Assembly: GCA_025174535.1 (NCBI GenBank)
Contig: JALBUN010000034.1
Span: 1,200,001 to 1,264,000 of the forward strand
Length of the DNA: 64,000 nucleotides
Direction: 5' to 3'
Source of the DNA: Cantharellus purpuraceus
Taxonomy: Eukaryota > Basidiomycota > Agaricomycetes > Cantharellales > Hydnaceae
Under the pieces are notes generated by a model that was not told the DNA's origin, made no database searches, and saw nothing but the letters and a program-made list of their open reading frames with translations. The stretch's first letter is position 1; every line of letters starts with the position of its first letter. Shown here one piece after another: positions 1 to 64,000 of this stretch. A program made the translations under genes and the position numbers.

Positions 1-126
1 TGGAGTAGACAAGGAGGGTAAGGGAGTTGGAGTGGGAAAGGGTGGATGCGTTCAGGCGGACCTTGTTTGTCGTATGGGGAGTACCAATGCAGCCCTCAGC
101 CCGTACGGAGGCTATAGGACTGCTTA

Positions 127-1245
127 CTATTTTTTTGGGTCCGTCGTGGCATTGGCGGCATGGCCTTTTGCCTTTGCTGCGGATGAGGTTGCCTTGTTGC
201 AATCCTTGGCTTGGTGGCCAGGCTTTCCGCAGAACAGACAGAGGTTGTTGTCCATGCAGCGCTGGCATTCCTGCTGGGTAAGTTTTCCATCCTTCCCCAG
301 CTTGGTGGAGAGGTCCGGAGTACCCTTGCAAGCTCTGGAGTTATTGCTGGTGCCGGAATTGTTCTGACCGGAACCGGAAATGGCAGCATTACCAGTGTTT
401 GACTTCTGGCCTGAGTTGGCGGTGGTCCTCTTATTGGACCCCTTGTTGGACTTTGGGGTCTTGTCCAATTCTTTGTCCAATTTGTTGTTGGCCGAATTTT
501 TGCAGGAGACCTCGGATTGATGTTCCCAATAACAGGCGTCGATGGATTGGGTGAGCTTGCAAAGGTTAACCAAAGTATCTGGTTTACCGACACGTGATAT
601 CTTGTCCTTGATGCGGGATGGGAGTCCAACGTAAAATTGGCATCGGAGTGCAGCATCATCCCATTGGACTTTCAGGGCTAGCTGCTGGAAACTCACAATG
701 TATTTTGTGATTTTGTGATTTTCCTTCATCCAAAGTCGATCAAGTTTGTTCTCGGCATCAGCCTTGGGGTTGTAAGGACCAAAATTGGTCTGAAGTTTGG
801 AGATGAAGTTGGAGTAGTCATCTGACCATATCGGCTCATCGGAGTCGTCCATGAGCGCTGGCTCAAAGTAGTCCAGTGCAGTGCCCTTGAGATAGGACAT
901 GGTGAAGGTGACCTTCGCCCGATCGGATGTGAATGCGTCGGGGCGGTCGCGGAAGTTCAACTGGCATTGCACCAAGAATGGCTGGAGCTTTCATGGATCA
1001 GAGCTGTTGAAGGGGTCAGGTTCTCAGACCTTGGTCCAGGACTTAGGGGCTTGTGGGTTACGGATGCTGCTGGCAAGCAGGGAGATGGCTTGTGCCAGAT
1101 TTGGAGAGGGTGGGGTGTTGTCTTCTTCATTGACAGCCTCTATGTGGTCCGTCGGTTCTTTGATGACCTCGGGGATGGTGTCGATGCTGGGAGCAGGCAC
1201 CTCGACAGTTCGTGCGCATTCGGAATTGGCAGTGGATCGTGGCAT
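127..1245 (-). pseudogene. GypA copy A1: gag (capsid-nucleocapsid), broken
   Basis: This is the gag gene of a Ty3/gypsy element, the structural protein of its virus-like particle. Reading right to left, a short N-terminal part (start near 1245) is followed by an in-frame TGA near 1024. The open frame resumes and holds the retrotransposon gag fold, then a serine/asparagine-rich linker and one CCHC zinc knuckle (CLFCGKPGHQAKDC). The frame ends DPKK just after a run of seven A on the minus strand (130-136), which is directly followed by the TAG stop. Positions 1-126 hold the start of the protease frame, and the element runs off the left edge of the window. The 5' LTR lies immediately to the right. 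The TGA is probably a decayed CGA codon. Confidence 0.85.
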
Positions 1246-1308
1246 TGGTAGGAGTGAGTATGGCAGTTCGAGTATACTGTTACGCACTAGGTCCGATTGG
1301 GGTTTGGA

Positions 1309-1560
1309 GATTGGGTTGGAGATTGGGTTGGAGATTGGGTTGGAGATTGGGTTGGAGATTGGGTTGGAGATTGGGTTGGAGATTGGGTTGGAGATTGGGT
1401 TGGAGATTGGGTTGGAGATTGGGTTGGAGATTGGGTTGGAGATTGGGTTGGAGATTGGGTTGGAGATTGGGTTGGAGATTGGGTTGGAGATTGGGTTGGA
1501 GATTGGGTTGGAGATTGGGTTGGAGATTGGGTTGGAGATTGGGTTGGAGATTGGGTTGGA
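1309..1560. repeat. 12 bp minisatellite in the A1 LTR
   Basis: Twenty-one tandem copies of GATTGGGTTGGA are identical to one another and are flanked by degenerate units. The array expands a motif that occurs only once or twice in ordinary GypA LTRs, close to the LTR 3' end. Long open frames across it (Gly-Leu-Glu-Ile type repeats) are a by-product of the 12 bp period and are not genes. Confidence 0.95.
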
Positions 1561-1939
1561 GGTTGGGTTGGAGGTCGAGTCAGAGTCGGAGCATGTCGTG
1601 GGGGTCGGGACGGACTTGGCTTCAGCTTATGTGCTGTGCCCTCACTAATACCGGTGTCCGAGATTTCAGAGACAGAGTACGACTTAGAGAGTTAGGATTG
1701 GACTTAGGAACTAGGTGTGATTTGATATTCAAACTGGGGAATGAAGTCCCCAGTTGGGCAACTTAAATACATATTTTGAAATCTAATAATAATTACTCTG
1801 GTGATGGGTCTCTGAGGCCGATGGCCTTACATGAGTATGTCCGAGTCTGACGGGGATGGATGTCTGGGTTCCTATGGTGATGCTGATGCATCAATTGGAA
1901 CTGGAGATGGATGGGCGGAATCAGTGGTGACAATTGGAC

Positions 1940-2748
1940 TGTTTTGGAACCCGCAAAATTATGGTGTTAGGGAAAACTCTAAATCACCACAATTCTGTGA
2001 ATGAACAGCTGAGAAGAATATCAAATCCTACTGCAGCATAACTCCAGAAACGATTTAACATTTGTACTTTGGTTACAATCTGTTGTAATGGTCAATGCAG
2101 ACGATACGCAGGAGGGTAATACATTTCTTAGCAGTAGGGAATGAATAAGACTTCCAGAGTCTAGAGTTCACGGATGCTTAGGGGTCCAGATATTCCAAAA
2201 AGAGGGGAATGCACTTAGAGGCTAGAGGAAGTAGGTGGATGAATCCGACCATCCAACCAGTGACACTCTGAAGTGGGTAACAGCGATGTGTGAAGTAGTC
2301 TAACAACTGCTTCACACGAGTTCAAGATCCTAATGCTCTGCAAAGGCAGTACACACTAGTAACTTAAACAAGAGCACTAATGGCAGGACTATCGACAGAC
2401 AATCTCACCCTGTAGATTCGTAGTCACGCGAGGTAGATACTACACTCACGCCCAAAGCAGGACAATGACTACTTTGAGTGCAATCGAATACAGTTACACA
2501 ACTGTAAGCGACCCTTGAACTGGACAATCAACAGTTACTGAGATATAGAGGATGACACTGTATGTCACTCTAGTCACACTGATGTGCAAATGATGGGGTA
2601 GAAATGGTTATTTATTCAGAGGCAGAATGGGCTCCTTTTATCAAGAGAAAGCAGCAGATATATGCTGATATTTTAAGGCCATGAAGCGAAATTGTACAGT
2701 TTTGGGACTTTAAACAAGATCTTTTAAGGGAAAACCAGTTCCCATACA
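1940..2748 (-). mobile_element. Solo LTR-B, internally deleted
   Basis: The repeat begins TGTTTTGGAACC and ends CCCATACA on the plus strand, and is flanked by the 5 bp target duplication TGGAC (1935-1939 and 2749-2753). At 809 bp it is about 640 bp shorter than the LTR-B at 33080 because the middle is missing. It sits inside the A1 LTR. Confidence 0.88.
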
Positions 2749-2858
2749 TGGACAGGTAGATGGAGACGGCGGTTTCCAAATGGAGTATAGATTTCATATG
2801 CGCAGGGATCTGAGTGGATCGGATGGGGATCTGGATGTTAATGAATATAGTCATAACA

Positions 2859-3059
2859 CAACTTGAATACATATTTGAAATCTAATAATAATTATTCCAG
2901 TGATGGGTCTCCAAGGCTGATGGCCTTACATGAGTATGTCTGAGTCTGATGGGGACGGATGTCCGGGTTCCTATGGTGATGCTGATGCATCAATTGGAAC
3001 TGGACATGGATGGGTGGAATCAGTGGTGACAATCGGACAGGTGAATGGAGACGTGGCGG
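2859..3059 (-). repeat. GypA LTR, right-hand part cut by GypC
   Basis: This LTR begins in mid-sequence, directly abutting the A1 LTR, and continues after the GypC insertion at 12112-12201. It is the remnant of the 3' LTR of copy A2. The abrupt junction at 2858/2859 suggests recombination or deletion between two GypA copies. Confidence 0.75.
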
Positions 3060-3137
3060 TGACGAGCCAGGACGCATCGAGGACGCATATCGAACCACTC
3101 TGACAGTCCAACTCCGCCAGCGTCTTTTCGTATCAAC

Positions 3138-3147
3138 TTTTAAATAG
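3138..3147 (+). promoter_or_regulatory. TATA-like box upstream of the LTR ORF
   Basis: TTTTAAATAG lies about 120 bp before the ORF start at 3266, followed by a pyrimidine-rich leader. It is kept in all four GypC LTR copies in the window. Promoter activity is inferred. Confidence 0.5.
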
Positions 3148-3265
3148 CGCCGCAACTCCCTCTCCACCTCAGTCTCTAATTCTAGCCATCGATCTTCACT
3201 CGTGTTTCATCGCCATCGATCATTATCATCCTTCTATTCACACCAATCCTTTCATCATCATTCAC

Positions 3266-3700
3266 ATGGCTTCCCATTCTATTCCCCTCTCCAACATCAC
3301 TTCTAATAATACGTCACACTGGTCTCTGGACACAGAGGACTATCAAAAATACGCCGAGCTCCACGGGCATGTTAAGCCACCTCCACGTGTCAAAATACTT
3401 CCAAAACTCTTTCAACGCCCAAGATCCCCACCATGTCTCTCTTATGCCATTGGCGATCCCATATTCTTTCACAATTCCGTTGAACCATATACATTCCTCG
3501 ACATTTCACCTCTATATCGTAACACGGATAGAAGAGTCGAACGTGAGGTAGAATTTCAGTCGCCATTGCCGACCTATCCTCCCACTTCAATCCGACTCAG
3601 GTTACATCGTGTCAGGCAAAGGGACCAAATACTCTTGGAGCGGGATACCATATGGAGACGGATCACTAAGACAATAAGGAGTATTTGTTGTGGATGCTGA
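3266..3700 (+). CDS. 144-residue protein encoded inside the GypC LTR
   Basis: I do not recognise this protein. The ORF lies wholly within the LTR, upstream of the likely genomic-RNA promoter (TATA at 4038), so it sits in U3. It starts at an ATG in the context CACATGG and ends ICCGC. The protein is basic and proline-rich in the middle (VKPPPRVK, LPTYPP) and has a cysteine cluster at its very C-terminus that could be lipidated. There is no signal peptide or membrane segment. The same ORF is full length at 10903-11337 (identical protein) and 12688-13122 (about seven substitutions), and it is frameshifted at 31805-32237. By position it recalls the LTR-encoded sag gene of MMTV, but no homology is implied. 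Confidence 0.55.
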   Translation: MASHSIPLSNITSNNTSHWSLDTEDYQKYAELHGHVKPPPRVKILPKLFQRPRSPPCLSYAIGDPIFFHNSVEPYTFLDISPLYRNTDRRVEREVEFQSPLPTYPPTSIRLRLHRVRQRDQILLERDTIWRRITKTIRSICCGC

Positions 3701-4037
3701 CTGAAGTCCTCATGTGACTCAGGGTCAATTAACCTTCGGAGCCGTAGGGAAGATGGTATTGGTGGACGTTTCTATTGTTCTTTTATATGACTCACCCCTG
3801 TTTCATCTTTTAATTCATTCATACACGACTTACTCATCCTTGTTCTATTTTTGGTTCTTTTATTACTCATCACCCCCTATTCTTACAAAGATTACCCCTA
3901 TCTGTCGTTTCATTTCTCCATGATTTCCCCTTTAGTAGTTCAACTTCACACGCTTCGTCAGCTGGCTTGATCAGCATTTCTTGCATCATATCGCATCAGT
4001 TGCTCCTCATATTGTGTCGTAGTGCCCTGGGGATTTG

Positions 4038-4047
4038 TATATAAAAG
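4038..4047 (+). promoter_or_regulatory. GypC genomic promoter TATA box
   Basis: TATATAAAAG lies about 430 bp before the LTR end. This would place transcription start near 4070 and give a U5/R region of about 400 nt. It is conserved in every copy. Confidence 0.7.
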
Positions 4048-4638
4048 GGCGCTAGTTTTCGCCTTTGGAATGAATCAACAAGTTTTCAGCCAACGCTCTA
4101 AAGTCAAAGTCCACGCTCTAAGTCTACGCTCTACGCTCTACATCACAATCCATCATCTCTACACTGAGGTAAAACACCTTGGTTCAACGATCAGATTTCC
4201 CTCCGCCACCGAGAGGTTGATTCTCCTGAAACCAGCTTTCGCGTACCTCCCAACCGGGCTCCGCATTGTCATCCAGTCACAGAGCACGATCAGCCATCGG
4301 GACCGACCTTTTGCTCCCATCCTCATCCAACCACAGAGCACTATCCCACTTCCCTGTTACGTACCCCTCGCCCTGATTGATCTTTGGAGTGCTGAACAAC
4401 TGCGTTACACACCGTCTGTTTGCTAGGACCGTTGCGCGCAGGCTTATAGGATCTATTCCTTAAGCGAACCGACATAAGTGGCTGCCCCAGAGAGGCGCGT
4501 CAAAGACCATACAGGACGATTTGTCGACTGGCAGCTGGGAGATATCTAACTATTCCAACCTCTGAGTACGCTCTACACACCTGATCTCCCCTGATCTCCC
4601 TTCAACATACGAGCATCACCTCCCCTTAATCTATCGCA

Positions 4639-7359
4639 ATGGCTCAACCTAACACCTCGATACCTTCCTCCACACGTTCCAAACTCGACTTTCCTATCCC
4701 TCACTCTCGAAACGCACCAAAATATTTTACCGGACAATACGACGAAATTGATCGATTCCTCAAGGAGTTTGAATCACTCGCACAGGCCTACAACCTCAGT
4801 AACGACGATCGGTTTGAACTTATTACTCGTCATGTCAAGAAATCCATTCGGGAGACAATTGAAGGACTAGAGGAGTATACGGCAAAGGAATGGAAACCTT
4901 TTGCTGACACCCTTCGGAAACTCTTCGATCATGTCAAGACTGAGAAGCGCTTCAAAGAGAAAGACCTCGTCAAGTTCATTTCCAAAGCTCGTAGCCATCG
5001 TATTCGCAGTCTCTCCGATTTCCACAAGTACCAGCGGAAGTTCGCTCGGATCGGTGGATGGCTGTATCAGAACAAGAAGATTACGATTGAGGAGTACCGG
5101 AAGTATTTCTGGAAGGGAATCCCTCGATCTACGCAGAAGAAGCTCGAAGATCGTATGCTTCAGGAGAACCCCAGACTCACACGTTCCACCCCTTTCCCCA
5201 TCGATATTATTGTTGCAGCAGCTGAGCATGTCTTCGATATCTCATGTTTCTATGATGAGGACTCGGATGACTCCTCCGCTTCAGAAGATGATTCTGATGA
5301 TTCTGACTCAGATAACCACGACGATGACTCCGATGACAGCAGCGACAGCACTGATGAAGACGTCAGAAGGACGAAGTATACTTCCAAGGGGAAAGCGAAG
5401 GAGAAAGCCCATGGCAAGCGTACCAAGGACGTGCAGAAGAAATCAAAGACGGTAGCAGAACCCACCCAGAAGGATGCAGATGAAGTCGCCGACCTGATCG
5501 ACAAACTCCAGAGAATGAATTTAAATGACCCATCGTACGCCTCCCTATATTTTCGAATTGTCACGAAAGCACCCAGTACTGCCAGCATTCTTACCATCCC
5601 CCCCAAACGTCCAAGTGACAGTGTCATTAGAACCAGCACCGCTCGCTCGAGTCCCAACCAGACGTCTAATGGTAGCCCATATGAATGTTATTTTTGCGGA
5701 GAACAAGGACACTCAACAAAGCGATGCCTACAAGCTGACACAATGATTAAGGCAGGAACCATAATACGCACATCTGAAGGACGCATAGCATGGTCTGATG
5801 GAACTAATATCCTTCGAAATGGCACAGAAACAATCTTGAATGCGATCAACCGAGAACTGGCTTTCCGGAGCAGAGTTAATGTAGACCGACCTACTTCTGC
5901 AACCAATCTCATACTCGGACGTTACAACCACAGCAGCATTTCATCTGACGATGAGGATGAACAGGATATCTTAGGGAATGTATATGCGTCGGAGGTTTAT
6001 CCAGCAGCAAGATCAAGAGATGAGCACCGTACGGAACGTTTGAAGAAGGTCAAATTTGAGGGAGTATATCCACCGCCATTGGAAAGGTCTCATAGGAATG
6101 AAGAATACGAGAAGGAGAACTCAGTTCCAAAGAAACCTACGGTTCCTAAACTTCCAAGGACCACTACACTGGCACCGCCTTCTACACCAGCACCTATGCC
6201 ACAGTCTTCTGTCGTACCACCATCATTTTCAACCCCAGCACCAGTTGTGACACCAGCTCCTTACATGACGCCACCTGTTCGACAATCAGCTCCTATTCCA
6301 GATCCAGTACAAGCACCAGCGATTCCGGGACCTACCATTGTCCCCTACGATACGGCAGCATTACCTTTCGATCCAAACGATGATGATCAAATCATGGAAG
6401 ACGTCAATGACTCAGATGTACCACAGTACGTTCCTCCTAGCACACCAGCTAAACAGTCGAGGGCTAGGAAATCCGTACCGCCAACTATCCCTACTACATC
6501 TTCCAAACCAGTCAAACCAGCAATCAAACCAAAGCTTCCCAAGACACCTAAAACTCTTCCAAAGATTCTCCCACGACCTCCTTCTGCTACGATTCCAGCA
6601 TCTGCCAAGCTTCAATCTCAGTGTCACAAGGATTTCGACACCGATCAATTTTTCCAGAAGATATGCGATACACCCATTACTATCACTATTTCAGAAGCCC
6701 TCGGATCATCCCCACTCATGGCCAAACGTATGCGGGAGTATTTGCAGCTAACTAGAGTCTCTCAGACCAACCAGATTGGAGAAGTCCATTCCATGGGAAC
6801 GACAGCATCTTATCACCCCCATGACGCACGTCTCATTTCCATCAGGATGACATTAGATGACAAGTATACTGTCGACACTATTATTGATTGTGGATCTGAA
6901 CTTGACATTATCAACAAGAGGACGTGTATCCAATGCAACATTCCAATCGACACTACTCCATTCATGTCTATGCGAGATGCTGGTCAACATGAAACTCCGA
7001 TGGAAGGACGCTGCCATAATGTTACTCTCACGGCAGGCAATCTTGTAACCCTTACAGACCTTTGGGTTGGTGGAAAGGTTCCGTTCTCACTGTTATTAGG
7101 TCGACCTTGGCAGCGACGAAACCGCATTTCCATTGATGAAAGAGAGACAGGGACATGGCTCTGCCGACGGGACCCTAATGATAGGAAGATATGGGAAACA
7201 TGCGTCATTCCAGCTAAGCATGCAGAAGACTTTTTCGGTACCTTTCAGAACCATTTTTTTGGCCGAGATTACCCCTCTCCAGATTCGCTTCTAGCACAAA
7301 TGACGATCAGATCAGCACAGCAACTGGAAGAAGTGGAAACAGACGAGGACATCACCTAG
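4639..7359 (+). CDS. GypC gag-protease polyprotein
   Basis: This is a 906-residue polyprotein. The first 200 residues form the capsid-like gag domain, starting with the IDRFLKEFESLA region. An acidic Ser/Asp-rich tract follows at about residues 205-235. A CCHC zinc knuckle, CYFCGEQGHSTKRC, starts at residue 350 and would bind genomic RNA. A proline-rich linker comes next, and then a retropepsin-type aspartic protease with the active-site triplet DCGSE near residue 750. The start ATG at 4639 is the first in-frame ATG after the LTR and fits the AATGG context. The frame ends with TAG at 7357-7359, and the downstream pol frame is -1 relative to it. It is intact, with no internal stops. Having the protease in the first ORF rather than in pol is notable but occurs in other fungal gypsy elements. 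Confidence 0.9.
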   Translation: MAQPNTSIPSSTRSKLDFPIPHSRNAPKYFTGQYDEIDRFLKEFESLAQAYNLSNDDRFELITRHVKKSIRETIEGLEEYTAKEWKPFADTLRKLFDHVKTEKRFKEKDLVKFISKARSHRIRSLSDFHKYQRKFARIGGWLYQNKKITIEEYRKYFWKGIPRSTQKKLEDRMLQENPRLTRSTPFPIDIIVAAAEHVFDISCFYDEDSDDSSASEDDSDDSDSDNHDDDSDDSSDSTDEDVRRTKYTSKGKAKEKAHGKRTKDVQKKSKTVAEPTQKDADEVADLIDKLQRMNLNDPSYASLYFRIVTKAPSTASILTIPPKRPSDSVIRTSTARSSPNQTSNGSPYECYFCGEQGHSTKRCLQADTMIKAGTIIRTSEGRIAWSDGTNILRNGTETILNAINRELAFRSRVNVDRPTSATNLILGRYNHSSISSDDEDEQDILGNVYASEVYPAARSRDEHRTERLKKVKFEGVYPPPLERSHRNEEYEKENSVPKKPTVPKLPRTTTLAPPSTPAPMPQSSVVPPSFSTPAPVVTPAPYMTPPVRQSAPIPDPVQAPAIPGPTIVPYDTAALPFDPNDDDQIMEDVNDSDVPQYVPPSTPAKQSRARKSVPPTIPTTSSKPVKPAIKPKLPKTPKTLPKILPRPPSATIPASAKLQSQCHKDFDTDQFFQKICDTPITITISEALGSSPLMAKRMREYLQLTRVSQTNQIGEVHSMGTTASYHPHDARLISIRMTLDDKYTVDTIIDCGSELDIINKRTCIQCNIPIDTTPFMSMRDAGQHETPMEGRCHNVTLTAGNLVTLTDLWVGGKVPFSLLLGRPWQRRNRISIDERETGTWLCRRDPNDRKIWETCVIPAKHAEDFFGTFQNHFFGRDYPSPDSLLAQMTIRSAQQLEEVETDEDIT
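7254..7260 (+). promoter_or_regulatory. Putative -1 ribosomal frameshift site (T7)
   Basis: Seven T fall in the gag frame as T TTT TTT (codons CAT TTT TTT), matching the X XXY YYZ slippery rule. From here the -1 frame is open through to the end of pol at 10667. The gag stop lies about 100 nt downstream. No stimulatory RNA fold was computed. Confidence 0.6.
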
Positions 7360-10300
7360 ACAAGTCGACCTCTTTTGTCCGGAATGACATTAAACTACCA
7401 CCCGATACCCAATTTCACCATTCTTTAATTCCAAATTCTCCATCTAACTCTCTTCGAAAACTTCCTATTCCTATTTCCTCAGCCGTCACAAGAAAACGAT
7501 ACAAACCAGTTGATCAAAGAATTCGCCCCGTTCCAGCTACGTTTCCAGAAGAAGCTCGTGTAACAAGAAAATTCCCAGAAGATCCCCTTTTATCCCTTAT
7601 TCCCCTTTCGCCTCATCCTCCAGAATTCACCCCCACTCCCAAACTCACCCAAGAACGCCTTAATATTCTAAAAATTAATCCAGAAGGTTTCTTATGGCCA
7701 GAAGAAGAGAAGTTGTTTATTATGGCACTCGCTAATAATCAGGAAGTCCTAGCTTTTATTGAAGAAGAACGCGGAACCCTTCGACAGGATTATTTCTCGG
7801 ATTATATTATCCCAGTTATCGAGCATGTCCCTTGGACAGATCGACAAATCCCTATACCCCCAGCACTGGTTGACGATGTTGTCCAGATCATTCGAACAAA
7901 GCTTAACATTGGAGTTTTCGAGCCAAGCCAAGGATCGTATCGATCATCCATGTTTTGTGTGCCTAAAAGTGATGGCAGACTGCGAAACGTGATTGACCTC
8001 AGATCGCTTAACAGTATTACGATCAAAGATGCTGGACTCCCTCCAAACCTGGACGCTTTCGTGGAACCATTTGCAGCACATTCCATCTACTCCAGTTTCG
8101 ATCTTCTATCTGGTTATGATGCCAGGATCATTCATCCCAAGAGTCGAGACCTTACATCCTTTCAGACGCCACTGGGACTGCTACGTTATCGTGTTCTTCC
8201 TATGGGATACACTAATGCTGTTGCGGAATTTCAGAACTGCACTACGTTCATTCTTCAGGATGAAATTCCTCATAATGTCGGTGTCATGATGGATGATATA
8301 GGAATCAAAGGTCCACCCACACGATACGAATTGCCAGATGGATCATACGAGACCATACCAGAAAACCCAGGAATCAGACGTTTCGTATGGGAACATGCCA
8401 TTGTTGTCAATCGAGTCTTACATCGCATCGCACATGCTGGAGCCACGATTTCTCCAAAGAAGTCTCAAGTTGCTCGACCCGAAGTGACCCTAGTTGGCCA
8501 AAGGCTTACATATGAAGGACGACTCCCAGATCCATCACGTGTCTCCAAGATTCAAACATGGCCTTCTCCAACAAATACGACACATGTCAGAGGATTTTTA
8601 GGACTTTGTGGCACAATGCGCATATGGATCGAGAAGTACTCTGAGCTTGCACGTCCACTGACAGAACTACTCCGAAAAGATGTACCATTCGAGTGGAACG
8701 AGTCACACCAAAAAGCCATGGACATTCTCAAGGAAGCGGTTGCAACATCACCAGCTCTTATTGCAATCGATTACAAGTCTGGACGGCCCGTTATCCTAGC
8801 CGTTGACACATCCTCCATTGCCATTGGATATATCATTTACCACATTGATTCCCAAAATCATCGACGCCCCGTACGATTCGGTTCTATTCCAGTCAACGAT
8901 CGAGAAGCACGTTACAGTCAATCCAAGCTAGAACTGTTCGGTCTCTATCGTGCCCTTCGTCAAAATCGTTTGCACCTCACGGGTGTCAAGAACCTCTACA
9001 TCGAAGTTGATGCGAAGTACATAAAGGACATGATTAATAATCCTGACCTTCAGCCAAATGCGACACTAAATCGTTGGATTGCAGGCATCCTTCTTTTTGA
9101 CTTCACTCTTGTTCACGTACCAGCTTCACAGCACAAAGGACCAGATGCTCTTTCACGTCGGCCTGTTACAGAAGAGGACTCTGAGGTAGAGGAAGATGAA
9201 GAAGATGACTGGTTTGAAGAAGCTTATCACATTCATTCACGATCAGGAGAAGATTGGACAGCACTATACGGATCACCTCAAAGAGGAGGGTGGCATAACG
9301 TCTTTCAAGCTTATGGTGCCAGACACTCTGACGAGCTGTTACACCAGATCTACCAGTTCCTTTCTAATCTCCAGCTTCCTGCATTTGCCAACAGCATGCA
9401 AAGGAAAGCATTCCTTGACAAGAAAGCGCGATATTATTTTCTCAAAAATGACAAGATGTGGAAGCGTACTGCGACTCGACCTCTCCAAGTTATCCTTGAT
9501 CCCAAGAGACGTACTCAAATTATTCGACTCTCACATGACAACTTAGGACATCGAGGAGCTTATTCAACTGCCAAGACCATTTCACTTCGATTTTGGTGGC
9601 CATCATACGTCACAGATGTCAAACACTTTGTTCGCACATGCCATCAGTGTCAAATTCGCTCCACATTCAAAGTTCATATTCCACCTACTATTTCGACTCC
9701 AGCCACTTTATTCACGAAGGTTTATCTGGACATTATGTTGATGCCCAAGGTTCACGGGTACCGGTACATTGTTGCTGCTCGAGATGACCTTTCAGGAGCT
9801 GCAGAAGGACGGAAACTGAAGAAGGCCTCAGCACGTGCTGTCTCTCAATTTATATTCGAGGAACTCATCTGCCGTTATGGGAGCATTGCAGAGATTGTGA
9901 CAGACAATGGTTCAGAAGCCAAAGGTGCAACAGAAGAACTGCTTCGACGCTATGGAATTCCACAGATTCGGATATCACCCTACAATTCACGAGCCAATGG
10001 AGTTGTCGAAAGGGGACATTTCACGATTCGAGAAGCCCTAGTCAAGGCATGCGAAGGAAACATATCCAAATGGCCAGACCTAGTCCATCATGCATTCTTT
10101 GCTGATCGTGTTACAATCAGGAAAGCCACCGGATTTTCGCCATATTATCTTCTCTATGGAATCGACCCCGTCCTTCCCCTCGATCTTTTCGAAGCCACTT
10201 ATCTCATATCAGGATTTAAGAAGAATCTTCCCACACATGAACTCCTTGCACTTCGAATTCGTCAGCTAGTCAAGCATGATACCGACGTCCACAAAGCGGC

Positions 10301-10667
10301 AGACACTTTGCACCAGTCACGATTAAAGAGCAAACTCGAATTTGAGCGACGTTACCAGCACCGATTATGGAAGGGAGAGCACAAGCCAGGAGATTTGGTA
10401 TTAGTACGGAACTCTAGAGTTGAGAAGGAATTGGATCGGAAGACGAAACCACGTTACCTCGGACCATTCGAAGTCGTGCGACGTACTGCAGGAGGATCAT
10501 ATGTCTTGAAGGAACTAGATGGGACGATTTCGAAAAGAGGAGTTGCATCATTCCGCCTTCTACCTTACCACTCTCGAGATGGAAAACCTCTCTCTCCTGA
10601 TAAGCTTCCTTTGGATGAACCTGATGATGCATCTGACGATGATTCTGATGAAGAATTTGTTGACTGA
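7260..10667 (+). CDS. GypC pol: reverse transcriptase, RNase H, integrase
   Basis: This frame is read by -1 shift from gag. There is no early ATG that would make an independent start, and the frame is already open at 7260. RT occupies roughly 7790-8640 and includes the catalytic segment VMMDDIGIKG near 8290, where the usual aromatic of (Y/F)xDD is Met. RNase H follows (AVDTSSIAIGY, then VDAKYIKDMIN). The integrase zinc-binding H-H-C-C lies around 9530-9660, and the catalytic core shows Asp in YLDIML, Asp in VTDNGSE and Glu in GVVERGH. The C-terminal domain ends in an acidic tail, DDASDDDSDEE, in place of a chromodomain. No internal stops were found. It copies the element RNA to DNA and inserts it into the genome. 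Confidence 0.9.
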   Translation, partial: WPRLPLSRFASSTNDDQISTATGRSGNRRGHHLDKSTSFVRNDIKLPPDTQFHHSLIPNSPSNSLRKLPIPISSAVTRKRYKPVDQRIRPVPATFPEEARVTRKFPEDPLLSLIPLSPHPPEFTPTPKLTQERLNILKINPEGFLWPEEEKLFIMALANNQEVLAFIEEERGTLRQDYFSDYIIPVIEHVPWTDRQIPIPPALVDDVVQIIRTKLNIGVFEPSQGSYRSSMFCVPKSDGRLRNVIDLRSLNSITIKDAGLPPNLDAFVEPFAAHSIYSSFDLLSGYDARIIHPKSRDLTSFQTPLGLLRYRVLPMGYTNAVAEFQNCTTFILQDEIPHNVGVMMDDIGIKGPPTRYELPDGSYETIPENPGIRRFVWEHAIVVNRVLHRIAHAGATISPKKSQVARPEVTLVGQRLTYEGRLPDPSRVSKIQTWPSPTNTTHVRGFLGLCGTMRIWIEKYSELARPLTELLRKDVPFEWNESHQKAMDILKEAVATSPALIAIDYKSGRPVILAVDTSSIAIGYIIYHIDSQNHRRPVRFGSIPVNDREARYSQSKLELFGLYRALRQNRLHLTGVKNLYIEVDAKYIKDMINNPDLQPNATLNRWIAGILLFDFTLVHVPASQHKGPDALSRRPVTEEDSEVEEDEEDDWFEEAYHIHSRSGEDWTALYGSPQRGGWHNVFQAYGARHSDELLHQIYQFLSNLQLPAFANSMQRKAFLDKKARYYFLKNDKMWKRTATRPLQVILDPKRRTQIIRLSHDNLGHRGAYSTAKTISLRFWWPSYVTDVKHFVRTCHQCQIRSTFKVHIPPTISTPATLFTKVYLDIMLMPKVHGYRYIVAARDDLSGAAEGRKLKKASARAVSQFIFEELICRYGSIAEIVTDNGSEAKGATEELLRRYGIPQIRISPYNSRANGVVERGHFTIREALVKACEGNISKWPDLVHHAFFADRVTIRKATGFSPYYLLYGIDPVLPLDLFEATYLISGFKKNLPTHELLALRIRQLVKHDTDVHKAADTLHQSRLKSKLEFERRYQHRLWKGEHKPGDLVLVRNSRVEKELDRKTKPRYLGPFEVVRRTAGGSYVLKELDGTISKRGVASFRLLPYHSRDGKPLSPDKLPLDEPDDASDDDSDEEFVD

Positions 10668-10684
10668 GGACAGTCAAATTTTAA

Positions 10685-10696
10685 GAGAAGGGTGGA
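10685..10696 (+). other. GypC polypurine tract
   Basis: AGAGAAGGGTGGA-type purine-rich sequence abuts the 3' LTR, where plus-strand DNA synthesis would be primed. Confidence 0.7.
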
Positions 10697-12111
10697 TGAC
10701 GAGCCAGGACGCATCGAGGACGCATATCGAACCACTCTGACAGTCCAACTCCGCCAGCGTCTTTTCGTATCAACTTTTAAATAGCGCCGCAACTCCCTCT
10801 CCACCTCAGTCTCTAATTCTAGCCATCGATCTTCACTCGTGTTTCATCGCCATCGATCATTATCATCCTTCTATTCACACCAATCCTTTCATCATCATTC
10901 ACATGGCTTCCCATTCTATTCCCCTCTCCAACATCACTTCTAATAATACGTCACACTGGTCTCTGGACACAGAGGACTATCAAAAATACGCCGAGCTCCA
11001 CGGGCATGTTAAGCCACCTCCACGTGTCAAAATACTTCCAAAACTCTTTCAACGTCCAAGATCCCCACCATGTCTCTCTTATGCCATTGGCGATCCCATA
11101 TTCTTTCACAATTCCGTTGAACCATATACATTCCTCGACATTTCACCTCTATATCGTAACACGGATAGAAGAGTCGAACGTGAGGTAGAATTTCAGTCGC
11201 CATTGCCGACCTATCCTCCCACTTCAATCCGACTCAGGTTACATCGTGTCAGGCAAAGGGACCAAATACTCTTGGAGCGGGATACCATATGGAGACGGAT
11301 CACTAAGACAATAAGGAGTATTTGTTGTGGATGCTGACTGAAGTCCTCATGTGACTCAGGGTCAATTAACCTTCGGAGCCGTAGGGAAGATAGTATTGGT
11401 GGACGTTTCTATTGTTCTTTTATATGACTCACCCCTGTTTCATCTTTTAATTCATTCATACACGACTTACTCATCCTTGTTCTATTTTTGGTTCTTTTAT
11501 TACTCATCACCCCCTATTCTTACAAAGATTACCCCTATCTGTCGTTTCATTTCTCCATGATTTCCCCTTTAGTAGTTCAACTTCACACGCTTCGTCAGCT
11601 GGCTTGATCAGCATTTCTTGCATCATATCGCATCAGTTGCTCCTCATATTGTGTCGTAGTGCCCTGGGGATTTGTATATAAAAAGGCGCTAGTTTTCGCC
11701 TTTGGAATGAATCAACAAGTTTTCAGCCAACGCTCTAAAGTCAAAGTCCACGCTCTAAGTCTACGCTCTACGCTCTACATCACAATCCATCATCTCTACA
11801 CTGAGGTAAAACACCTTGGTTCAACGATCAGATTTCCCTCCGCCACCGAGAGGTTGATTCTCCTGAAACCAGCTTTCGCGTACCTCCCAACCGGGCTCCG
11901 CATTGTCATCCAGTCACAGAGCACGATCAGCCATCGGGACCGACCTTTTGCTCCCATCCTCATCCAACCACAGAGCACTATCCCACTTCCCTGTTACGTA
12001 CCCCTCGCCCTGATTGATCTTTGGAGTGCTGAACAACTGCGTTACACACCGTCTGTTTGCTAGGACCGTTGCGCGCAGGCTTATAGGATCTATTCCTTAA
12101 GCGAACCGACA
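10697..12111 (+). repeat. GypC 3' LTR
   Basis: This 1415 bp LTR has the same length as the 5' LTR and is almost identical to it. It is followed by the GCGG target duplication and the rest of the interrupted GypA LTR (12112-12201). Confidence 0.93.
10903..11337 (+). CDS. LTR-encoded 144-residue protein (3' LTR copy)
   Basis: This copy encodes the same protein as the ORF at 3266-3700. If the element RNA starts near the second TATA of the 5' LTR, this copy is the one carried near the 3' end of the genomic RNA. It could also be expressed as a separate short transcript from the TATA-like box at about 10775. Confidence 0.55.
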   Translation: MASHSIPLSNITSNNTSHWSLDTEDYQKYAELHGHVKPPPRVKILPKLFQRPRSPPCLSYAIGDPIFFHNSVEPYTFLDISPLYRNTDRRVEREVEFQSPLPTYPPTSIRLRLHRVRQRDQILLERDTIWRRITKTIRSICCGC

Positions 12112-12201
12112 GCGGTTTCCAAATGGAGTATAGATTTCATGTGCGTGGGGATCTGAGTGGATCGGATGGGGATCTGGGTGTTAATGAATATAATCATAAC
12201 A
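12112..12201 (-). repeat. GypA copy A2: rest of the 3' LTR
   Basis: This is the continuation of the LTR cut by GypC. It ends at CATAACA, the complement of the LTR start TGTTATG. The following sequence, to about 12240, is the 3' end of the GypA internal region, also seen at 26105 and, inverted, just before 52562. Confidence 0.8.
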
Positions 12202-12302
12202 GTATCTCTCCATTTAAGGCTGAGCCCCTGAGGCCTCATGTCTGTGGATTGAATAGGTGAGATGGTTGGGCGCAGTTGGAGTTATACTGGGGGTCTGGAG
12301 AC

Positions 12303-12312
12303 ATATAAAAGG
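12303..12312 (+). promoter_or_regulatory. TATA box of the GypA antisense gene (copy A2)
   Basis: ATATAAAAGG lies about 30 bp before the antisense gene start codon. The same box is at 26206-26215 (plus) and 52451-52460 (minus) in the other two copies that retain this region. Confidence 0.65.
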
Positions 12313-12481
12313 AGGGGCATGATTGAGGTCTTATCCTCAATGATGTCAAACCCTTTGGCAAGCATGAGTGTGGCTGAGCTTGAGCAGTTGCTATTGGCCC
12401 GATGGAAGGAAGAGGAAGAGGAGCGGAGATGGAAGGAGGAGGAGGAAGCAGAATGGAGATGGAAGGAGGAGGAGGAGGCGG

Positions 12482-13896
12482 TGACAAGCCAGGACGCATT
12501 GAGGACGTATATTGAACCACTCTGACAGTCCAACTCCGCCAGCGTCTTTTCGTATCAACTTTTAAATAGCGCCGCAACTCCCTATCCACCTCAGTCTCTA
12601 ATTTGAGCCATCGATCGTCACTCGTGTTTCATCGCCATCGATCATTATCAGCCTTCTATTCACACCAATCCTTTCATCATCATTCACATGGCTTCCCATT
12701 CTATTCCCCTCTCCAACATCACTTCTAATAATACGTCACACTGGTCTCTGGACACAGAGGACTATCAAAAATACGCTGAGCTCCACGGGCATGTTAAGCC
12801 ACCTCCACGTGTCAAAATACTTCCAAAACTCTTTCAACGTCCAAGATCCCCACCATGTCTCTCTTATGCCATTGGCGATCCCATATTCTTTCACAATTCC
12901 ATTGAACCATATACATTCCTCGACATTTCACCTCTATATCATAACATGGATAGAAGAGTCAAACATGAGGTAGAATTTCAGTCGCCATTGCCAACCTATC
13001 CTCCCACTTCAATCCGACTCAGGTTACATCGTGTCAGGCAAAGGGACCGAATACTCTTGGAATGGGATACCATATGGAGACGGATCACTAAGACAATAAG
13101 GAGTATTTGTTGTGGATGCTGACTGAAGTCCTCATGTGACTCAGGGTCAATTAACCTTCGGAGCCGTAGGGAAGATGGTATTGGTGGACATTTCTATTGT
13201 TCTTTTATATGACTCACCCCTGTTTCATCTTTTAATTCATTCATACACGACTTACTCATCCTTGTTCTATTTTTGGTTCTTTTATTACTCATCACCCCCT
13301 ATTCTTACAAAGATTACCCCTATCTGTCGTTTCATTTCTTCATGATTTCCCCCTTTAGTAGTTCAACTTCACACGCTTCGTCAGCTGGCTTGATCAGCAT
13401 TTCTTGCATCATATTGCATCATTTGCTCCTCATATTGTGTTGTTGTGCCCTGGGGATTTGTATATAAAAGGGCGCTAGTTTTGCCTTTGGAATCAATCAA
13501 CAAGTTTTCAGCCAACGCTCTAAAGTCAAAGTCCATGCTCTAAGTCTATGCTTTACGCTCTACATCACAATCCATCATCTCTACACTGAGGTAAAACACC
13601 TTGGTTCAACGATCAGATTTCCCTCCGCCACCGAGAGGTTGATTCTCTTGAAACCAGCTTTCGCGTACCTCCCAACCGGGCTCCGCATTGTCATCCAGTC
13701 ACAGAGCACGATCAGCCATTGGGACCGACCTTTAGCTCCCATCCCAATCCAACCACAGAGCACTATCCCACTTCCCTGTTACTTACCCCTCGCCCTGATT
13801 GATCTTTGGAGTGCTGAACAACTGCGTTACACACCGTCTGTTTGCTAGGACCGTTGCGCGCAGGCTTATAGGATCTATTCCTTAAGCGAACCGACA
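12482..13896 (+). mobile_element. Solo GypC LTR
   Basis: This 1415 bp LTR is flanked by GCGG on both sides (12478-12481 and 13897-13900) and inserted into the antisense gene. It is more diverged from the GypC LTRs than they are from each other, mostly by C-to-T or G-to-A changes. The LTR-encoded ORF is still open at 12688-13122. Confidence 0.92.
12688..13122 (+). CDS. LTR-encoded 144-residue protein (solo LTR copy)
   Basis: The ORF is full length, with about seven amino-acid changes from the GypC copy (for example V to I, R to H, T to M, R to W). Nearly all of these are CpG-type transitions, as expected for a relict copy drifting after insertion. Confidence 0.4.
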   Translation: MASHSIPLSNITSNNTSHWSLDTEDYQKYAELHGHVKPPPRVKILPKLFQRPRSPPCLSYAIGDPIFFHNSIEPYTFLDISPLYHNMDRRVKHEVEFQSPLPTYPPTSIRLRLHRVRQRDRILLEWDTIWRRITKTIRSICCGC

Positions 13897-14153
13897 GCGG
13901 AAGGAGGAGGAGGAGGCGGAAGGAGGAGGAGGAGGTGGAAGGAGGCCAGCTTATCCGGCTGGTTAACCTGCAGTCGGAGCACCTCCAGCAGACAGAGGGG
14001 TTACTAGTGGACTTGGTGAAGACAATGAAACGGAAGGAGGTTCTGGACATGGGGGATGAGAAAGATTGGGTGTCGGATGTAGAGAGTGATGATGAGTTGG
14101 AGATGGAGCCTGAGGTAGACAAGGGGAAGGGGAAATGGAAATGCAATGTATAA

Positions 14154-14302
14154 AAAATGAAAATGATTATGAATTTTGGAGCGGAGAAAAATGAGGCAGA
14201 GTGATTCCTTCAGAGTTTTTGGGCAGGCTTGTAATTAATTTCCCTTGTGACTTGTAATAAAATGACAATGCAAAATAATAGAATTAGCATTAGTAATTGA
14301 AC
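14154..14302. other. Spacer between antisense gene and pol in A2
   Basis: This is an AT-rich stretch between two convergent coding regions, equivalent to 50539-50671 in copy A6. I see nothing else in it. Confidence 0.5.
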
Positions 14303-17300
14303 TTAAAGATTCGTAAGAGGGCCAGGTTTGTCTGGATAAGTGGAGTGAAAGTCGGAGATGGATTCAGATGCATGATTGAGTTTGGATGCAGAGATCCATG
14401 AGGACTCTTCATCGGTGCCTTCGTATCCAGTCCATTTGACTAAGTACTGGAGCTTGCACTTGTATTGACGGTCGATCTTCAAGTCCATGATCTCAGATAT
14501 CTCATATTCATTGTCTCCTTCAATGATGATCGGGGGAGGTGGGGGTTGCATGCGACCGGAGATCTCGTTCGTAGTAGCGGGTTCGAGCATTGATATATGG
14601 AAGATCAGATGAACTGCTTGGAAGTGGTCCAGGAGGCAGAGGGTGAAGGACCTGCTGCCTGCATGAGCAATGACCTCATAAGGACCTAAGTATTTCTCAG
14701 AGAGTTTCTTCAATGGACGGGTGGTCTGGAAGTGTTTGGCCTTAACAAATACTTTGTCTCTGATTTGCAGGTCTGGAGCCGGAATGCGGTGTCGGTCTGC
14801 GGAGACTTGATATTGTTTCTGGGCATTGGAGATGGTTTCTTGGAGATGTTGGTGTAGTTGATCGAGGTCGGTTATGAATTGGCGGGCTTTGGTGGAGGCA
14901 AGTTCCCTCTCAGGGTGGATGGAGATGTTCAGATGATAGCCTTTATTAGCAAAGAATGGAGAGATGCCAGTAGTCGCATTTGGAGCATTGTTGTAGGCAA
15001 ACTCTGCGATCGGAAGTAGATCAGCCCAGTTGTCTTGTTGATAGTTACAATAGATTTGGAGATATTGTTCCAGGGACTGATTCATTTGTTCCGTTTGTCC
15101 ATCTCCTTCAGGATGGTATCCAGAGGTGAAATGAAGCTTCATGTTGAGAGCCTTTCCTAATGTGTGGAAGAAGGAGGACACGAACTCCAAGCCCCGATCG
15201 GATGTGACATGCGATGGGACTCCATGTTTAGAGAATACGTGGAGAATGAACAATTTAGCTAGTGAGGTGGAGGTGATGGTGTCATGCGTTGGAATGAATA
15301 GTGACTGTTTAGTGAACCTGTCGACAATCATGAGTATGGTGTCGTATCTGAGCGATGGGGGGAGCTTCTCTATGAAATCCATGGAGATGGAGTTCCATGG
15401 TTGCTCTGGGACCAGAAGTTGCTTAAGCATTCCATAGGGTTTGTGCCTTTGCAATTTTGAGTGCATACACATGGTGCAGGAGTTACAGTAGTGTTGAATG
15501 TATTCTCGCATTTTTGGCCATATGTAGTCTTGTTGGATTAATCCTAGTGTGCAATTTTGCCCAAAATGGCCAGAGATTGGGTGATCATGATAATACTGCA
15601 AAACTTGGAGTTGGAGACTGTTGGCGTCAGGGACGTATATCTGGTTGTTGTGTCAGAGGTGTCCTTCGGGGTCAAGTGACCATTTCGGATTGGAAGGGTT
15701 GTCCAAGTGTTTAACTGCAATAGGATCGGATTGGAGTGATGAGCAGATGTCGGAGCGGAGTTGGTTGATGTCCATAATGGTGACAGCTTGGAGGGTGGGA
15801 GTCATGAGGGTGGATGCTTGTAGGGACAATGCCAGCTCCTCATTAGTAAACACAGGATGAAAGTTGTGTGGGTTTACAGTGGCATAGTCGCTATTCCCCT
15901 CTTTAGGGTAGATGTCCCATCGTCTAGTTAAAGTGTCAGGCTTTGCTCCGAGTCAACCTGGATAGAAACGGATAATGAGATTGAACTGAGATAGGTATTT
16001 GGACTATCGGACTTGTCTTCGGGTGAGTAGTTAGTTTCATTGTGGAGAAGTATTCCAAGTTTTTGTGGTCAGTTATGACATCCACCGGATCAGAGGGGCC
16101 TTCAAGGTAGTGTCTCCATATCTGGAAGGCTTCATATATGGCAAGGAGCTCTTTGTTCTGGACATCATAGTTCAGTTTGGGGGGTGTAAATGTACGTGAG
16201 TGAAAAGCGATCAGATGGACCTGTCTGTCATCCGGAGAGATGATGGACAGGATCATGGCAAGTGCATAGTTGGAGGCATCAGTCTCTAATAGGATAGGAA
16301 CGTCTGGAACCCAATGAGTCAGTATTGGAGCAGAAGTAAAGGCCTTTTTCAAGGTCTCAAAGCTCTGTCTACATTCGTCAGTGAAATTCCATTGGATACC
16401 CTTCCTAGTGAGTTGGGTGAGCAGAACGGTGACATCAGAGTAGCCATAAATGAAGCAGCGGTAGAAGTTGGTGAACCCCAGGAAGGACTGTACATCTTTG
16501 ACTTTCCGGGGTTCCGGCCATTCCTGTATGGCTTTGATTTTGTCATTGGACATTGTCAATCCTGCCAGGGAGAGGATATAGCCTAGGTATTCAACCAAGT
16601 CGGAGTGGAATTCACATTTGTCAGCGTGAGTGAAGAGGCCATGTTTTCAGAGATGTTGGAGTACCTCTCGGACATGTGTCCAATGTTCTTCTTCATTGTC
16701 CAAATATACCAAAATGTTGTCTAAGTAAACGAGGACAGTCACATCAAGGAGGTTGGCGAAGGTATCATTCATGAACCTCTGGAAGGCGGCTGGAGCATTG
16801 ATTAGTCTGAAGGGCATGATGCACCACTCAAAAGATCCATATTGTGTGCAGAAAGTCATTTTCCATTCGTTGCCTTCTTGGATGGGACTAGATGGTAAGC
16901 ATGTCGGAGATCTATTTTGGAATAGATCTTAGCCTTTTGAGGACTCTTGAGTAGGTCCGTGGTGCGGGGTATTGGGTATTGGTCTTTCTTGGTGATCTTG
17001 TTGAGTCCACGGAAGTCAATGCATAGATGGAGTGATCTGTCCTTTTTGCAGACAAATAGGACTGGAGCGCCATGGGGCAATAGGGATGGGCAGATGAAGC
17101 CCATGGCCAAGTTCTCAAATGTTTGGAGAGCCAGTAGCTCTTTTTGGGATAGCGAGTAGATAGGGCCAAGCGGAGGGGTGGAGTTGTCATCCAGCTCAAT
17201 CTTGAGATCGTATGGTCGGTGTTCTGCTAGGGAGTCAGCTTTAGACTTGCTGAACATGTTGGCGAACTCATGATACTCCTTAGGAACCATAGATAGGTCT

Positions 17301-17986
17301 GGTGGAGTTGATTGGGCAGAACGAGCAGCGAGGAATATCAGATCGGAGAGGTGGACCTGGAATGTGTGAGAGCCATCCAGTTTGCTTAGTCTGGCAAAGA
17401 CCATAGCGTCCACCATTGATATAAATGGCAGGGTAGATGGAGTATCTATCAGAGCGGAGTCAGCAGAGGTGGAAGATAGTTTCACACCTAAAGTTGCTGG
17501 TGATGTTGGGAATGACACAGCCTGTACTGGAGAACGGAATGTGATATGGCCCAATGCCCAGTCAATCAACGGATTGTAGCAGGTGAGCCAGTTATGTCTG
17601 AGAACCACAGAACAGCTGGAGTCAAGCGGAGTAACATAGAATGTATTCTGGATTTCTTCAACAGAAAAACGGATAGACAGATCTATAGCTCATGAAATAA
17701 CAGCATTAGTAGTGCCATCAAATAATTGGAGTGATATCGGAGTTATGGTGTAGGTATGGAGTTTATGTAAATCGGAAAAAGAGGAATCAAGGAAACAATG
17801 AGTAGAACTGGAGTCAATTAATGCTTGGATAGCGGTATCGGGAATGGAGTCGGAGTAGACAAGGAGGGTAAGGGAGTCAGAGTGGGAAAGAGTGGATGCA
17901 TTCAGGCGGACCTCATTTGTTGTACGGGGAGTACCAACGCAGCCCTCAGCCTGTACGGAGGCTATAGGACTGCTTACTATTTTTTT
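14303..17986 (-). pseudogene. GypA copy A2: pol (protease, RT, RNase H, integrase, chromodomain), broken
   Basis: The domains run right to left. The protease (DSSSTHCFLDSSF near 17800) has lost the second motif residue (Gly to Ser). RT occupies 16647-17608 and has [13 protein letters not shown], where the second catalytic Asp of YLDD is Asn. RNase H follows (15936-16598; LLETDASNYALA). An integrase of 432 codons is still open (14303-15601), with the H-H-C-C finger and the D, D, E residues in SMDFIEKL, TSDRGLEF and GQTEQMNQSLEQYL. It ends in a chromodomain (YLVKWTGYEGTDEESSW). Several stops and frame breaks separate these blocks, including a TGA near 17692 where other copies have CAA, so the copy is dead. 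It is entered by -1 slippage at the A7 site (minus strand, 17980-17986). Confidence 0.88.
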
Positions 17987-19118
17987 GGGTCCATCGCTTT
18001 TGTGTTGGACTTGTCCATTGTGGCATTGGCGGCATGGCCCTTTGCCTTTGCTGTGGATGAGGTTGCCTTGTTGCAATCCTTGGCTTGGTGGCCAGGCTTT
18101 CCACAGAACAGACAGAGGTTGTTGTCCATATGGCACTGGTGTTCCTGCTGGGTAAGTTTTCCATCCTTCCCTAGCTTGGTGGAGAGGTCCGGAGTACTCT
18201 TGCAAGCTCTGGAGTTATTGCTGGTGCCAGAATTGTTCTGACCGGAACCGGAAACGGCAGCGTTACCAGTATTTCATTTCTGGCCTGAGTTGGCGGTGGT
18301 CCTCTTATCGGAGCCCTTGTTGGACTTTGGGGTCTTGTCCAATGCTTTGTCCGATTTGGTGTTAGCCAAATTTTCGCAGGAGACCTCGGATTGACATTCC
18401 CAATAACGGGCATCGATGGATTGGGTGAGCTTGCGAAGGGTAACCAAAGTATCCAGCTTACCGACACGTGATATCTCGTCCTTGATGCGGGATGGGAGTC
18501 CAACGTAAAATTGGCGTCGGAATGTGGGGTTGCCCCATTGGACTTTTGGGGCTAGCTGCTGGAAACTCACAATGTATTTTGCGATTTTGTGATTTTCCTT
18601 CATCCAAAATCGATTGAGTTCGTTCTTGGCATCAGCCTTGGGGTTGTAAGGACCAAAATTGGTCCAAAGTTTGGAGATGAAGTCAGAGTAGTCTTCTGAC
18701 CATATCGGGTCATCGGAGTCGTCCATGAGTGCTGGCTCAAAGTAGTCCAGTGTGGTGCCCTTGAGATAGGACATGGCGAAGGTCACCTTTGCCCAATCAG
18801 ATGTGAACGTGTTGGGGCAGTCGCAGAAATTCAACTGGCATTGCACCAAGAATGGCTGGAGCTTTCGTGGATCAGAGCCATCGAATGGGTCGGGTTCTCA
18901 GACCTTGGTCCAGGACTTAGGGGCTTGTGGGTTACAGATGCTGCTGGCGAGCAGGGAGATGGCTTGTGCCAGATTTGGAGAGGGTGGGTGTTGTCTTCTT
19001 CATTGACGGCCTCTATGTGGTCCATCGGTTCTTCAACAACCTCGGGAATGGTGTCAATGCTGGGAGCAGGCACCTCGACAGTTCATGCGCGTTCGGAATT
19101 GGCGGTGGATCGTGGCAT
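17977..19118 (-). pseudogene. GypA copy A2: gag, broken
   Basis: The N-terminal part starts at 19118 (MPRSTANSE). An in-frame TGA near 18899 matches the position of the TGA in A1 and A6. The capsid region follows (SYLKGTTLDYFEPALMDDS). The zinc-knuckle part lies in a shifted frame to the stop at 17977. The 5' LTR begins 32 bp upstream of the start codon. Confidence 0.85.
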
Positions 19119-19150
19119 TGGTAGGAGTGAGTATGGCAGTTTGAATATAC

Positions 19151-19667
19151 TGTTACACACTAGGTCCGATTGGGGGTTGGGGGTTGGGTCGGAGGTTTCA
19201 TCGGAGTCGGAGTACATTGTGGGGGTTGGAATGGACTTGGCTTCAGCTTATGTGCTGCACCTTCACTAATACCGGTGTCTGAGAATTCGGAGACAGAGTA
19301 TGACTTAGATAGTTAGGATTGGACTTAGGAACTAGGCGTGATTCGATATTCAAACTGGGGAATGAAGTCCCCAGTCAGGCAACTTAAATACATATTTTGA
19401 AATCTAATAATAATTACTCTGGTGATGGGTCTCTGAGGCCAATGGCCTTACATGAGTATGTCTGAGTCCTATGGGGACGGATGTCCAGGTTCCTATGGTG
19501 ATGCTGATGCATCAATTGGAACCAGAGATGGATGGGCAGAATTGGTGGTGACAATCAGACAGGTAGATGGAGATGTGGCAGTTTCCAAATGGAGTATAGA
19601 TTTCATATGCGCGGGGATCTGAGTGGATTGGATGGGGATCTGGGCATTAATGAATATAGTCATAACA
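19151..19667 (-). repeat. GypA copy A2: 5' LTR
   Basis: This 517 bp LTR has standard length and standard TGTTATGAC...GTAACA ends on the minus strand. The sequence just inside it contains the self-complementary primer site (see findings). Confidence 0.9.
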
Positions 19668-19725
19668 AAATCGGAGACAAAGTATTTGTTAAGGCCGAAC
19701 ACTTCCGGACCTGTTTTGGAACCTG
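19668..19725 (+). repeat. Fragment of GypA integrase sequence plus a 14 bp LTR-B end
   Basis: The sequence to about 19711 matches the pol region near 50067 (GDKVFVKA segment). The last 14 bp, TGTTTTGGAACCTG, equal an LTR-B terminus. This is debris between two LTRs. Confidence 0.6.
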
Positions 19726-20252
19726 TGTTATGACTATATTCATTAACATCCAGATCCCCATCCGATCCACTCAGATCCCCACGCACATGAAATCTATACT
19801 CCATTTGGAAACCGCCACATCTCCATCTACCTGTCCAATTGTCACTGCCGATTCTGCCCATCCATCTCTGGTTCCAATTGATGCATCAGCATCACCATAG
19901 GAACCTGGACATCCATCCCCATAGGACTCAGACATACTCATGTAAGGCCGTCGGCCTTGGAGACCCATCACCAGAGTAATTATTATTAGATTTCAAATAT
20001 GTATTTAAGTTGCCTGACTGGGGACTTCATTCCCCAGTTTGAATATCGAATCACGCCTAGCTCCTAAGTCCGATCCTAACTCTCTAAGTCATACTCTGTC
20101 TCCAAATTCTCAGACACCGGTATTAGTGAAGGCGCAGCACATAAGCTGAAGCAAAGTCCGTTCTGACCCCCACGATGTAACCGACTCCTTCTCCGACTCC
20201 GACCAACCCTCCAACCCAATCTCCGACCCCCAATTGGACCTAGTGCGTAACA
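19726..20252 (+). repeat. GypA LTR, plus orientation
   Basis: This is a 527 bp LTR with complete ends. The 5 bp flanks do not match, so it is part of a rearranged copy rather than a clean solo insertion. Confidence 0.85.
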
Positions 20253-20962
20253 GGTAGTTACTAAGTTTTCTGTCTACTATATGTGGACCCACACGTGTAC
20301 TTGGGTCCACTGGCTTACATAATAACTATACATATGCACCCTATGGGTGCATATATCTATCAAGAAGACAGTATTCCTTAATGGAATGCTGCATACATGT
20401 TATGCACTAGGTCCGATTGGGGGTTGGAGGTTGGGTTGGAGTTGGAGCATGTTGTGGGGGTCGGAATGGACTTGGCTTCAGCTTATGTGCTGTGCCCTCA
20501 CTAATACCAGTGTCCAAGATTTCGGAGATGGAGTATGACTTAGAGAGTTAGGATTGGACTTAGGAGCTAGGTGTGATTCGATATTCAAACTGGGGAATGA
20601 AGTCCCCAGTCAGGCAACTTAAATACATATTTGAAATCTAATAATAATTACTCTGGTGATGGGTCTCCAAGGCCGACGGCCTTACATGAGTATGTCCAAG
20701 TCCGATGGGGATGGATGTCCAGGTTCCTATGGTGATGCTGATGCATCAATTGGAACCGGAGATGGATGGGCGGAATCGGCAGTGACAATTGGACAGGTAG
20801 ATGGAGGCGTGGTGGTTTCCAAATGGAGTATAGATTTCATATGCGCAGGGATCTGAGTGGATCGGATGGGGATCTGGTCGTTAATGGATATAGTCATAAC
20901 AATACACTAATTATAACTATCTAGCTGCATACTATAGTAAGTAAGTACCTTGGATACTTACA
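20253..20962. other. Unidentified insert carrying a solo GypA LTR
   Basis: About 205 bp (20253-20397 plus 20907-20962) does not match the other repeat families here. Its outer ends (GTAGTTACTAAG and CTTGGATACTTAC) are weakly inverted, hinting at a small DNA element. A GypA solo LTR is inserted in it. To the right, GypA pol sequence resumes at CATCCAACTC. Confidence 0.35.
20398..20901 (-). mobile_element. Solo GypA LTR with target duplication
   Basis: This 504 bp LTR is bounded by ATACA on both sides (20393-20397 and 20902-20906), a clean solo LTR. Confidence 0.9.
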
Positions 20963-22883
20963 TCATCCAACTCAATCTTGAGATCATATGGTCAGTGTTC
21001 TGCCAGTGAGTCGGCTTTAGACTTGCTGAACACGTCAGCAAACTCGTGATACTCCTTAGGAACCATAGATAGGTCTGGTGGAGTTGATCAAGTAGAACAG
21101 GTGGCAAGGAGCATTGGATCGGAGAGGTGAACCTGGAACATTTGTGAGCCATCCAGTTTGCTTAGTCTGGCGAAGACCATAGCGTCCACCATTGATATAG
21201 ATGGAGGGGTAGGTGGAGTATCTATCAGAGCAGAGTCAGTGGAGGTGGAAGATAATTTCACACCTATAGTTGCTGGTGACATCAGGGATGACACAGCCTG
21301 CACTGGAGAATGGAATGTGATATGGCCCAATGCCCAGTCAATCAATGGATTGTAGCGGGTGAGCCAATTATGTCTGAGAATCACAGAACAGCTGGAGTCA
21401 ATTGGGGTAACATAGAATGTAAGGTTCTGGATTTCTCTGACAGAAAAATAGATAGACAGATCTATAGCTTGTGAAATAACAGCATTAGTAGTGCCATCAA
21501 ATAATCGGAGCGATATCAGAGTTATGGTGTATGTATGGAGCTTATGTAAGTTGGAAAAAACAGAATCAAGGAAACAGTGAGTAGAACTGGAGTCAATCAA
21601 TGGTTGGATAGCAGTATTGGGAATGGAGTCGGAGTAGATGAGGAGGGTAAGAGAATCAGAGTGGGAAAGAGTGGATGCATTCAGGTGGACCTCATCTGTT
21701 GTATGGGGAGTACCAATGCAGCCCTCAGCCTATATGGAGGCTAGAGGACTGCTTACTATTTTTTTTGGTCCGTCGCCTTGGTGTCAGACTTGTCCATTGT
21801 GGCATTGGTGGCACAGCCCTTTGCTTTTGCTGTGGATGAGGTCACCTTGTTGCAATCCTTGGCTTGGCAGAACAGACAGAGGTTGTTGTTCATGTGGCAC
21901 TGGTGTTCCTGTTGGGTAAGTTTGCCATCCTTTCCCAGCTTGGTGGAGAGGTCTGGAGTGCTCTTGTGAGCTCCGGAGTTGTTGCTGGTGCTGGAGTTGT
22001 TCTGACTGGAACCAGAGGCAGTGGTGTTACCAGTGTTTGATTTCTGGCCAGAGTTGGTAGTGGTCTTCTTATCGGACCCCTTGTTGGATTTTGGGGTCTT
22101 GTCCAACAATTTGTCCAATTTGTTGTTAGCCAAATTTTCATGGGAGACCTTGGATTGATGTTCCCAATAACAGGCGTCAATGGATTGGGTGAGCTTGCAA
22201 AGGTTAACCAAAGTATCTGGCTTACCAACGTGTGATATCTCATCCTTGATGTGGGATGGGAGACCAACGTAAAATTGGCATCGGAGTGCGGCATCACCCC
22301 ATTGGACTTTCAGGGCTACCTGCTGGAAACTCACAATGTATTTTGCAATCTTGTGATTTTCCTTCATCTGAAGTCAATCGAGTTTGTTCTTGGCATCGGC
22401 CTCAGGGTTGTAAGGACTGAAATTGGTCCAGAGTTCGGAGATGAAGTCAGAGTAGTCCTCTGACCATATCAGGTCATTGGAGTTGTCCATGAGTGCTGGC
22501 TTGAAGTAGTCCAGTGTGGTGCCCTTGAGATAGGACATGGCAAAGGTCACCTTTGCCCAATCAGATGTGAATGCATTGGGGTGGTCGCAGAAATTCAACC
22601 AGCATTGCATCAAGAATGGTTGGAGCTTGTGCAGATTGGAGCCATCAAATGGGTTGGGTTCCTGGACCTTGGTCTGGGACTTAGGAGCTTGTGGGGTACA
22701 GGTGCTGCTGGTGAGCAGGGAGATGGCTTGCACCAGATTCAGGGAGGGTGGAGTATCATCCTCCTCATTGACAGTCTCTAAGTGGCCTGTTGGTTCTTCA
22801 ACAACCTTGGGGATGGTGTTGATGCTGGGAGCAGGCACCTCGATGGTTCATGCACGTTTGGAATTGGCGGTGGATCGTGGCAT
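20963..22883 (-). pseudogene. GypA copy A3: gag and start of pol, truncated
   Basis: Right to left: gag N-terminus (start 22883), capsid block (22374-22838), and zinc-knuckle block (21756-22367). The knuckle block has lost the first part of the CCHC box (a gap around LFC/QAKDC). An A8 run precedes the gag stop (21759-21766). The protease region follows (21088-21600), and the copy breaks off at the start of RT at 20963. A frame break and a gap make it non-functional. Confidence 0.82.
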
Positions 22884-22915
22884 TGGTAGGAGTGAGTATG
22901 GCAGTTTGAATATAC

Positions 22916-23432
22916 TGTTACGCACTAGGTCCGATTGGGGGTCAGAGTTTGGGTCAGATTTGGGGCAGGAATCAAAGTGCATTGTGGGGGTCAGAATGGA
23001 CTTGGCTTCAGCTTATATGCTGCGCCCTCACTAATACCTGTGTCCAAGATTTCAGAGATGGAGTATGACTTAGACAGTTCAGATTGGACTTAGGAGCTAG
23101 GCATGATTCAATATTCAAGCTGGGGAATGAAGTCCCCAGTCGGGCAACTTAAATACATATTTGAAATCTAATAATAATTACTCCGGTGATGGGTCTCTGA
23201 GGCCAACGGCCTTATGTGAATATGTCCAAGTCCAACAGGGATGGATGTCTGGGTTCCTATGGTGATGCTGATGCATCAATCGGAACCAGAGGCAGATGAG
23301 TGAGATTGATGGTGACAATTGGACAGACTAAATGGAGATGTGATGGTTTCCAAATGGAGTATAGATTTCATGTGCATGGGGATCTGAGTGGATCGGATAG
23401 GGATCTGGGCATTAGTGAATATAGTCATAACA
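22916..23432 (-). repeat. GypA copy A3: 5' LTR
   Basis: This 517 bp LTR is complete at both ends and adjoins gag of A3. Confidence 0.88.
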
Positions 23433-23713
23433 TTTCTGTGTTGTACCCCATATCTGTCTTATTGACAAGTACTTTCTTGACAAGTCAAACTCCAGATCCT
23501 TGATCTAACTCCATACTCCAAACTCCAAAATATTGGACCAATGATCTGAGGGGGTGCAACACACAAGTTGAAGCCAAGTCCACTTGATCTGACTCAATAG
23601 TTAATGCTCCATTCTGTCTCCAGTTGAACTGGAACAGTAAAGTCCCCTCCCCTTCTTCACTAGCAGCCAAACTCCAGTTATTCCATTGAACCCCTAGTTT
23701 CCCAGCCCTTAAC
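23433..23713. other. Diverged LTR-like sequence
   Basis: Parts near 23550-23590 resemble the GypA LTR (the motif CACAAGTTGAAGCCAAGTCC), but the rest is too diverged to align by eye. It is probably a remnant of an older related LTR. Confidence 0.4.
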
Positions 23714-24607
23714 AAAGGAGGAAGAAGAAGAGGGATGGAGATGGAAGGAGGAAGAGGCAGAGGCAGAGCAAGCTTGCAAGGTCAAGGAGCTGGAGGCTGC
23801 AATGGAGGCCACAAGGTTGAAGGAAGTGGAGGAGCAGGTGCGCAAACTAGAGGCCACCATGGACATAGAGGAGGTGACCAGGCAGAGGTGACTAGTCACC
23901 CAGGGAGTCCAAGTGTGCCAATGCAGATGCAGACCCCTGAGGTCACCATCATTTCAATTACATGGATGGAGCCATCCTGTCTGACACCTGCTCCACTGGC
24001 ACACTCACCAGTGCATTTGCAGCCATGGCCATTGTTCACAGTGGATGCAGCTGAAGAGGATGATGCAGTGGAGGTGGAGAAGGAAGAGATGGAGGCAGAT
24101 CCAGATCTGGATGCAGATCAGGATATGGATGCAGAGCCAGAGGTGGACACAGAGCCCAACCCACTCTCAAACCACTATGAAGAAATGCCCTGGGTGGAGG
24201 CAGTTGAAGACTGTAGACATGGGGAGTTATATGCCACTATGATGAAGAAGAACCTCATGGTTGTGGTCTTCTCATCAAAGGCATATCCAAGTGAGGCTAC
24301 AGCAAAGCACAAAGAGGAGTGGGGAGTGATATGGTGTAAGGTGGAAGACCAGTTAATAGTGACTTGTAAAAAGGAGTCACATGTTGCCAGGTCAGTGGTC
24401 AAGCTTCATAAGCACAAGATGGAGACAGCTGTGGCAGAGCAACAGGACAAGGAGGGGGAGAGGGAGAATATGGAGGCTGCATCGAAAAGGAGTGGACCAC
24501 CCAAGACTCCAGCTCTGGCAGAGCCATTTGGTGGGCCTGGCATCATATGGAACTTGTGTCACAATGCAGGTGTTCAGTGTATATGGCCCACTGGCCCAAC
24601 CTGGTGA
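23714..24607 (+). pseudogene. GypA antisense gene, second copy (truncated)
   Basis: The coiled-coil part (KEEEEEGWRWKEEE, KVKELEAAMEATRLKEVEEQ) is out of frame with the rest. The second half is open: an acidic stretch of EADPD-type repeats, the NHYEEMPWVEAVE block, the AEQQDKEGERE helix, and the first cysteine triplet C-x2-C-x6-C (CHNAGVQC). It stops shortly after CIWPTGPTW. The second cysteine triplet is absent, and flanking sequence plus a GypA LTR follow. It is homologous block by block to the gene at 50672-52420. Confidence 0.78.
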
Positions 24608-24620
24608 CTTCAATTGAAGC

Positions 24621-25514
24621 TGTTATGATAACACCCAGATCCCCGTCCAATCCACTCAGATCCCCATGCATATGAAATCTATACTCCATTTGGAAACCAT
24701 CACGTCTCCATGTATCTGTCTGATTGTCACCGCAGATCTCGCCCATCCATCTCCAGTTCCGATTGATGCATCAGCATCACCATAGGAACCTGGACATCCA
24801 TCCCCATCAGACTCAGACATACTCATGTAAGGCCATCGGCCTTGGAGACCCATCACTGGAGTAATTATTATTAGATTTCAAATATGTATTTAAGTTGCCC
24901 GACTGGGGACTTCATTCCCCAGTTCGAATATCAAATCATGCCTAGCTCCTAAGTCCAATCCTAACTCTCTAAGTCGTACTCCATCTCCAAAATCTCAGAC
25001 ACCGGTATGAGGGCGCAGCACATAAGCTGAAGCCAAGTCCGTTCTGACCCCCACAACATACCCTGACTCCCTGTCAGGGTTCAAATAAGTCATATTCTAT
25101 TTTTAGTATTTTCTCTTGACACCCCTATCAGCGCAGCCTGTCAGGGTGCGTCTCCCCTATTTCATTGCCCCTATCACTTCCCCTATCCTTCCTCCCTTAT
25201 CTTGGTTCTCCTATCCGTCTCCATCATTTAGTATAAAGACTCGCCTTGGTGCAGTGTGATCCCCTCAGCTTGATCTCTGAGGATATCCGCTGTACCAGGT
25301 AAGTCCCATGTATTTATCAGAAACAGCTGTATAGACTGAGGATATCCGCTGTACCAGCTGGCATTATTTCTTATCGGCTCTCACTTATTGAGTATCTTGT
25401 TGTTGTGGCCTCGTCAGCAGCGTCGCCCTCACACTCCCTCTCCGACTCCAACCAAACCTCCAACCCGACCTCCAACCCAATCTCTGACCCCCGATTCAAA
25501 CCTAGTGTGTAACA
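24621..25514 (+). repeat. GypA LTR, plus orientation, interrupted by LTR-D
   Basis: The LTR starts TGTTATGATAACA with about ten bases deleted just after the start, and ends GTGTAACA. LTR-D is inserted at 25072-25433. Confidence 0.85.
25072..25433 (+). mobile_element. Solo LTR-D
   Basis: This is a 362 bp LTR starting TGTCAGGGTTCAAA and ending GCCCTCACA, with the target duplication CTCCC (25067-25071 and 25434-25438). It contains a TATA-like TAGTATAAAGA near 25231 and two copies of a GGATATCCGCTGTACCAG motif. Confidence 0.9.
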
Positions 25515-25588
25515 GAAGCCCCCATTAGTGTGACTTAAATACATATTTGAAATCTGATAATATTTACTCTGGTGATGGATCTCCAAGG
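25515..25588 (-). repeat. GypA LTR fragment
   Basis: This is a short piece of LTR between two larger LTRs, truncated on both sides. Confidence 0.65.
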
Positions 25589-26104
25589 TGTTACACACTA
25601 GGTCCGATTGGGGGTCAGAGTGACGGTCGGAGTCAGAGTGGGAATCAGGGTGTGTTGTGGGGGTTGGAACAGACTTGGCTTCAGCTTATATGCTGTGCCC
25701 TCACTAATACCGGTGTCTGAGATTTCAGAGACAGAGTATGACTTAGATAGTTAGGATTGGACTTAGGAACTAGGCGTGATTCGATATTCGAACTGGGGAA
25801 TGAAGTCCCCAGTCAGGCAACTTAAATACATATTTGAAATCTGATAATAATTACTCCAGTGATGGGTCTCCGAGGCTGATGGCCTTACATGAGTATGTCT
25901 GAGTCCAATGGGGATGGATGTCTGGGTTCCTATGGTGATGCTGATGCATCAATCAGAACTGGAGACGGATGGGTGAGATCTGCGGTGACAATCAGACAGA
26001 TAAATGGAGACGTGATGGTTTCCAAATGGAGTATAGATTTCGTGTGCATGGGGATCTGAGTGGATCGGATGGGGATCTGGGTGTTAATGAATATAGTCAT
26101 AACA
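25589..26104 (-). repeat. GypA LTR (3' LTR of a truncated copy)
   Basis: This 516 bp LTR has complete ends. The sequence to its right is the 3' end of the GypA internal region with the antisense gene, so this is the 3' LTR of a minus-strand copy. The flanking 5-mers do not match. Confidence 0.85.
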
Positions 26105-26245
26105 GTATCTCCCCATTTAAGGCCAAGCCCCTGAGGCCTCATGTCCATGGATTGAATAGGTGAGATGGTTGGGCACAGTTGGAGTTATACTGGGGGTCTG
26201 GAGACATATAAAAGGAGGGGCATGTTTGAGGTCTTATCCTCAACA

Positions 26246-27343
26246 ATGTCAAACCCTTTAGCAAACATGAGCGTGCTGAGCTTGAGCAGTTGCTCTTGGC
26301 CCGACAGAAGGAAGAAGAAGAGGAGCGGAGACGGAAGGAGGAGGAGGAGGTGGAACAGAGACGGAAGGAGGAGGAGGAGGTGGAATGGAGATGGAAGGAG
26401 GAGGAGGAGGAGTGGAGATGGAAGGAGGAGGAACAGGAACAGAGATGGAAGGAGGAGGCAGAGGCGGAACGGAGACAGAAGGAGGAGGCAGAGGTGGAAC
26501 AGAGATGGAAGGAGGAGGCGGAGGTGGAATGGAGACAGAAGGAGGAAGAAGTGAAGGCTGAGCGAGCACGTGGGGTCAAGGAGCTTGTGGCTGCAATGGA
26601 GGCCATGAGGCTGAAGGAAGTGGAAGAGCAGGTGCATGAGCTAGAAGCTGCCATGGAGGTAGAGGAGGAGGTGACCGGGGCAGGGGCAACTAGTCACCCA
26701 GGGAGTCCAAGTGTGCCAATACAGGCAGGAACCCCTGAGGTCACCATTGTCTTGATCACATGGACGGAGTTGACCCATCCAACAACTGTCCCTCTGGTAG
26801 GCTCGCCGTTGTGTCTGCAACCATGGCCGTTATTTGCGGTGGGTGTGGCTGAAGAAGATGGATGACGCAGCAGAGGTGGAGAGGGCAGAGGTGGAGAGGG
26901 CAGAGGTGGAGGCGGATCCTGATGCCAATATGGAGCTCAACACAAATGCAGAGCCTGAGGTGGGTGTGGATGTCGGGATGGATATGGAGCCAGATCTGAC
27001 CTCAAATTGCTATGAGGAGATGGCTTGGGTAGTCACGGTCAAAGCTTGCAAAAGGGCGGAGCTCTATGCTGCTACCACCAAGAAGAACCTCAAGGTTGCG
27101 GTTTTTTCATTGAAGGCACACCTGAGTGCTGATATGGAAAAGCAGGAGGCAGATTGGAGGGTCATATGCACAAGATGGAGAAGGTGGCGGCGGAACAGCA
27201 GGACAAGGAGGAGGAGAGGGAGCACTTGGAGGCCACATTGAGAAGGAGTGGACTACCCAAGGCTCTGGCTCTGATGGAGCCATTCAGTGGGCCCGGTGTA
27301 ATTTGCAACTTGTGTCGTGACGCAGGTGTGGAGTGTGTATGGC
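26246..27343 (+). pseudogene. GypA antisense gene, third copy (frameshifted, truncated)
   Basis: A TATA box (26206-26215) precedes the start codon. One G is missing soon after the start (AGCGTGCTGAGC against AGTGTGGCTGAG), so the natural frame breaks. The long coiled-coil repeat (R/W-KEEEE units) is open again from 26290. Two more frame breaks follow near 26850 and 27170. The copy ends inside the cysteine cluster (CNLCRDAGVECVW), where an LTR-D is inserted. All three main segments (coiled coil, acidic repeats, first cysteine triplet) are recognisable. Confidence 0.8.
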
Positions 27344-27686
27344 TGTGAGGGCTATGCTGAATGATGAGGCCACAACAACAAGATACTCAATAGATGAGAG
27401 CTGATAAGAGATAATCCCAGCTGGTACAGTGGATATCCTCAGTCTATACACTTGTCACTGATAAATACATGGGACTCACCTGGTACAGCGGATATCCTCA
27501 GAGATCAAGCTGAGGAAACCGTGCTGCACCAGGCAAGTTCTTTGTACTAGATGACACAAGGAATAGGGGAACCAAGATAGGGGAACAATAGGGGAGAGAT
27601 AGGAGAGCACACCCTAACAGGCTGTGCTGATAGGGGCAATAAGAAAGGTACTAAAAATAGAAACTGAGTCATATGAACCCTGACAT
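27344..27686 (-). repeat. LTR-D, 3' LTR of a partial element
   Basis: This LTR has the same ends as the solo LTR-Ds but no matching target duplication. On the minus strand it is directly preceded by a purine tract, GAGAGGGGGGTGA, which is typical of the site where plus-strand synthesis starts. Confidence 0.75.
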
Positions 27687-28467
27687 CACCCCCCTCTCAA
27701 TGCATGTCATCTCGATATGCACCATTGTCCTATCCATCTCAGCAGAGACATACCGCAAAGCACTCTACAAGGTGCTCCCTCACTTTTTGCCAGAGTTGAG
27801 TCCATGAAGAGTCTTGACACTGGTTGTTCTCTTCCCTGAGATAAAGTGGGATGGTAAACTTGGATTCATCTGCCTTAAAGACTGCTCCTAACACCATCTC
27901 TCCTGCCCTATAGGTGACCCTGCCAGCGAGCCCTTGAAACATGTATGGTATATCAGAGCCATTGATAAATATGGGTCCCCGATGTAGTATGTTTGGCGCC
28001 TTGAGGATGCCCCTTCACACCAAAGGCAGAATCGAGCTGGTGGGGGTGGGGATGGGAGGTTGTAATCCTCTATGGCACATGCAGTATCCCTTGAATCAAT
28101 GGTCCAGTTGGATGATGGGGAAGAGGGAATTGGGTGTAGGAGGATAGTGTCAGGCTGGTAGGGCATGGTGAGAATATGGATAGTGAACGACAGTGGGTTT
28201 ACTGAGGAAGAGAGGAAGCAGTTGACTTGATTTATATATGGTTGGCAAGGTGTTGATATGGATAGGGTTGGTGAGCGCTAAGCTTAACTGTGCCTATTCT
28301 GTGACTTTGAACCATGTCCATTACCATGTGCTGGGGTCCTCCCTACTGTCCAATCAAAGAGGACTTGTTTGGGAGGTTCTGTAAAGTTTTTGAGGGGTTG
28401 GAAAGGAAGAGTTGCATAGGTGGCAGCTGAAATACACCTTGGAGCTTCAGGATTCTCCTTGTGGAAG
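27687..28467 (-). mobile_element. Internal fragment of the LTR-D element
   Basis: This 780 bp lies upstream of the LTR-D 3' LTR and is not GypA, B or C. Two overlapping minus-strand reading frames (28166-27888 and 27942-27739) are open for 92 and 67 codons. I could not assign them to a known domain. They probably represent the tail of the LTR-D pol or a 3' ORF. Confidence 0.45.
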
Positions 28468-29204
28468 TGTTATGACTATATTCATTAATGCCCAGATCCC
28501 CATCCAATCCACTCAGATCCCCATGCATATGAAATCTATACTCCATTTGGGAACCATCACGTCTCCATTTATCTGTCTGATTGTCACTGCCAAATCTCGC
28601 CCATCCATGTCCAGTTCCGATTGATGCATCAGCATCACCATAGGAACCCAGACATCTATCCCCGTTGGACTTGGACATACTCATGTAAGGCCTTGGAGAC
28701 CCATCACCGGAGTAATTATTATTAGATTTCAAATATGTATTTAAGTTGCCTGACTGGGGACTTCATTCCCCAGTTTGAATATCGAATCACGCCTAGTTCC
28801 TGAGTCCAATCCTAACTCTCTAAGTCGTACTCTGACTCTGAAATCTCAGACACCGGTATTAGTGAGGGTGCAGCACATAAGCTGAAGCCAAGTCCGTTCT
28901 GACCCCCATGATGTACCTGACTCCTTCTCCTTCTCCGACCAGACCTCCAACCCAATCTCTGACCAAACCTCCAACCCAATCTCCGACCAAACCTCCAACC
29001 CAATCTCTGACCAAACCTCCAACCCAATCTCTGACCAGACCTCCAACCCAATCTCCGACCAAACCTCCAACCCAATCTCCGACCAAACCTCCAACCCAAT
29101 CTCCGACCAAACCTCCAACCTAATCTCCGACCAAACCTCCAGCCCAATCTCCGACCAAACCTCCAACCCAATCTCCAACCCCGATTTGGACCTAGTGCAT
29201 AACA
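28468..29204 (+). repeat. GypA copy A4: 5' LTR with expanded repeat
   Basis: This 737 bp LTR is complete at both ends. The excess length is a tandem array (28936-29170) at the same place as the A1 minisatellite. The hairpin CTGGGGA/TCCCCAG is at 28754-28773. Confidence 0.9.
28936..29170. repeat. 24 bp minisatellite in the A4 LTR
   Basis: About ten units alternate two diverged 12-mers (CCAACCCAATCT and CCGACCAAACCT). It is an independent expansion from the A1 array, with a different higher-order unit. Confidence 0.9.
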
Positions 29205-29236
29205 GTATATTCAAACTGCCATACTCACTCCTACCA

Positions 29237-31598
29237 ATGCCACAATCCACCGCCAATTCCAAATGCGCACGAACCGTCAAAGTGCCCACTCCCAGCATCA
29301 ACACCATCCCTGAGGTCATCGAAGAACTGACAGACCACATAGAGGCCATCAATGAAGAGGACGACACCCCTCCTTCCCCAAATCTGGCGCAAGCCATCTC
29401 CCTGCTCGCCAGCAGCATCCGTACACCACAAGTTGCTAAGTCCCAGACCAAGGTCCGGGAACCTGACCCATTCAATGGTTCCGATCTGCGCAAGCTCCAG
29501 CCATTCTTGGTGCAATGCCAGTTGAACTTCCATGACCGCCCCGACGTGTTCACATCTCATCAGGTGAAGGTCACCTTCGCCATGTCCTATCTCAAGGGCA
29601 CCGCACTGGACTACTTTGAGCCAGTGCTCATGGATGACTCTGATGACCCGATATGGTCAGAAGACTACTCTGACTTCATCTCCAAACTTCAGACCAATTT
29701 TGGTCCTTACAACCCCGAGGCTGACACCAAGAATGAACTCAATTGACTTTGGATGAAGGAAAATCACAAAATCACAAAATACATTGTGAGTTTCCAGCAG
29801 CTAGCCCCGAACATCCAATGGGGCGATGCCACACTCCAACACCAATTTTACGTTGGACTCCCATCCCGCATCAAGGACAAGATATCACGCATTGGTAAGC
29901 CAGATACTTTGGTAAACCTTCACAAGCTCACCCAATCCATTGATGCCTGTTATTGGGAATGTCAATCTGAGGTCTCCCACAAAAATTTGGCTAACAACAA
30001 ATCGGACAAATCATTGGACAAGACCCAATGTCCAACAAGGGGTCCGATAAGAGGACCACCGCCAACTCAGGTCAGAAGTCAAACATGGGTAACACTGCCA
30101 CTTCTGGTTCTGGTCAGAATAACTCTGGAACCGGCAATAGCTCCGGAGCTCGCAAGAGTGCTCCAGACCTCTCCACCAAGCTGGGAAAGGATGGAAAACT
30201 TACCCAGCAGGAATGTCGCATGGACAACAACCTCTGCCTGTTCTGTGGAAAGCCTGGCCATCAAGCCAAGGATTGCAACAAGGCAACCTCGTCCGCAGCA
30301 AAGGCAAAGGGCCATGCCACCAATGCCACAACGGACAAGTCTGACACTAAAGTGACGGACCCAAAAAAATAGTAAGCAGTCCTATAGCCTCCATACAGGC
30401 TGAGGGCTGCATTGGTACTCCCCATACGACAAACAAGGTCCACCTGATGCATCCACTCTTTGCCACTCTGACTCCCTTACCCTCCTCATCTACTCCGACT
30501 CCATTCCCAATACCACTATCCAAGCATTAATTGACTCCAGTTCTACTCACTGTTTCCTTGATTCCTCTTTTTCCAATCTACATAAACTCCATACATACAC
30601 CATAACTCCAATATCACTCCAATTATTTGATGGCACTACTAATGCTGTTATTTCATGAGCTATAGATCTGTCTATCCGTTTTTCTGTTGGAGAAATCCAG
30701 AACCTTACATTCTATGTTACTCTGCTTGACTCCAGCTGTTCTGTGGTTCTCAGACATAATTGGCTTACCCGCTACAATCCATTGATTGACTGGGCATTGG
30801 GCCATATCACATTCCATTCCCCAGTACAGGCTGTGTCATCCCTGACGTCACCAGCAACTTTAGGTGTGAAACTATCTTCTGCCTCTGCTGACTCTGCTCC
30901 GATAGATACTCCATCTACCCCGCCGTTTATATCAATGGTGGATGCTATGGTCTTCACCAGACTAAGACGCTTGTTCAGAAATACAACAAATACGTATATA
31001 CAACCTATTTTCCTCAAATTTTATACAATACACTTCAATTCAAACTTATTTTCATATTTCAACATGATTCTCAAATTTTACACAATATACTAGATTAAAA
31101 CATATTGTGATATTTTGGCATAATTCTCAAAAATAATTGTTTTTTCCCCATTTAGTGGTGGCAACTCTCTTGAGGGAATATCCAAATATCATGGATCCTT
31201 TCTTATACAATACTTGTAACATAATTTGAACTATCTTTAATCCCCACCTGGTATTTGTATATCTAAATACCCTATATAATACCAATTATATTCATATATA
31301 CATTCCTATTATATCCATGTAAATAATTATGTTCATCTCAACCAAATATCTTATCTTTTAAAGTTTATTAAAATATAGAATATATGTTTATATTTATGAA
31401 AATTTCACACATCCGAAATCTTTTAAGATATCCAAATTGTAACTCCCTGGCTTTATGTATCATTGAAATCCTGATGTATATCTCCTATACATCAGAATAT
31501 TGTATACTGACATGATTCCGAACAAGCGTCTAAGCAAACTGGATGGCTCTCACATGTTCCAGGTTCACCTCTCCAATCTGATATTCCTCGCCGCCCAT
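29237..31598 (+). pseudogene. GypA copy A4: gag and protease, truncated
   Basis: Gag starts at 29237 (MPQSTANSK). Its capsid block is open to a TGA at 29744-29746, then open again from 29753. A frame break near 30025 precedes the zinc knuckle (CLFCGKPGHQAKDC). Gag ends at TAG 30370-30372, right after A7 (30363-30369). The protease region follows with a TGA near 30656. A MITE is inserted at 30966-31530. Copy A4 ends at 31598, where a GypC LTR begins. Confidence 0.85.
30966..31530. mobile_element. MITE, copy 1 (565 bp, TSD TAA)
   Basis: This is an AT-rich, non-coding element with terminal inverted repeats GACGCTTGTTC / GAACAAGCGTC. It is flanked by TAA on both sides (30963-30965 and 31531-31533). 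The empty site is visible in other GypA copies. A 3 bp TWA-type target duplication fits the PIF/Harbinger superfamily. Confidence 0.85.
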
Positions 31599-33008
31599 TG
31601 ACAAGCCAGGACGCATCGAGGACATATATCGAACCACTCTGACAGTCCAACTCCACCAGCATCTTTTTATATCAACTTTTAAATAGTGCCGCAACTCCCT
31701 CTCCACCTCAGTCTCTAATTCTAGCCATCAATCGTCACTTGTGTTTCATCGCCATCGATCATTGTCAGCCTTCTATTCACACAAATCCTTTCATCATCAT
31801 TCACATGGCTTCCCATTCTATTCCCCTCTCCAACATCACTTCTAATAATATGTCACACTGGTCTCTGGACACAGAGGACTATCAAAAATACGCCAAGCTC
31901 CATGGGCATGTTAAGCCACCTCCACGTGTCAAAATACTTCCAAAACTCTTTCAACGTCCAAGATCCCCACCATGTCTCTTATGCCATTGGCGATCCCATA
32001 TTCTTTCACAATTCCATTGAACCATATACATTCCTTGACATTTCACCTCTATATCGTAACACGGATAGAAGAGTCAAACGTGAGGTAGAATTTCAGTCGC
32101 CATCGCTGACCTATCCTCCCACTTCAATCCGACTCAGGTTACATCATGTCAGGCAAAGGGACCGAATACTCTTGGAATGGGATACCATATGGAGACGGAT
32201 CACTAAGACAATAAGGAGTATTTGTTGTGGATGCTGACTGAAGTCCTCATGTGACTCAGGGTCAATTTACCTTCAGAGCCGTAGAGAAGATGGTATTGGT
32301 GGACATTTCTATTGTTCTTTTATATGACTCACCCCTGTTTCATCTTTTAATTCATTCATATACAACTTACTCATCCTTGTTCTATTTTTGGTTCTTTTAT
32401 TACTCATCACCCCCTATTCTTACAAAGATTACCCCTATCTGTCGTTTCATTTCTCCATGATTTCCCCATTAGTAGTTCAACTTCACATGCTTCATCAGCT
32501 GGCTTGATCAGCATTTTTTGCATCATATTGCATCATTTGCTCCTCATATTGTGTTGTTGTGCCCTGGGGATTTGTATATAAAAGGGCGCTAGTTTTTGCC
32601 TTTGGAATCAATCAACAAGTTTTCAGCCAATGCTCTAAAGTCAAAGTCCACGCTCTAAGTCTATGCTCTACGCTCTACATCTACACTGAGGGAAAACACC
32701 TTGGTTCAACGATCAGATTTCCCTCCGCCACCGAGAGGTTGCTTCTCTTGAAACCAGCTTTCACGTACCTCCCAACCAGGGTCTGCATTGTCATCCAGTC
32801 ACAGAGCACGATCAGCCATCAGGACCGACCTTTTGCTCCCATCCCCATCCAACCACAGAGCACTATTCCACTTCCCTGTTACTAAGTGCTACCTCTACCC
32901 CTCGACCTGATTGATCTTTGGAGTGCTGAACAACTGCATTACACACCGCCTGTTTGCTAGGACCATTGTGCACAGGCTTATAGGATCTATTCCATAAGCA
33001 AACCGACA
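31599..33008 (+). mobile_element. GypC LTR with unmatched flanks
   Basis: This 1410 bp LTR has normal ends. Its left flank is GypA pol sequence in plus orientation, and its right flank is a GypA LTR in minus orientation lacking its first four bases. There is no target duplication. The LTR-encoded ORF is broken by a frameshift near 31975. Confidence 0.88.
31805..32237 (+). pseudogene. LTR-encoded 144-residue ORF, frameshifted
   Basis: The N-terminal 57 or so codons and the C-terminal part are recognisable, but three bases of a CTC repeat plus one further base are out of register near 31975, so the frame breaks. Confidence 0.6.
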
Positions 33009-33359
33009 ACGCACTAGGTCCGATTGGGAGTCAGAGATTGGGTCAGAGGTTTCATCAGAGTTGGAGTACATTGTGGGGGTATATGGGAACTGGTTTTCCC
33101 TTAAAAGATCTTGTTTAAAGTCCCAAAACTGTACAATTTCACTTCATGGCCTTAAAATATCAGCATATATGTGCTGCCTTCTCTTGATTCAGGGCCATTC
33201 AAATATTCTCTATTTTTTCATATTTTTTCAGGAATTTTCCATGCAGAAATGAGTCCACAACCTTGTTGTTCTGCTGGGTGAAGTTTTGGGACCCACATGG
33301 ACCCACAAACCTTTGCAGATGTCAGCAGCTTCAAAGTCAGCTGGAGTCACCCGGACAAC

Positions 33360-33694
33360 TGACTCATTTTCAATCACATGACTCATTTCAATCTCCGACT
33401 CAATCTGGTCACCACTGCCAGTAAATCCTCAATATCTTCACAACCACTGCACCTCCTGAATCCATTTTCAGTGGAGAGTTCAATAGAAGCTGTGCCTACC
33501 CATAGCTGTGCTGATCATCCCGGGAAATGAAGTATTGACCGAGTTATTTGGGTAATGGTGACTCATGCAATGACTGCCATGACTCATGCTATGACTCCTT
33601 CCATGACTCATACCATGACTCCTGTGATTACTCATACTATGACTCCTGCTCTGAGTCACACTATGACTCCATCCATGACTCATGCCATGAGTCA
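33360..33694. promoter_or_regulatory. Cluster of TGASTCA sites in LTR-B
   Basis: Eight exact TGACTCA/TGAGTCA heptamers start at 33360, 33379, 33559, 33580, 33604, 33652, 33676 and 33688, with several TGACTCC near-matches between. TGASTCA is the core bound by Gcn4/Cpc1 and AP-1 type bZIP factors. The array is absent from the LTR-B at 43457. Confidence 0.6.
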
Positions 33695-33935
33695 GAGCAA
33701 ATCCAAGCAGCTCATTGGCTAGGAAACTTCTGATGAAGATCATACAACTCGCCCTCAACGTGGACTCCTATGGGTCCACGACTCGGCAGGCCATAAACAA
33801 TTTTCTAGCACTTACTGGAGTTCATGCTCTTTCTGCTGAACTCCAGGTAAGCAATCCGTAGTATTCTGCCAACACATTAGTATTTAATACACGCTCTTTC
33901 TGCTGAACTCCAGCCTCCGCCTGCCTAAGTTGTTA

Positions 33936-33947
33936 GGTTATGGGCCC
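33936..33947 (+). promoter_or_regulatory. CopE primer-binding site (initiator tRNA-Met anticodon arm)
   Basis: GGTTATGGGCCC directly follows the 5' LTR. It is complementary to the anticodon stem-loop of initiator tRNA-Met (GGGCCCAUAACC in plants, closely similar in fungi), not to the tRNA 3' end. This implies priming by a half-tRNA, as in Drosophila copia. Confidence 0.7.
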
Positions 33948-36144
33948 CGCCAGCGAATCAGAATCACATGCCTTCAAATTTCCAAAGCTCAATGGCCAGA
34001 ACTACTCACTCTGGGCCGAGCACATGCAAGCTGCATTGCAATCTCACTACCTTTGGCTCATAGTCAATGGTATGGAGACTTGTCCAGAAATGCCATCTGG
34101 CACAAAGGTGGCTACCGCAGAATGGAAACTTGAACAGAAGGAAAACATGGACTGGTTGCTGCGTGATCAGGCGGCTCAGGGTCTTATGAAGGGCGCCACT
34201 GAGAGCTCTCAATGGCCACACGTTTCAAAGGCCCAAACTTCAAAGCAGATGTGGGACACGTGGCATGACATGTATGTGACCAATCAGCAACGGATAGATG
34301 TCCACTACTACTTCGAGGAACTATATACGCGGAAGTACGTAGAGACGAGCTCCATGGCTGACCACATCGCTACTATGCTCGACCTCGGACAGAAAATCAC
34401 GGCAGCGGGAGAGATGCTCCCTGATATACATGTCGCTCAAGCGCTCATCCTCTCGCTCCCCCACAATCAGTCATGGGACATCATCAAGATTCAGCTATTT
34501 AGCCTGGAATCACCTAAGCTCACTTCTGCCACTGTCAGCAGCACGCTCATTTCAGAATCCAATCGCCGCTCTAGAGAAAAAGCTAGTGAAACAGCACTAT
34601 TAGCTGGCAAGAAGAAGCACACCGGAGCAAAACCAAAGCCAGATGACGAATGTCGCTACTGTCATGAAAAAGGACATTGGGCTAACAGGTGTCCCAAGCG
34701 TGAGGAAGATGAGAAAAAGAAAGGCAGTGGAGGCACGGCTAACCTCACTGTCAACAACCTCCAGGAGCTAGGAGAATGCCAGATTGGACAGGTATTCATG
34801 GCGGGAGGGACTCCAAAGTTGGCCGAGTTAATATTGGACTGCGGCGCGACATCACACATGTTCTGTGATAAAAGTTTCTTTGTCACTTACTCACCATCAG
34901 GTTCACGCAAATCAATCGCAGTTGGGGATGCCCGCAATATCCCGGTAGCTGGTCACGGTTCAGTTCGGTTCAGAAGCATCTTACCCAAAGGTTTTCGCAC
35001 AATCACTTTACTTGGAGCCCTACATATCCCCACACTCGCTGCAAACTTGGTCAGTCTTGGCAAGTTGCAGCGAGAGGGTGCCTCGGTTACAAGCTATGAC
35101 AGCGGACTATCAGTTTCACTGAAGGGAGACGAGCTGCTTCGTGGATCACTCACCGGTGACAGTGGTACATTGTACCACATCAACTGTCTTGAGATGCAAA
35201 GACACTCCACATACGTCGCAATGAGTGGGAGCCTCCGTCTTTGGCACCGGCGCTTAGGTCATCTGCACCTGGATGCAATCCAAGAGATGTCACAGAAGAA
35301 CCTGGTAGATGGACTCACCATATCATCACTCACAGAATATGACCCTGTGTGTGAAGGATGCGCACTTGGCAAATCACACCAATTACCATTCCCTAAGGCC
35401 AGTAACGCGCGATATAAAAAAATGGACTTACTCGTAGTTGACCTCACTGGTCCGATGTCAGTTGAGACCTGGAGTGGAATGAGATACGCATTTGTTGCTG
35501 TTGAGGTCTCAAGCCGGCTCCCAATAGGGCGGATCCTACAATCGAAGGACGAAGCTGGCACTGCCCTGAAGGAAACGGTGGCTATGTTAGAGCGACAGTC
35601 TGGCAAGTTACTGAAGCGGATTAGATGCGACAATGGTACAGAGTTCACCAAACACCTTGTTGATTCATTTTGCCGCCGCAATGGTGTCGTTTTAGAAACG
35701 ACCGTCCCATATTCACCAGAACAGAATGGGATTGCTGAACGGGCAATTGCCATCTTCTTTGACATGGTCAGATGCATGCTTCACTCAGCGAAAATGGACT
35801 TACGCTATTGGGGGGAAGCCTTCCTATATGCGGTCCACATACGCAGCTGTTCCTATACATCAGCTCTTAAAGGAATGGTTCCACTGCAAGCTTGGTCAGG
35901 AATGAAACCCGACATATCTCACCTCCGAATATTTGGCTCCGTCGCATATGTTAATATCCCGAAGAAACTGCATGGCGGTAAACTGGAAGTTACCTCGGTA
36001 AAGTGCCGCTTGCTGGGCTGGTGGGCTAATGAGACAAAAGGATATCGGCTTGAGGATGTGGAAACCGGGAAACTAATCGCAGCTAGGGACGTACAGTTTA
36101 TTGAGGATCAGATGCCAGGAGATCTTGCTGTGATTGACACCTGA
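33940..36144 (+). CDS. CopE gag-protease-integrase (to first stop)
   Basis: This is 734 codons. The gag-like N-terminus begins with the KLNGQNYSLWAEHM region typical of copia gag. A zinc knuckle, CRYCHEKGHWANRC, lies near residue 233. The aspartic protease has LILDCGATSHMF near residue 300. The integrase follows, with an HHCC finger (WHRRLGHLH, then CEGCALGKSH) and catalytic residues in VVDLTGPMS, CDNGTEFTK and SPEQNGIAERA. The ATG at 33940 lies inside the primer-binding site; a start a little downstream is possible. The TGA at 36142-36144 is in the middle of the expected polyprotein, and the same frame reopens afterwards. It is therefore a decayed polyprotein rather than a natural ORF end. 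Confidence 0.82.
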   Translation: MGPASESESHAFKFPKLNGQNYSLWAEHMQAALQSHYLWLIVNGMETCPEMPSGTKVATAEWKLEQKENMDWLLRDQAAQGLMKGATESSQWPHVSKAQTSKQMWDTWHDMYVTNQQRIDVHYYFEELYTRKYVETSSMADHIATMLDLGQKITAAGEMLPDIHVAQALILSLPHNQSWDIIKIQLFSLESPKLTSATVSSTLISESNRRSREKASETALLAGKKKHTGAKPKPDDECRYCHEKGHWANRCPKREEDEKKKGSGGTANLTVNNLQELGECQIGQVFMAGGTPKLAELILDCGATSHMFCDKSFFVTYSPSGSRKSIAVGDARNIPVAGHGSVRFRSILPKGFRTITLLGALHIPTLAANLVSLGKLQREGASVTSYDSGLSVSLKGDELLRGSLTGDSGTLYHINCLEMQRHSTYVAMSGSLRLWHRRLGHLHLDAIQEMSQKNLVDGLTISSLTEYDPVCEGCALGKSHQLPFPKASNARYKKMDLLVVDLTGPMSVETWSGMRYAFVAVEVSSRLPIGRILQSKDEAGTALKETVAMLERQSGKLLKRIRCDNGTEFTKHLVDSFCRRNGVVLETTVPYSPEQNGIAERAIAIFFDMVRCMLHSAKMDLRYWGEAFLYAVHIRSCSYTSALKGMVPLQAWSGMKPDISHLRIFGSVAYVNIPKKLHGGKLEVTSVKCRLLGWWANETKGYRLEDVETGKLIAARDVQFIEDQMPGDLAVIDT

Positions 36145-38063
36145 GGGGTCATCCCCACACACGCTGAGATTGAGCAACTGGTACCTGAGGACACAAACCA
36201 AGCAGGGAAAGAAAGCGCACCGGTTTCTGAACCGATGCTGAGCCAATCCAAGCCGGCTCACTCCCCAGACGCCCCTGCTGATACCTGCACATCCCCACCT
36301 CCTGAACTAGAGCCAGACCCACCCCACCCATCCAAATGGGCTAATCTCCCACCACATAGTCACCCAACGTGAACCCGAAATCCTGCAACACAATTTGGAA
36401 CGGCGGTGACCGAGGATGAGATAGAGGTGGCTGTGACAACAACCGGTGGAACTCACCGAGCCTTTATTGGATATACCAATGAGCCGCGAACGTACTGCGA
36501 GGCTATGAGGTCACCCTACTCAAAGCAGTGGGAGGAGTCAGTTTCAAGGGAATACAATCAGCTAAAGCAAACGGATACCTTTGAGTGGGTCAAGACGCTT
36601 CCAGAAGGCCAGAAGGCAGTCGGTAGCCGCATCATCTTCAAAAATAAACATGATGGAAACGGCACATTTCTTCAGCATAAATCACACATCGTTGCAAAGG
36701 GATTCTCACAGGTGCCTGGTCAGGACTTCAATGACACGTTTGCATCGGTGGCAAAGTTTAGTACGCTACGCACACTCCTATCCATTGTCGCTCATGAGGA
36801 CCTCGAGTTGCATCAAATAGACGTAGTCGGTGCTTACCTACAGGGTGACCTTGACGAGGAGATCTACATGGAAGTACCTGAAGGGATCAAAGAGAAGGGT
36901 AAAGAAGGCTGGTACTGGAAGCTCAGGAAAGCACTCTATGGCTTGAAGCAGGCAGGACGTCAGTGGAAAACTAGACTGGACAAGGCAATGACTGGACTCA
37001 ACTTTAAGAAGAGCCAGGCAGATGATTGCCTCTACATCCTCCAAGAGGAAGGCACCATCACACTCCTGGTACTCGTGTACGTGGATGATATGGCTGTTGC
37101 TGGACAATCACTCCAAAGGGTTGAGGAGTTCAAGTCGGAACTTCAGAAGATCTTTGATATTACCGACATCGGTGAGCTGAAATATATACTCGGTGTTCAA
37201 GTCGCTCGCAATAGAAAGAAACTCACCATATCCCTGAATCAAACCGCCTATATCACTCAAGTCTTAGCCAAATTTGGCATGCAAGATTGCACGCCCGTCG
37301 TGACCCCACTCACTGTCAAGCATAATTTGTCAGCCTCACAGTCACCTGCTACAGAGGAGGACCACGCAACTTACCTCAGATATGCCAGCGGTCTCTCTTA
37401 CCTGAGATCGTTGGATCCCTGCTATATGCAACACAGATGAGACCTGACATTCAATTTGCCGTCAGTCCCGTTTCACAGTTCGGAGGAAACCCTGGAAAGG
37501 CTCACCTAGAGGCTGCAAAGTGCGTCCTGCGGTATCTGAAGGGGACCGCTCAGTTCACCTTGGCACTTGGGCAGAGAGCCCATGAATCTGTAGACCTAGT
37601 CGGTTGGTCCGATTCGAACTGGGGCGAGGACCCGGACACGCGCCGATCAGTGGGAGGTTTCGTGTTTGACGTCGCCGGAGGATCGGTCTCATGGTCGTCG
37701 AAGAAGCAGCCAACGGTCACGTTATCTACATTAGAAGCTGAGTACATGGCTGCATCGAACGCGACAAAAGAAGCTATATGGTTACAAACCTTACTTGAAG
37801 ACCTGGGGTATCCACCGGTCACGGCCACCGTCCTTCACGCCGATAATCAAGGGTGCATCGCGCTGGCACGAAACCCGGTCACCCACACACGTGCTAAACA
37901 TATTGATATCCACCATCACTTCATCCGAGAACGAGTAGATTGCGGCGAAGTCAACTTACAATACTGTTCTACCAATGATATGTTAGCCGACATATTCACC
38001 AAGCAACTTCTCAGAGACGCGTTTGAAAAATTTAGGGAGCTACTAGGAGTGGGAGACGGTTGA
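36145..38063 (+). pseudogene. CopE reverse transcriptase-RNase H, broken
   Basis: The frame continues from the upstream part. A second TGA lies at 36370-36372. RT is then open (36406 on): the SRIIFKNKHDGNG, KGFSQVPGQDFNDTFA and LVYVDDMAVAG motifs are intact, including YVDD. A 1-nt frame break near 37400 shifts into the RNase H frame (37437-38063), which contains the GWSDSNWGEDPDTRRS and ADNQGCIALARNP motifs and ends before the 3' LTR. The two stops look like CGA to TGA changes. Confidence 0.87.
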
Positions 38064-39531
38064 CATCGTTGAGCACTCGTCAAGTGGGAGTGACGAAGAT
38101 CATACAACTTGCCCTCAACGTGGTCCACGACTTGGCAGGCCATAAACAATTTTCTAGCGCTTACTGGAGTTCACGCTCTTTCTGCTGAACTCCAGGTAAG
38201 CAATCCGTAGTATTCTGCCAACACATTAGTATTTAATACACGCTCTTTCTGCTGAACTCCAGCCTCCACCTGCCTAAGTTGTTAACTTCCACCCCCTTCT
38301 CACATATTCCACTAGCTTCCAGTAGTTTCCATCTATTGATAGGTAGAAGTTTCCAGTAGTATTAGTCAGCTCCTGTAAATACAATATAAAAGGAGCCCAT
38401 TCTGCCTCTGAATAAATAACCATTTCTACCCCATCATTTGCACATCAGTGTGACTAGAGTGACATACAGTGTCATCCTCTATATCTCAGTAACTGTTGGT
38501 TGTCCAGTTCAAGGGTCACTTACAGTTGTGTAACTGTATTTGATTGCACTCGAAGTAGTGATTGTCCTGCTTTGGGCATGAGTGTAGTATCTACCTCGCA
38601 TGACTGAATCTACAGGGTGAGATTGTCTGTCGATAGTCCTGCCATTAGTGCTCTTGTTTAAGTTACTAGTGTGTACTGCCTTTGCAGAGCATTAGAAGCT
38701 TGAACTCATGTGAAGCAGTTGCTAGACTACTTCACACATTGCTGTTACCCGCTTCAGAGTGCCACTGGTTGGACGGTCGGATTCATCCACCTACTTCCTC
38801 TAGCCTCTAAGTGCATTCCCCTCTTTTTGGAATATCTGGACCCCTAAGCGTCCGTGAACTCTAGACTCTGGAAGTCTTATTCATTCCCTACTGCTAAGAA
38901 ATGTATTACCTTCCTGTGTATCGTCTGCATTGACCATTACAATGGATTGTAATCAAAGTACAAATGTTAAATTGTTTCTGGAGTTGTGCTGCAGTAGGAT
39001 TTGATATTCTTCTCAGCTGTTCATTCACGGAATTGTGGTGATTTAGAGTTTGCCCTAACACCATAATTTTGCAGGTTCCAAAACAGGGGGTCAGAACAGA
39101 CTTGGCTTCAGCTTATGTGCTGCGCCCTCACTAATACTGGTGTCTGAGATTTCAGAGACGGAGTACAACTTAGAGAGTTAGGATCGGACTTAGGAACTAG
39201 GCGTGATTCAATATTCAAACTGGGGAATGAAGTCCCCAGTCAGGCAACTTAAATACATATTTTGAAATCTAATAATAATTACTCCAGTGATGGGTCTCCG
39301 AGGCCGACAGCCTTACATGAGTATGTCCGAGTCTGATGGGGACGGATGTCCAGGTTCCTATGGTGATGCTGATGCATCAATTGGAACCGGAGACGGATGG
39401 GCGGAAGCAGCAGTGACAATCGGACAGGTAGATGGAGATGGTGGTTTCCAAATGGAGTATAGATTTTCATATGCATGGGGATCTGAGTGGATTGGATGGG
39501 GATCTGGACATTAATGAATATAGTCATAACA

Positions 39532-42247
39532 GATGGTGACATCAAGGAGGTCAGTGAAGGTATTGTTCATGAACCTTTGGAAGGCGGCTGGAGCATTGGT
39601 TAGTCCAAAGGGCATGACACACCATTCAAAAGATCCATATCGAGTGCAGAAAGTCATTTTCCACTCATTGCCTTCTCGGATGCAGACTAGATGGTAGGCA
39701 TGTCAGAGATCTATTTTGGAATAGATCTTAGCCCTTTGAGGTCTCTCAAGTAGGTCTGCAGTGTGGGGTATTGGGTATCGGTCTTTCTTAGTGATCTTGT
39801 TAAGTCCACGGAAGTCAATGCATAGCCGGAGTGATCCATCCTTTTTGTGGACAAATAGGACCGGAGCTCCATGGGGGATAAGGATGGGCAGATGAAGCCC
39901 ATGGCCAAGTTCTCATCTATGAATGTTTGGAGAGCCAGTAGCTCTTTTTGGGATAGCAAGTAGATAGGGCCAAGCGGAGGGGTGGAGTTGTCATCCAACT
40001 CAATCTTGAGATCATATGGTCGGTGTTCTGCTAGGGAGTCAGCTTTAGACTTGCTGAACACATCAGCAAACTCGTGATACTCCTTAGGAACCATAGATAG
40101 GTCAGGTGGAGTTGATCGGGCAGAACAGGCAGTGAGGAGCATTGGATCGGAGAGGTGAACCTGGAACGTGTGAGAGCCATCCAGTTTGCTTAGTCTGGTG
40201 AAGACCATAGTGTCCACCATCAATATAGACAGAGGGGTAGACAGAGTATCTATCAGAGTGGAGTCAGTGGAGGTGGAAGATAGTTTCGCACCTAAAGTTG
40301 CTGGTGACATTGGGGATGACACAGTCTGTACTGGGGAACGGAATGTGATATGGCCCAGTGCCCAGTCAATCAACGGATTGTAGCAGGTGAGCCAGTTATG
40401 TTTGAGAACCAATGTAAGGTTCTGGATTTCTCTGACAGAAAAATGGATAGACAGATCTATAGCTCATGAAATAACAGCATTAGTAGTGCCATCAAATAAT
40501 TGGAGTGATATCGGAGTTATTGTGAGGGCGACGCTGATGACGAGGCCACAACAACAAGATACTCAATAAGTGAGAGCCGATAAGAAATAATGCCAGCTGG
40601 TACAGCGGATATCCTCAGTCTATACAGCTGTTTCTGATAAATACATGGGACTTACCTGGTACAGCGGATATCCTCAGAGATCAAGCTGAGGGGATCACAC
40701 TGCACCAAGGCGAGTCTTTATACTAAATGATGGAGACGGATAGGAGAACCAAGATAGGGGAGGAAAGATAGGGGAAGTGATAGGGGCAATGAAATAGGGG
40801 AGACGCACCCTGACAGGCTGCGCTGATAGGGGTGTCAAGAGAAAATACTAAAAATAGAATATGACTTATTTGAACCCTGACAGTTATGGTGTATGTATGG
40901 AGTTTATGTAAACTGGAAAAAGAGGAATCAAGGAAATAGTGAGTAGAACCAGAGTCAATTAATGCTTGGATAGCAGTATTGGGAATGGAGTCAGAGTAGA
41001 TGAGGAGGGTGAGGGAGTTGGAGTGGGAAAGAGTGGGTGCATTCAGGCAGACCTCATTTGTTGTACAGGGAGTACCAACACAGCCCTCAGCCCATACAGA
41101 GGCTAGAGGACTGCTTACTATTTTTTTGGGTCCGTTGCCTTGGCATCGGACTTGTCTGTCATGGCATTGGTGGCACAGCCCTTTGCCTTTGCTGCCGACA
41201 AGGTTGCCTTGTTGCAATCCTTGGCTTGGTGGCCAGGTTTTCCACAGAACAGACAGAGGTTGTTGTCCATGCAGCACTGGCGTTCCTGCTGGGTAAGTTT
41301 TCCATCTTTCCCCAGCTTGTTGGAGAGGTCTGGAGTGCTCTTGTGAGCTCCGGAGTTATTGCTGGTGCCGTAGTTGTTCTGACCAGAACCGGAAGCAGCA
41401 GTGTTACCAGTGTTTGACTTCTGGCCTGAGTTGGTAGTGGTCTTCTTATTGGACCCCTTGTTGGACTTTGGGGTCTTGTCTGACGATTTGTCTAATTTGT
41501 TGTTAGCCAAATTTTTGCAGGAGACCTCAGATTGATGTTCCCAATGACAGGTGTCGATGGATTGGGAAAGCTTGCAAAGGTTAACCAAAGTATATGGCTT
41601 ACTGACACGTGATATCTCATCCTTGATGTGGGATGGGAGACCAATGTAAAATTGGCATTGGAGTGTGGTGTCACCCCATTGGACTTTTGGGGCTAGCTGC
41701 TGGAAACTCACAATGTATTTTGCAATTCTGTGATTTTCCTTCATCCAAAGTCGATTGAGTTCATCGGCCTTGGGGTTGTAAGGACTGAAATTGGTCCAAA
41801 GTTTGGAGATGAAGTTGGAGTAGTCTTCTGACCATATCGGGTCATCAGAGTCATTCATGAGCACTGGCTCAAAGTAGTCCAGTGTGGTGCCCTTGAGATA
41901 AGACATGGCAAAGGTGACCTTTGCCTGATCGGATGTGAACATGTTGGGGCGGTCGCAGAAATTCAATCAGCATTGCACCAAGAATGGCTGGAGCTTGCAT
42001 GGGTCGGAGCCGTCAAATGGGTTGGGTTCCTGGACCTTCGTCCAGGACTCAGGAGCTTGTGGGGTATGCTGCTGGCGAGCAGGGAGATGGCTTGCACCAG
42101 ATTCAGGGAGGGCAGAATATTGTCCTCTTCATTGACAGCCTCTATGTGGTCCATCGGTTCTTTGATGACCTCAGGGATGGTGTTGATGCTGGGAGCGGGC
42201 ACCTCGATGGTTCGTGCGTGTTTGGAATTGGTGGTGGATCATGGCAT
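39532..42247 (-). pseudogene. GypA copy A5: RT, protease and gag, broken
   Basis: Right to left: gag N-terminus (start 42247) with a frame break near 41970; capsid-to-zinc-knuckle block still open over 282 codons (41118-41966, CLFCGKPGHQAKDC); T7 on the plus strand (41121-41127), i.e. A7 before the gag stop; and protease with DSGSTHYF. An LTR-D is inserted at 40521-40882 in the protease-RT linker, and a TGA lies near 40465. RT follows (39711-40412). The copy ends within RT at 39531, where a GypA LTR has inserted. Confidence 0.85.
40521..40882 (-). mobile_element. Solo LTR-D
   Basis: This 362 bp LTR has the target duplication GTTAT on both sides (40516-40520 and 40883-40887). It is nearly identical to the LTR-D at 53003. 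Confidence 0.92.
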
Positions 42248-42279
42248 TGGTAGGAGTGAGTACGGCAGTTCGAATATAC

Positions 42280-42798
42280 TGTTACACACTAGGTCCAATT
42301 GGGGGTCAGAGTGACGGTCAGAGTCAGAGCAGGAATTGGGGTGTGTTGTGGGGGTTGGAACAGACTTGGCTTCAGCTTATGTGCTGTGCCCTCACTAATA
42401 CCAGTGTCTGAGATTTCAGAGACAGAGTACGACATAGATAGTTAGGATCAGACTTAGGAGCTAGGCATGATTCAATATTCAAACTGGGGAATGAAGTCCC
42501 CAGTCAGGCAACTTAAATACATATTTGAAATCTAATAATAATAATTACTCCAGTGATGGGTCTCCAAGGCTGACAGCCTTACATGGATATGTCCAAGTCT
42601 GACAGGGATGGATGTCTGGGTTCCTATGGTGATGCTGATGCATCAATCAGAACCAGAGATGGATGGGTGAGATTGGCAGTGACAATCAGACAGATAAATG
42701 GAGATGTGATGGTTTCCAAATGGAGTATAGATTTCATGTGCACGGGGATCTGAGTGGATTGGATGGGGATCTGGGTGTTAATGAATATAGTCATAACA
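42280..42798 (-). repeat. GypA copy A5: 5' LTR
   Basis: This 519 bp LTR is complete at both ends and adjoins gag of A5. Confidence 0.88.
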
Positions 42799-43032
42799 CA
42801 AGGCCAACAGCCTTACATGAGTATGTCTGAGTCTGATGGGGATGGATGTCCAAGTTCCTATGGTGATGCTGATACATCAGTGGAACCAGAGATGGATGAG
42901 CAGGAGCACTGATGATGATCAGATGGACTGATGGAGATGTGATGGTTTCCATAAGGAGTATAGATTTCATGCGTGCAGGGATCTGAGTAGATCAGACAGG
43001 GATCTGGGCATTAATGAATATGGTCATAATAC
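42799..43032 (-). repeat. Diverged GypA LTR fragment
   Basis: This is a truncated, more strongly mutated LTR ending GGTCATAATA, directly abutting the A5 LTR. Confidence 0.7.
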
Positions 43033-43158
43033 TAAGATAAGTATCTTTACAACTCATCACTTCACTACAAACTACAATCCTAAAGCCATGGTGATGGTGA
43101 GACAATCAACCTATTAGTATCATGCAGGCACTACCATTGGGCTGACAAGCTACAGTAT
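43033..43158. other. Short unassigned stretch left of copy A6
   Basis: This 126 bp has no match to the families here. It ends AGTAT, the target duplication of copy A6, so it is the left flank of that insertion. Confidence 0.5.
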
Positions 43159-45102
43159 TGTTATGACTATATTCATTAATGACCAGATCCCCATCCGATC
43201 CACTCAGATCCCCACGCATATGAAATCTATACTCCGTTTGGAAACCACCGCCTCCATCTACCTGTCCAATTGTCACTGCTGCTTCCACCCATCCATCTCC
43301 AGTTCCGATTGATGCATCAGCATCACCATAGGAACCTGGACATCCGTCCCCGTTGGACTCAGACATACTCATGTAAGGCCGTTGGCCTCAGAGACCCATC
43401 ACTGGAGTAATTATTATTAGATTTCAAGATATGTATTTAAGTTGCCTGACTGGGGATGTATGGGAACCACCTTTTCCCTATCAAATTCCATTTATGCAGC
43501 ACCAATGTGCTATTCTTTGCTTTTCCATTCCTAAATATCAGCATATATTTGATGCTTGTACCTGGAATGGACTTATTAAAATATTTTCTATTTTTCCATA
43601 TTTTTCCAGGAATATTCCATGCAGAACTCAGCCCAGAATCATTTATTTCTGCTGTGCTACAGTTGTGGACCCATAGGTGCCCACAAACCTTCTCACAGCC
43701 AGCTATCCACCTTTGGACCAGGGATTCAGCCTGAATTCAAGCTCAGATGTCTCTGATCAATAAATATTCTCTAACTTGACAACCACAGCCTCTCAGGGCA
43801 CTATTTTCCATGCAGATCATCACATGAGATGTGGCTATCCATGGCTGTCCAAACCAGTGCAGAAAACAGGGTGGACACCCTTCTTTTTGCCTGATCAGTG
43901 CCTAGTTCAGGGATCAAATCAGGTGATGGGTGATCAAATCAGGTAATTGCCTTGGAATATTCTACCCCTTTCCATAACATTCTAGCTGTTTCCTTCTATT
44001 ATTAGATAGAACATTCCAGAACCATTATTCAGCTCCTGATCAGTGTCAGTCCAGTGATCAGAACCTGTGATTGGCTTGGAATATTCTACCCCTTTCTTCC
44101 ACCTTCCACAACCTTCCAGTAGTTTCCATCTATTAATAGGTAGAATATTCCAGAAGCATTAGTCAGCCCCTGTAAATACAATATATAAGGAGGCCATTCT
44201 GCCTCTGAAATAGAAACATATCCTACCCATCTTCTGCACACCAGTGTGACTAGAGTGACATACAGTGTCATCCTCTATCTCAGTAACTGTTGATTACCAG
44301 TTCAAGGATCTTTTACAGTTGTGTAACTGTACTTGATTGCACTCGAAGTAGTGATATTCCTGCTTTGGGTGTGAGTGTAGTATCTGCCTCACATGACTAT
44401 GAATCTACAGGGTGAGATTGTCTGTCGATAGTCCTGCCATTAGTGCTCTTGTTTAAGTTACTAGTGTGTACTGCCTTTGCAGAGCATTAGAAGCTTGAAC
44501 TCATGTGAAGCAGTTGCTAGACTACTTCACACATTGCTGTTACCCGCTTCTGAGTGCCACTGGTTGGACGGTCAGATTCATCCACCTACTTCCTTTAGCC
44601 TCTAAGTGCATTCCCCTCTTTTTGGAATATCTGGACCCCTAAGCGTCCGTGAACTCTAGACTCTGGAAGTCTTATTCATTTCTTGCTGCTAAGAAACGTA
44701 TTACTTTTCTGCATATAGTCTGCATTGACCAATACAAAGGATTGTAACCAAAGTACAAACGTTAAATTGTTTCTGGAGTTGTGCTGCAGCAGGGTTTGAC
44801 ATTCTTCTCAGTTGTTCATTCATGGAATTGTGGTGATTTAGAGTTTGCCCTAACACCATAATTTTGCGGGTTCCAAAACAGGGGACTTCATTCCCCAGTT
44901 TGAATATTGAATCACGCCTAGTTCCTAAGTCCGATCCTAACTCTCTAAGTTGTACTCCGTCTCCGAAATCTCAGACACCGGTATTAGTGAGGGCGCAGCA
45001 CATAAGCTGAAGCCAAGTCCATCCCAACCCCCACAACGTGCTCCGACTCCGACCCAACCTCCGACCCAATCTCCGACCCTAAATTGGACCTAGTGCGTAA
45101 CA
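43159..45102 (+). repeat. GypA copy A6: 5' LTR (interrupted by LTR-B)
   Basis: The LTR pieces are 43159-43456 and 44881-45102. The LTR-B insertion point lies in the left arm of the conserved hairpin. Confidence 0.9.
43457..44880 (+). mobile_element. Solo LTR-B, complete
   Basis: This 1424 bp LTR starts TGTATGGGAACC and ends GGTTCCAAAACA, with target duplication GGGGA (43452-43456 and 44881-44885). A TATA-like ATATATAAGG lies near 44183. No internal ORF could be supported. Confidence 0.93.
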
Positions 45103-45116
45103 GTATATTCAAACTG
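44896..45116 (+). promoter_or_regulatory. GypA self-primer: LTR 12-mer (44896-44907) and primer site (45105-45116)
   Basis: CAGTTTGAATAT in the LTR, about 30 bp after a TATA-like TATTTAAG and at the foot of the hairpin, is exactly complementary to ATATTCAAACTG two bases after the LTR end. No tRNA-like primer site beginning TGG is present there. The same pair is seen in A4 (28771-28782 and 29207-29218) and A2. Confidence 0.65.
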
Positions 45117-45134
45117 CCATACTCACTCCTACCA

Positions 45135-46278
45135 ATGCCACGATCCAGCGCCAATTCTGAATACACACAAACCATCGAGGTGCCTGCTCCCAGCATCAAC
45201 ACCATCCCTGAGGTCATCGAAGAACCAACGGACCACATAGAGGCCATCAATGAAGAAGACAACACCCCGCCCTCTCCAAATCTGGTGCAAGCCATCTCCC
45301 TGCTCGCCAGCAGCATCCATAGCCCACAAGCCCCTAAGTCCCGGACCAAGGTCTGAGAACCCGACCCCTTCAATGGCTCCGATCTGCGAAAGCTCCAGCC
45401 GTTCTTGGTGCAATGCTGGTTGAACTTCCATGACTGCCCCAACACATTCACATCTGATCGGGCGAAGGTCACCTTCGCCATGTCCTATCTCAAGGGCACC
45501 ACACTGGACTACTTTGAGCCAGCGCTCATGGACAACTCCAATGACCCGATATGGTCAGAGGACTACTCTGACTTCATCTCCAAACTTCAGACCAATTTTG
45601 GTCCTTACAACCCCAAGGCCGACGCTGAGAATGAACTCAATCAACTTTGGATGAAGGAAAATCACAAAATCACAAAATACATTGTGAGTTTCCAGCAGCT
45701 AGCCCCAAACGTCCAATGGGGCGACACCGCACTCCGACGCCAATTTTACGTTGGACTCCCATCCTGCATCAAGGACGAGATATCACACGTCAGTAAACCA
45801 GATACTTTGGTTAACCTCTGCAAGCTTGCCCAATCCATCAATGCCCGTTATTGGGAATGTCAATCTGAGGTCTCCCGCGAAAATTTGGCCAACAACAAAT
45901 TGGACAAATCATCAGACAAGACACCAAAGTCCAACAAAGGGCTCCAATAAGAGGACCACTACCAACTCAGGCCAGAAGTCAAACACTGGTAACACTGCTG
46001 CTTCCGGTTCCGGTCAAAACAATCCTGGCACCAGCAATAACTCTGGAGCTCGCAAGAGTACTCCGGACCTCTCCACCAAGCTGGGAAAGGATGGAAAACT
46101 TACCCAGCAGGAATGCCAGTGCCGCATGGACAACAACCTCTGTCTGTTCTGCAGAAAGCCTGGCCACCAAGCCAAGGATTGCAACAAGGCAACCTCGTCC
46201 ACAGCAAAGGCAAAAGGCCATGCCGCCAATGCCACAACGGACAAGTCCGACGCAAAAGCGATGGACCCAAAAAAATAG
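45135..46278 (+). pseudogene. GypA copy A6: gag, broken
   Basis: Gag starts at 45135 (MPRSSANSE). A TGA lies at 45354-45356, at the same codon as in A1 and A2. The capsid block is open at 45405-45950, then one extra base near 45940 shifts the frame. The nucleocapsid part carries CLFCRKPGHQAKDC, where the Gly after the second Cys of the usual CGKPGH is Arg. Gag ends at TAG 46276-46278, directly preceded by A7 (46269-46275). Confidence 0.87.
46269..46275 (+). promoter_or_regulatory. GypA -1 frameshift site (A7 before UAG)
   Basis: The gag codons are CCA AAA AAA TAG, so A AAA AAA is an ideal slippery heptamer with a stop codon right behind it. Slipping -1 continues into the protease frame (KKIVSSPLASV). 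An A7 (A8 in A3) is present at this point in all six gag copies. Confidence 0.7.
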
Positions 46279-49200
46279 TAAGCAGTCCTCTAGCCTCTGT
46301 ATGGGCTGAGGGCAGTGTTGGTACTCCCTGTACAACAAATGAGGTCTGCCTGAATGCACCCACTCTTTCCCACTCCAACTCCCTCACCCTCCTTGTCTAC
46401 TCCGACTCCATTCCCGATACTGCTATTCAAGCGTTAATTGACTCCGGTTCTACTCACTGTTTCCTTGATTCTTCTTTTTCTGATTTACATAAACTCCATA
46501 CATACACCATAACTCCGATACCACTCCAATTATTTGATGGCACTACTAATGCTGTTATTTCACAAGCTATAGATCTGTCTATCCGTTTTTCTGTTGGAGA
46601 AATCCAGAACCTTACATTCTATGTTACTCTGCTTGACTCCAGCTGTTCTGTGGTTCTCAAACATAACTGGCTCACCTGCTACAATCCGTTGATTGACTGG
46701 GCACTGGGCCATATCACATTCCATTCCCCAGTACAGACTGTGTCATCCCTGACGTCACCAGCAACTTTAGGTGCAAAATTATCTTCTGCCTCCACTGACT
46801 CCGCTCCGATAGATACTCCGTCTGCCCCACCGTTTATATCACTGGTAGACGCTATGGTCTTCGCCAGACTAAGCACACTGGATGGCTCCCACACATTCCA
46901 GGTCCACCTCTCCAATCTGATATTCCTCGCTGCTCGTTCCACCCGATCAACTCCACCGGATCTATCTATGGTTCCTAAGGAGTATCATGAGTTCACCGAT
47001 GTGTTCAGCAAGCCTAAGACACTTGTTCAGAAATACAACAAATACGTATATACAACCTATTTTCCTCAAATTTTATACAATACACTTCAATTCAAACTTA
47101 TTTTCATATTTCAACATGATTCTCAAATTTTACACAATATACTAGATTAAAACATATTGTGATATTTTGGCATAATTCTCAAAAATAACTGTTTTTTCCC
47201 CATTTAGTGGTGGCAACTCTCTTGAGGGAACATCCAAATATCATTGATTCTTTCTTATACAATACTTGTAACATAATTTGAACTATCTTTAATCCCCACC
47301 TGGTATTTGTATATCTAAATACCCTATATAATACCAATTATATTAATACAGACATTCCTATTATATCCATGTAAATGATTATGTTCATCTCAACCAAATA
47401 TCTCATCTTTTAAAGTTTATTAAAATATAGAATATATGTTTATATTTATGAAAATTTCACACATCCGAAATCTTTTAAGATATCCAAATTGTAACTCCCT
47501 GGCTTTATGTATCATTGAAATTCTGATGTATATCTCCTATACATCAGAATATTGTATACTGACATGATTCCGAACAAGCGTCTAAAGCCGACTCCCTAGC
47601 GGAACTCTGACCATACAATCTCAAGATCGAACTAAATGACAACTCCACCCCTCCGCTTGGCCCTATCTGCTCGCTATCCCAAAAAGAGCTACTGGCTCTC
47701 CAAACATTCATAGACGAGAACTTGGCTACAGGCTTCATCCGCCCACCCCTATCTCCTCATGGAGCTCCGGTCCTATTTGTCTGCAAAAAGGATGGATCAC
47801 TCTGTCTATGCGTCGACTTCCGTGGACTCAACAAGATCACCAAGAAAGACTGATACCCGATACCCTGCATCACAGACCTACTCAAGAGTCCTCGAAAGGC
47901 TAAAATCTATTCCAAAATAGATCTCCAACATGCCTACCATCTAGTCCGCATCCAAGAAGGCGACGAATGGAAAATGACCTTCCGCACACAATATGGATCT
48001 TTCGAGTGGTGCGTCATGCCCTTTGGACTAACCAATGCTCCGGCCACCTTCCAGAGGTTCATGAATGATACCTTCGCCAACCTCCTTGATGTGACTGTCC
48101 TTGTTTACTTAGATGACATTTTGGTATATTTGGACAACGAAGAACAACATCAGACACATGTCCGAGAGGTACTCCAATGTCTCCAAAAACATGGCCTCTT
48201 CGCCCACGCTGACAAATGTGAATTCCACTCCGACTCAGTCGAATACCTAGGCTATATCCTCTCCCCAGCAGGACTGACAATGTCCAATGACAAAATCAAA
48301 GCTATACAGGAATGGCCAGAACCCTGGAAAGTCAAGGATGTACAGTCCTTCCTAGGGTTCACCAACTTCTACCACCGCTTCATTCACAGCTACTCCGATA
48401 TCACTGTTCCGCTCACCCGACTCACCAGGAAGGGTATCCAATGGAATTTCACTGACAAATGTAGACAGAGCTTTGAGACCTTGAAAAAGGCCTTTACTTC
48501 CACTCCGATACTGACTCATTGGGTTCCAGACGTTCCTATCCTATTAGAGACCAACGCCTCCGACTATGCACTTGCTGCAATCCTGTCCATCATCTCTCCG
48601 GACGACGGACAAGTCCACCCGATCGCTTTTCACTCGTGTACATTTATGCCCCCCAAACTGAACTATGACGTCCATGACAAAGAGCTCCTTGCCATATATG
48701 AAGCCTTCCAGATATGGAGACACTACCTTGAAGGCCCCTCCAATCCGGTGGACATCATAACTGACCACAAGAACTTGGAATACTTCTCCACAACGAAACT
48801 ACTCACCCGGAGACAAGTCCGATGGTCTGAATACCTATCTCAGTTCAATCTCATCATCCGTTTCCACCCAGGTCGACTCGGAGCAAAGCCCGACGCTTTA
48901 ACTAGACGATGGGACATCTACCCTAAAGAGGGGAATAGCGACTATGCCACTGTAAACCCACACAACTTTCATCCTGTGTTTACTAACAAGCAGCTGGCAT
49001 CATCCCTACGAGCATCCACCCTCATGACTCCCACCCTCTGAGCTGTCACCATTATGGACATCAACCAACTCTGCTCCAACATCTGCTCATCACTCCAATC
49101 CGATCCTATTGCAGTTAAACACTTGGACAACCCTTCCGATCCAAAATGGTTACTTGACCCCAAAGGACACCTCCAACACAACAACCAGATATACGTCCCC

Positions 49201-50538
49201 GACGCCAACGGCCTCCAACTCTGAGTTTTGCAGTATTATCATGATCACCCAATCTCTGGCCATTTTGGGCAAAATTGCACACAAGGATTAATCCGATGAG
49301 ACTACGTATGGCCAACAATGTGAGAATACATTCAACACTACTGTAACTCCTGCACCATGTGTATGCACTCAAAATCACAAAGGCACAAACCCTACAGAAT
49401 GCTTAAGCAACTTCCGGTCCCGGAGCAACCATGGAACTCCATCTCCATGGATTTCATAGAGAAGCTCCCCCCATCGCTCAGATATGACACCATACTCGTG
49501 ATTGTCGACAGGTTCACCAAACAGTCACTATTCATTCCGACGCATGACACCATCACCTCCGCCTCACTAGCTAAATTGTTCATTCTCCACATATTCTCTA
49601 AACACGGAGTCCCATCACATGTCACATCCGATCGAGGCTCAGAGTTCATGTCCTCCTTCTTCCGCACATTAGGAAAGGCTCTTGACATGAAGCTTCATTT
49701 CACCTCTGGATACCACCCTGAAGGAGACAGAGAAATGGAATGAATGAATCAGTCCCTGGAACAATACCTCCAAATCTATTGTAACTATCAACAAGACAAC
49801 TGGGCTGATCTACTTCCAATCACAGAGTTTGCCTACAACAACGCTCCGAACGTGACTACTGGCATCTCTCCGTTTTTTGCTAATAAAGGCTATCACCCGA
49901 ACATCTCCATCCACCCTGAGAAAGAACTTGCCTCAACCAAAGCCCGCCAATTCGTAACCGACCTCGATCAACTACACCAACATCTCTGAGAAACCATCTC
50001 CGATGCCCAGAAACAATATCAAGTCTCCGCAGACCGACACCGCATTCTGGCTCCAGACCTGCAAATCGGAGACAAAGTATTTGTTAAGGCCAAACACTTC
50101 TGGACCACCCATCCATCGAAGAAACTCTCTGAGAAATACTTAGGTCCTTATGAGGTCATTGCTCATGCAGGCAGCAGGTCCTTCACCCTTCACCTCCCGG
50201 ACCACTTCCAAGCAGTTCATCCAGTTTTCCATATATCAATGCTTGAACCTGCTACTATGAACAAGATCTCCGGTCACATGCAACCCCCACCTCCCCTGAT
50301 CATCATCAAAGGAGACAATGAATATGAGATCTCTGAGATCCTGGACTCGAAGATCGACCATTGATACAAGTGCAAGCTCCAGTACTTAGTCAAATGGACT
50401 GGATACAAAGGCACCAATGAAGAGTCCTCATGGATCTCCGTGTCCAAACTTGATCATGCATCCGAATCCGTCTCTGACTTTCACTCCACTTATCCAGACA
50501 AACCTGGCCCCCTTATGAATCTTAAGTTCGATTACTAA
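46276..50538 (+). pseudogene. GypA copy A6: pol (protease, RT, RNase H, integrase, chromodomain), broken
   Basis: The protease is at ALIDSGSTHCFLDSSF (near 46440), with the active-site DSG intact. A MITE interrupts the start of RT (47018-47582). RT-RNase H is then open at 47974-49041, with LVYLDDILVYLDN (YLDD intact) and LLETNASDYALAA (the RNase H Asp changed to Asn). The integrase is at 49100-50000, with the zinc finger H...H...CNSCTMC, SMDFIEKL, TSDRGSEF, and a stop just where the catalytic Glu region lies (49741-49743, followed by MNQSLEQYL). A chromodomain (YLVKWTGYKGTNEESSW) ends near 50538. Several TGA/TAG stops are present. The chromodomain would tether integration to heterochromatin. 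Confidence 0.88.
47018..47582. mobile_element. MITE, copy 2 (565 bp, TSD TAA)
   Basis: This copy has the same length as copy 1 and almost the same sequence, with TAA on both sides (47015-47017 and 47583-47585). It is inserted in the RT region of A6. The left TIR has one G-to-A change (GACACTTGTTC). Confidence 0.88.
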
Positions 50539-50671
50539 TGCTAATTCTATTATTTTGCATCATCATTTTATTACAAGTCAAGGGAAATTACAAGCCTGCC
50601 CAAAAAGTTCCGAAGGAATCACTCTGACTCATTCTTCTCCGCTCCGAAATTTATAATCATTTTCATTTTTA
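50539..50671. other. Spacer between convergent pol and antisense gene
   Basis: This is an AT-rich region, shared with 14154-14302, where the two transcription units of GypA would end tail to tail. Confidence 0.5.
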
Positions 50672-52420
50672 TTATACATCGTGTTTCCTTTTTCCCTTCC
50701 CCTTATCTACCTCAGGCTCCGTCTCCGACGCCATCTCTGACTCATCATCACTCTCTACATCCGACACCCAATCGTTCTCATCCCCCATGTCTGAATCCTT
50801 GTCCAAAGGGGCCATGAACTTCTGCAACCAACGTAACTCAGCTGTCCGACGACCCTCCAGAACCTCCTTCCATTTCATTGTCTTCACCAAGTCCACTAGC
50901 AACCCCTCCATCCACCGGAGGTGCTCCAACTGCAGGTTAACCAGCCAAATAAGCTGGCCCACAGTACTATTGGGCACAGAGATGCGCCCCATACCTGCAC
51001 CGGTCGTTGCCCCTTCCGATCCAACACCGCTACCCCCGGCTGCCACAGCACCTGTCTCTGTCTGCCGCTTTTTGGTCGGACAACCTTCCAATTCTTTCTC
51101 TGCCCCTCCTTGTACCACTAGTCAGGGCTTGATGCTCCAACTCCAGGGATCAAACTTTCCATCGATCCTACACCCTCCTTTCTGACCCCAACAACGATTG
51201 CAGGACCAAAGGCGGCGAGTTGGGCCGGTAGGCCACACGCACTCCACACCCGCATCACGACACAAGTTGCATGTTATGCCGGGCCCGCCAAATGGCTCCG
51301 TTGGAGCCAGAACCTTGGGTGGTCCGCCCCTTCTTGCTGCGGCCTCCAAATGTTCCCTCTCCTCCTCCTTGTCCTGCTGTTCTGCTGCTGCCTTCTCCAT
51401 CTCGTGCTTGCAAAGCTGGATCGCCAATCTAGCAACACGCAGCTCCTTCTTATGGGTCACCAACACGCGACTCTCCGCCTTGCACCATATGACCCTCCGA
51501 TCTGCCTCCCACTTCTCCGTATCAGCACTCGGGTACGCCTTCAATGAAAAGACCGCAACATCGAGATTCTTCTTGGTGGTAGCAGCATAGAGCTCCGCTC
51601 TTTTGCGAGCCTCAACCACAGCTACCCAAGCCATCTCCTCATAATGATTTGAAGTTGGATCCAGCTCCACATCCGTCCCAACATCCACACCTGCCTCAGG
51701 CTCCACATTTGCGTCGAGCTCCATATTGGCATCAGGATCCACCTCCACCTCCGCCCTCTCCACCTCCGCCGCTTCATCTTCCTCAGCCGCACCCAACCCA
51801 AATAATGGCCATACCCGCAGACATAACGGCAAGTCAACCACAGTGACAGTTGTCGGGCGAGTTGTCTCCGTCTGCATAACGGAGATGATGGTGACCTCAG
51901 GGGTCCCTGTCCGTATTGGCACACTCAGACTTCCTGGGTGGCTGGTTCCCCCTGCCCTGGTCACCTCCTCCTCTACCTCCATGGTGGCTTCTAGCTCATG
52001 CGCCTGCTCCTCCACTTCCTTCAGTCTCGCGGCCTCCATCGCGGCCACAAGTTCCTTTACCCTGCGGGCTCTCTCGGCCTTCACTTCCTCCTCTTTCCTT
52101 CTCCGTTCTGTCTTCACCGCCTCTTTCCGCGCCCACTCCTCCTCCTCCTTCTGTCTCCATTCCACCTCCTCCTCCTCCTTGCATCTCCGTTCCGCCTCCT
52201 CCTCCTCCTTCCGTCTCCGTTCCACCTCCTCCTCCTCCTTCCATCTCCATTCTGCCTCCTCCTCCTCCTTCCACCTCCATTCCTCCTCCTCCTCCTCCTT
52301 CCGTCTCCGTTCCACTTCCTCCTCCTCTTTCCATTTCCGCTCCTCCTCCTCTTCCTTCCGTCAGGCCAAGAGCAACTGCTCCAGCTCGGCCACACTCATG
52401 CTTGCCAAAGGGTTTGACAT
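50672..52420 (-). pseudogene. GypA antisense gene: coiled-coil protein with Zn2Cys6-like cluster
   Basis: This gene is opposite in strand to gag-pol and lies between pol and the 3' LTR. Its frame spans 583 codons from MSNPLASMSVAELEQLLLA, broken by two in-frame TGA codons (near 52360 and at 51122-51124). Both look like decayed CGA; the A2 copy has CGA at the first. In order it holds: an N-terminal leucine-rich helix; about 100 residues of KEEEE/RW charged coiled-coil repeats; a Pro/Thr linker; acidic EVDPD-type repeats; a conserved NHYEEMAWVAVVEARKRAE block; a second charged helix; the cysteine cluster C-x2-C-x6-C-x12-C-x2-C-x6-C (51170-51271), which matches fungal Zn2Cys6 spacing; and an acidic then lysine-rich tail. 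Partial homologues lie at 12343, 23714 and 26246. A regulatory or DNA-binding role is inferred only. The nearest resemblance is to cysteine-rich coiled-coil proteins common in mushroom genomes. Confidence 0.75.
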
Positions 52421-52450
52421 TGTTGAGGATAAGACCTCAAACATGCCCCT

Positions 52451-52460
52451 CCTTTTATAT
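52451..52460 (-). promoter_or_regulatory. TATA box of the antisense gene (copy A6)
   Basis: On the minus strand ATATAAAAGG lies 31 bp from the start ATG. It lies in GypA internal sequence, not in the LTR, and is identical in three copies. Confidence 0.65.
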
Positions 52461-52561
52461 GTCTCCAGACCCCCAGTATAACTCCGACTGCGCCCAACCG
52501 TCTCACCTATTCAATCCGCAGACATGAGGCCTCAGGGGCTCGGCCTTAAATGGAGAGATAC

Positions 52562-53441
52562 TGTTATGACTATATTCATTAACGTCCAGATCCGTCCGAT
52601 CCACTCAGATCCCCGCGCATATGAAATCTATACTCCATTTGGAAACCACCGTCTCCATCTACCTGTCCAATTGTCACCGCCGCTTCCGCCCATCCGTCTC
52701 CGGTTCCAATTGATGCATCAGCATCACCATAGGAACCCAGGCATCCATCCCTGTCGGACTCGGACATACTCATGTAAGGCCGTCGGCCTTGGAGACCCAT
52801 CACTGGAGTAATTATTATTAGATTTCAAAATATGTATTTAAGTTGCCCAACTGGGGACTTCATTCCCCAGTTTGAATATCGAATCATGCCTAGTTCCTAA
52901 GTCTGATGCTAACTCTCTAAGTCATACTCTGTCTCTGAAATCTCAGACACCAGTATTAGTGAGGGTGCAGCACATAAGCTGAAGCCAAGTCCATCCTGAC
53001 CCTGTGAGGGCGACGCTGATGACGAGGCCACAACAACAAGATACTCAATAAGTGAAAGCCGATAAGAAATAATGCCAGCTGGTACAGCGGATATCCTCAG
53101 TCTATACAGCTGTTTCTGATAAATACATGGGACTTACCTGGTACAGCGGATATCCTCAGAGATCAAGTTGAGGGGATCACACTGCACCAAGGCGAGTCTT
53201 TATACTAAATGATGGAGACGGATAGGAGAACCAAGATAGGGGAGGAAAGATAGGGGAAGTGATAGGGGCAATGAAATAGGGGAGATGCACCCTGACAGGC
53301 TGCGCTGATAGGGGTGTCAAGAGAAAATACTAAAAATAGAATATGACTTATTTGAACCCTGACAGACCCCCATGACGTGCTCCGACTCCAACCCGACCTC
53401 CAACCCAATCTCTGACCCCAAATCGGACCTAGTGCGTAACA
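52562..53441 (+). repeat. GypA copy A6: 3' LTR (interrupted by LTR-D)
   Basis: The pieces are 52562-53002 and 53365-53441. The LTR end is followed by the target duplication AGTAT and then host sequence. Confidence 0.92.
53003..53364 (-). mobile_element. Solo LTR-D
   Basis: This 362 bp LTR has the target duplication GACCC on both sides (52998-53002 and 53365-53369). Confidence 0.93.
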
Positions 53442-53622
53442 AGTATATATGAAAGTCACTAAATTCAATAAGTTTAAATCCCAGTATGCCATATGACCCT
53501 CAGTGAAAAAACACTTCAAACTACTTTGGCTTTTGAAGGACAGCCATGATTGCATTGATTCCTTTGAGACCTGACCTCAATAATCAGCAGTGAGTTGGTG
53601 ACCATGATGGATTCCATGTATA
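53442..53622. other. Border between retrotransposon pile and gene space
   Basis: This 181 bp of non-repeat sequence lies between the AGTAT duplication and the erdS stop codon. It must hold the erdS 3' end. Confidence 0.6.
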
Positions 53623-56600
53623 TCACTCACCAAGAGTATCTTTCGGATAGCAGATATATAACTTGATTGAGTTCTCAGTACTAGAGGTTAAGGCAGCCAC
53701 TGGAATCAACACTCACTGGATCATGGTGCACACCAAATTTTTGTCGGAAGTCACCCTTATTCATCAGACTAAATGTGTGAGATAGCCCATTGTAGGCTTT
53801 TTCAAGCAACATCACACGGAACCCGCCAACATGTTCAACCTTCTGCAGGGTCCGTGTCGCTCCAGCTCCAAAAGTGGCACTCCTTACACCAGCTTCACCA
53901 ATTTTCTTGATGACTTCAGACAGGATGAACTGCAAATTAATGTAATGAGGACCAGAGACATGGTTTGCTTGCCATCTTACCTCTATTGCTCCAGTAGGTG
54001 CTCCAGGGAATTCAAGTGCCCATTTGATCTGGAAGCCATGGGTGGCTGCCAACTGTGCCAAAACAAGGAGACAGCATATCTTCAAACATCAAATCATCTT
54101 CTAAGCCTGCCCAATTCCCAAAACCATGAAGATGACTATACCTTTCCCCCTTTATCTGTCGCATAAAAATATCGACGGTGCAGCACATCATCAAATGGCC
54201 GCAGCCCTGTCAAGTGGATTTGGCTGCCTCTGCGACTTGCCTTCCAGTCCTGAAGTCTCTGTTCTATGTTTTGTCTGAAGGCCTTGTCTGGATCTCCATT
54301 GATCTCATGTAACTTTACACCCTCCCGTTCGGCCCGGTGGATCTTCCTGCGAACATTCTTGTCATCCTGCAATGAGACTTCAATAGGGTTCAATCGTTCC
54401 TCTGCTGCAGCAATGACTGCACTCCAACCAAGATCCTGTGCAAGGTAGCTCTCTGTCCACTTATCCACACAACACCACACAGGCTTGAGGTTGTGCTCTT
54501 CCTTGATGTGTGTGAGATATGCTCGAACAACTCGGGGGATCTGATCAGGTTCACAAAGTGGGTTACCGAAGGTAACAGCAAACCCTTCTTCAGGAATATA
54601 AGCCACAGCTGCACCAGTTTCAGAATGACGCCAGACGGTCCAGGCAGGGTCCACCCAAGACGTGTTGGTTGCATCTCCATATTTGGCAATAAGCTACAAC
54701 TCGATCAGTTTCATCATGCATGATGCAATGAGATACACTCACATCTGGAAGTGGAGGTAGCTCTCTGGTGCATTTTCCCTTGATAGTACGAGCTTTGGGT
54801 CCATGAATCAGTATTGATTGAGCAGCTTCAACTGATGCTTCTGCAACATCCTGGCCGACTTTTGAAAAACTCTTTGGATCGCGAGGAAACAGGCTGGCCC
54901 ATCTGATATTATGTAGATTCAGGAATAGCATGACCAGACGTTCAAGGCCTAAAACACTATTTCAACACCCTAGGTGACTACAAAAGATATTGAAAAACTC
55001 ACCAATACCACCACCACCATGCTAATTACACAAGGGATATCATCAGGACTTTGTCTTTGAATTCTTGGCTTTAGACGTACAGGAGGACAACCCCATCTGA
55101 AACCATTGACATAGTCCTCCATGGATTCAGGATCAATCCCAGCCTCTCGCATTCTAGAATAAATTAGTATACGTCTTCATAATCTATACTATGGGGATAT
55201 TACCGCATTTCTAATTGGGGTGCTTGATGGATGCGCTGGCCGCCTGACAGTATCTCCTCACCACGTAAGAAAAAATCAAAAGAATTGGATAACCTCTGAA
55301 ATTGACATGATGTCAGATGATAATATCAAAAACTGTGATACCTACGTCATCATCTGGATCAGGCATTGTGTAGAAAGGTCGAATGGCAAGTGGAAACTTG
55401 TCTATGTTAGGAGGATTAGAATAAACTTGTTTAATCACTTCAGTCTTTGACTTGCCTAAGATATAGTAGTCAGTGTTGTACTTGTCTTTGATCAGTTGGC
55501 CAAGTCTCTGTTCTCCCTTGGTGCTCAAACCCTTGTGGTCGCCTGGATCCGAACCATCGTCATCTTTAAAACCACTTTCTCGCAGTAATTTCACGCCATC
55601 ATGGAATGTGAGTCGCAATGTCTTCTCAGGGTAAACTAGAGTCTCATGAGGAAACTGCTTCTTTACCACTTCAATCTGCACATGAAACGTCAGGACAACT
55701 TGGGAATAAAATTTGTCAAAATACCTCGCTGCGATACTCAGATTGGAGTCCCCGAAAGATGTGAAGCAGCAATAAGTCAAGACTCTTGATAACCTGAGAA
55801 TAATGGGATGTAAAAGTCATCTCCATGTCTAGACCGGTGAATTCTGTCAAGTGACGATGTGTATTTGAGTTCTCGGCTCTAAAGACTAAGGAGATTACTG
55901 TCATTTGAACTGCCTGTCCATACAACCCTGGAAATCTCACCTGGTCCTATTTCATAGACTCTCTCCATGTCTCCCGCAATGCACATTTGCTTAGCCAATT
56001 GGGGACTCTGTGCTAGGAAGGTTGCACGCCTAAAGTAGTCTACCTTGAAGACCGATGCACCTGACTCAGTAGCCGAACTTTGAAACTTAGATGACGATAT
56101 CTCTGTGAACTGTTGGTCATCAAGGTATGATCGGAATAGTTTGCAAATCCCTGAGTGTATGCGGAAGATGGCTTGAGAAGTAAATGTCTAGATTACCAAG
56201 TGACAGGGGACAATTAGTGTGGGACCTGAGATTCAAACAACAGTGACATACTCGCAGTTCTAATACACGATGTGTGAGCCTCGTCCGTTCGCCAACACGT
56301 GTGAAATGCGAATTCTCCTATAAAATTGTTGCTTCCTCATCCTTATCAAAACAAGTAATGTGTTTCTTACCTTTTCAAATGCCTTGGCAGGTCTACTTCC
56401 GTCGATGATGTGAAAAGGCAATGTTGCTGTCGGCTCAGCGACAATGTACAGCTGCACATTCATGAACCCAATCCGTTAGCAGCTACATGAGACATCTGTC
56501 ATGGGATGCATGCCTTGTGGACTTTTACCTCGAGTTTGTGAACTGTGGCACTTCTGACCTCGTCTTGACCATCCTTGGGTGTCTGGGCAGTACCCTCCAC

Positions 56601-57278
56601 AAGCACTATCGTCTCTTGATGTAGACGCCTGGCCCATCGTATCATATTTTCAGATACCAGACCTGGCTCTTCCATGACCAAGCCTTGTATTGTAGATGTT
56701 CCTTGACGAAAGATGAGGAAAACAATCCCTGAGCCTATGAACCCTGAGAATGGCTATAAAGCAAGAAAATTAGTACTGTAGCATACCTACTGCTCTATGG
56801 TAGTGAATCCTGGCTCTTAATTGAACGGGGTCGCCTTCTTTTTTCTGGGACACTGCATCAATGGATTCCAGATCTCGTTCTGGAAATAGTCACCAGAATG
56901 AGGACCAAAGCAACATCAACCATGAGGACATACCTATTGGTGTCTCTGGCACATAACCGTAATTTTCCTTAAGCACATCCTGCCCAAAGATGAATGTGAA
57001 TCTCATGAAAACAATTAGCTTTCCAAAATGAGACACACTTGTCCATACGCTTCAAGTTGCCTGAATTCTATCTGGCTCTTGGCTGCATAGCCCCGGGCCT
57101 CTTCATTCTGAGAACTCCCTTCAAGTTCTGAAAGGATGTCTGTGCCATTTTGGAGGCCTGGCACGCATCCGTTTTGTTCCAACTTTGGAACTGGAGGTTT
57201 GTATGCTGCTATGTCTTTGCTAGGTTCGAGCTTGCGACGAGCTGTGACTTTTGAGAGAACTTTCTTCAGGGTGGACAT
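53623..57278 (-). CDS. erdS: Aspartyl-tRNA synthetase-DUF2156 fusion (ergosteryl-aspartate synthase, ErdS)
   Basis: This is an 18-exon gene of 907 codons. The exons are 57278-57039, 56979-56934, 56879-56787, 56734-56514, 56451-56371, 56317-56252, 56187-55941, 55885-55725, 55675-55456, 55401-55346, 55295-55204, 55153-55081, 55021-55003, 54948-54743, 54693-54142, 54079-53981, 53929-53717 and 53661-53623; all phases agree. Residues 1-80 are a variable N-terminus. About 110-200 is the OB-fold anticodon-binding domain (VQLRARIHYHRAVG, IVLVEGT). About 240-575 is the class II catalytic domain, with motif 2 FRAENSNTHRHLTEF and motif 3 GGGGIGLERLVMLF. About 605-907 is a DUF2156/MprF-type aminoacyl-tRNA transferase domain (KYGDATNTSWVDP to DPLYICYPK). 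In known ErdS proteins the first half makes Asp-tRNA and the second moves Asp onto ergosterol. The exon 4 donor is uncertain: GC at 56513, or GT 15 nt earlier. Confidence 0.9.
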
Positions 57279-57341
57279 GACTCGTAAGTTGGAACGGAAC
57301 GAAGGAACATGGTCTATAAGTTGGTCATTGGCCTATAAATA

Positions 57342-57349
57342 TGACGTCA
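57342..57349. promoter_or_regulatory. CRE-like site upstream of erdS
   Basis: The palindrome TGACGTCA lies 64 bp upstream of the erdS start codon, next to TATTTATA and CCAAT on the minus strand. TGACGTCA is the core bound by ATF/CREB bZIP factors such as fungal Atf1. Function is inferred. Confidence 0.5.
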
Positions 57350-57977
57350 CTTTGACTCTCTCGAAGGACAGTCATCGCGTTTGACAGTAATAAGGCTTGG
57401 CAAAACTGGCGTGTTTAAGCGGAGCTTTCAGAGACATAAGCTCAAGCTCGAGGGAGGTAGGTGTACGGTGGCTGGGAATGATTAATGATTAATCAGGTGG
57501 CTACGCGAGCAATCCAGGTCCCCATCAGTCGCCTAGATTACATACCCTGCAATAGCTCACAAGGTCTACTTCCGCCCCCCATTAATTCTCAGTGATCATA
57601 ATAGGTGTCCACAGATTCCAGATCTCTAATGCCTGATAACGGAGGGCACCCTCGCGCTTGGTTTATATATATCACGTTATGCATTAGTTTTACTGTAGTC
57701 TTTTGGTGGCATGACCATCATACTGTAACAACCTTGAGAATATATACACACTGGTCTGATATTGCGTGTGTATAATGCAGATTATTCATTATTGTACGAA
57801 GACATATTCAAAATCAATGCCGTATATTAAATGTTCAAACGTCCATAATGTGAACAACGAGCTAACATATACTCGTCAGGTCAAATAGACTTGTCCGTGC
57901 AGATCACCGCACCCTTAGGTTGAAGGGAAAGATATCGCGAAAAGACAATGCCAAAACATAGTAAGAGTCCAAATCGT
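57350..57977. other. Intergenic region between erdS and the first CFEM gene
   Basis: No ORF or repeat is supported here. It holds the erdS promoter on the left and the CFEM gene 3' end on the right. Confidence 0.5.
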
Positions 57978-58820
57978 TTACAAAAATGCCCAAAGTCCAG
58001 CTAGACCCAAGACGATTCTGATGACCTTTCCGTCCTGTGTGGCCATGGAAAGCGCGCCGTTGCTGCTCGAAGTAGTGGGGACTTGCTGGATTGTCCCACT
58101 AGGCACCGTCGTGGTTCCAATGGATGGCGTGAATGTGTTCGAAGTAGAGTTCACAGCTCTGGTGGTGTTTGGAGCTGTCTCGGTTCCGTTCGTGATTGTT
58201 GACATCGAAGAGGGTAACGGCGCACCAGAAGATCCTGTACTAATACTAAGTGGCGTAGAAATCGATGCAGGTTTCGTAGCCGTGTTCGTGAAGCTCGTCG
58301 AAGGTGGAGGCGTGGGCGGCACAAGAGTATCGCTAGTACGTGGACCCCCAGATGGAGGAGTCGACTCGGGTGGAGATGTCTCAGAATTCGTCACAGTTAA
58401 AGAGGATGTTGCCGACGAGAATGGCGGAGGGATCGAGGTTGATGCCTCTACAGTGAATTGAACATATGCTAGATCATTACCAGCTTATGACCTACCATTG
58501 CTACAACCAGTGTCGACCATGCTTTCCCCTATCTGAGCATTCGCACTCGAACAGGACTGTCTGAAGCAGGTATTCGCGGAAGGTTGGAAGGATGTGTTCT
58601 TGCAAGCACATGACCAATTCTCACTGCCCGCCGCCAAAAATTTAGATGAACTGGGGACATTACAACACACAACTCACGGCGTCGAGCACCCTACAGCTTG
58701 GGATGCAGTGGACAGACAGGACATGACACATTGCGGGACGCCACCCTGAGCATTTGCAGTGAATGAAAGTCCAAATAAGACGGCAAATGCAATCATGGAA
58801 CGAGTGTTGTTGGTATACAT
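57978..58820 (-). CDS. CFEM-domain GPI-anchored protein, 255 residues
   Basis: There are three exons, 58820-58678, 58650-58496 and 58447-57978, with GT-AG introns of 28 and 48 nt (the first is unusually short). A signal peptide (MYTNNTRSMIAFAVLFGLSFTANAQ) is followed by eight cysteines in CFEM order: PQC, MSC, VGC, then WSCAC, NTC, QSC, TGC. A Ser/Thr/Pro-rich stalk then ends in a hydrophobic tail (IRIVLGLAGLWAFL), as expected for a GPI anchor. The Asp that binds haem in Csa2-type CFEM proteins is not obvious before the CAC motif. CFEM proteins act at the fungal cell surface in haem capture, adhesion or host interaction; which applies here cannot be told. A second such gene follows 0.4 kb away in the same orientation. 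Confidence 0.82.
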
Positions 58821-59178
58821 GGTCAAATCTTCGTTGTCGTCAAAGTGTAGGGTATGTGAAGCGAGAGGTATGATCAAGGTCGCTTAAAACCAGAGAAGAG
58901 CAACTTGAACCTCTGGCGCACTTACCCTTTTCGCTGCCAGCATGCGGACACAACTTGGAAGTGCCGAAATCCACTTGACCACTTGATCATGTGGCGTCGC
59001 GGAGTTTTATTGGTTATCGGCCGCTACACATGCAAAGCCATGGCAATGAAGTAAAAAGGAAGAAATCTGCATGTTTTCCGAAAAAAGGTATGTTTGTCAT
59101 ATGTCAACTTGGTACTATGAGAGCAATGAAGAGCAAATAGGCGTCGCGGTACAGACAGTACTTATTTTGTGTTTTCCG
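58821..59178. other. Intergenic region between the CFEM genes
   Basis: This is promoter space of the first CFEM gene and 3' end of the second. No further feature is recognised. Confidence 0.5.
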
Positions 59179-59859
59179 TTAAAGTACAGTTCCAGTGAGA
59201 ACTCCGGCTAGGACGGCAACGAGCCCAATGACATGACCCACACCCAATCCCTTATTAAGGCCAGATGCAGCACTGGAGGCAGATTGACTGGCGGCTGAGG
59301 CCGTACCTGAAGCGCTGGAGGCTGGGGCTGTACCAGAGGCATTAGATGCCGCGGCGGACCCTGAGCCAGACGCCGTGGCAGATCCAGAGTGAGAGGCAGA
59401 CCCCGAGCCGGACGCAGTGCCAGATGCAGAGACTGAACCTGGTTGAAGAGATAGAGTCAACACCACAAAGCAGCAACCTTGATCTTGAGCGAATACACAC
59501 CACAAATCGCGCTTTGAAGGCCGGAGGCCACCTGCTGGTCTGAGGCGGAGCAATCGGCCTTGAGACAGGCGAGGGCATTTGCTTGGAACTTCTGAGAGGT
59601 GCAGACACATGTCAGGTCAGTGCTATCCCACAGAAGTATCAGCAATTGAATGATGCCAGCTTGACAGCGCGGGAACGCGAACTCACACGGAGGTGCACCC
59701 AGCCTGGGTAGCCGCAGTGGTCGTGCAGTTCAGCACGCAAGGAGGAAGGCTGCCCAAAGACGTGGGAAGGGCGGCGGCAGCTGACGATGCGCTGCTCTGT
59801 GCCTGAACGCAGAGGAACGGCGTTGCGACAACGAACGCAAGGATGACATTGAAGAACAT
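59179..59859 (-). CDS. CFEM-domain GPI-anchored protein, 184 residues
   Basis: There are three exons, 59859-59687, 59622-59501 and 59438-59179, with introns of 64 and 62 nt. A signal peptide (MFFNVILAFVVATPFLCVQAQ) is followed by the eight-cysteine CFEM domain (PPC, LNC, AGC, TCVC, LAC, ADC, AIC), here with Asp two residues before the CVC pair (TDLTCVC), the position of the haem-ligand Asp. A low-complexity Ser/Ala/Gly stalk and a C-terminal hydrophobic segment (VIGLVAVLAGVLTGTVL) complete a typical GPI-anchored wall protein. It is shorter than, and only distantly similar to, its neighbour, so the pair is an old duplication or a functional cluster. Confidence 0.85.
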
Positions 59860-60085
59860 CTTTCAGAATTGGTCGAGGTGAGGGCGAATTGACGGAGGTG
59901 TGCGGGAAACAGGACGAACCTTCTGCAGTGTGGTTGTAGAGAATATGGTCGTTTGAAATGAAAGTCAATGTTCATTTTTAAAAACGAGCTAGTGCTTTAT
60001 AGCGTGACAGCAGATCAATATTCTCTTGGTATGTTTGGTCTACTCCGCTGTCACGGTTACCCCCCCACTGAAACAAAGGGGTCAC
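59860..60085. other. Divergent promoter region, CFEM gene and LYR gene
   Basis: The 226 bp between two divergently transcribed genes must hold both promoters. A C-run (CCCCCC near 60060) precedes the LYR start. No defined site was recognised. Confidence 0.5.
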
Positions 60086-61369
60086 ATGACCTGGCAGTTG
60101 CAGATTGCACGTCCGCTTCGCAGGACTGAGCTCGCAGTGTCGTTCGCAGCGTTGAGAAGAGTCAAACCCACTGTCCCCTTCTGGTGCCTCGCGGCCCACC
60201 GCATTCCTACGCTGTGGTCTCTCTATCGAGGACTGTTAAGAGCTGCACCGCACGAACATGTATGTTTGACATTGTACTGCACCTGACGTGTTCCTTGTTA
60301 TACCATCTTTAGATCCAATGGCGAATAAGGACACTCTTTCGCTTGCACAGGAGCCTGACAAGTCCGGCTAAGACAATAGATGAGCTCGCAAGGGGACATC
60401 GTGTAAGCCCAGCGTCTGGACTCTCACTGTCGGGGAGTCATTCAGCAATGCATAACAGTGGTTAGCTACCTTTCAGAATGCATCTCATGGAGACGAACAC
60501 AGCAGGGCCGTCATAGATAGGTATAATCGCTTGATTCATGCGAAGCGAGAGCGTGAACAGTGGAAGTCGATCTTCCGCGAGGAGTTGGTTCGTTCATTTC
60601 CCTTGTCAGATGTTAGATCAGCAGTCTGAAATGAATCATGTAGCGTTGGATTCGCAAAATGCGAGATCGTCCTATCATGACCGGTTCCCTTATGCGCCCT
60701 TCCATTTTTAACCGCCCCCTTCCCAGGCTGAAACCCCAGCCCATACATATTTCTAGGATGATCTGGAACAGGCGGAGGGTAAGGGAATTACGCCAACAAA
60801 AGCAAGAACTGTGGACCTCCTGGAGAGATGATCTTGGACGTGAAAGTGCCTTCGAAGCAAACCTGGCGCAACATGTTAAAAAGGACGGCTTGTGGTTTCA
60901 GAAAGTGTATGACAGTATGCAGGAATGGTGTAAGTCCACCAATTTCCCCACTTGTGGCGCATCGATCAATTGCCATCCCCAAGTTGACCCTGTCGACCAA
61001 CTTCTTGATTCCATTATGGCTTCTTACAATCTGGACGAAGATCGTGCACGGAGCACATACTCCCCCGAACTGATCGCGATGGTCAAAGCAGCGCGGCGAG
61101 AAAAGATTAGGAATAAAACGAGCGAGCGAGAGCGGGAGCGTCGCGGCGAAATCCTACCCAGCACCATACGACGGATGAATAAGGGGCCGCCGGCACATGT
61201 ACTCGCTAAGATGACTCCCGACCAAAGAAAGAGAGACCGTGTCTTGCGGGGACCAGGTGAGGCAGGTTATACAGGCCAGGTGAAAAGGCAAGCTGGTATG
61301 AAGCTCAAGGACGACGAATCTTGGCGGCGCGAATGTGGGAAGCCTCGTGTATGTGGATTAAGCTTTTAA
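60086..61369 (+). CDS. Mitochondrial LYR-motif (Complex1_LYR) protein, about 366 residues
   Basis: Four exons are inferred: 60086-60259, 60313-60402, 60477-60587 and 60644-61369. All introns are phase 0 and of 53-74 nt; the third has a weak donor, GTTCGT. The N-terminus (MTWQLQIARPLRRTELAVSFAALRR) is arginine-rich and acid-free apart from one Glu, like a mitochondrial presequence. The LYR tripeptide is at residues 46-48 in LWSLYRGLLR, followed by the basic helix pair IQWRIRTLFR. This is the three-helix fold that binds the acyl carrier protein and helps assemble respiratory or Fe-S proteins. The long C-terminal half (RPLPRLKPQP, many Arg/Lys/Glu) is of unknown function; this layout recalls fungal Cup1-like LYR proteins. 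The start could also be an in-frame ATG at 60026, but the shorter form gives the better presequence. Confidence 0.65.
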
Positions 61370-63773
61370 TAGAAATGTACAAAATTCCACAGGGGGGGAG
61401 TGATGGCCATGTGCCTGCAACGAGATGAGCCATTAAGCAAGGCACGTTGAACAAAAACAGGAACCTGGCAATACAGGCGCTGACAGGAGAAACTCAAAAT
61501 ACAGAGCGATTCTAAAAGTAGACTTGGCCGCCGCTGAAGAACACCTGACACTGCTGATACGAGGGGGAGAGCAGCACATTATGGCTGACATACAAATTGC
61601 ATACAACACCACCTCAACCCCTAACCAGTCGACATGTTCGGGGACGAATGACGAGGCGTAGCCAAAACACAGATCTACCGTCATGATCTATTGTTTTACT
61701 TGTGGAATGTTGAGGCTGTGAATATCTGCCTTCCATTCTGGCGTCATCAGGGCGATTATGATTTCGATGCCTTGCGGCCGGTATGGTAGGCGTCTGGATG
61801 AGCAAATTACGCCGGCCGCCTAGCAGAGATAGCAAGATTCCGCGTCCCCAAACTCAGTCACTTTCTCCACACTTGGACCTTGCCTCCCTTTCAACGTGGA
61901 AACTCACTCAACTTGAAAGTAATGGGCGTCTTGCTTAAAAGTCTTCCTTGTAAAAGCTAAAACAAGGGGCTAGGAAGAGTTCGCACAGAGGGGAAGTTGT
62001 TTGTATTGGGCGAATGATGTCTGCGACTTGTGGAGGACAACCACTCGCAGCTTCACGCGCAATGATTGGCCCTGTAACTGAGCAACTGATTCCATCGCGG
62101 GGAAACCCCAATATGGCAAAAACTGATTCCTGACAGTTATGAGCCATATTTACATACAAGGCAATGAATTTCCCAGCTCCGCTATTGTGGTGTTTCTTGG
62201 CTGGGTGTAGCAATTGTCTTCATCAATGGACGAAGGGAACAGAACCAAGGGATTGCCGACGTGAAAGATGCAAACCGCGGTTCGAGGTCCAACCGTCCCA
62301 GTTTAGCATAAGCAGATAAGCGTTTCAACCTCCATCTAGCTGTCGGTTTTGCTTCAATGTCCATTCCCTCAAAGTGATTGTAGTATAGCGCGCATGCCTG
62401 GATCATTGTGACATTCGGTGGCAAGATATCTTGAAACTCCTAGTGCTTTGCTTTTAAGCTAAATTATACTAGCTCCGACTGAGTCGCTTTGGATGCACTC
62501 TGATATTTCCTTCGTCTCGATGCTCGCCACCGGACCCCGTCTGAGTTTAAACTGAACCCCGAAACATCACGGCTCTGATCTGCTACATTCGCTTTCAAGA
62601 TGTACTGGCCAACATACGGCGGGTAAGCAGATAATTTTACCGCCAAATTGTAAATCATTCTTTTCGGATGAATGAGCCACACATCCCTACAATCCTGACA
62701 TGCATGCTGCCATTTTCTTTGCTATAAAGGTGAGCCGCTTTTGGCTACACTTCAACCAGACCCTCCCCCTTTCCAGAGCATTCTGTGGCGATCTCAACAA
62801 TTATTCTATATCTGATACTTCCTCTGCTCGTCATTATGACAGACGACCCGCTTTCTTTCCCTGGTTTCGTCCAGGAGTGTACGTGGCCTCGTACCTCTTC
62901 ACCTTCGTTTGCTAAATCTTCCTACACTCATCTCTACACTTATCTCGTATTATATACCGCCACCCAAATTCCAAACCTCCACGGCCCCCTGGAATGGCAT
63001 GCAAATGGGGGCTTGGCACCACCGCCCGCAAATGAACAAGAATCTATTCTCACAGCGGTGTATCAGCTGCCCCTTCCGCAGTCATTATACAATCAGATAC
63101 TTCATACAACAGCCTCTCATGTTCAAGATCTTCCAACGCCATCGCATTCCCACCGGCCTAGAGACCATGGGGTTATTCAAGGACTTTTAGGGTAAAGCAA
63201 CATCGGGAAAAGAAAAGTATGGTTTTGTCTCTGGACTGGTTGTGATAGGAAGCCTAATGGGTCAACAGCACATACGCATGTGCATAAAGACTATTTTGAA
63301 ACCAAAAAAAAACTGTATGAATGCATAGCGTGGTGAGTCTTGAACGTACTATTCATACCTACGGCTTCAGGAATGGTACTCAGCCCAACTACATTCTCAT
63401 CGCACTACAAGGCAAAACGCCACGCCACCACTCGGTATGCAGTGTTCGCTTGCAAAGTACGGTGGGCCACAAACTCTAGTCATCGTTGATCAGGCGGACT
63501 CATAGCTTCTTAAATTTCCAGCTCAAAAAAGTTCAATCGTAAAGATGCCCGTGGATCTCATGAGCTTGCCTGTGAGCAGGCTCTGATGGCTAAAGCCGAA
63601 GCAACCTGGCTAGCCTGAGCAATTACATGTATAACGATGCAAGTTCGATGCTAGTTTTACGAGAGGGCTTCAGTAGTTTTCTTCAAGCATGGGGAATTGC
63701 ATCCCATGATGGGGTTCAATGCTTCATACAAATACATTCATACTGTCCATCAGTACTCAGCCAGAGGCTGTAA
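61370..63773. other. Intergenic region, no supported gene
   Basis: Only short overlapping frames are present, without start context, introns or recognisable domains. A TATA-like GCTATAAAGG near 62720 precedes a plus-strand frame of about 130 codons (62785-63195), but nothing else supports that frame. No repeats from the families at the left were seen. Confidence 0.4.
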
Positions 63774-63965
63774 TCAAACTTTGGGTGCTTGGTCTTGTTC
63801 TTCTGCTATTTTCAGCCACTCAGGCTTTGACTCTTCAGTGAGTCGCTCAAACCTTTCTAGCTCAGCCTGCATACGCTGCTTCATCTCCTCCCCCTTTCCT
63901 GCTTGCAGCCCAGATGAACCGAGAGTAACCACCAGTGAGTTTCTCGAGCCAAGGACTTCCTTCAT
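63774..63965 (-). CDS. Last exon of an unidentified gene running off the right edge
   Basis: The open frame of 63 codons ends with TGA at 63774-63776. Directly upstream on the minus strand is TTTATAG, a good 3' splice site with a CTGAT branch-like motif, so the ATG at 63965 is probably internal. The encoded segment is charged and helical (GEEMKQRMQAELERFERLTEE). I do not recognise the protein. Confidence 0.5.
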   Translation of the reverse strand: MKEVLGSRNSLVVTLGSSGLQAGKGEEMKQRMQAELERFERLTEESKPEWLKIAEEQDQAPKV

Positions 63966-64000
63966 CTATAAATACGCACAATCAGCTTGTAGAACCAAAG

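Follow-up and report, generated by a model that had tools for sequence, protein, structure and literature searches.

A conserved antisense gene with a six-cysteine cluster between pol and the 3ʹ LTR of a Ty3/gypsy chromovirus in Cantharellus purpuraceus

What does a reading frame on the strand opposite gag-pol do in a Ty3/gypsy retrotransposon? The question is raised by positions 50672–52420 of a 64,000-nucleotide stretch of the Cantharellus purpuraceus genome (40.15 Mb, 50 contigs), which is referred to below as the window. The initial annotation of the window proposed that a gene with its own TATA box and a Zn2Cys6-like cysteine cluster lies there, antisense to the gag-pol of an element named GypA, and that this gene is a captured host-type regulator. 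Three points had to be settled: whether the frame is a protein gene, how regularly the GypA family carries it, and what kind of protein it might encode.

GypA is a Ty3/gypsy chromovirus, with gag, protease, reverse transcriptase (RT), RNase H, an integrase followed by a C-terminal chromodomain, and LTRs. Using Pfam profiles, gag, RVP_2, RVT_1 and RNase H were found on the window frames of the copy that bears the antisense gene, and the integrase domains (H2C2, SH3 and Chromo) were seen on a sister copy at 14306–15652. The domains over their cut-offs were Retrotrans_gag, RVP_2, RVT_1, RT_RNaseH, Integrase_H2C2, SH3_Tf2-1 and Chromo, and the rve match on the sister copy reached 28.2 bits where 32.6 are required. 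In the copy bearing the gene, the 5ʹ LTR is truncated, the pol frames are broken, and a repeat of about 560 bp is inserted at about 47018–47583. A 97% copy of this repeat, with a common short left flank, lies at 30950–31533, and related copies also occur in the genomic regions L018, L019 and L027. Other retrotransposons share the window. One is a different Ty3/gypsy element at 3055–12115, young amid decayed elements: its LTRs of about 1,415 bp (3060–4474 and 10697–12111) are 99.8% identical, and two long frames stay open over 909 and 1,149 aa, counted from stop to stop. Another, of the copia type, lies at 33937–36144, and 735 aa of its gag-pol are open.

The antisense gene of the window copy comprises 583 codons from ATG to TAA, including two premature TGA codons (52361–52363 and 51122–51124). 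In the 27 GypA copies that we aligned (20 full regions, six gene regions and the window copy), the gene was 1653–2259 nt long; it is intronless, has about 550–750 codons and lies antisense, past the end of pol and before the 3ʹ LTR. In order, the predicted protein has a charged K/E/R helix that an acidic spacer separates from a second helix; the cysteine cluster and the basic runs come next, and behind a third helix the chain has an acidic tail that gives way to a basic end. When a 457-aa part was modelled with AlphaFold, the helix after the acidic spacer reached block pLDDT values up to 88 within residues 179–244. The basic run PTKKR we take to be a nuclear-localisation-like motif. The tandem repeat coding for the charged helix varies among the copies, and 25 of the 30 distinct indels in the repeat part were multiples of three, as were five of ten outside the repeat. 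The features of the locus are collected in Table 1.

Table 1. Positions in the window of the antisense gene, its further copies and the parts of GypA that surround it.
Feature	Position	Strand	Remarks
GypA Ty3/gypsy chromovirus copy bearing the antisense gene	44878..53002	+	Pfam domains and alignment to 20 genomic regions
Stop codon of the GypA pol frame, after the chromodomain	50536..50538	+	Convergent with the antisense gene, ~130 bp apart
AATAAA	50567..50572	-	~100 nt past the antisense stop
Second AATAAA	50668..50673	-	Overlaps the antisense stop codon
Antisense gene	50672..52420	-	ATG 52420-52418 to TAA 50674-50672; homologues in 26 further aligned copies
Basic C-terminal run KGKGKRK	50684..50704	-	Behind the acidic stretch; from the alignment of copies
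Basic run PTKKR	51065..51079	-	From the alignment of copies
Six-cysteine cluster C-x2-C-x6-C-x12-C-x2-C-x6-C	51170..51271	-	Zinc-cluster-like, halves apparently swapped
30-bp tandem repeat, 7.4 units	52136..52356	-	Codes for the charged K/E/R helix; unit is a multiple of 3
TATA-like box ATATAAAAGG	52451..52460	-	Starts 40 nt ahead of the ATG
GypA 3ʹ LTR	52562..53002	+	Begins TGTTATGAC; truncated at 53002
Second copy of the antisense gene	12343..14153	+	Split by a 1,418-bp repeat (12482-13899); gag-pol there on the minus strand
Diverged-subfamily fragment of the antisense gene	23714..24607	+	~69% DNA identity; ends inside the cysteine cluster
Frame-broken copy of the antisense gene	26246..27343	+	Ends inside the cysteine cluster

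The initial annotation counted four copies in the window, always antisense to GypA, and DNA comparison likewise found four, all of them antisense. Only the copy at 50672–52420 spans the whole cysteine cluster; the fragment at 23714–24607 lacks the N-terminus, and its first cysteine is a tryptophan. Beyond the window, a DNA search with the antisense gene, in which 40 of 744 candidates were scored, gave at least 47 genome matches. Using the match to the antisense gene as the criterion, we fetched 20 regions of 10 kb. All 20 carry the gene on the strand opposite gag-pol, with pol sequence on one side and a 3ʹ LTR on the other; L015 and L017 have a rearranged pol end, and L023 has lost it. Some of these copies look like duplicates of each other (L013/L014 and L015/L017) and thus do not count as independent. 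The GypA copies L014 (G000:C18:824683–826378) and L013 (831911–833602) have opposite orientations, the same flank and common features, which suggests an inverted segmental duplication.

Short patterns were then counted over the whole genome. A 23-base pattern of the gene, with up to two mismatches, occurred at 187 + 239 places (about 426), and a 30-base pattern of the integrase, with up to three mismatches, at 230 + 193 places (about 423), while the reversed-pattern controls gave 0 places genome-wide. The pairing of the two patterns, a check in which places were not selected through the gene, was determined on contigs C1–C7 with 92 and 88 of the 100 matches listed per pattern. Among these listed matches, the opposite strand carried an exact gene place no more than 6 kb downstream for 57 of the 88 exact integrase places, and 39 of the 57 paired gene places lay at a fixed distance of 1,449–1,500 bp. 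A gene place on the same strand accompanied two of the 88 integrase places, none was nearby for 29, and the upstream control found a gene place for five of the 88. Together with the 20 fetched regions, this pairing bears out that the location beside the 3ʹ LTR is a trait of the family.

Six diverged pieces (L031–L034, L041 and L042), with 71%–81% identity in the antisense gene, were also fetched. The pol end (80%–87% identity) adjoined the gene in five of them, and a related LTR was present in three (L032–L034); L041 ends before the LTR, L031 has no related LTR, and L042 has neither the pol end nor a related LTR. Because most of these diverged pieces carry the gene beside the pol end, it was probably present before the GypA subfamilies split.

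For a gene in use, the initial annotation expected intact copies in some related genome and, among young copies, a dN/dS away from 1. In this genome, the ATG was kept in 27/27 copies, and the antisense frame was open to the final stop in five of the 27. A gene on the sense strand was rejected, as each of the three sense frames contained at least four stops in every one of the 27 copies. Among the stop-making codon changes of the antisense frame, 20 of 26 were CGA to TGA, and this dominance of CpG to TpG decay suggests, from base changes, cytosine methylation of GypA.

We then calculated the ratio of amino-acid-changing to silent variants against expectation, leaving out CpG sites. Across the 27 copies, the ratios for variants in at least three copies, in two copies and in single copies were 0.25, 0.35 and 0.53 in the post-repeat part, and 0.16, 0.05 and 0.51 in the N-terminal part together with the repeat, respectively, and none of the shared variants made a stop. 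RT, the positive control (18 copies), gave 0.04 for variants in at least three copies and 0.59 for singletons. A second pol control (46044–47000), which is more variable, gave a weak and less clean signal of 0.44 and 0.79, with another frame down to 0.27 in the two-copy class. The LTR frames used as a further control contained few variants and pointed to no consistent frame. The 13 sequences compared allow 78 pairs, of which we chose 21 for pairwise dN/dS. The value was 0.16–0.32 between subfamilies in 11/11 pairs (0.11–0.31 without CpG-touching codons) and 0.28–0.58 within GypA in ten pairs (0.22–0.44 without such codons). These values are well below 1, in copies that are not very young, since the LTR pairs found in 11 of the 20 regions differ by 1.7%–10% outside CpG.

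The frame mirrored on the sense strand was low as well (0.37 in the post-repeat part and 0.35 in the N-terminal part), because its third codon positions coincide with those of the antisense frame, and this is what could make the apparent gene a shadow of a sense-strand frame. However, the antisense ratios are lower (0.25 and 0.16), and every sense frame is interrupted by stops in all 27 copies, against five fully open antisense frames. Considering the pattern counts against controls of 0, the codon-level purifying selection and the sense-frame stops, the gene is far beyond chance, and we give next to no weight to a shadow or a chance frame. Judged by its codons, the antisense gene is a protein gene under purifying selection. 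It belongs to the aORF-3R class of antisense open frames, located after pol and before the 3ʹ LTR. Most copies carry it and its protein is conserved, which confirms the antisense gene originally observed in the window.

The second element of the initial annotation was a TATA box of the gene's own, identical in three copies. The identical TATA-like box was indeed found in front of the gene at 50672–52420 (Table 1) and at 12303–12312 and 26206–26215, both on the plus strand. At the same position, 26/27 aligned copies have TATAAAAGG, and the box is also found in four of the six diverged pieces (L033, L034, L041 and L042, the homology of L042 beginning just there); it is absent from the corresponding place in L031, L032 and the window fragment at 23714. 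The conservation of the box is not above that of its neighbourhood. The 120 nt upstream of the gene contained 13 variants at 102 usable sites, two of them shared, compared with 131/309 at third positions and 60/356 at LTR sites, so that constraint on the interval separating gene and LTR is close to that on the LTR itself. Because box and interval are conserved like their surroundings, promoter function cannot be told apart from other functions, such as that of a polypurine tract. Behind the gene, an AATAAA occurred 86–117 nt after the antisense stop in 16 of the 17 copies checked (of the 20 regions). Three CGG triplets lie 66–98 nt upstream of the ATG on the gene strand, upstream of the TATA box; as a signal they are only a lead, because about two would occur by chance in a stretch of this length with even base composition. 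An additional ATG lies 24 nt ahead of the main one (window 52420–52460); the GypA copies displayed have both in one frame, and a one-base difference shifts it out of frame in L033, L034 and L042. A promoter and terminator scan found nothing with a bacterial method, which is unsuited to a fungus.

The arrangement of the two genes, convergent and about 130 bp apart, would also suit an antisense transcript that is itself functional, limiting gag-pol as dsRNA or through interference, with the reading frame incidental. Antisense RNAs with interference-type roles have been proposed for other elements, according to the passages cited from a review (PMC7264820). As the sole explanation, RNA is largely refuted by a dN/dS well below 1, and we consider it very improbable: codon-level selection, cysteines kept through silent changes, repeat indels that are mostly in frame and the lack of stops among shared variants all indicate that the protein is needed. 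RNA and protein may nevertheless act together.

The motif C-x2-C-x6-C-x12-C-x2-C-x6-C was found in the window copy just as initially described. All six cysteines were kept in 27/27 copies, with TGC/TGT variation at three of them; cysteine conservation alone is moderate evidence, because 251 of the 428 post-repeat codons were equally kept. Much of the Arg/His/Cys/Gln/Trp variation around the cluster looks like CpG decay of arginine codons. The proposed membership in the Zn2Cys6 class (PF00172) held for the spacing, which follows the rule C-x2-C-x6-C-x5-12-C-x2-C-x6-8-C (with a linker of x11 in the diverged copy L041), but not for the profile: no copy scanned reached the curated Zn_clus cut-off of 21 bits, the best giving 18.7 bits (E 0.0019), and the matching stretches came in reversed order. 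Sub-threshold matches were obtained for seven of 12 copies scanned singly (E 0.024 or weaker apart from the best) and for seven of the 16 members of alignment A2 at E ≤ 10 (best E 0.024). At these weak scores, and with the best stretch shown per scan, the first triple aligned to profile positions 17–38 in L016, L020, L021 and L022, and the second triple to positions 1–14 in L012, L017, L021 and L027. None of the stretches shown for these seven distinct copies was in the normal order, and both halves were matched in one of them, L021.

Each half was further compared with those of eight canonical domains, whose own halves were separated in 16/16 leave-one-out cases. The second triple was closer to canonical first halves in 17/17 sequences, while the first triple was nearer to second halves in seven of the 17 and nearer to the canonical first half in ten, which speaks against a swap. 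On these comparisons, we regard a zinc cluster with swapped halves as a supported lead, not a proof. AlphaFold gave no confident fold for the cluster: the pLDDT was 40.7 for a 78-aa cysteine region and 42.9 for the 457-aa part, values too low to support a fold search.

These results bear on the idea that a canonical Zn2Cys6 transcription factor was captured from the host, which we now think unlikely. The protein shares with that class six cysteines in two C-x2-C-x6-C triples at an allowed spacing and a weak, sub-threshold similarity in each half, and the host does have Zn_clus genes (19 places in this genome by the Pfam profile), yet none of the 19 coincides with a gene place among the matches listed. 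The closeness of the first triple to canonical first halves in 10/17 sequences would suit a captured domain, whereas the apparently reversed halves, the score below the cut-off and a first loop poor in basic residues would not, and Pfam listed no fungal-specific transcription-factor domain for the antisense protein. The 12-residue linker, which contains WPTGPT, is a further difference from the Zn2Cys6 domain. Database searches lent the host-type regulator no relative either. The protein database gave no match for the open part (E ≤ 0.001), the C-terminal region (E ≤ 1) or the alignment (E ≤ 10), though it may cover fungi incompletely, and the PDB gave no match or non-significant ones by sequence. 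No Pfam family exceeded its cut-off on the antisense protein, NCBIfam returned a meaningless VioE stretch alone, and none of 189 pattern stretches from an IMG/VR scan with the alignment was a relative.

The antisense position itself is not new, and the initial premise that a normal Ty3/gypsy element has nothing or an env-like gene there was wrong. Antisense genes between pol and the 3ʹ LTR have been described for Boty (Botrytis and Sclerotinia), Grande, RIRE2, Retand and PvRetro13 (PMC7264820, PMC11963269). Among the closest by description is brtn, the antisense gene of Boty in Botrytis cinerea and Sclerotinia (Zhao et al. 2011, as cited in PMC7264820 and PMC8365987): like Boty, GypA is a fungal Ty3/gypsy element with an extra antisense gene at this place, whereas the passages cited mention no six-cysteine cluster for brtn, the two being compared by description only. 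In maize, gene23 of Grande is reported to have its own promoter and to encode a nuclear protein, GENE23, and TRP28 of Retand has been proposed to bind DNA (PMC7264820, PMC11963269). Grande, RIRE2, Retand and PvRetro13 are described as plant elements, Retand as a non-chromovirus, and the domains of their antisense products (TRP28, SMC-like) are different from the GypA antisense protein. A possible parallel in the way of working is HBZ of HTLV-1, an antisense bZIP protein (PMC10186651, PMC6237760, PMC11963269), which is expressed from the 3ʹ end and acts as a nuclear regulator; the likeness is an analogy without a claim of homology, since HBZ has a bZIP and the GypA protein a cysteine cluster. 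For Gypsy elements of fungi and their relatives, a figure legend points out an extra ORF whose function is unknown, and the word antisense is absent from it (PMC2864245). The function of antisense additional ORFs of LTR retrotransposons is not known according to the review passages cited (PMC7264820). Within the open-licence papers searched, we found no relevant report of an antisense gene with a zinc cluster, or of a permuted zinc cluster, in retroelements, and the protein family, the motif and the chromovirus context appear new against those papers.

What, then, might the protein do? Most likely, judging from its composition and motif, it is a nuclear accessory regulator; the word regulator rests on these two, because no homologue was found. 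The reading that we favour, with rather more confidence than doubt, is that GypA carries a third, antisense accessory gene. Its transcription would start at a promoter of its own next to the 3ʹ LTR and run towards pol, convergent with it, and its product would enter the nucleus, bind zinc and act on the LTR or promoter DNA of the element, on chromatin or on the pre-integration complex. In this way the level or the site of GypA transposition could be set, as with retroviral antisense and accessory factors.

The main competitor, which we judge somewhat improbable, is a structural partner of the particle or of a complex (capsid, RNP or integration-complex chaperone) that works through the charged helix, its cysteine cluster being a zinc site, RING-like or of another kind, that stabilises the fold or binds protein or RNA and does not read DNA. 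The long K/E/R helix and the helical segments do dominate the protein, any DNA-binding family scores sub-threshold, and a weak match to the RING family zf-C3HC4_3 was seen in two of the 16 alignment members (best E 0.046). We nevertheless prefer the nuclear regulator, because the basic half resembles the DNA-contacting half of zinc clusters (the second triple, in 17/17 sequences), basic nuclear-type runs and an acidic tail are present, and GENE23 and the other antisense ORFs set a precedent. A more specific version of the nuclear regulator is that a fungal chromovirus domesticated a swapped zinc cluster, and that its antisense gene, with a promoter of its own, would be an HBZ-like, sequence-specific nuclear regulator of the element's own LTRs, with a topology absent from the open-licence papers searched; this version we put forward tentatively, as a possibility.

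The antisense gene of GypA is a high-copy system, with about 420 places in one 40-Mb genome and several subfamilies. Selection on the protein can be measured in this family, and its specific motif can be assayed for binding of zinc and of DNA. If the swapped zinc cluster is true, it would represent a new topology for a class of DNA-binding domains that is very common in fungi, and a parasitic element could speak the regulatory language of its host.
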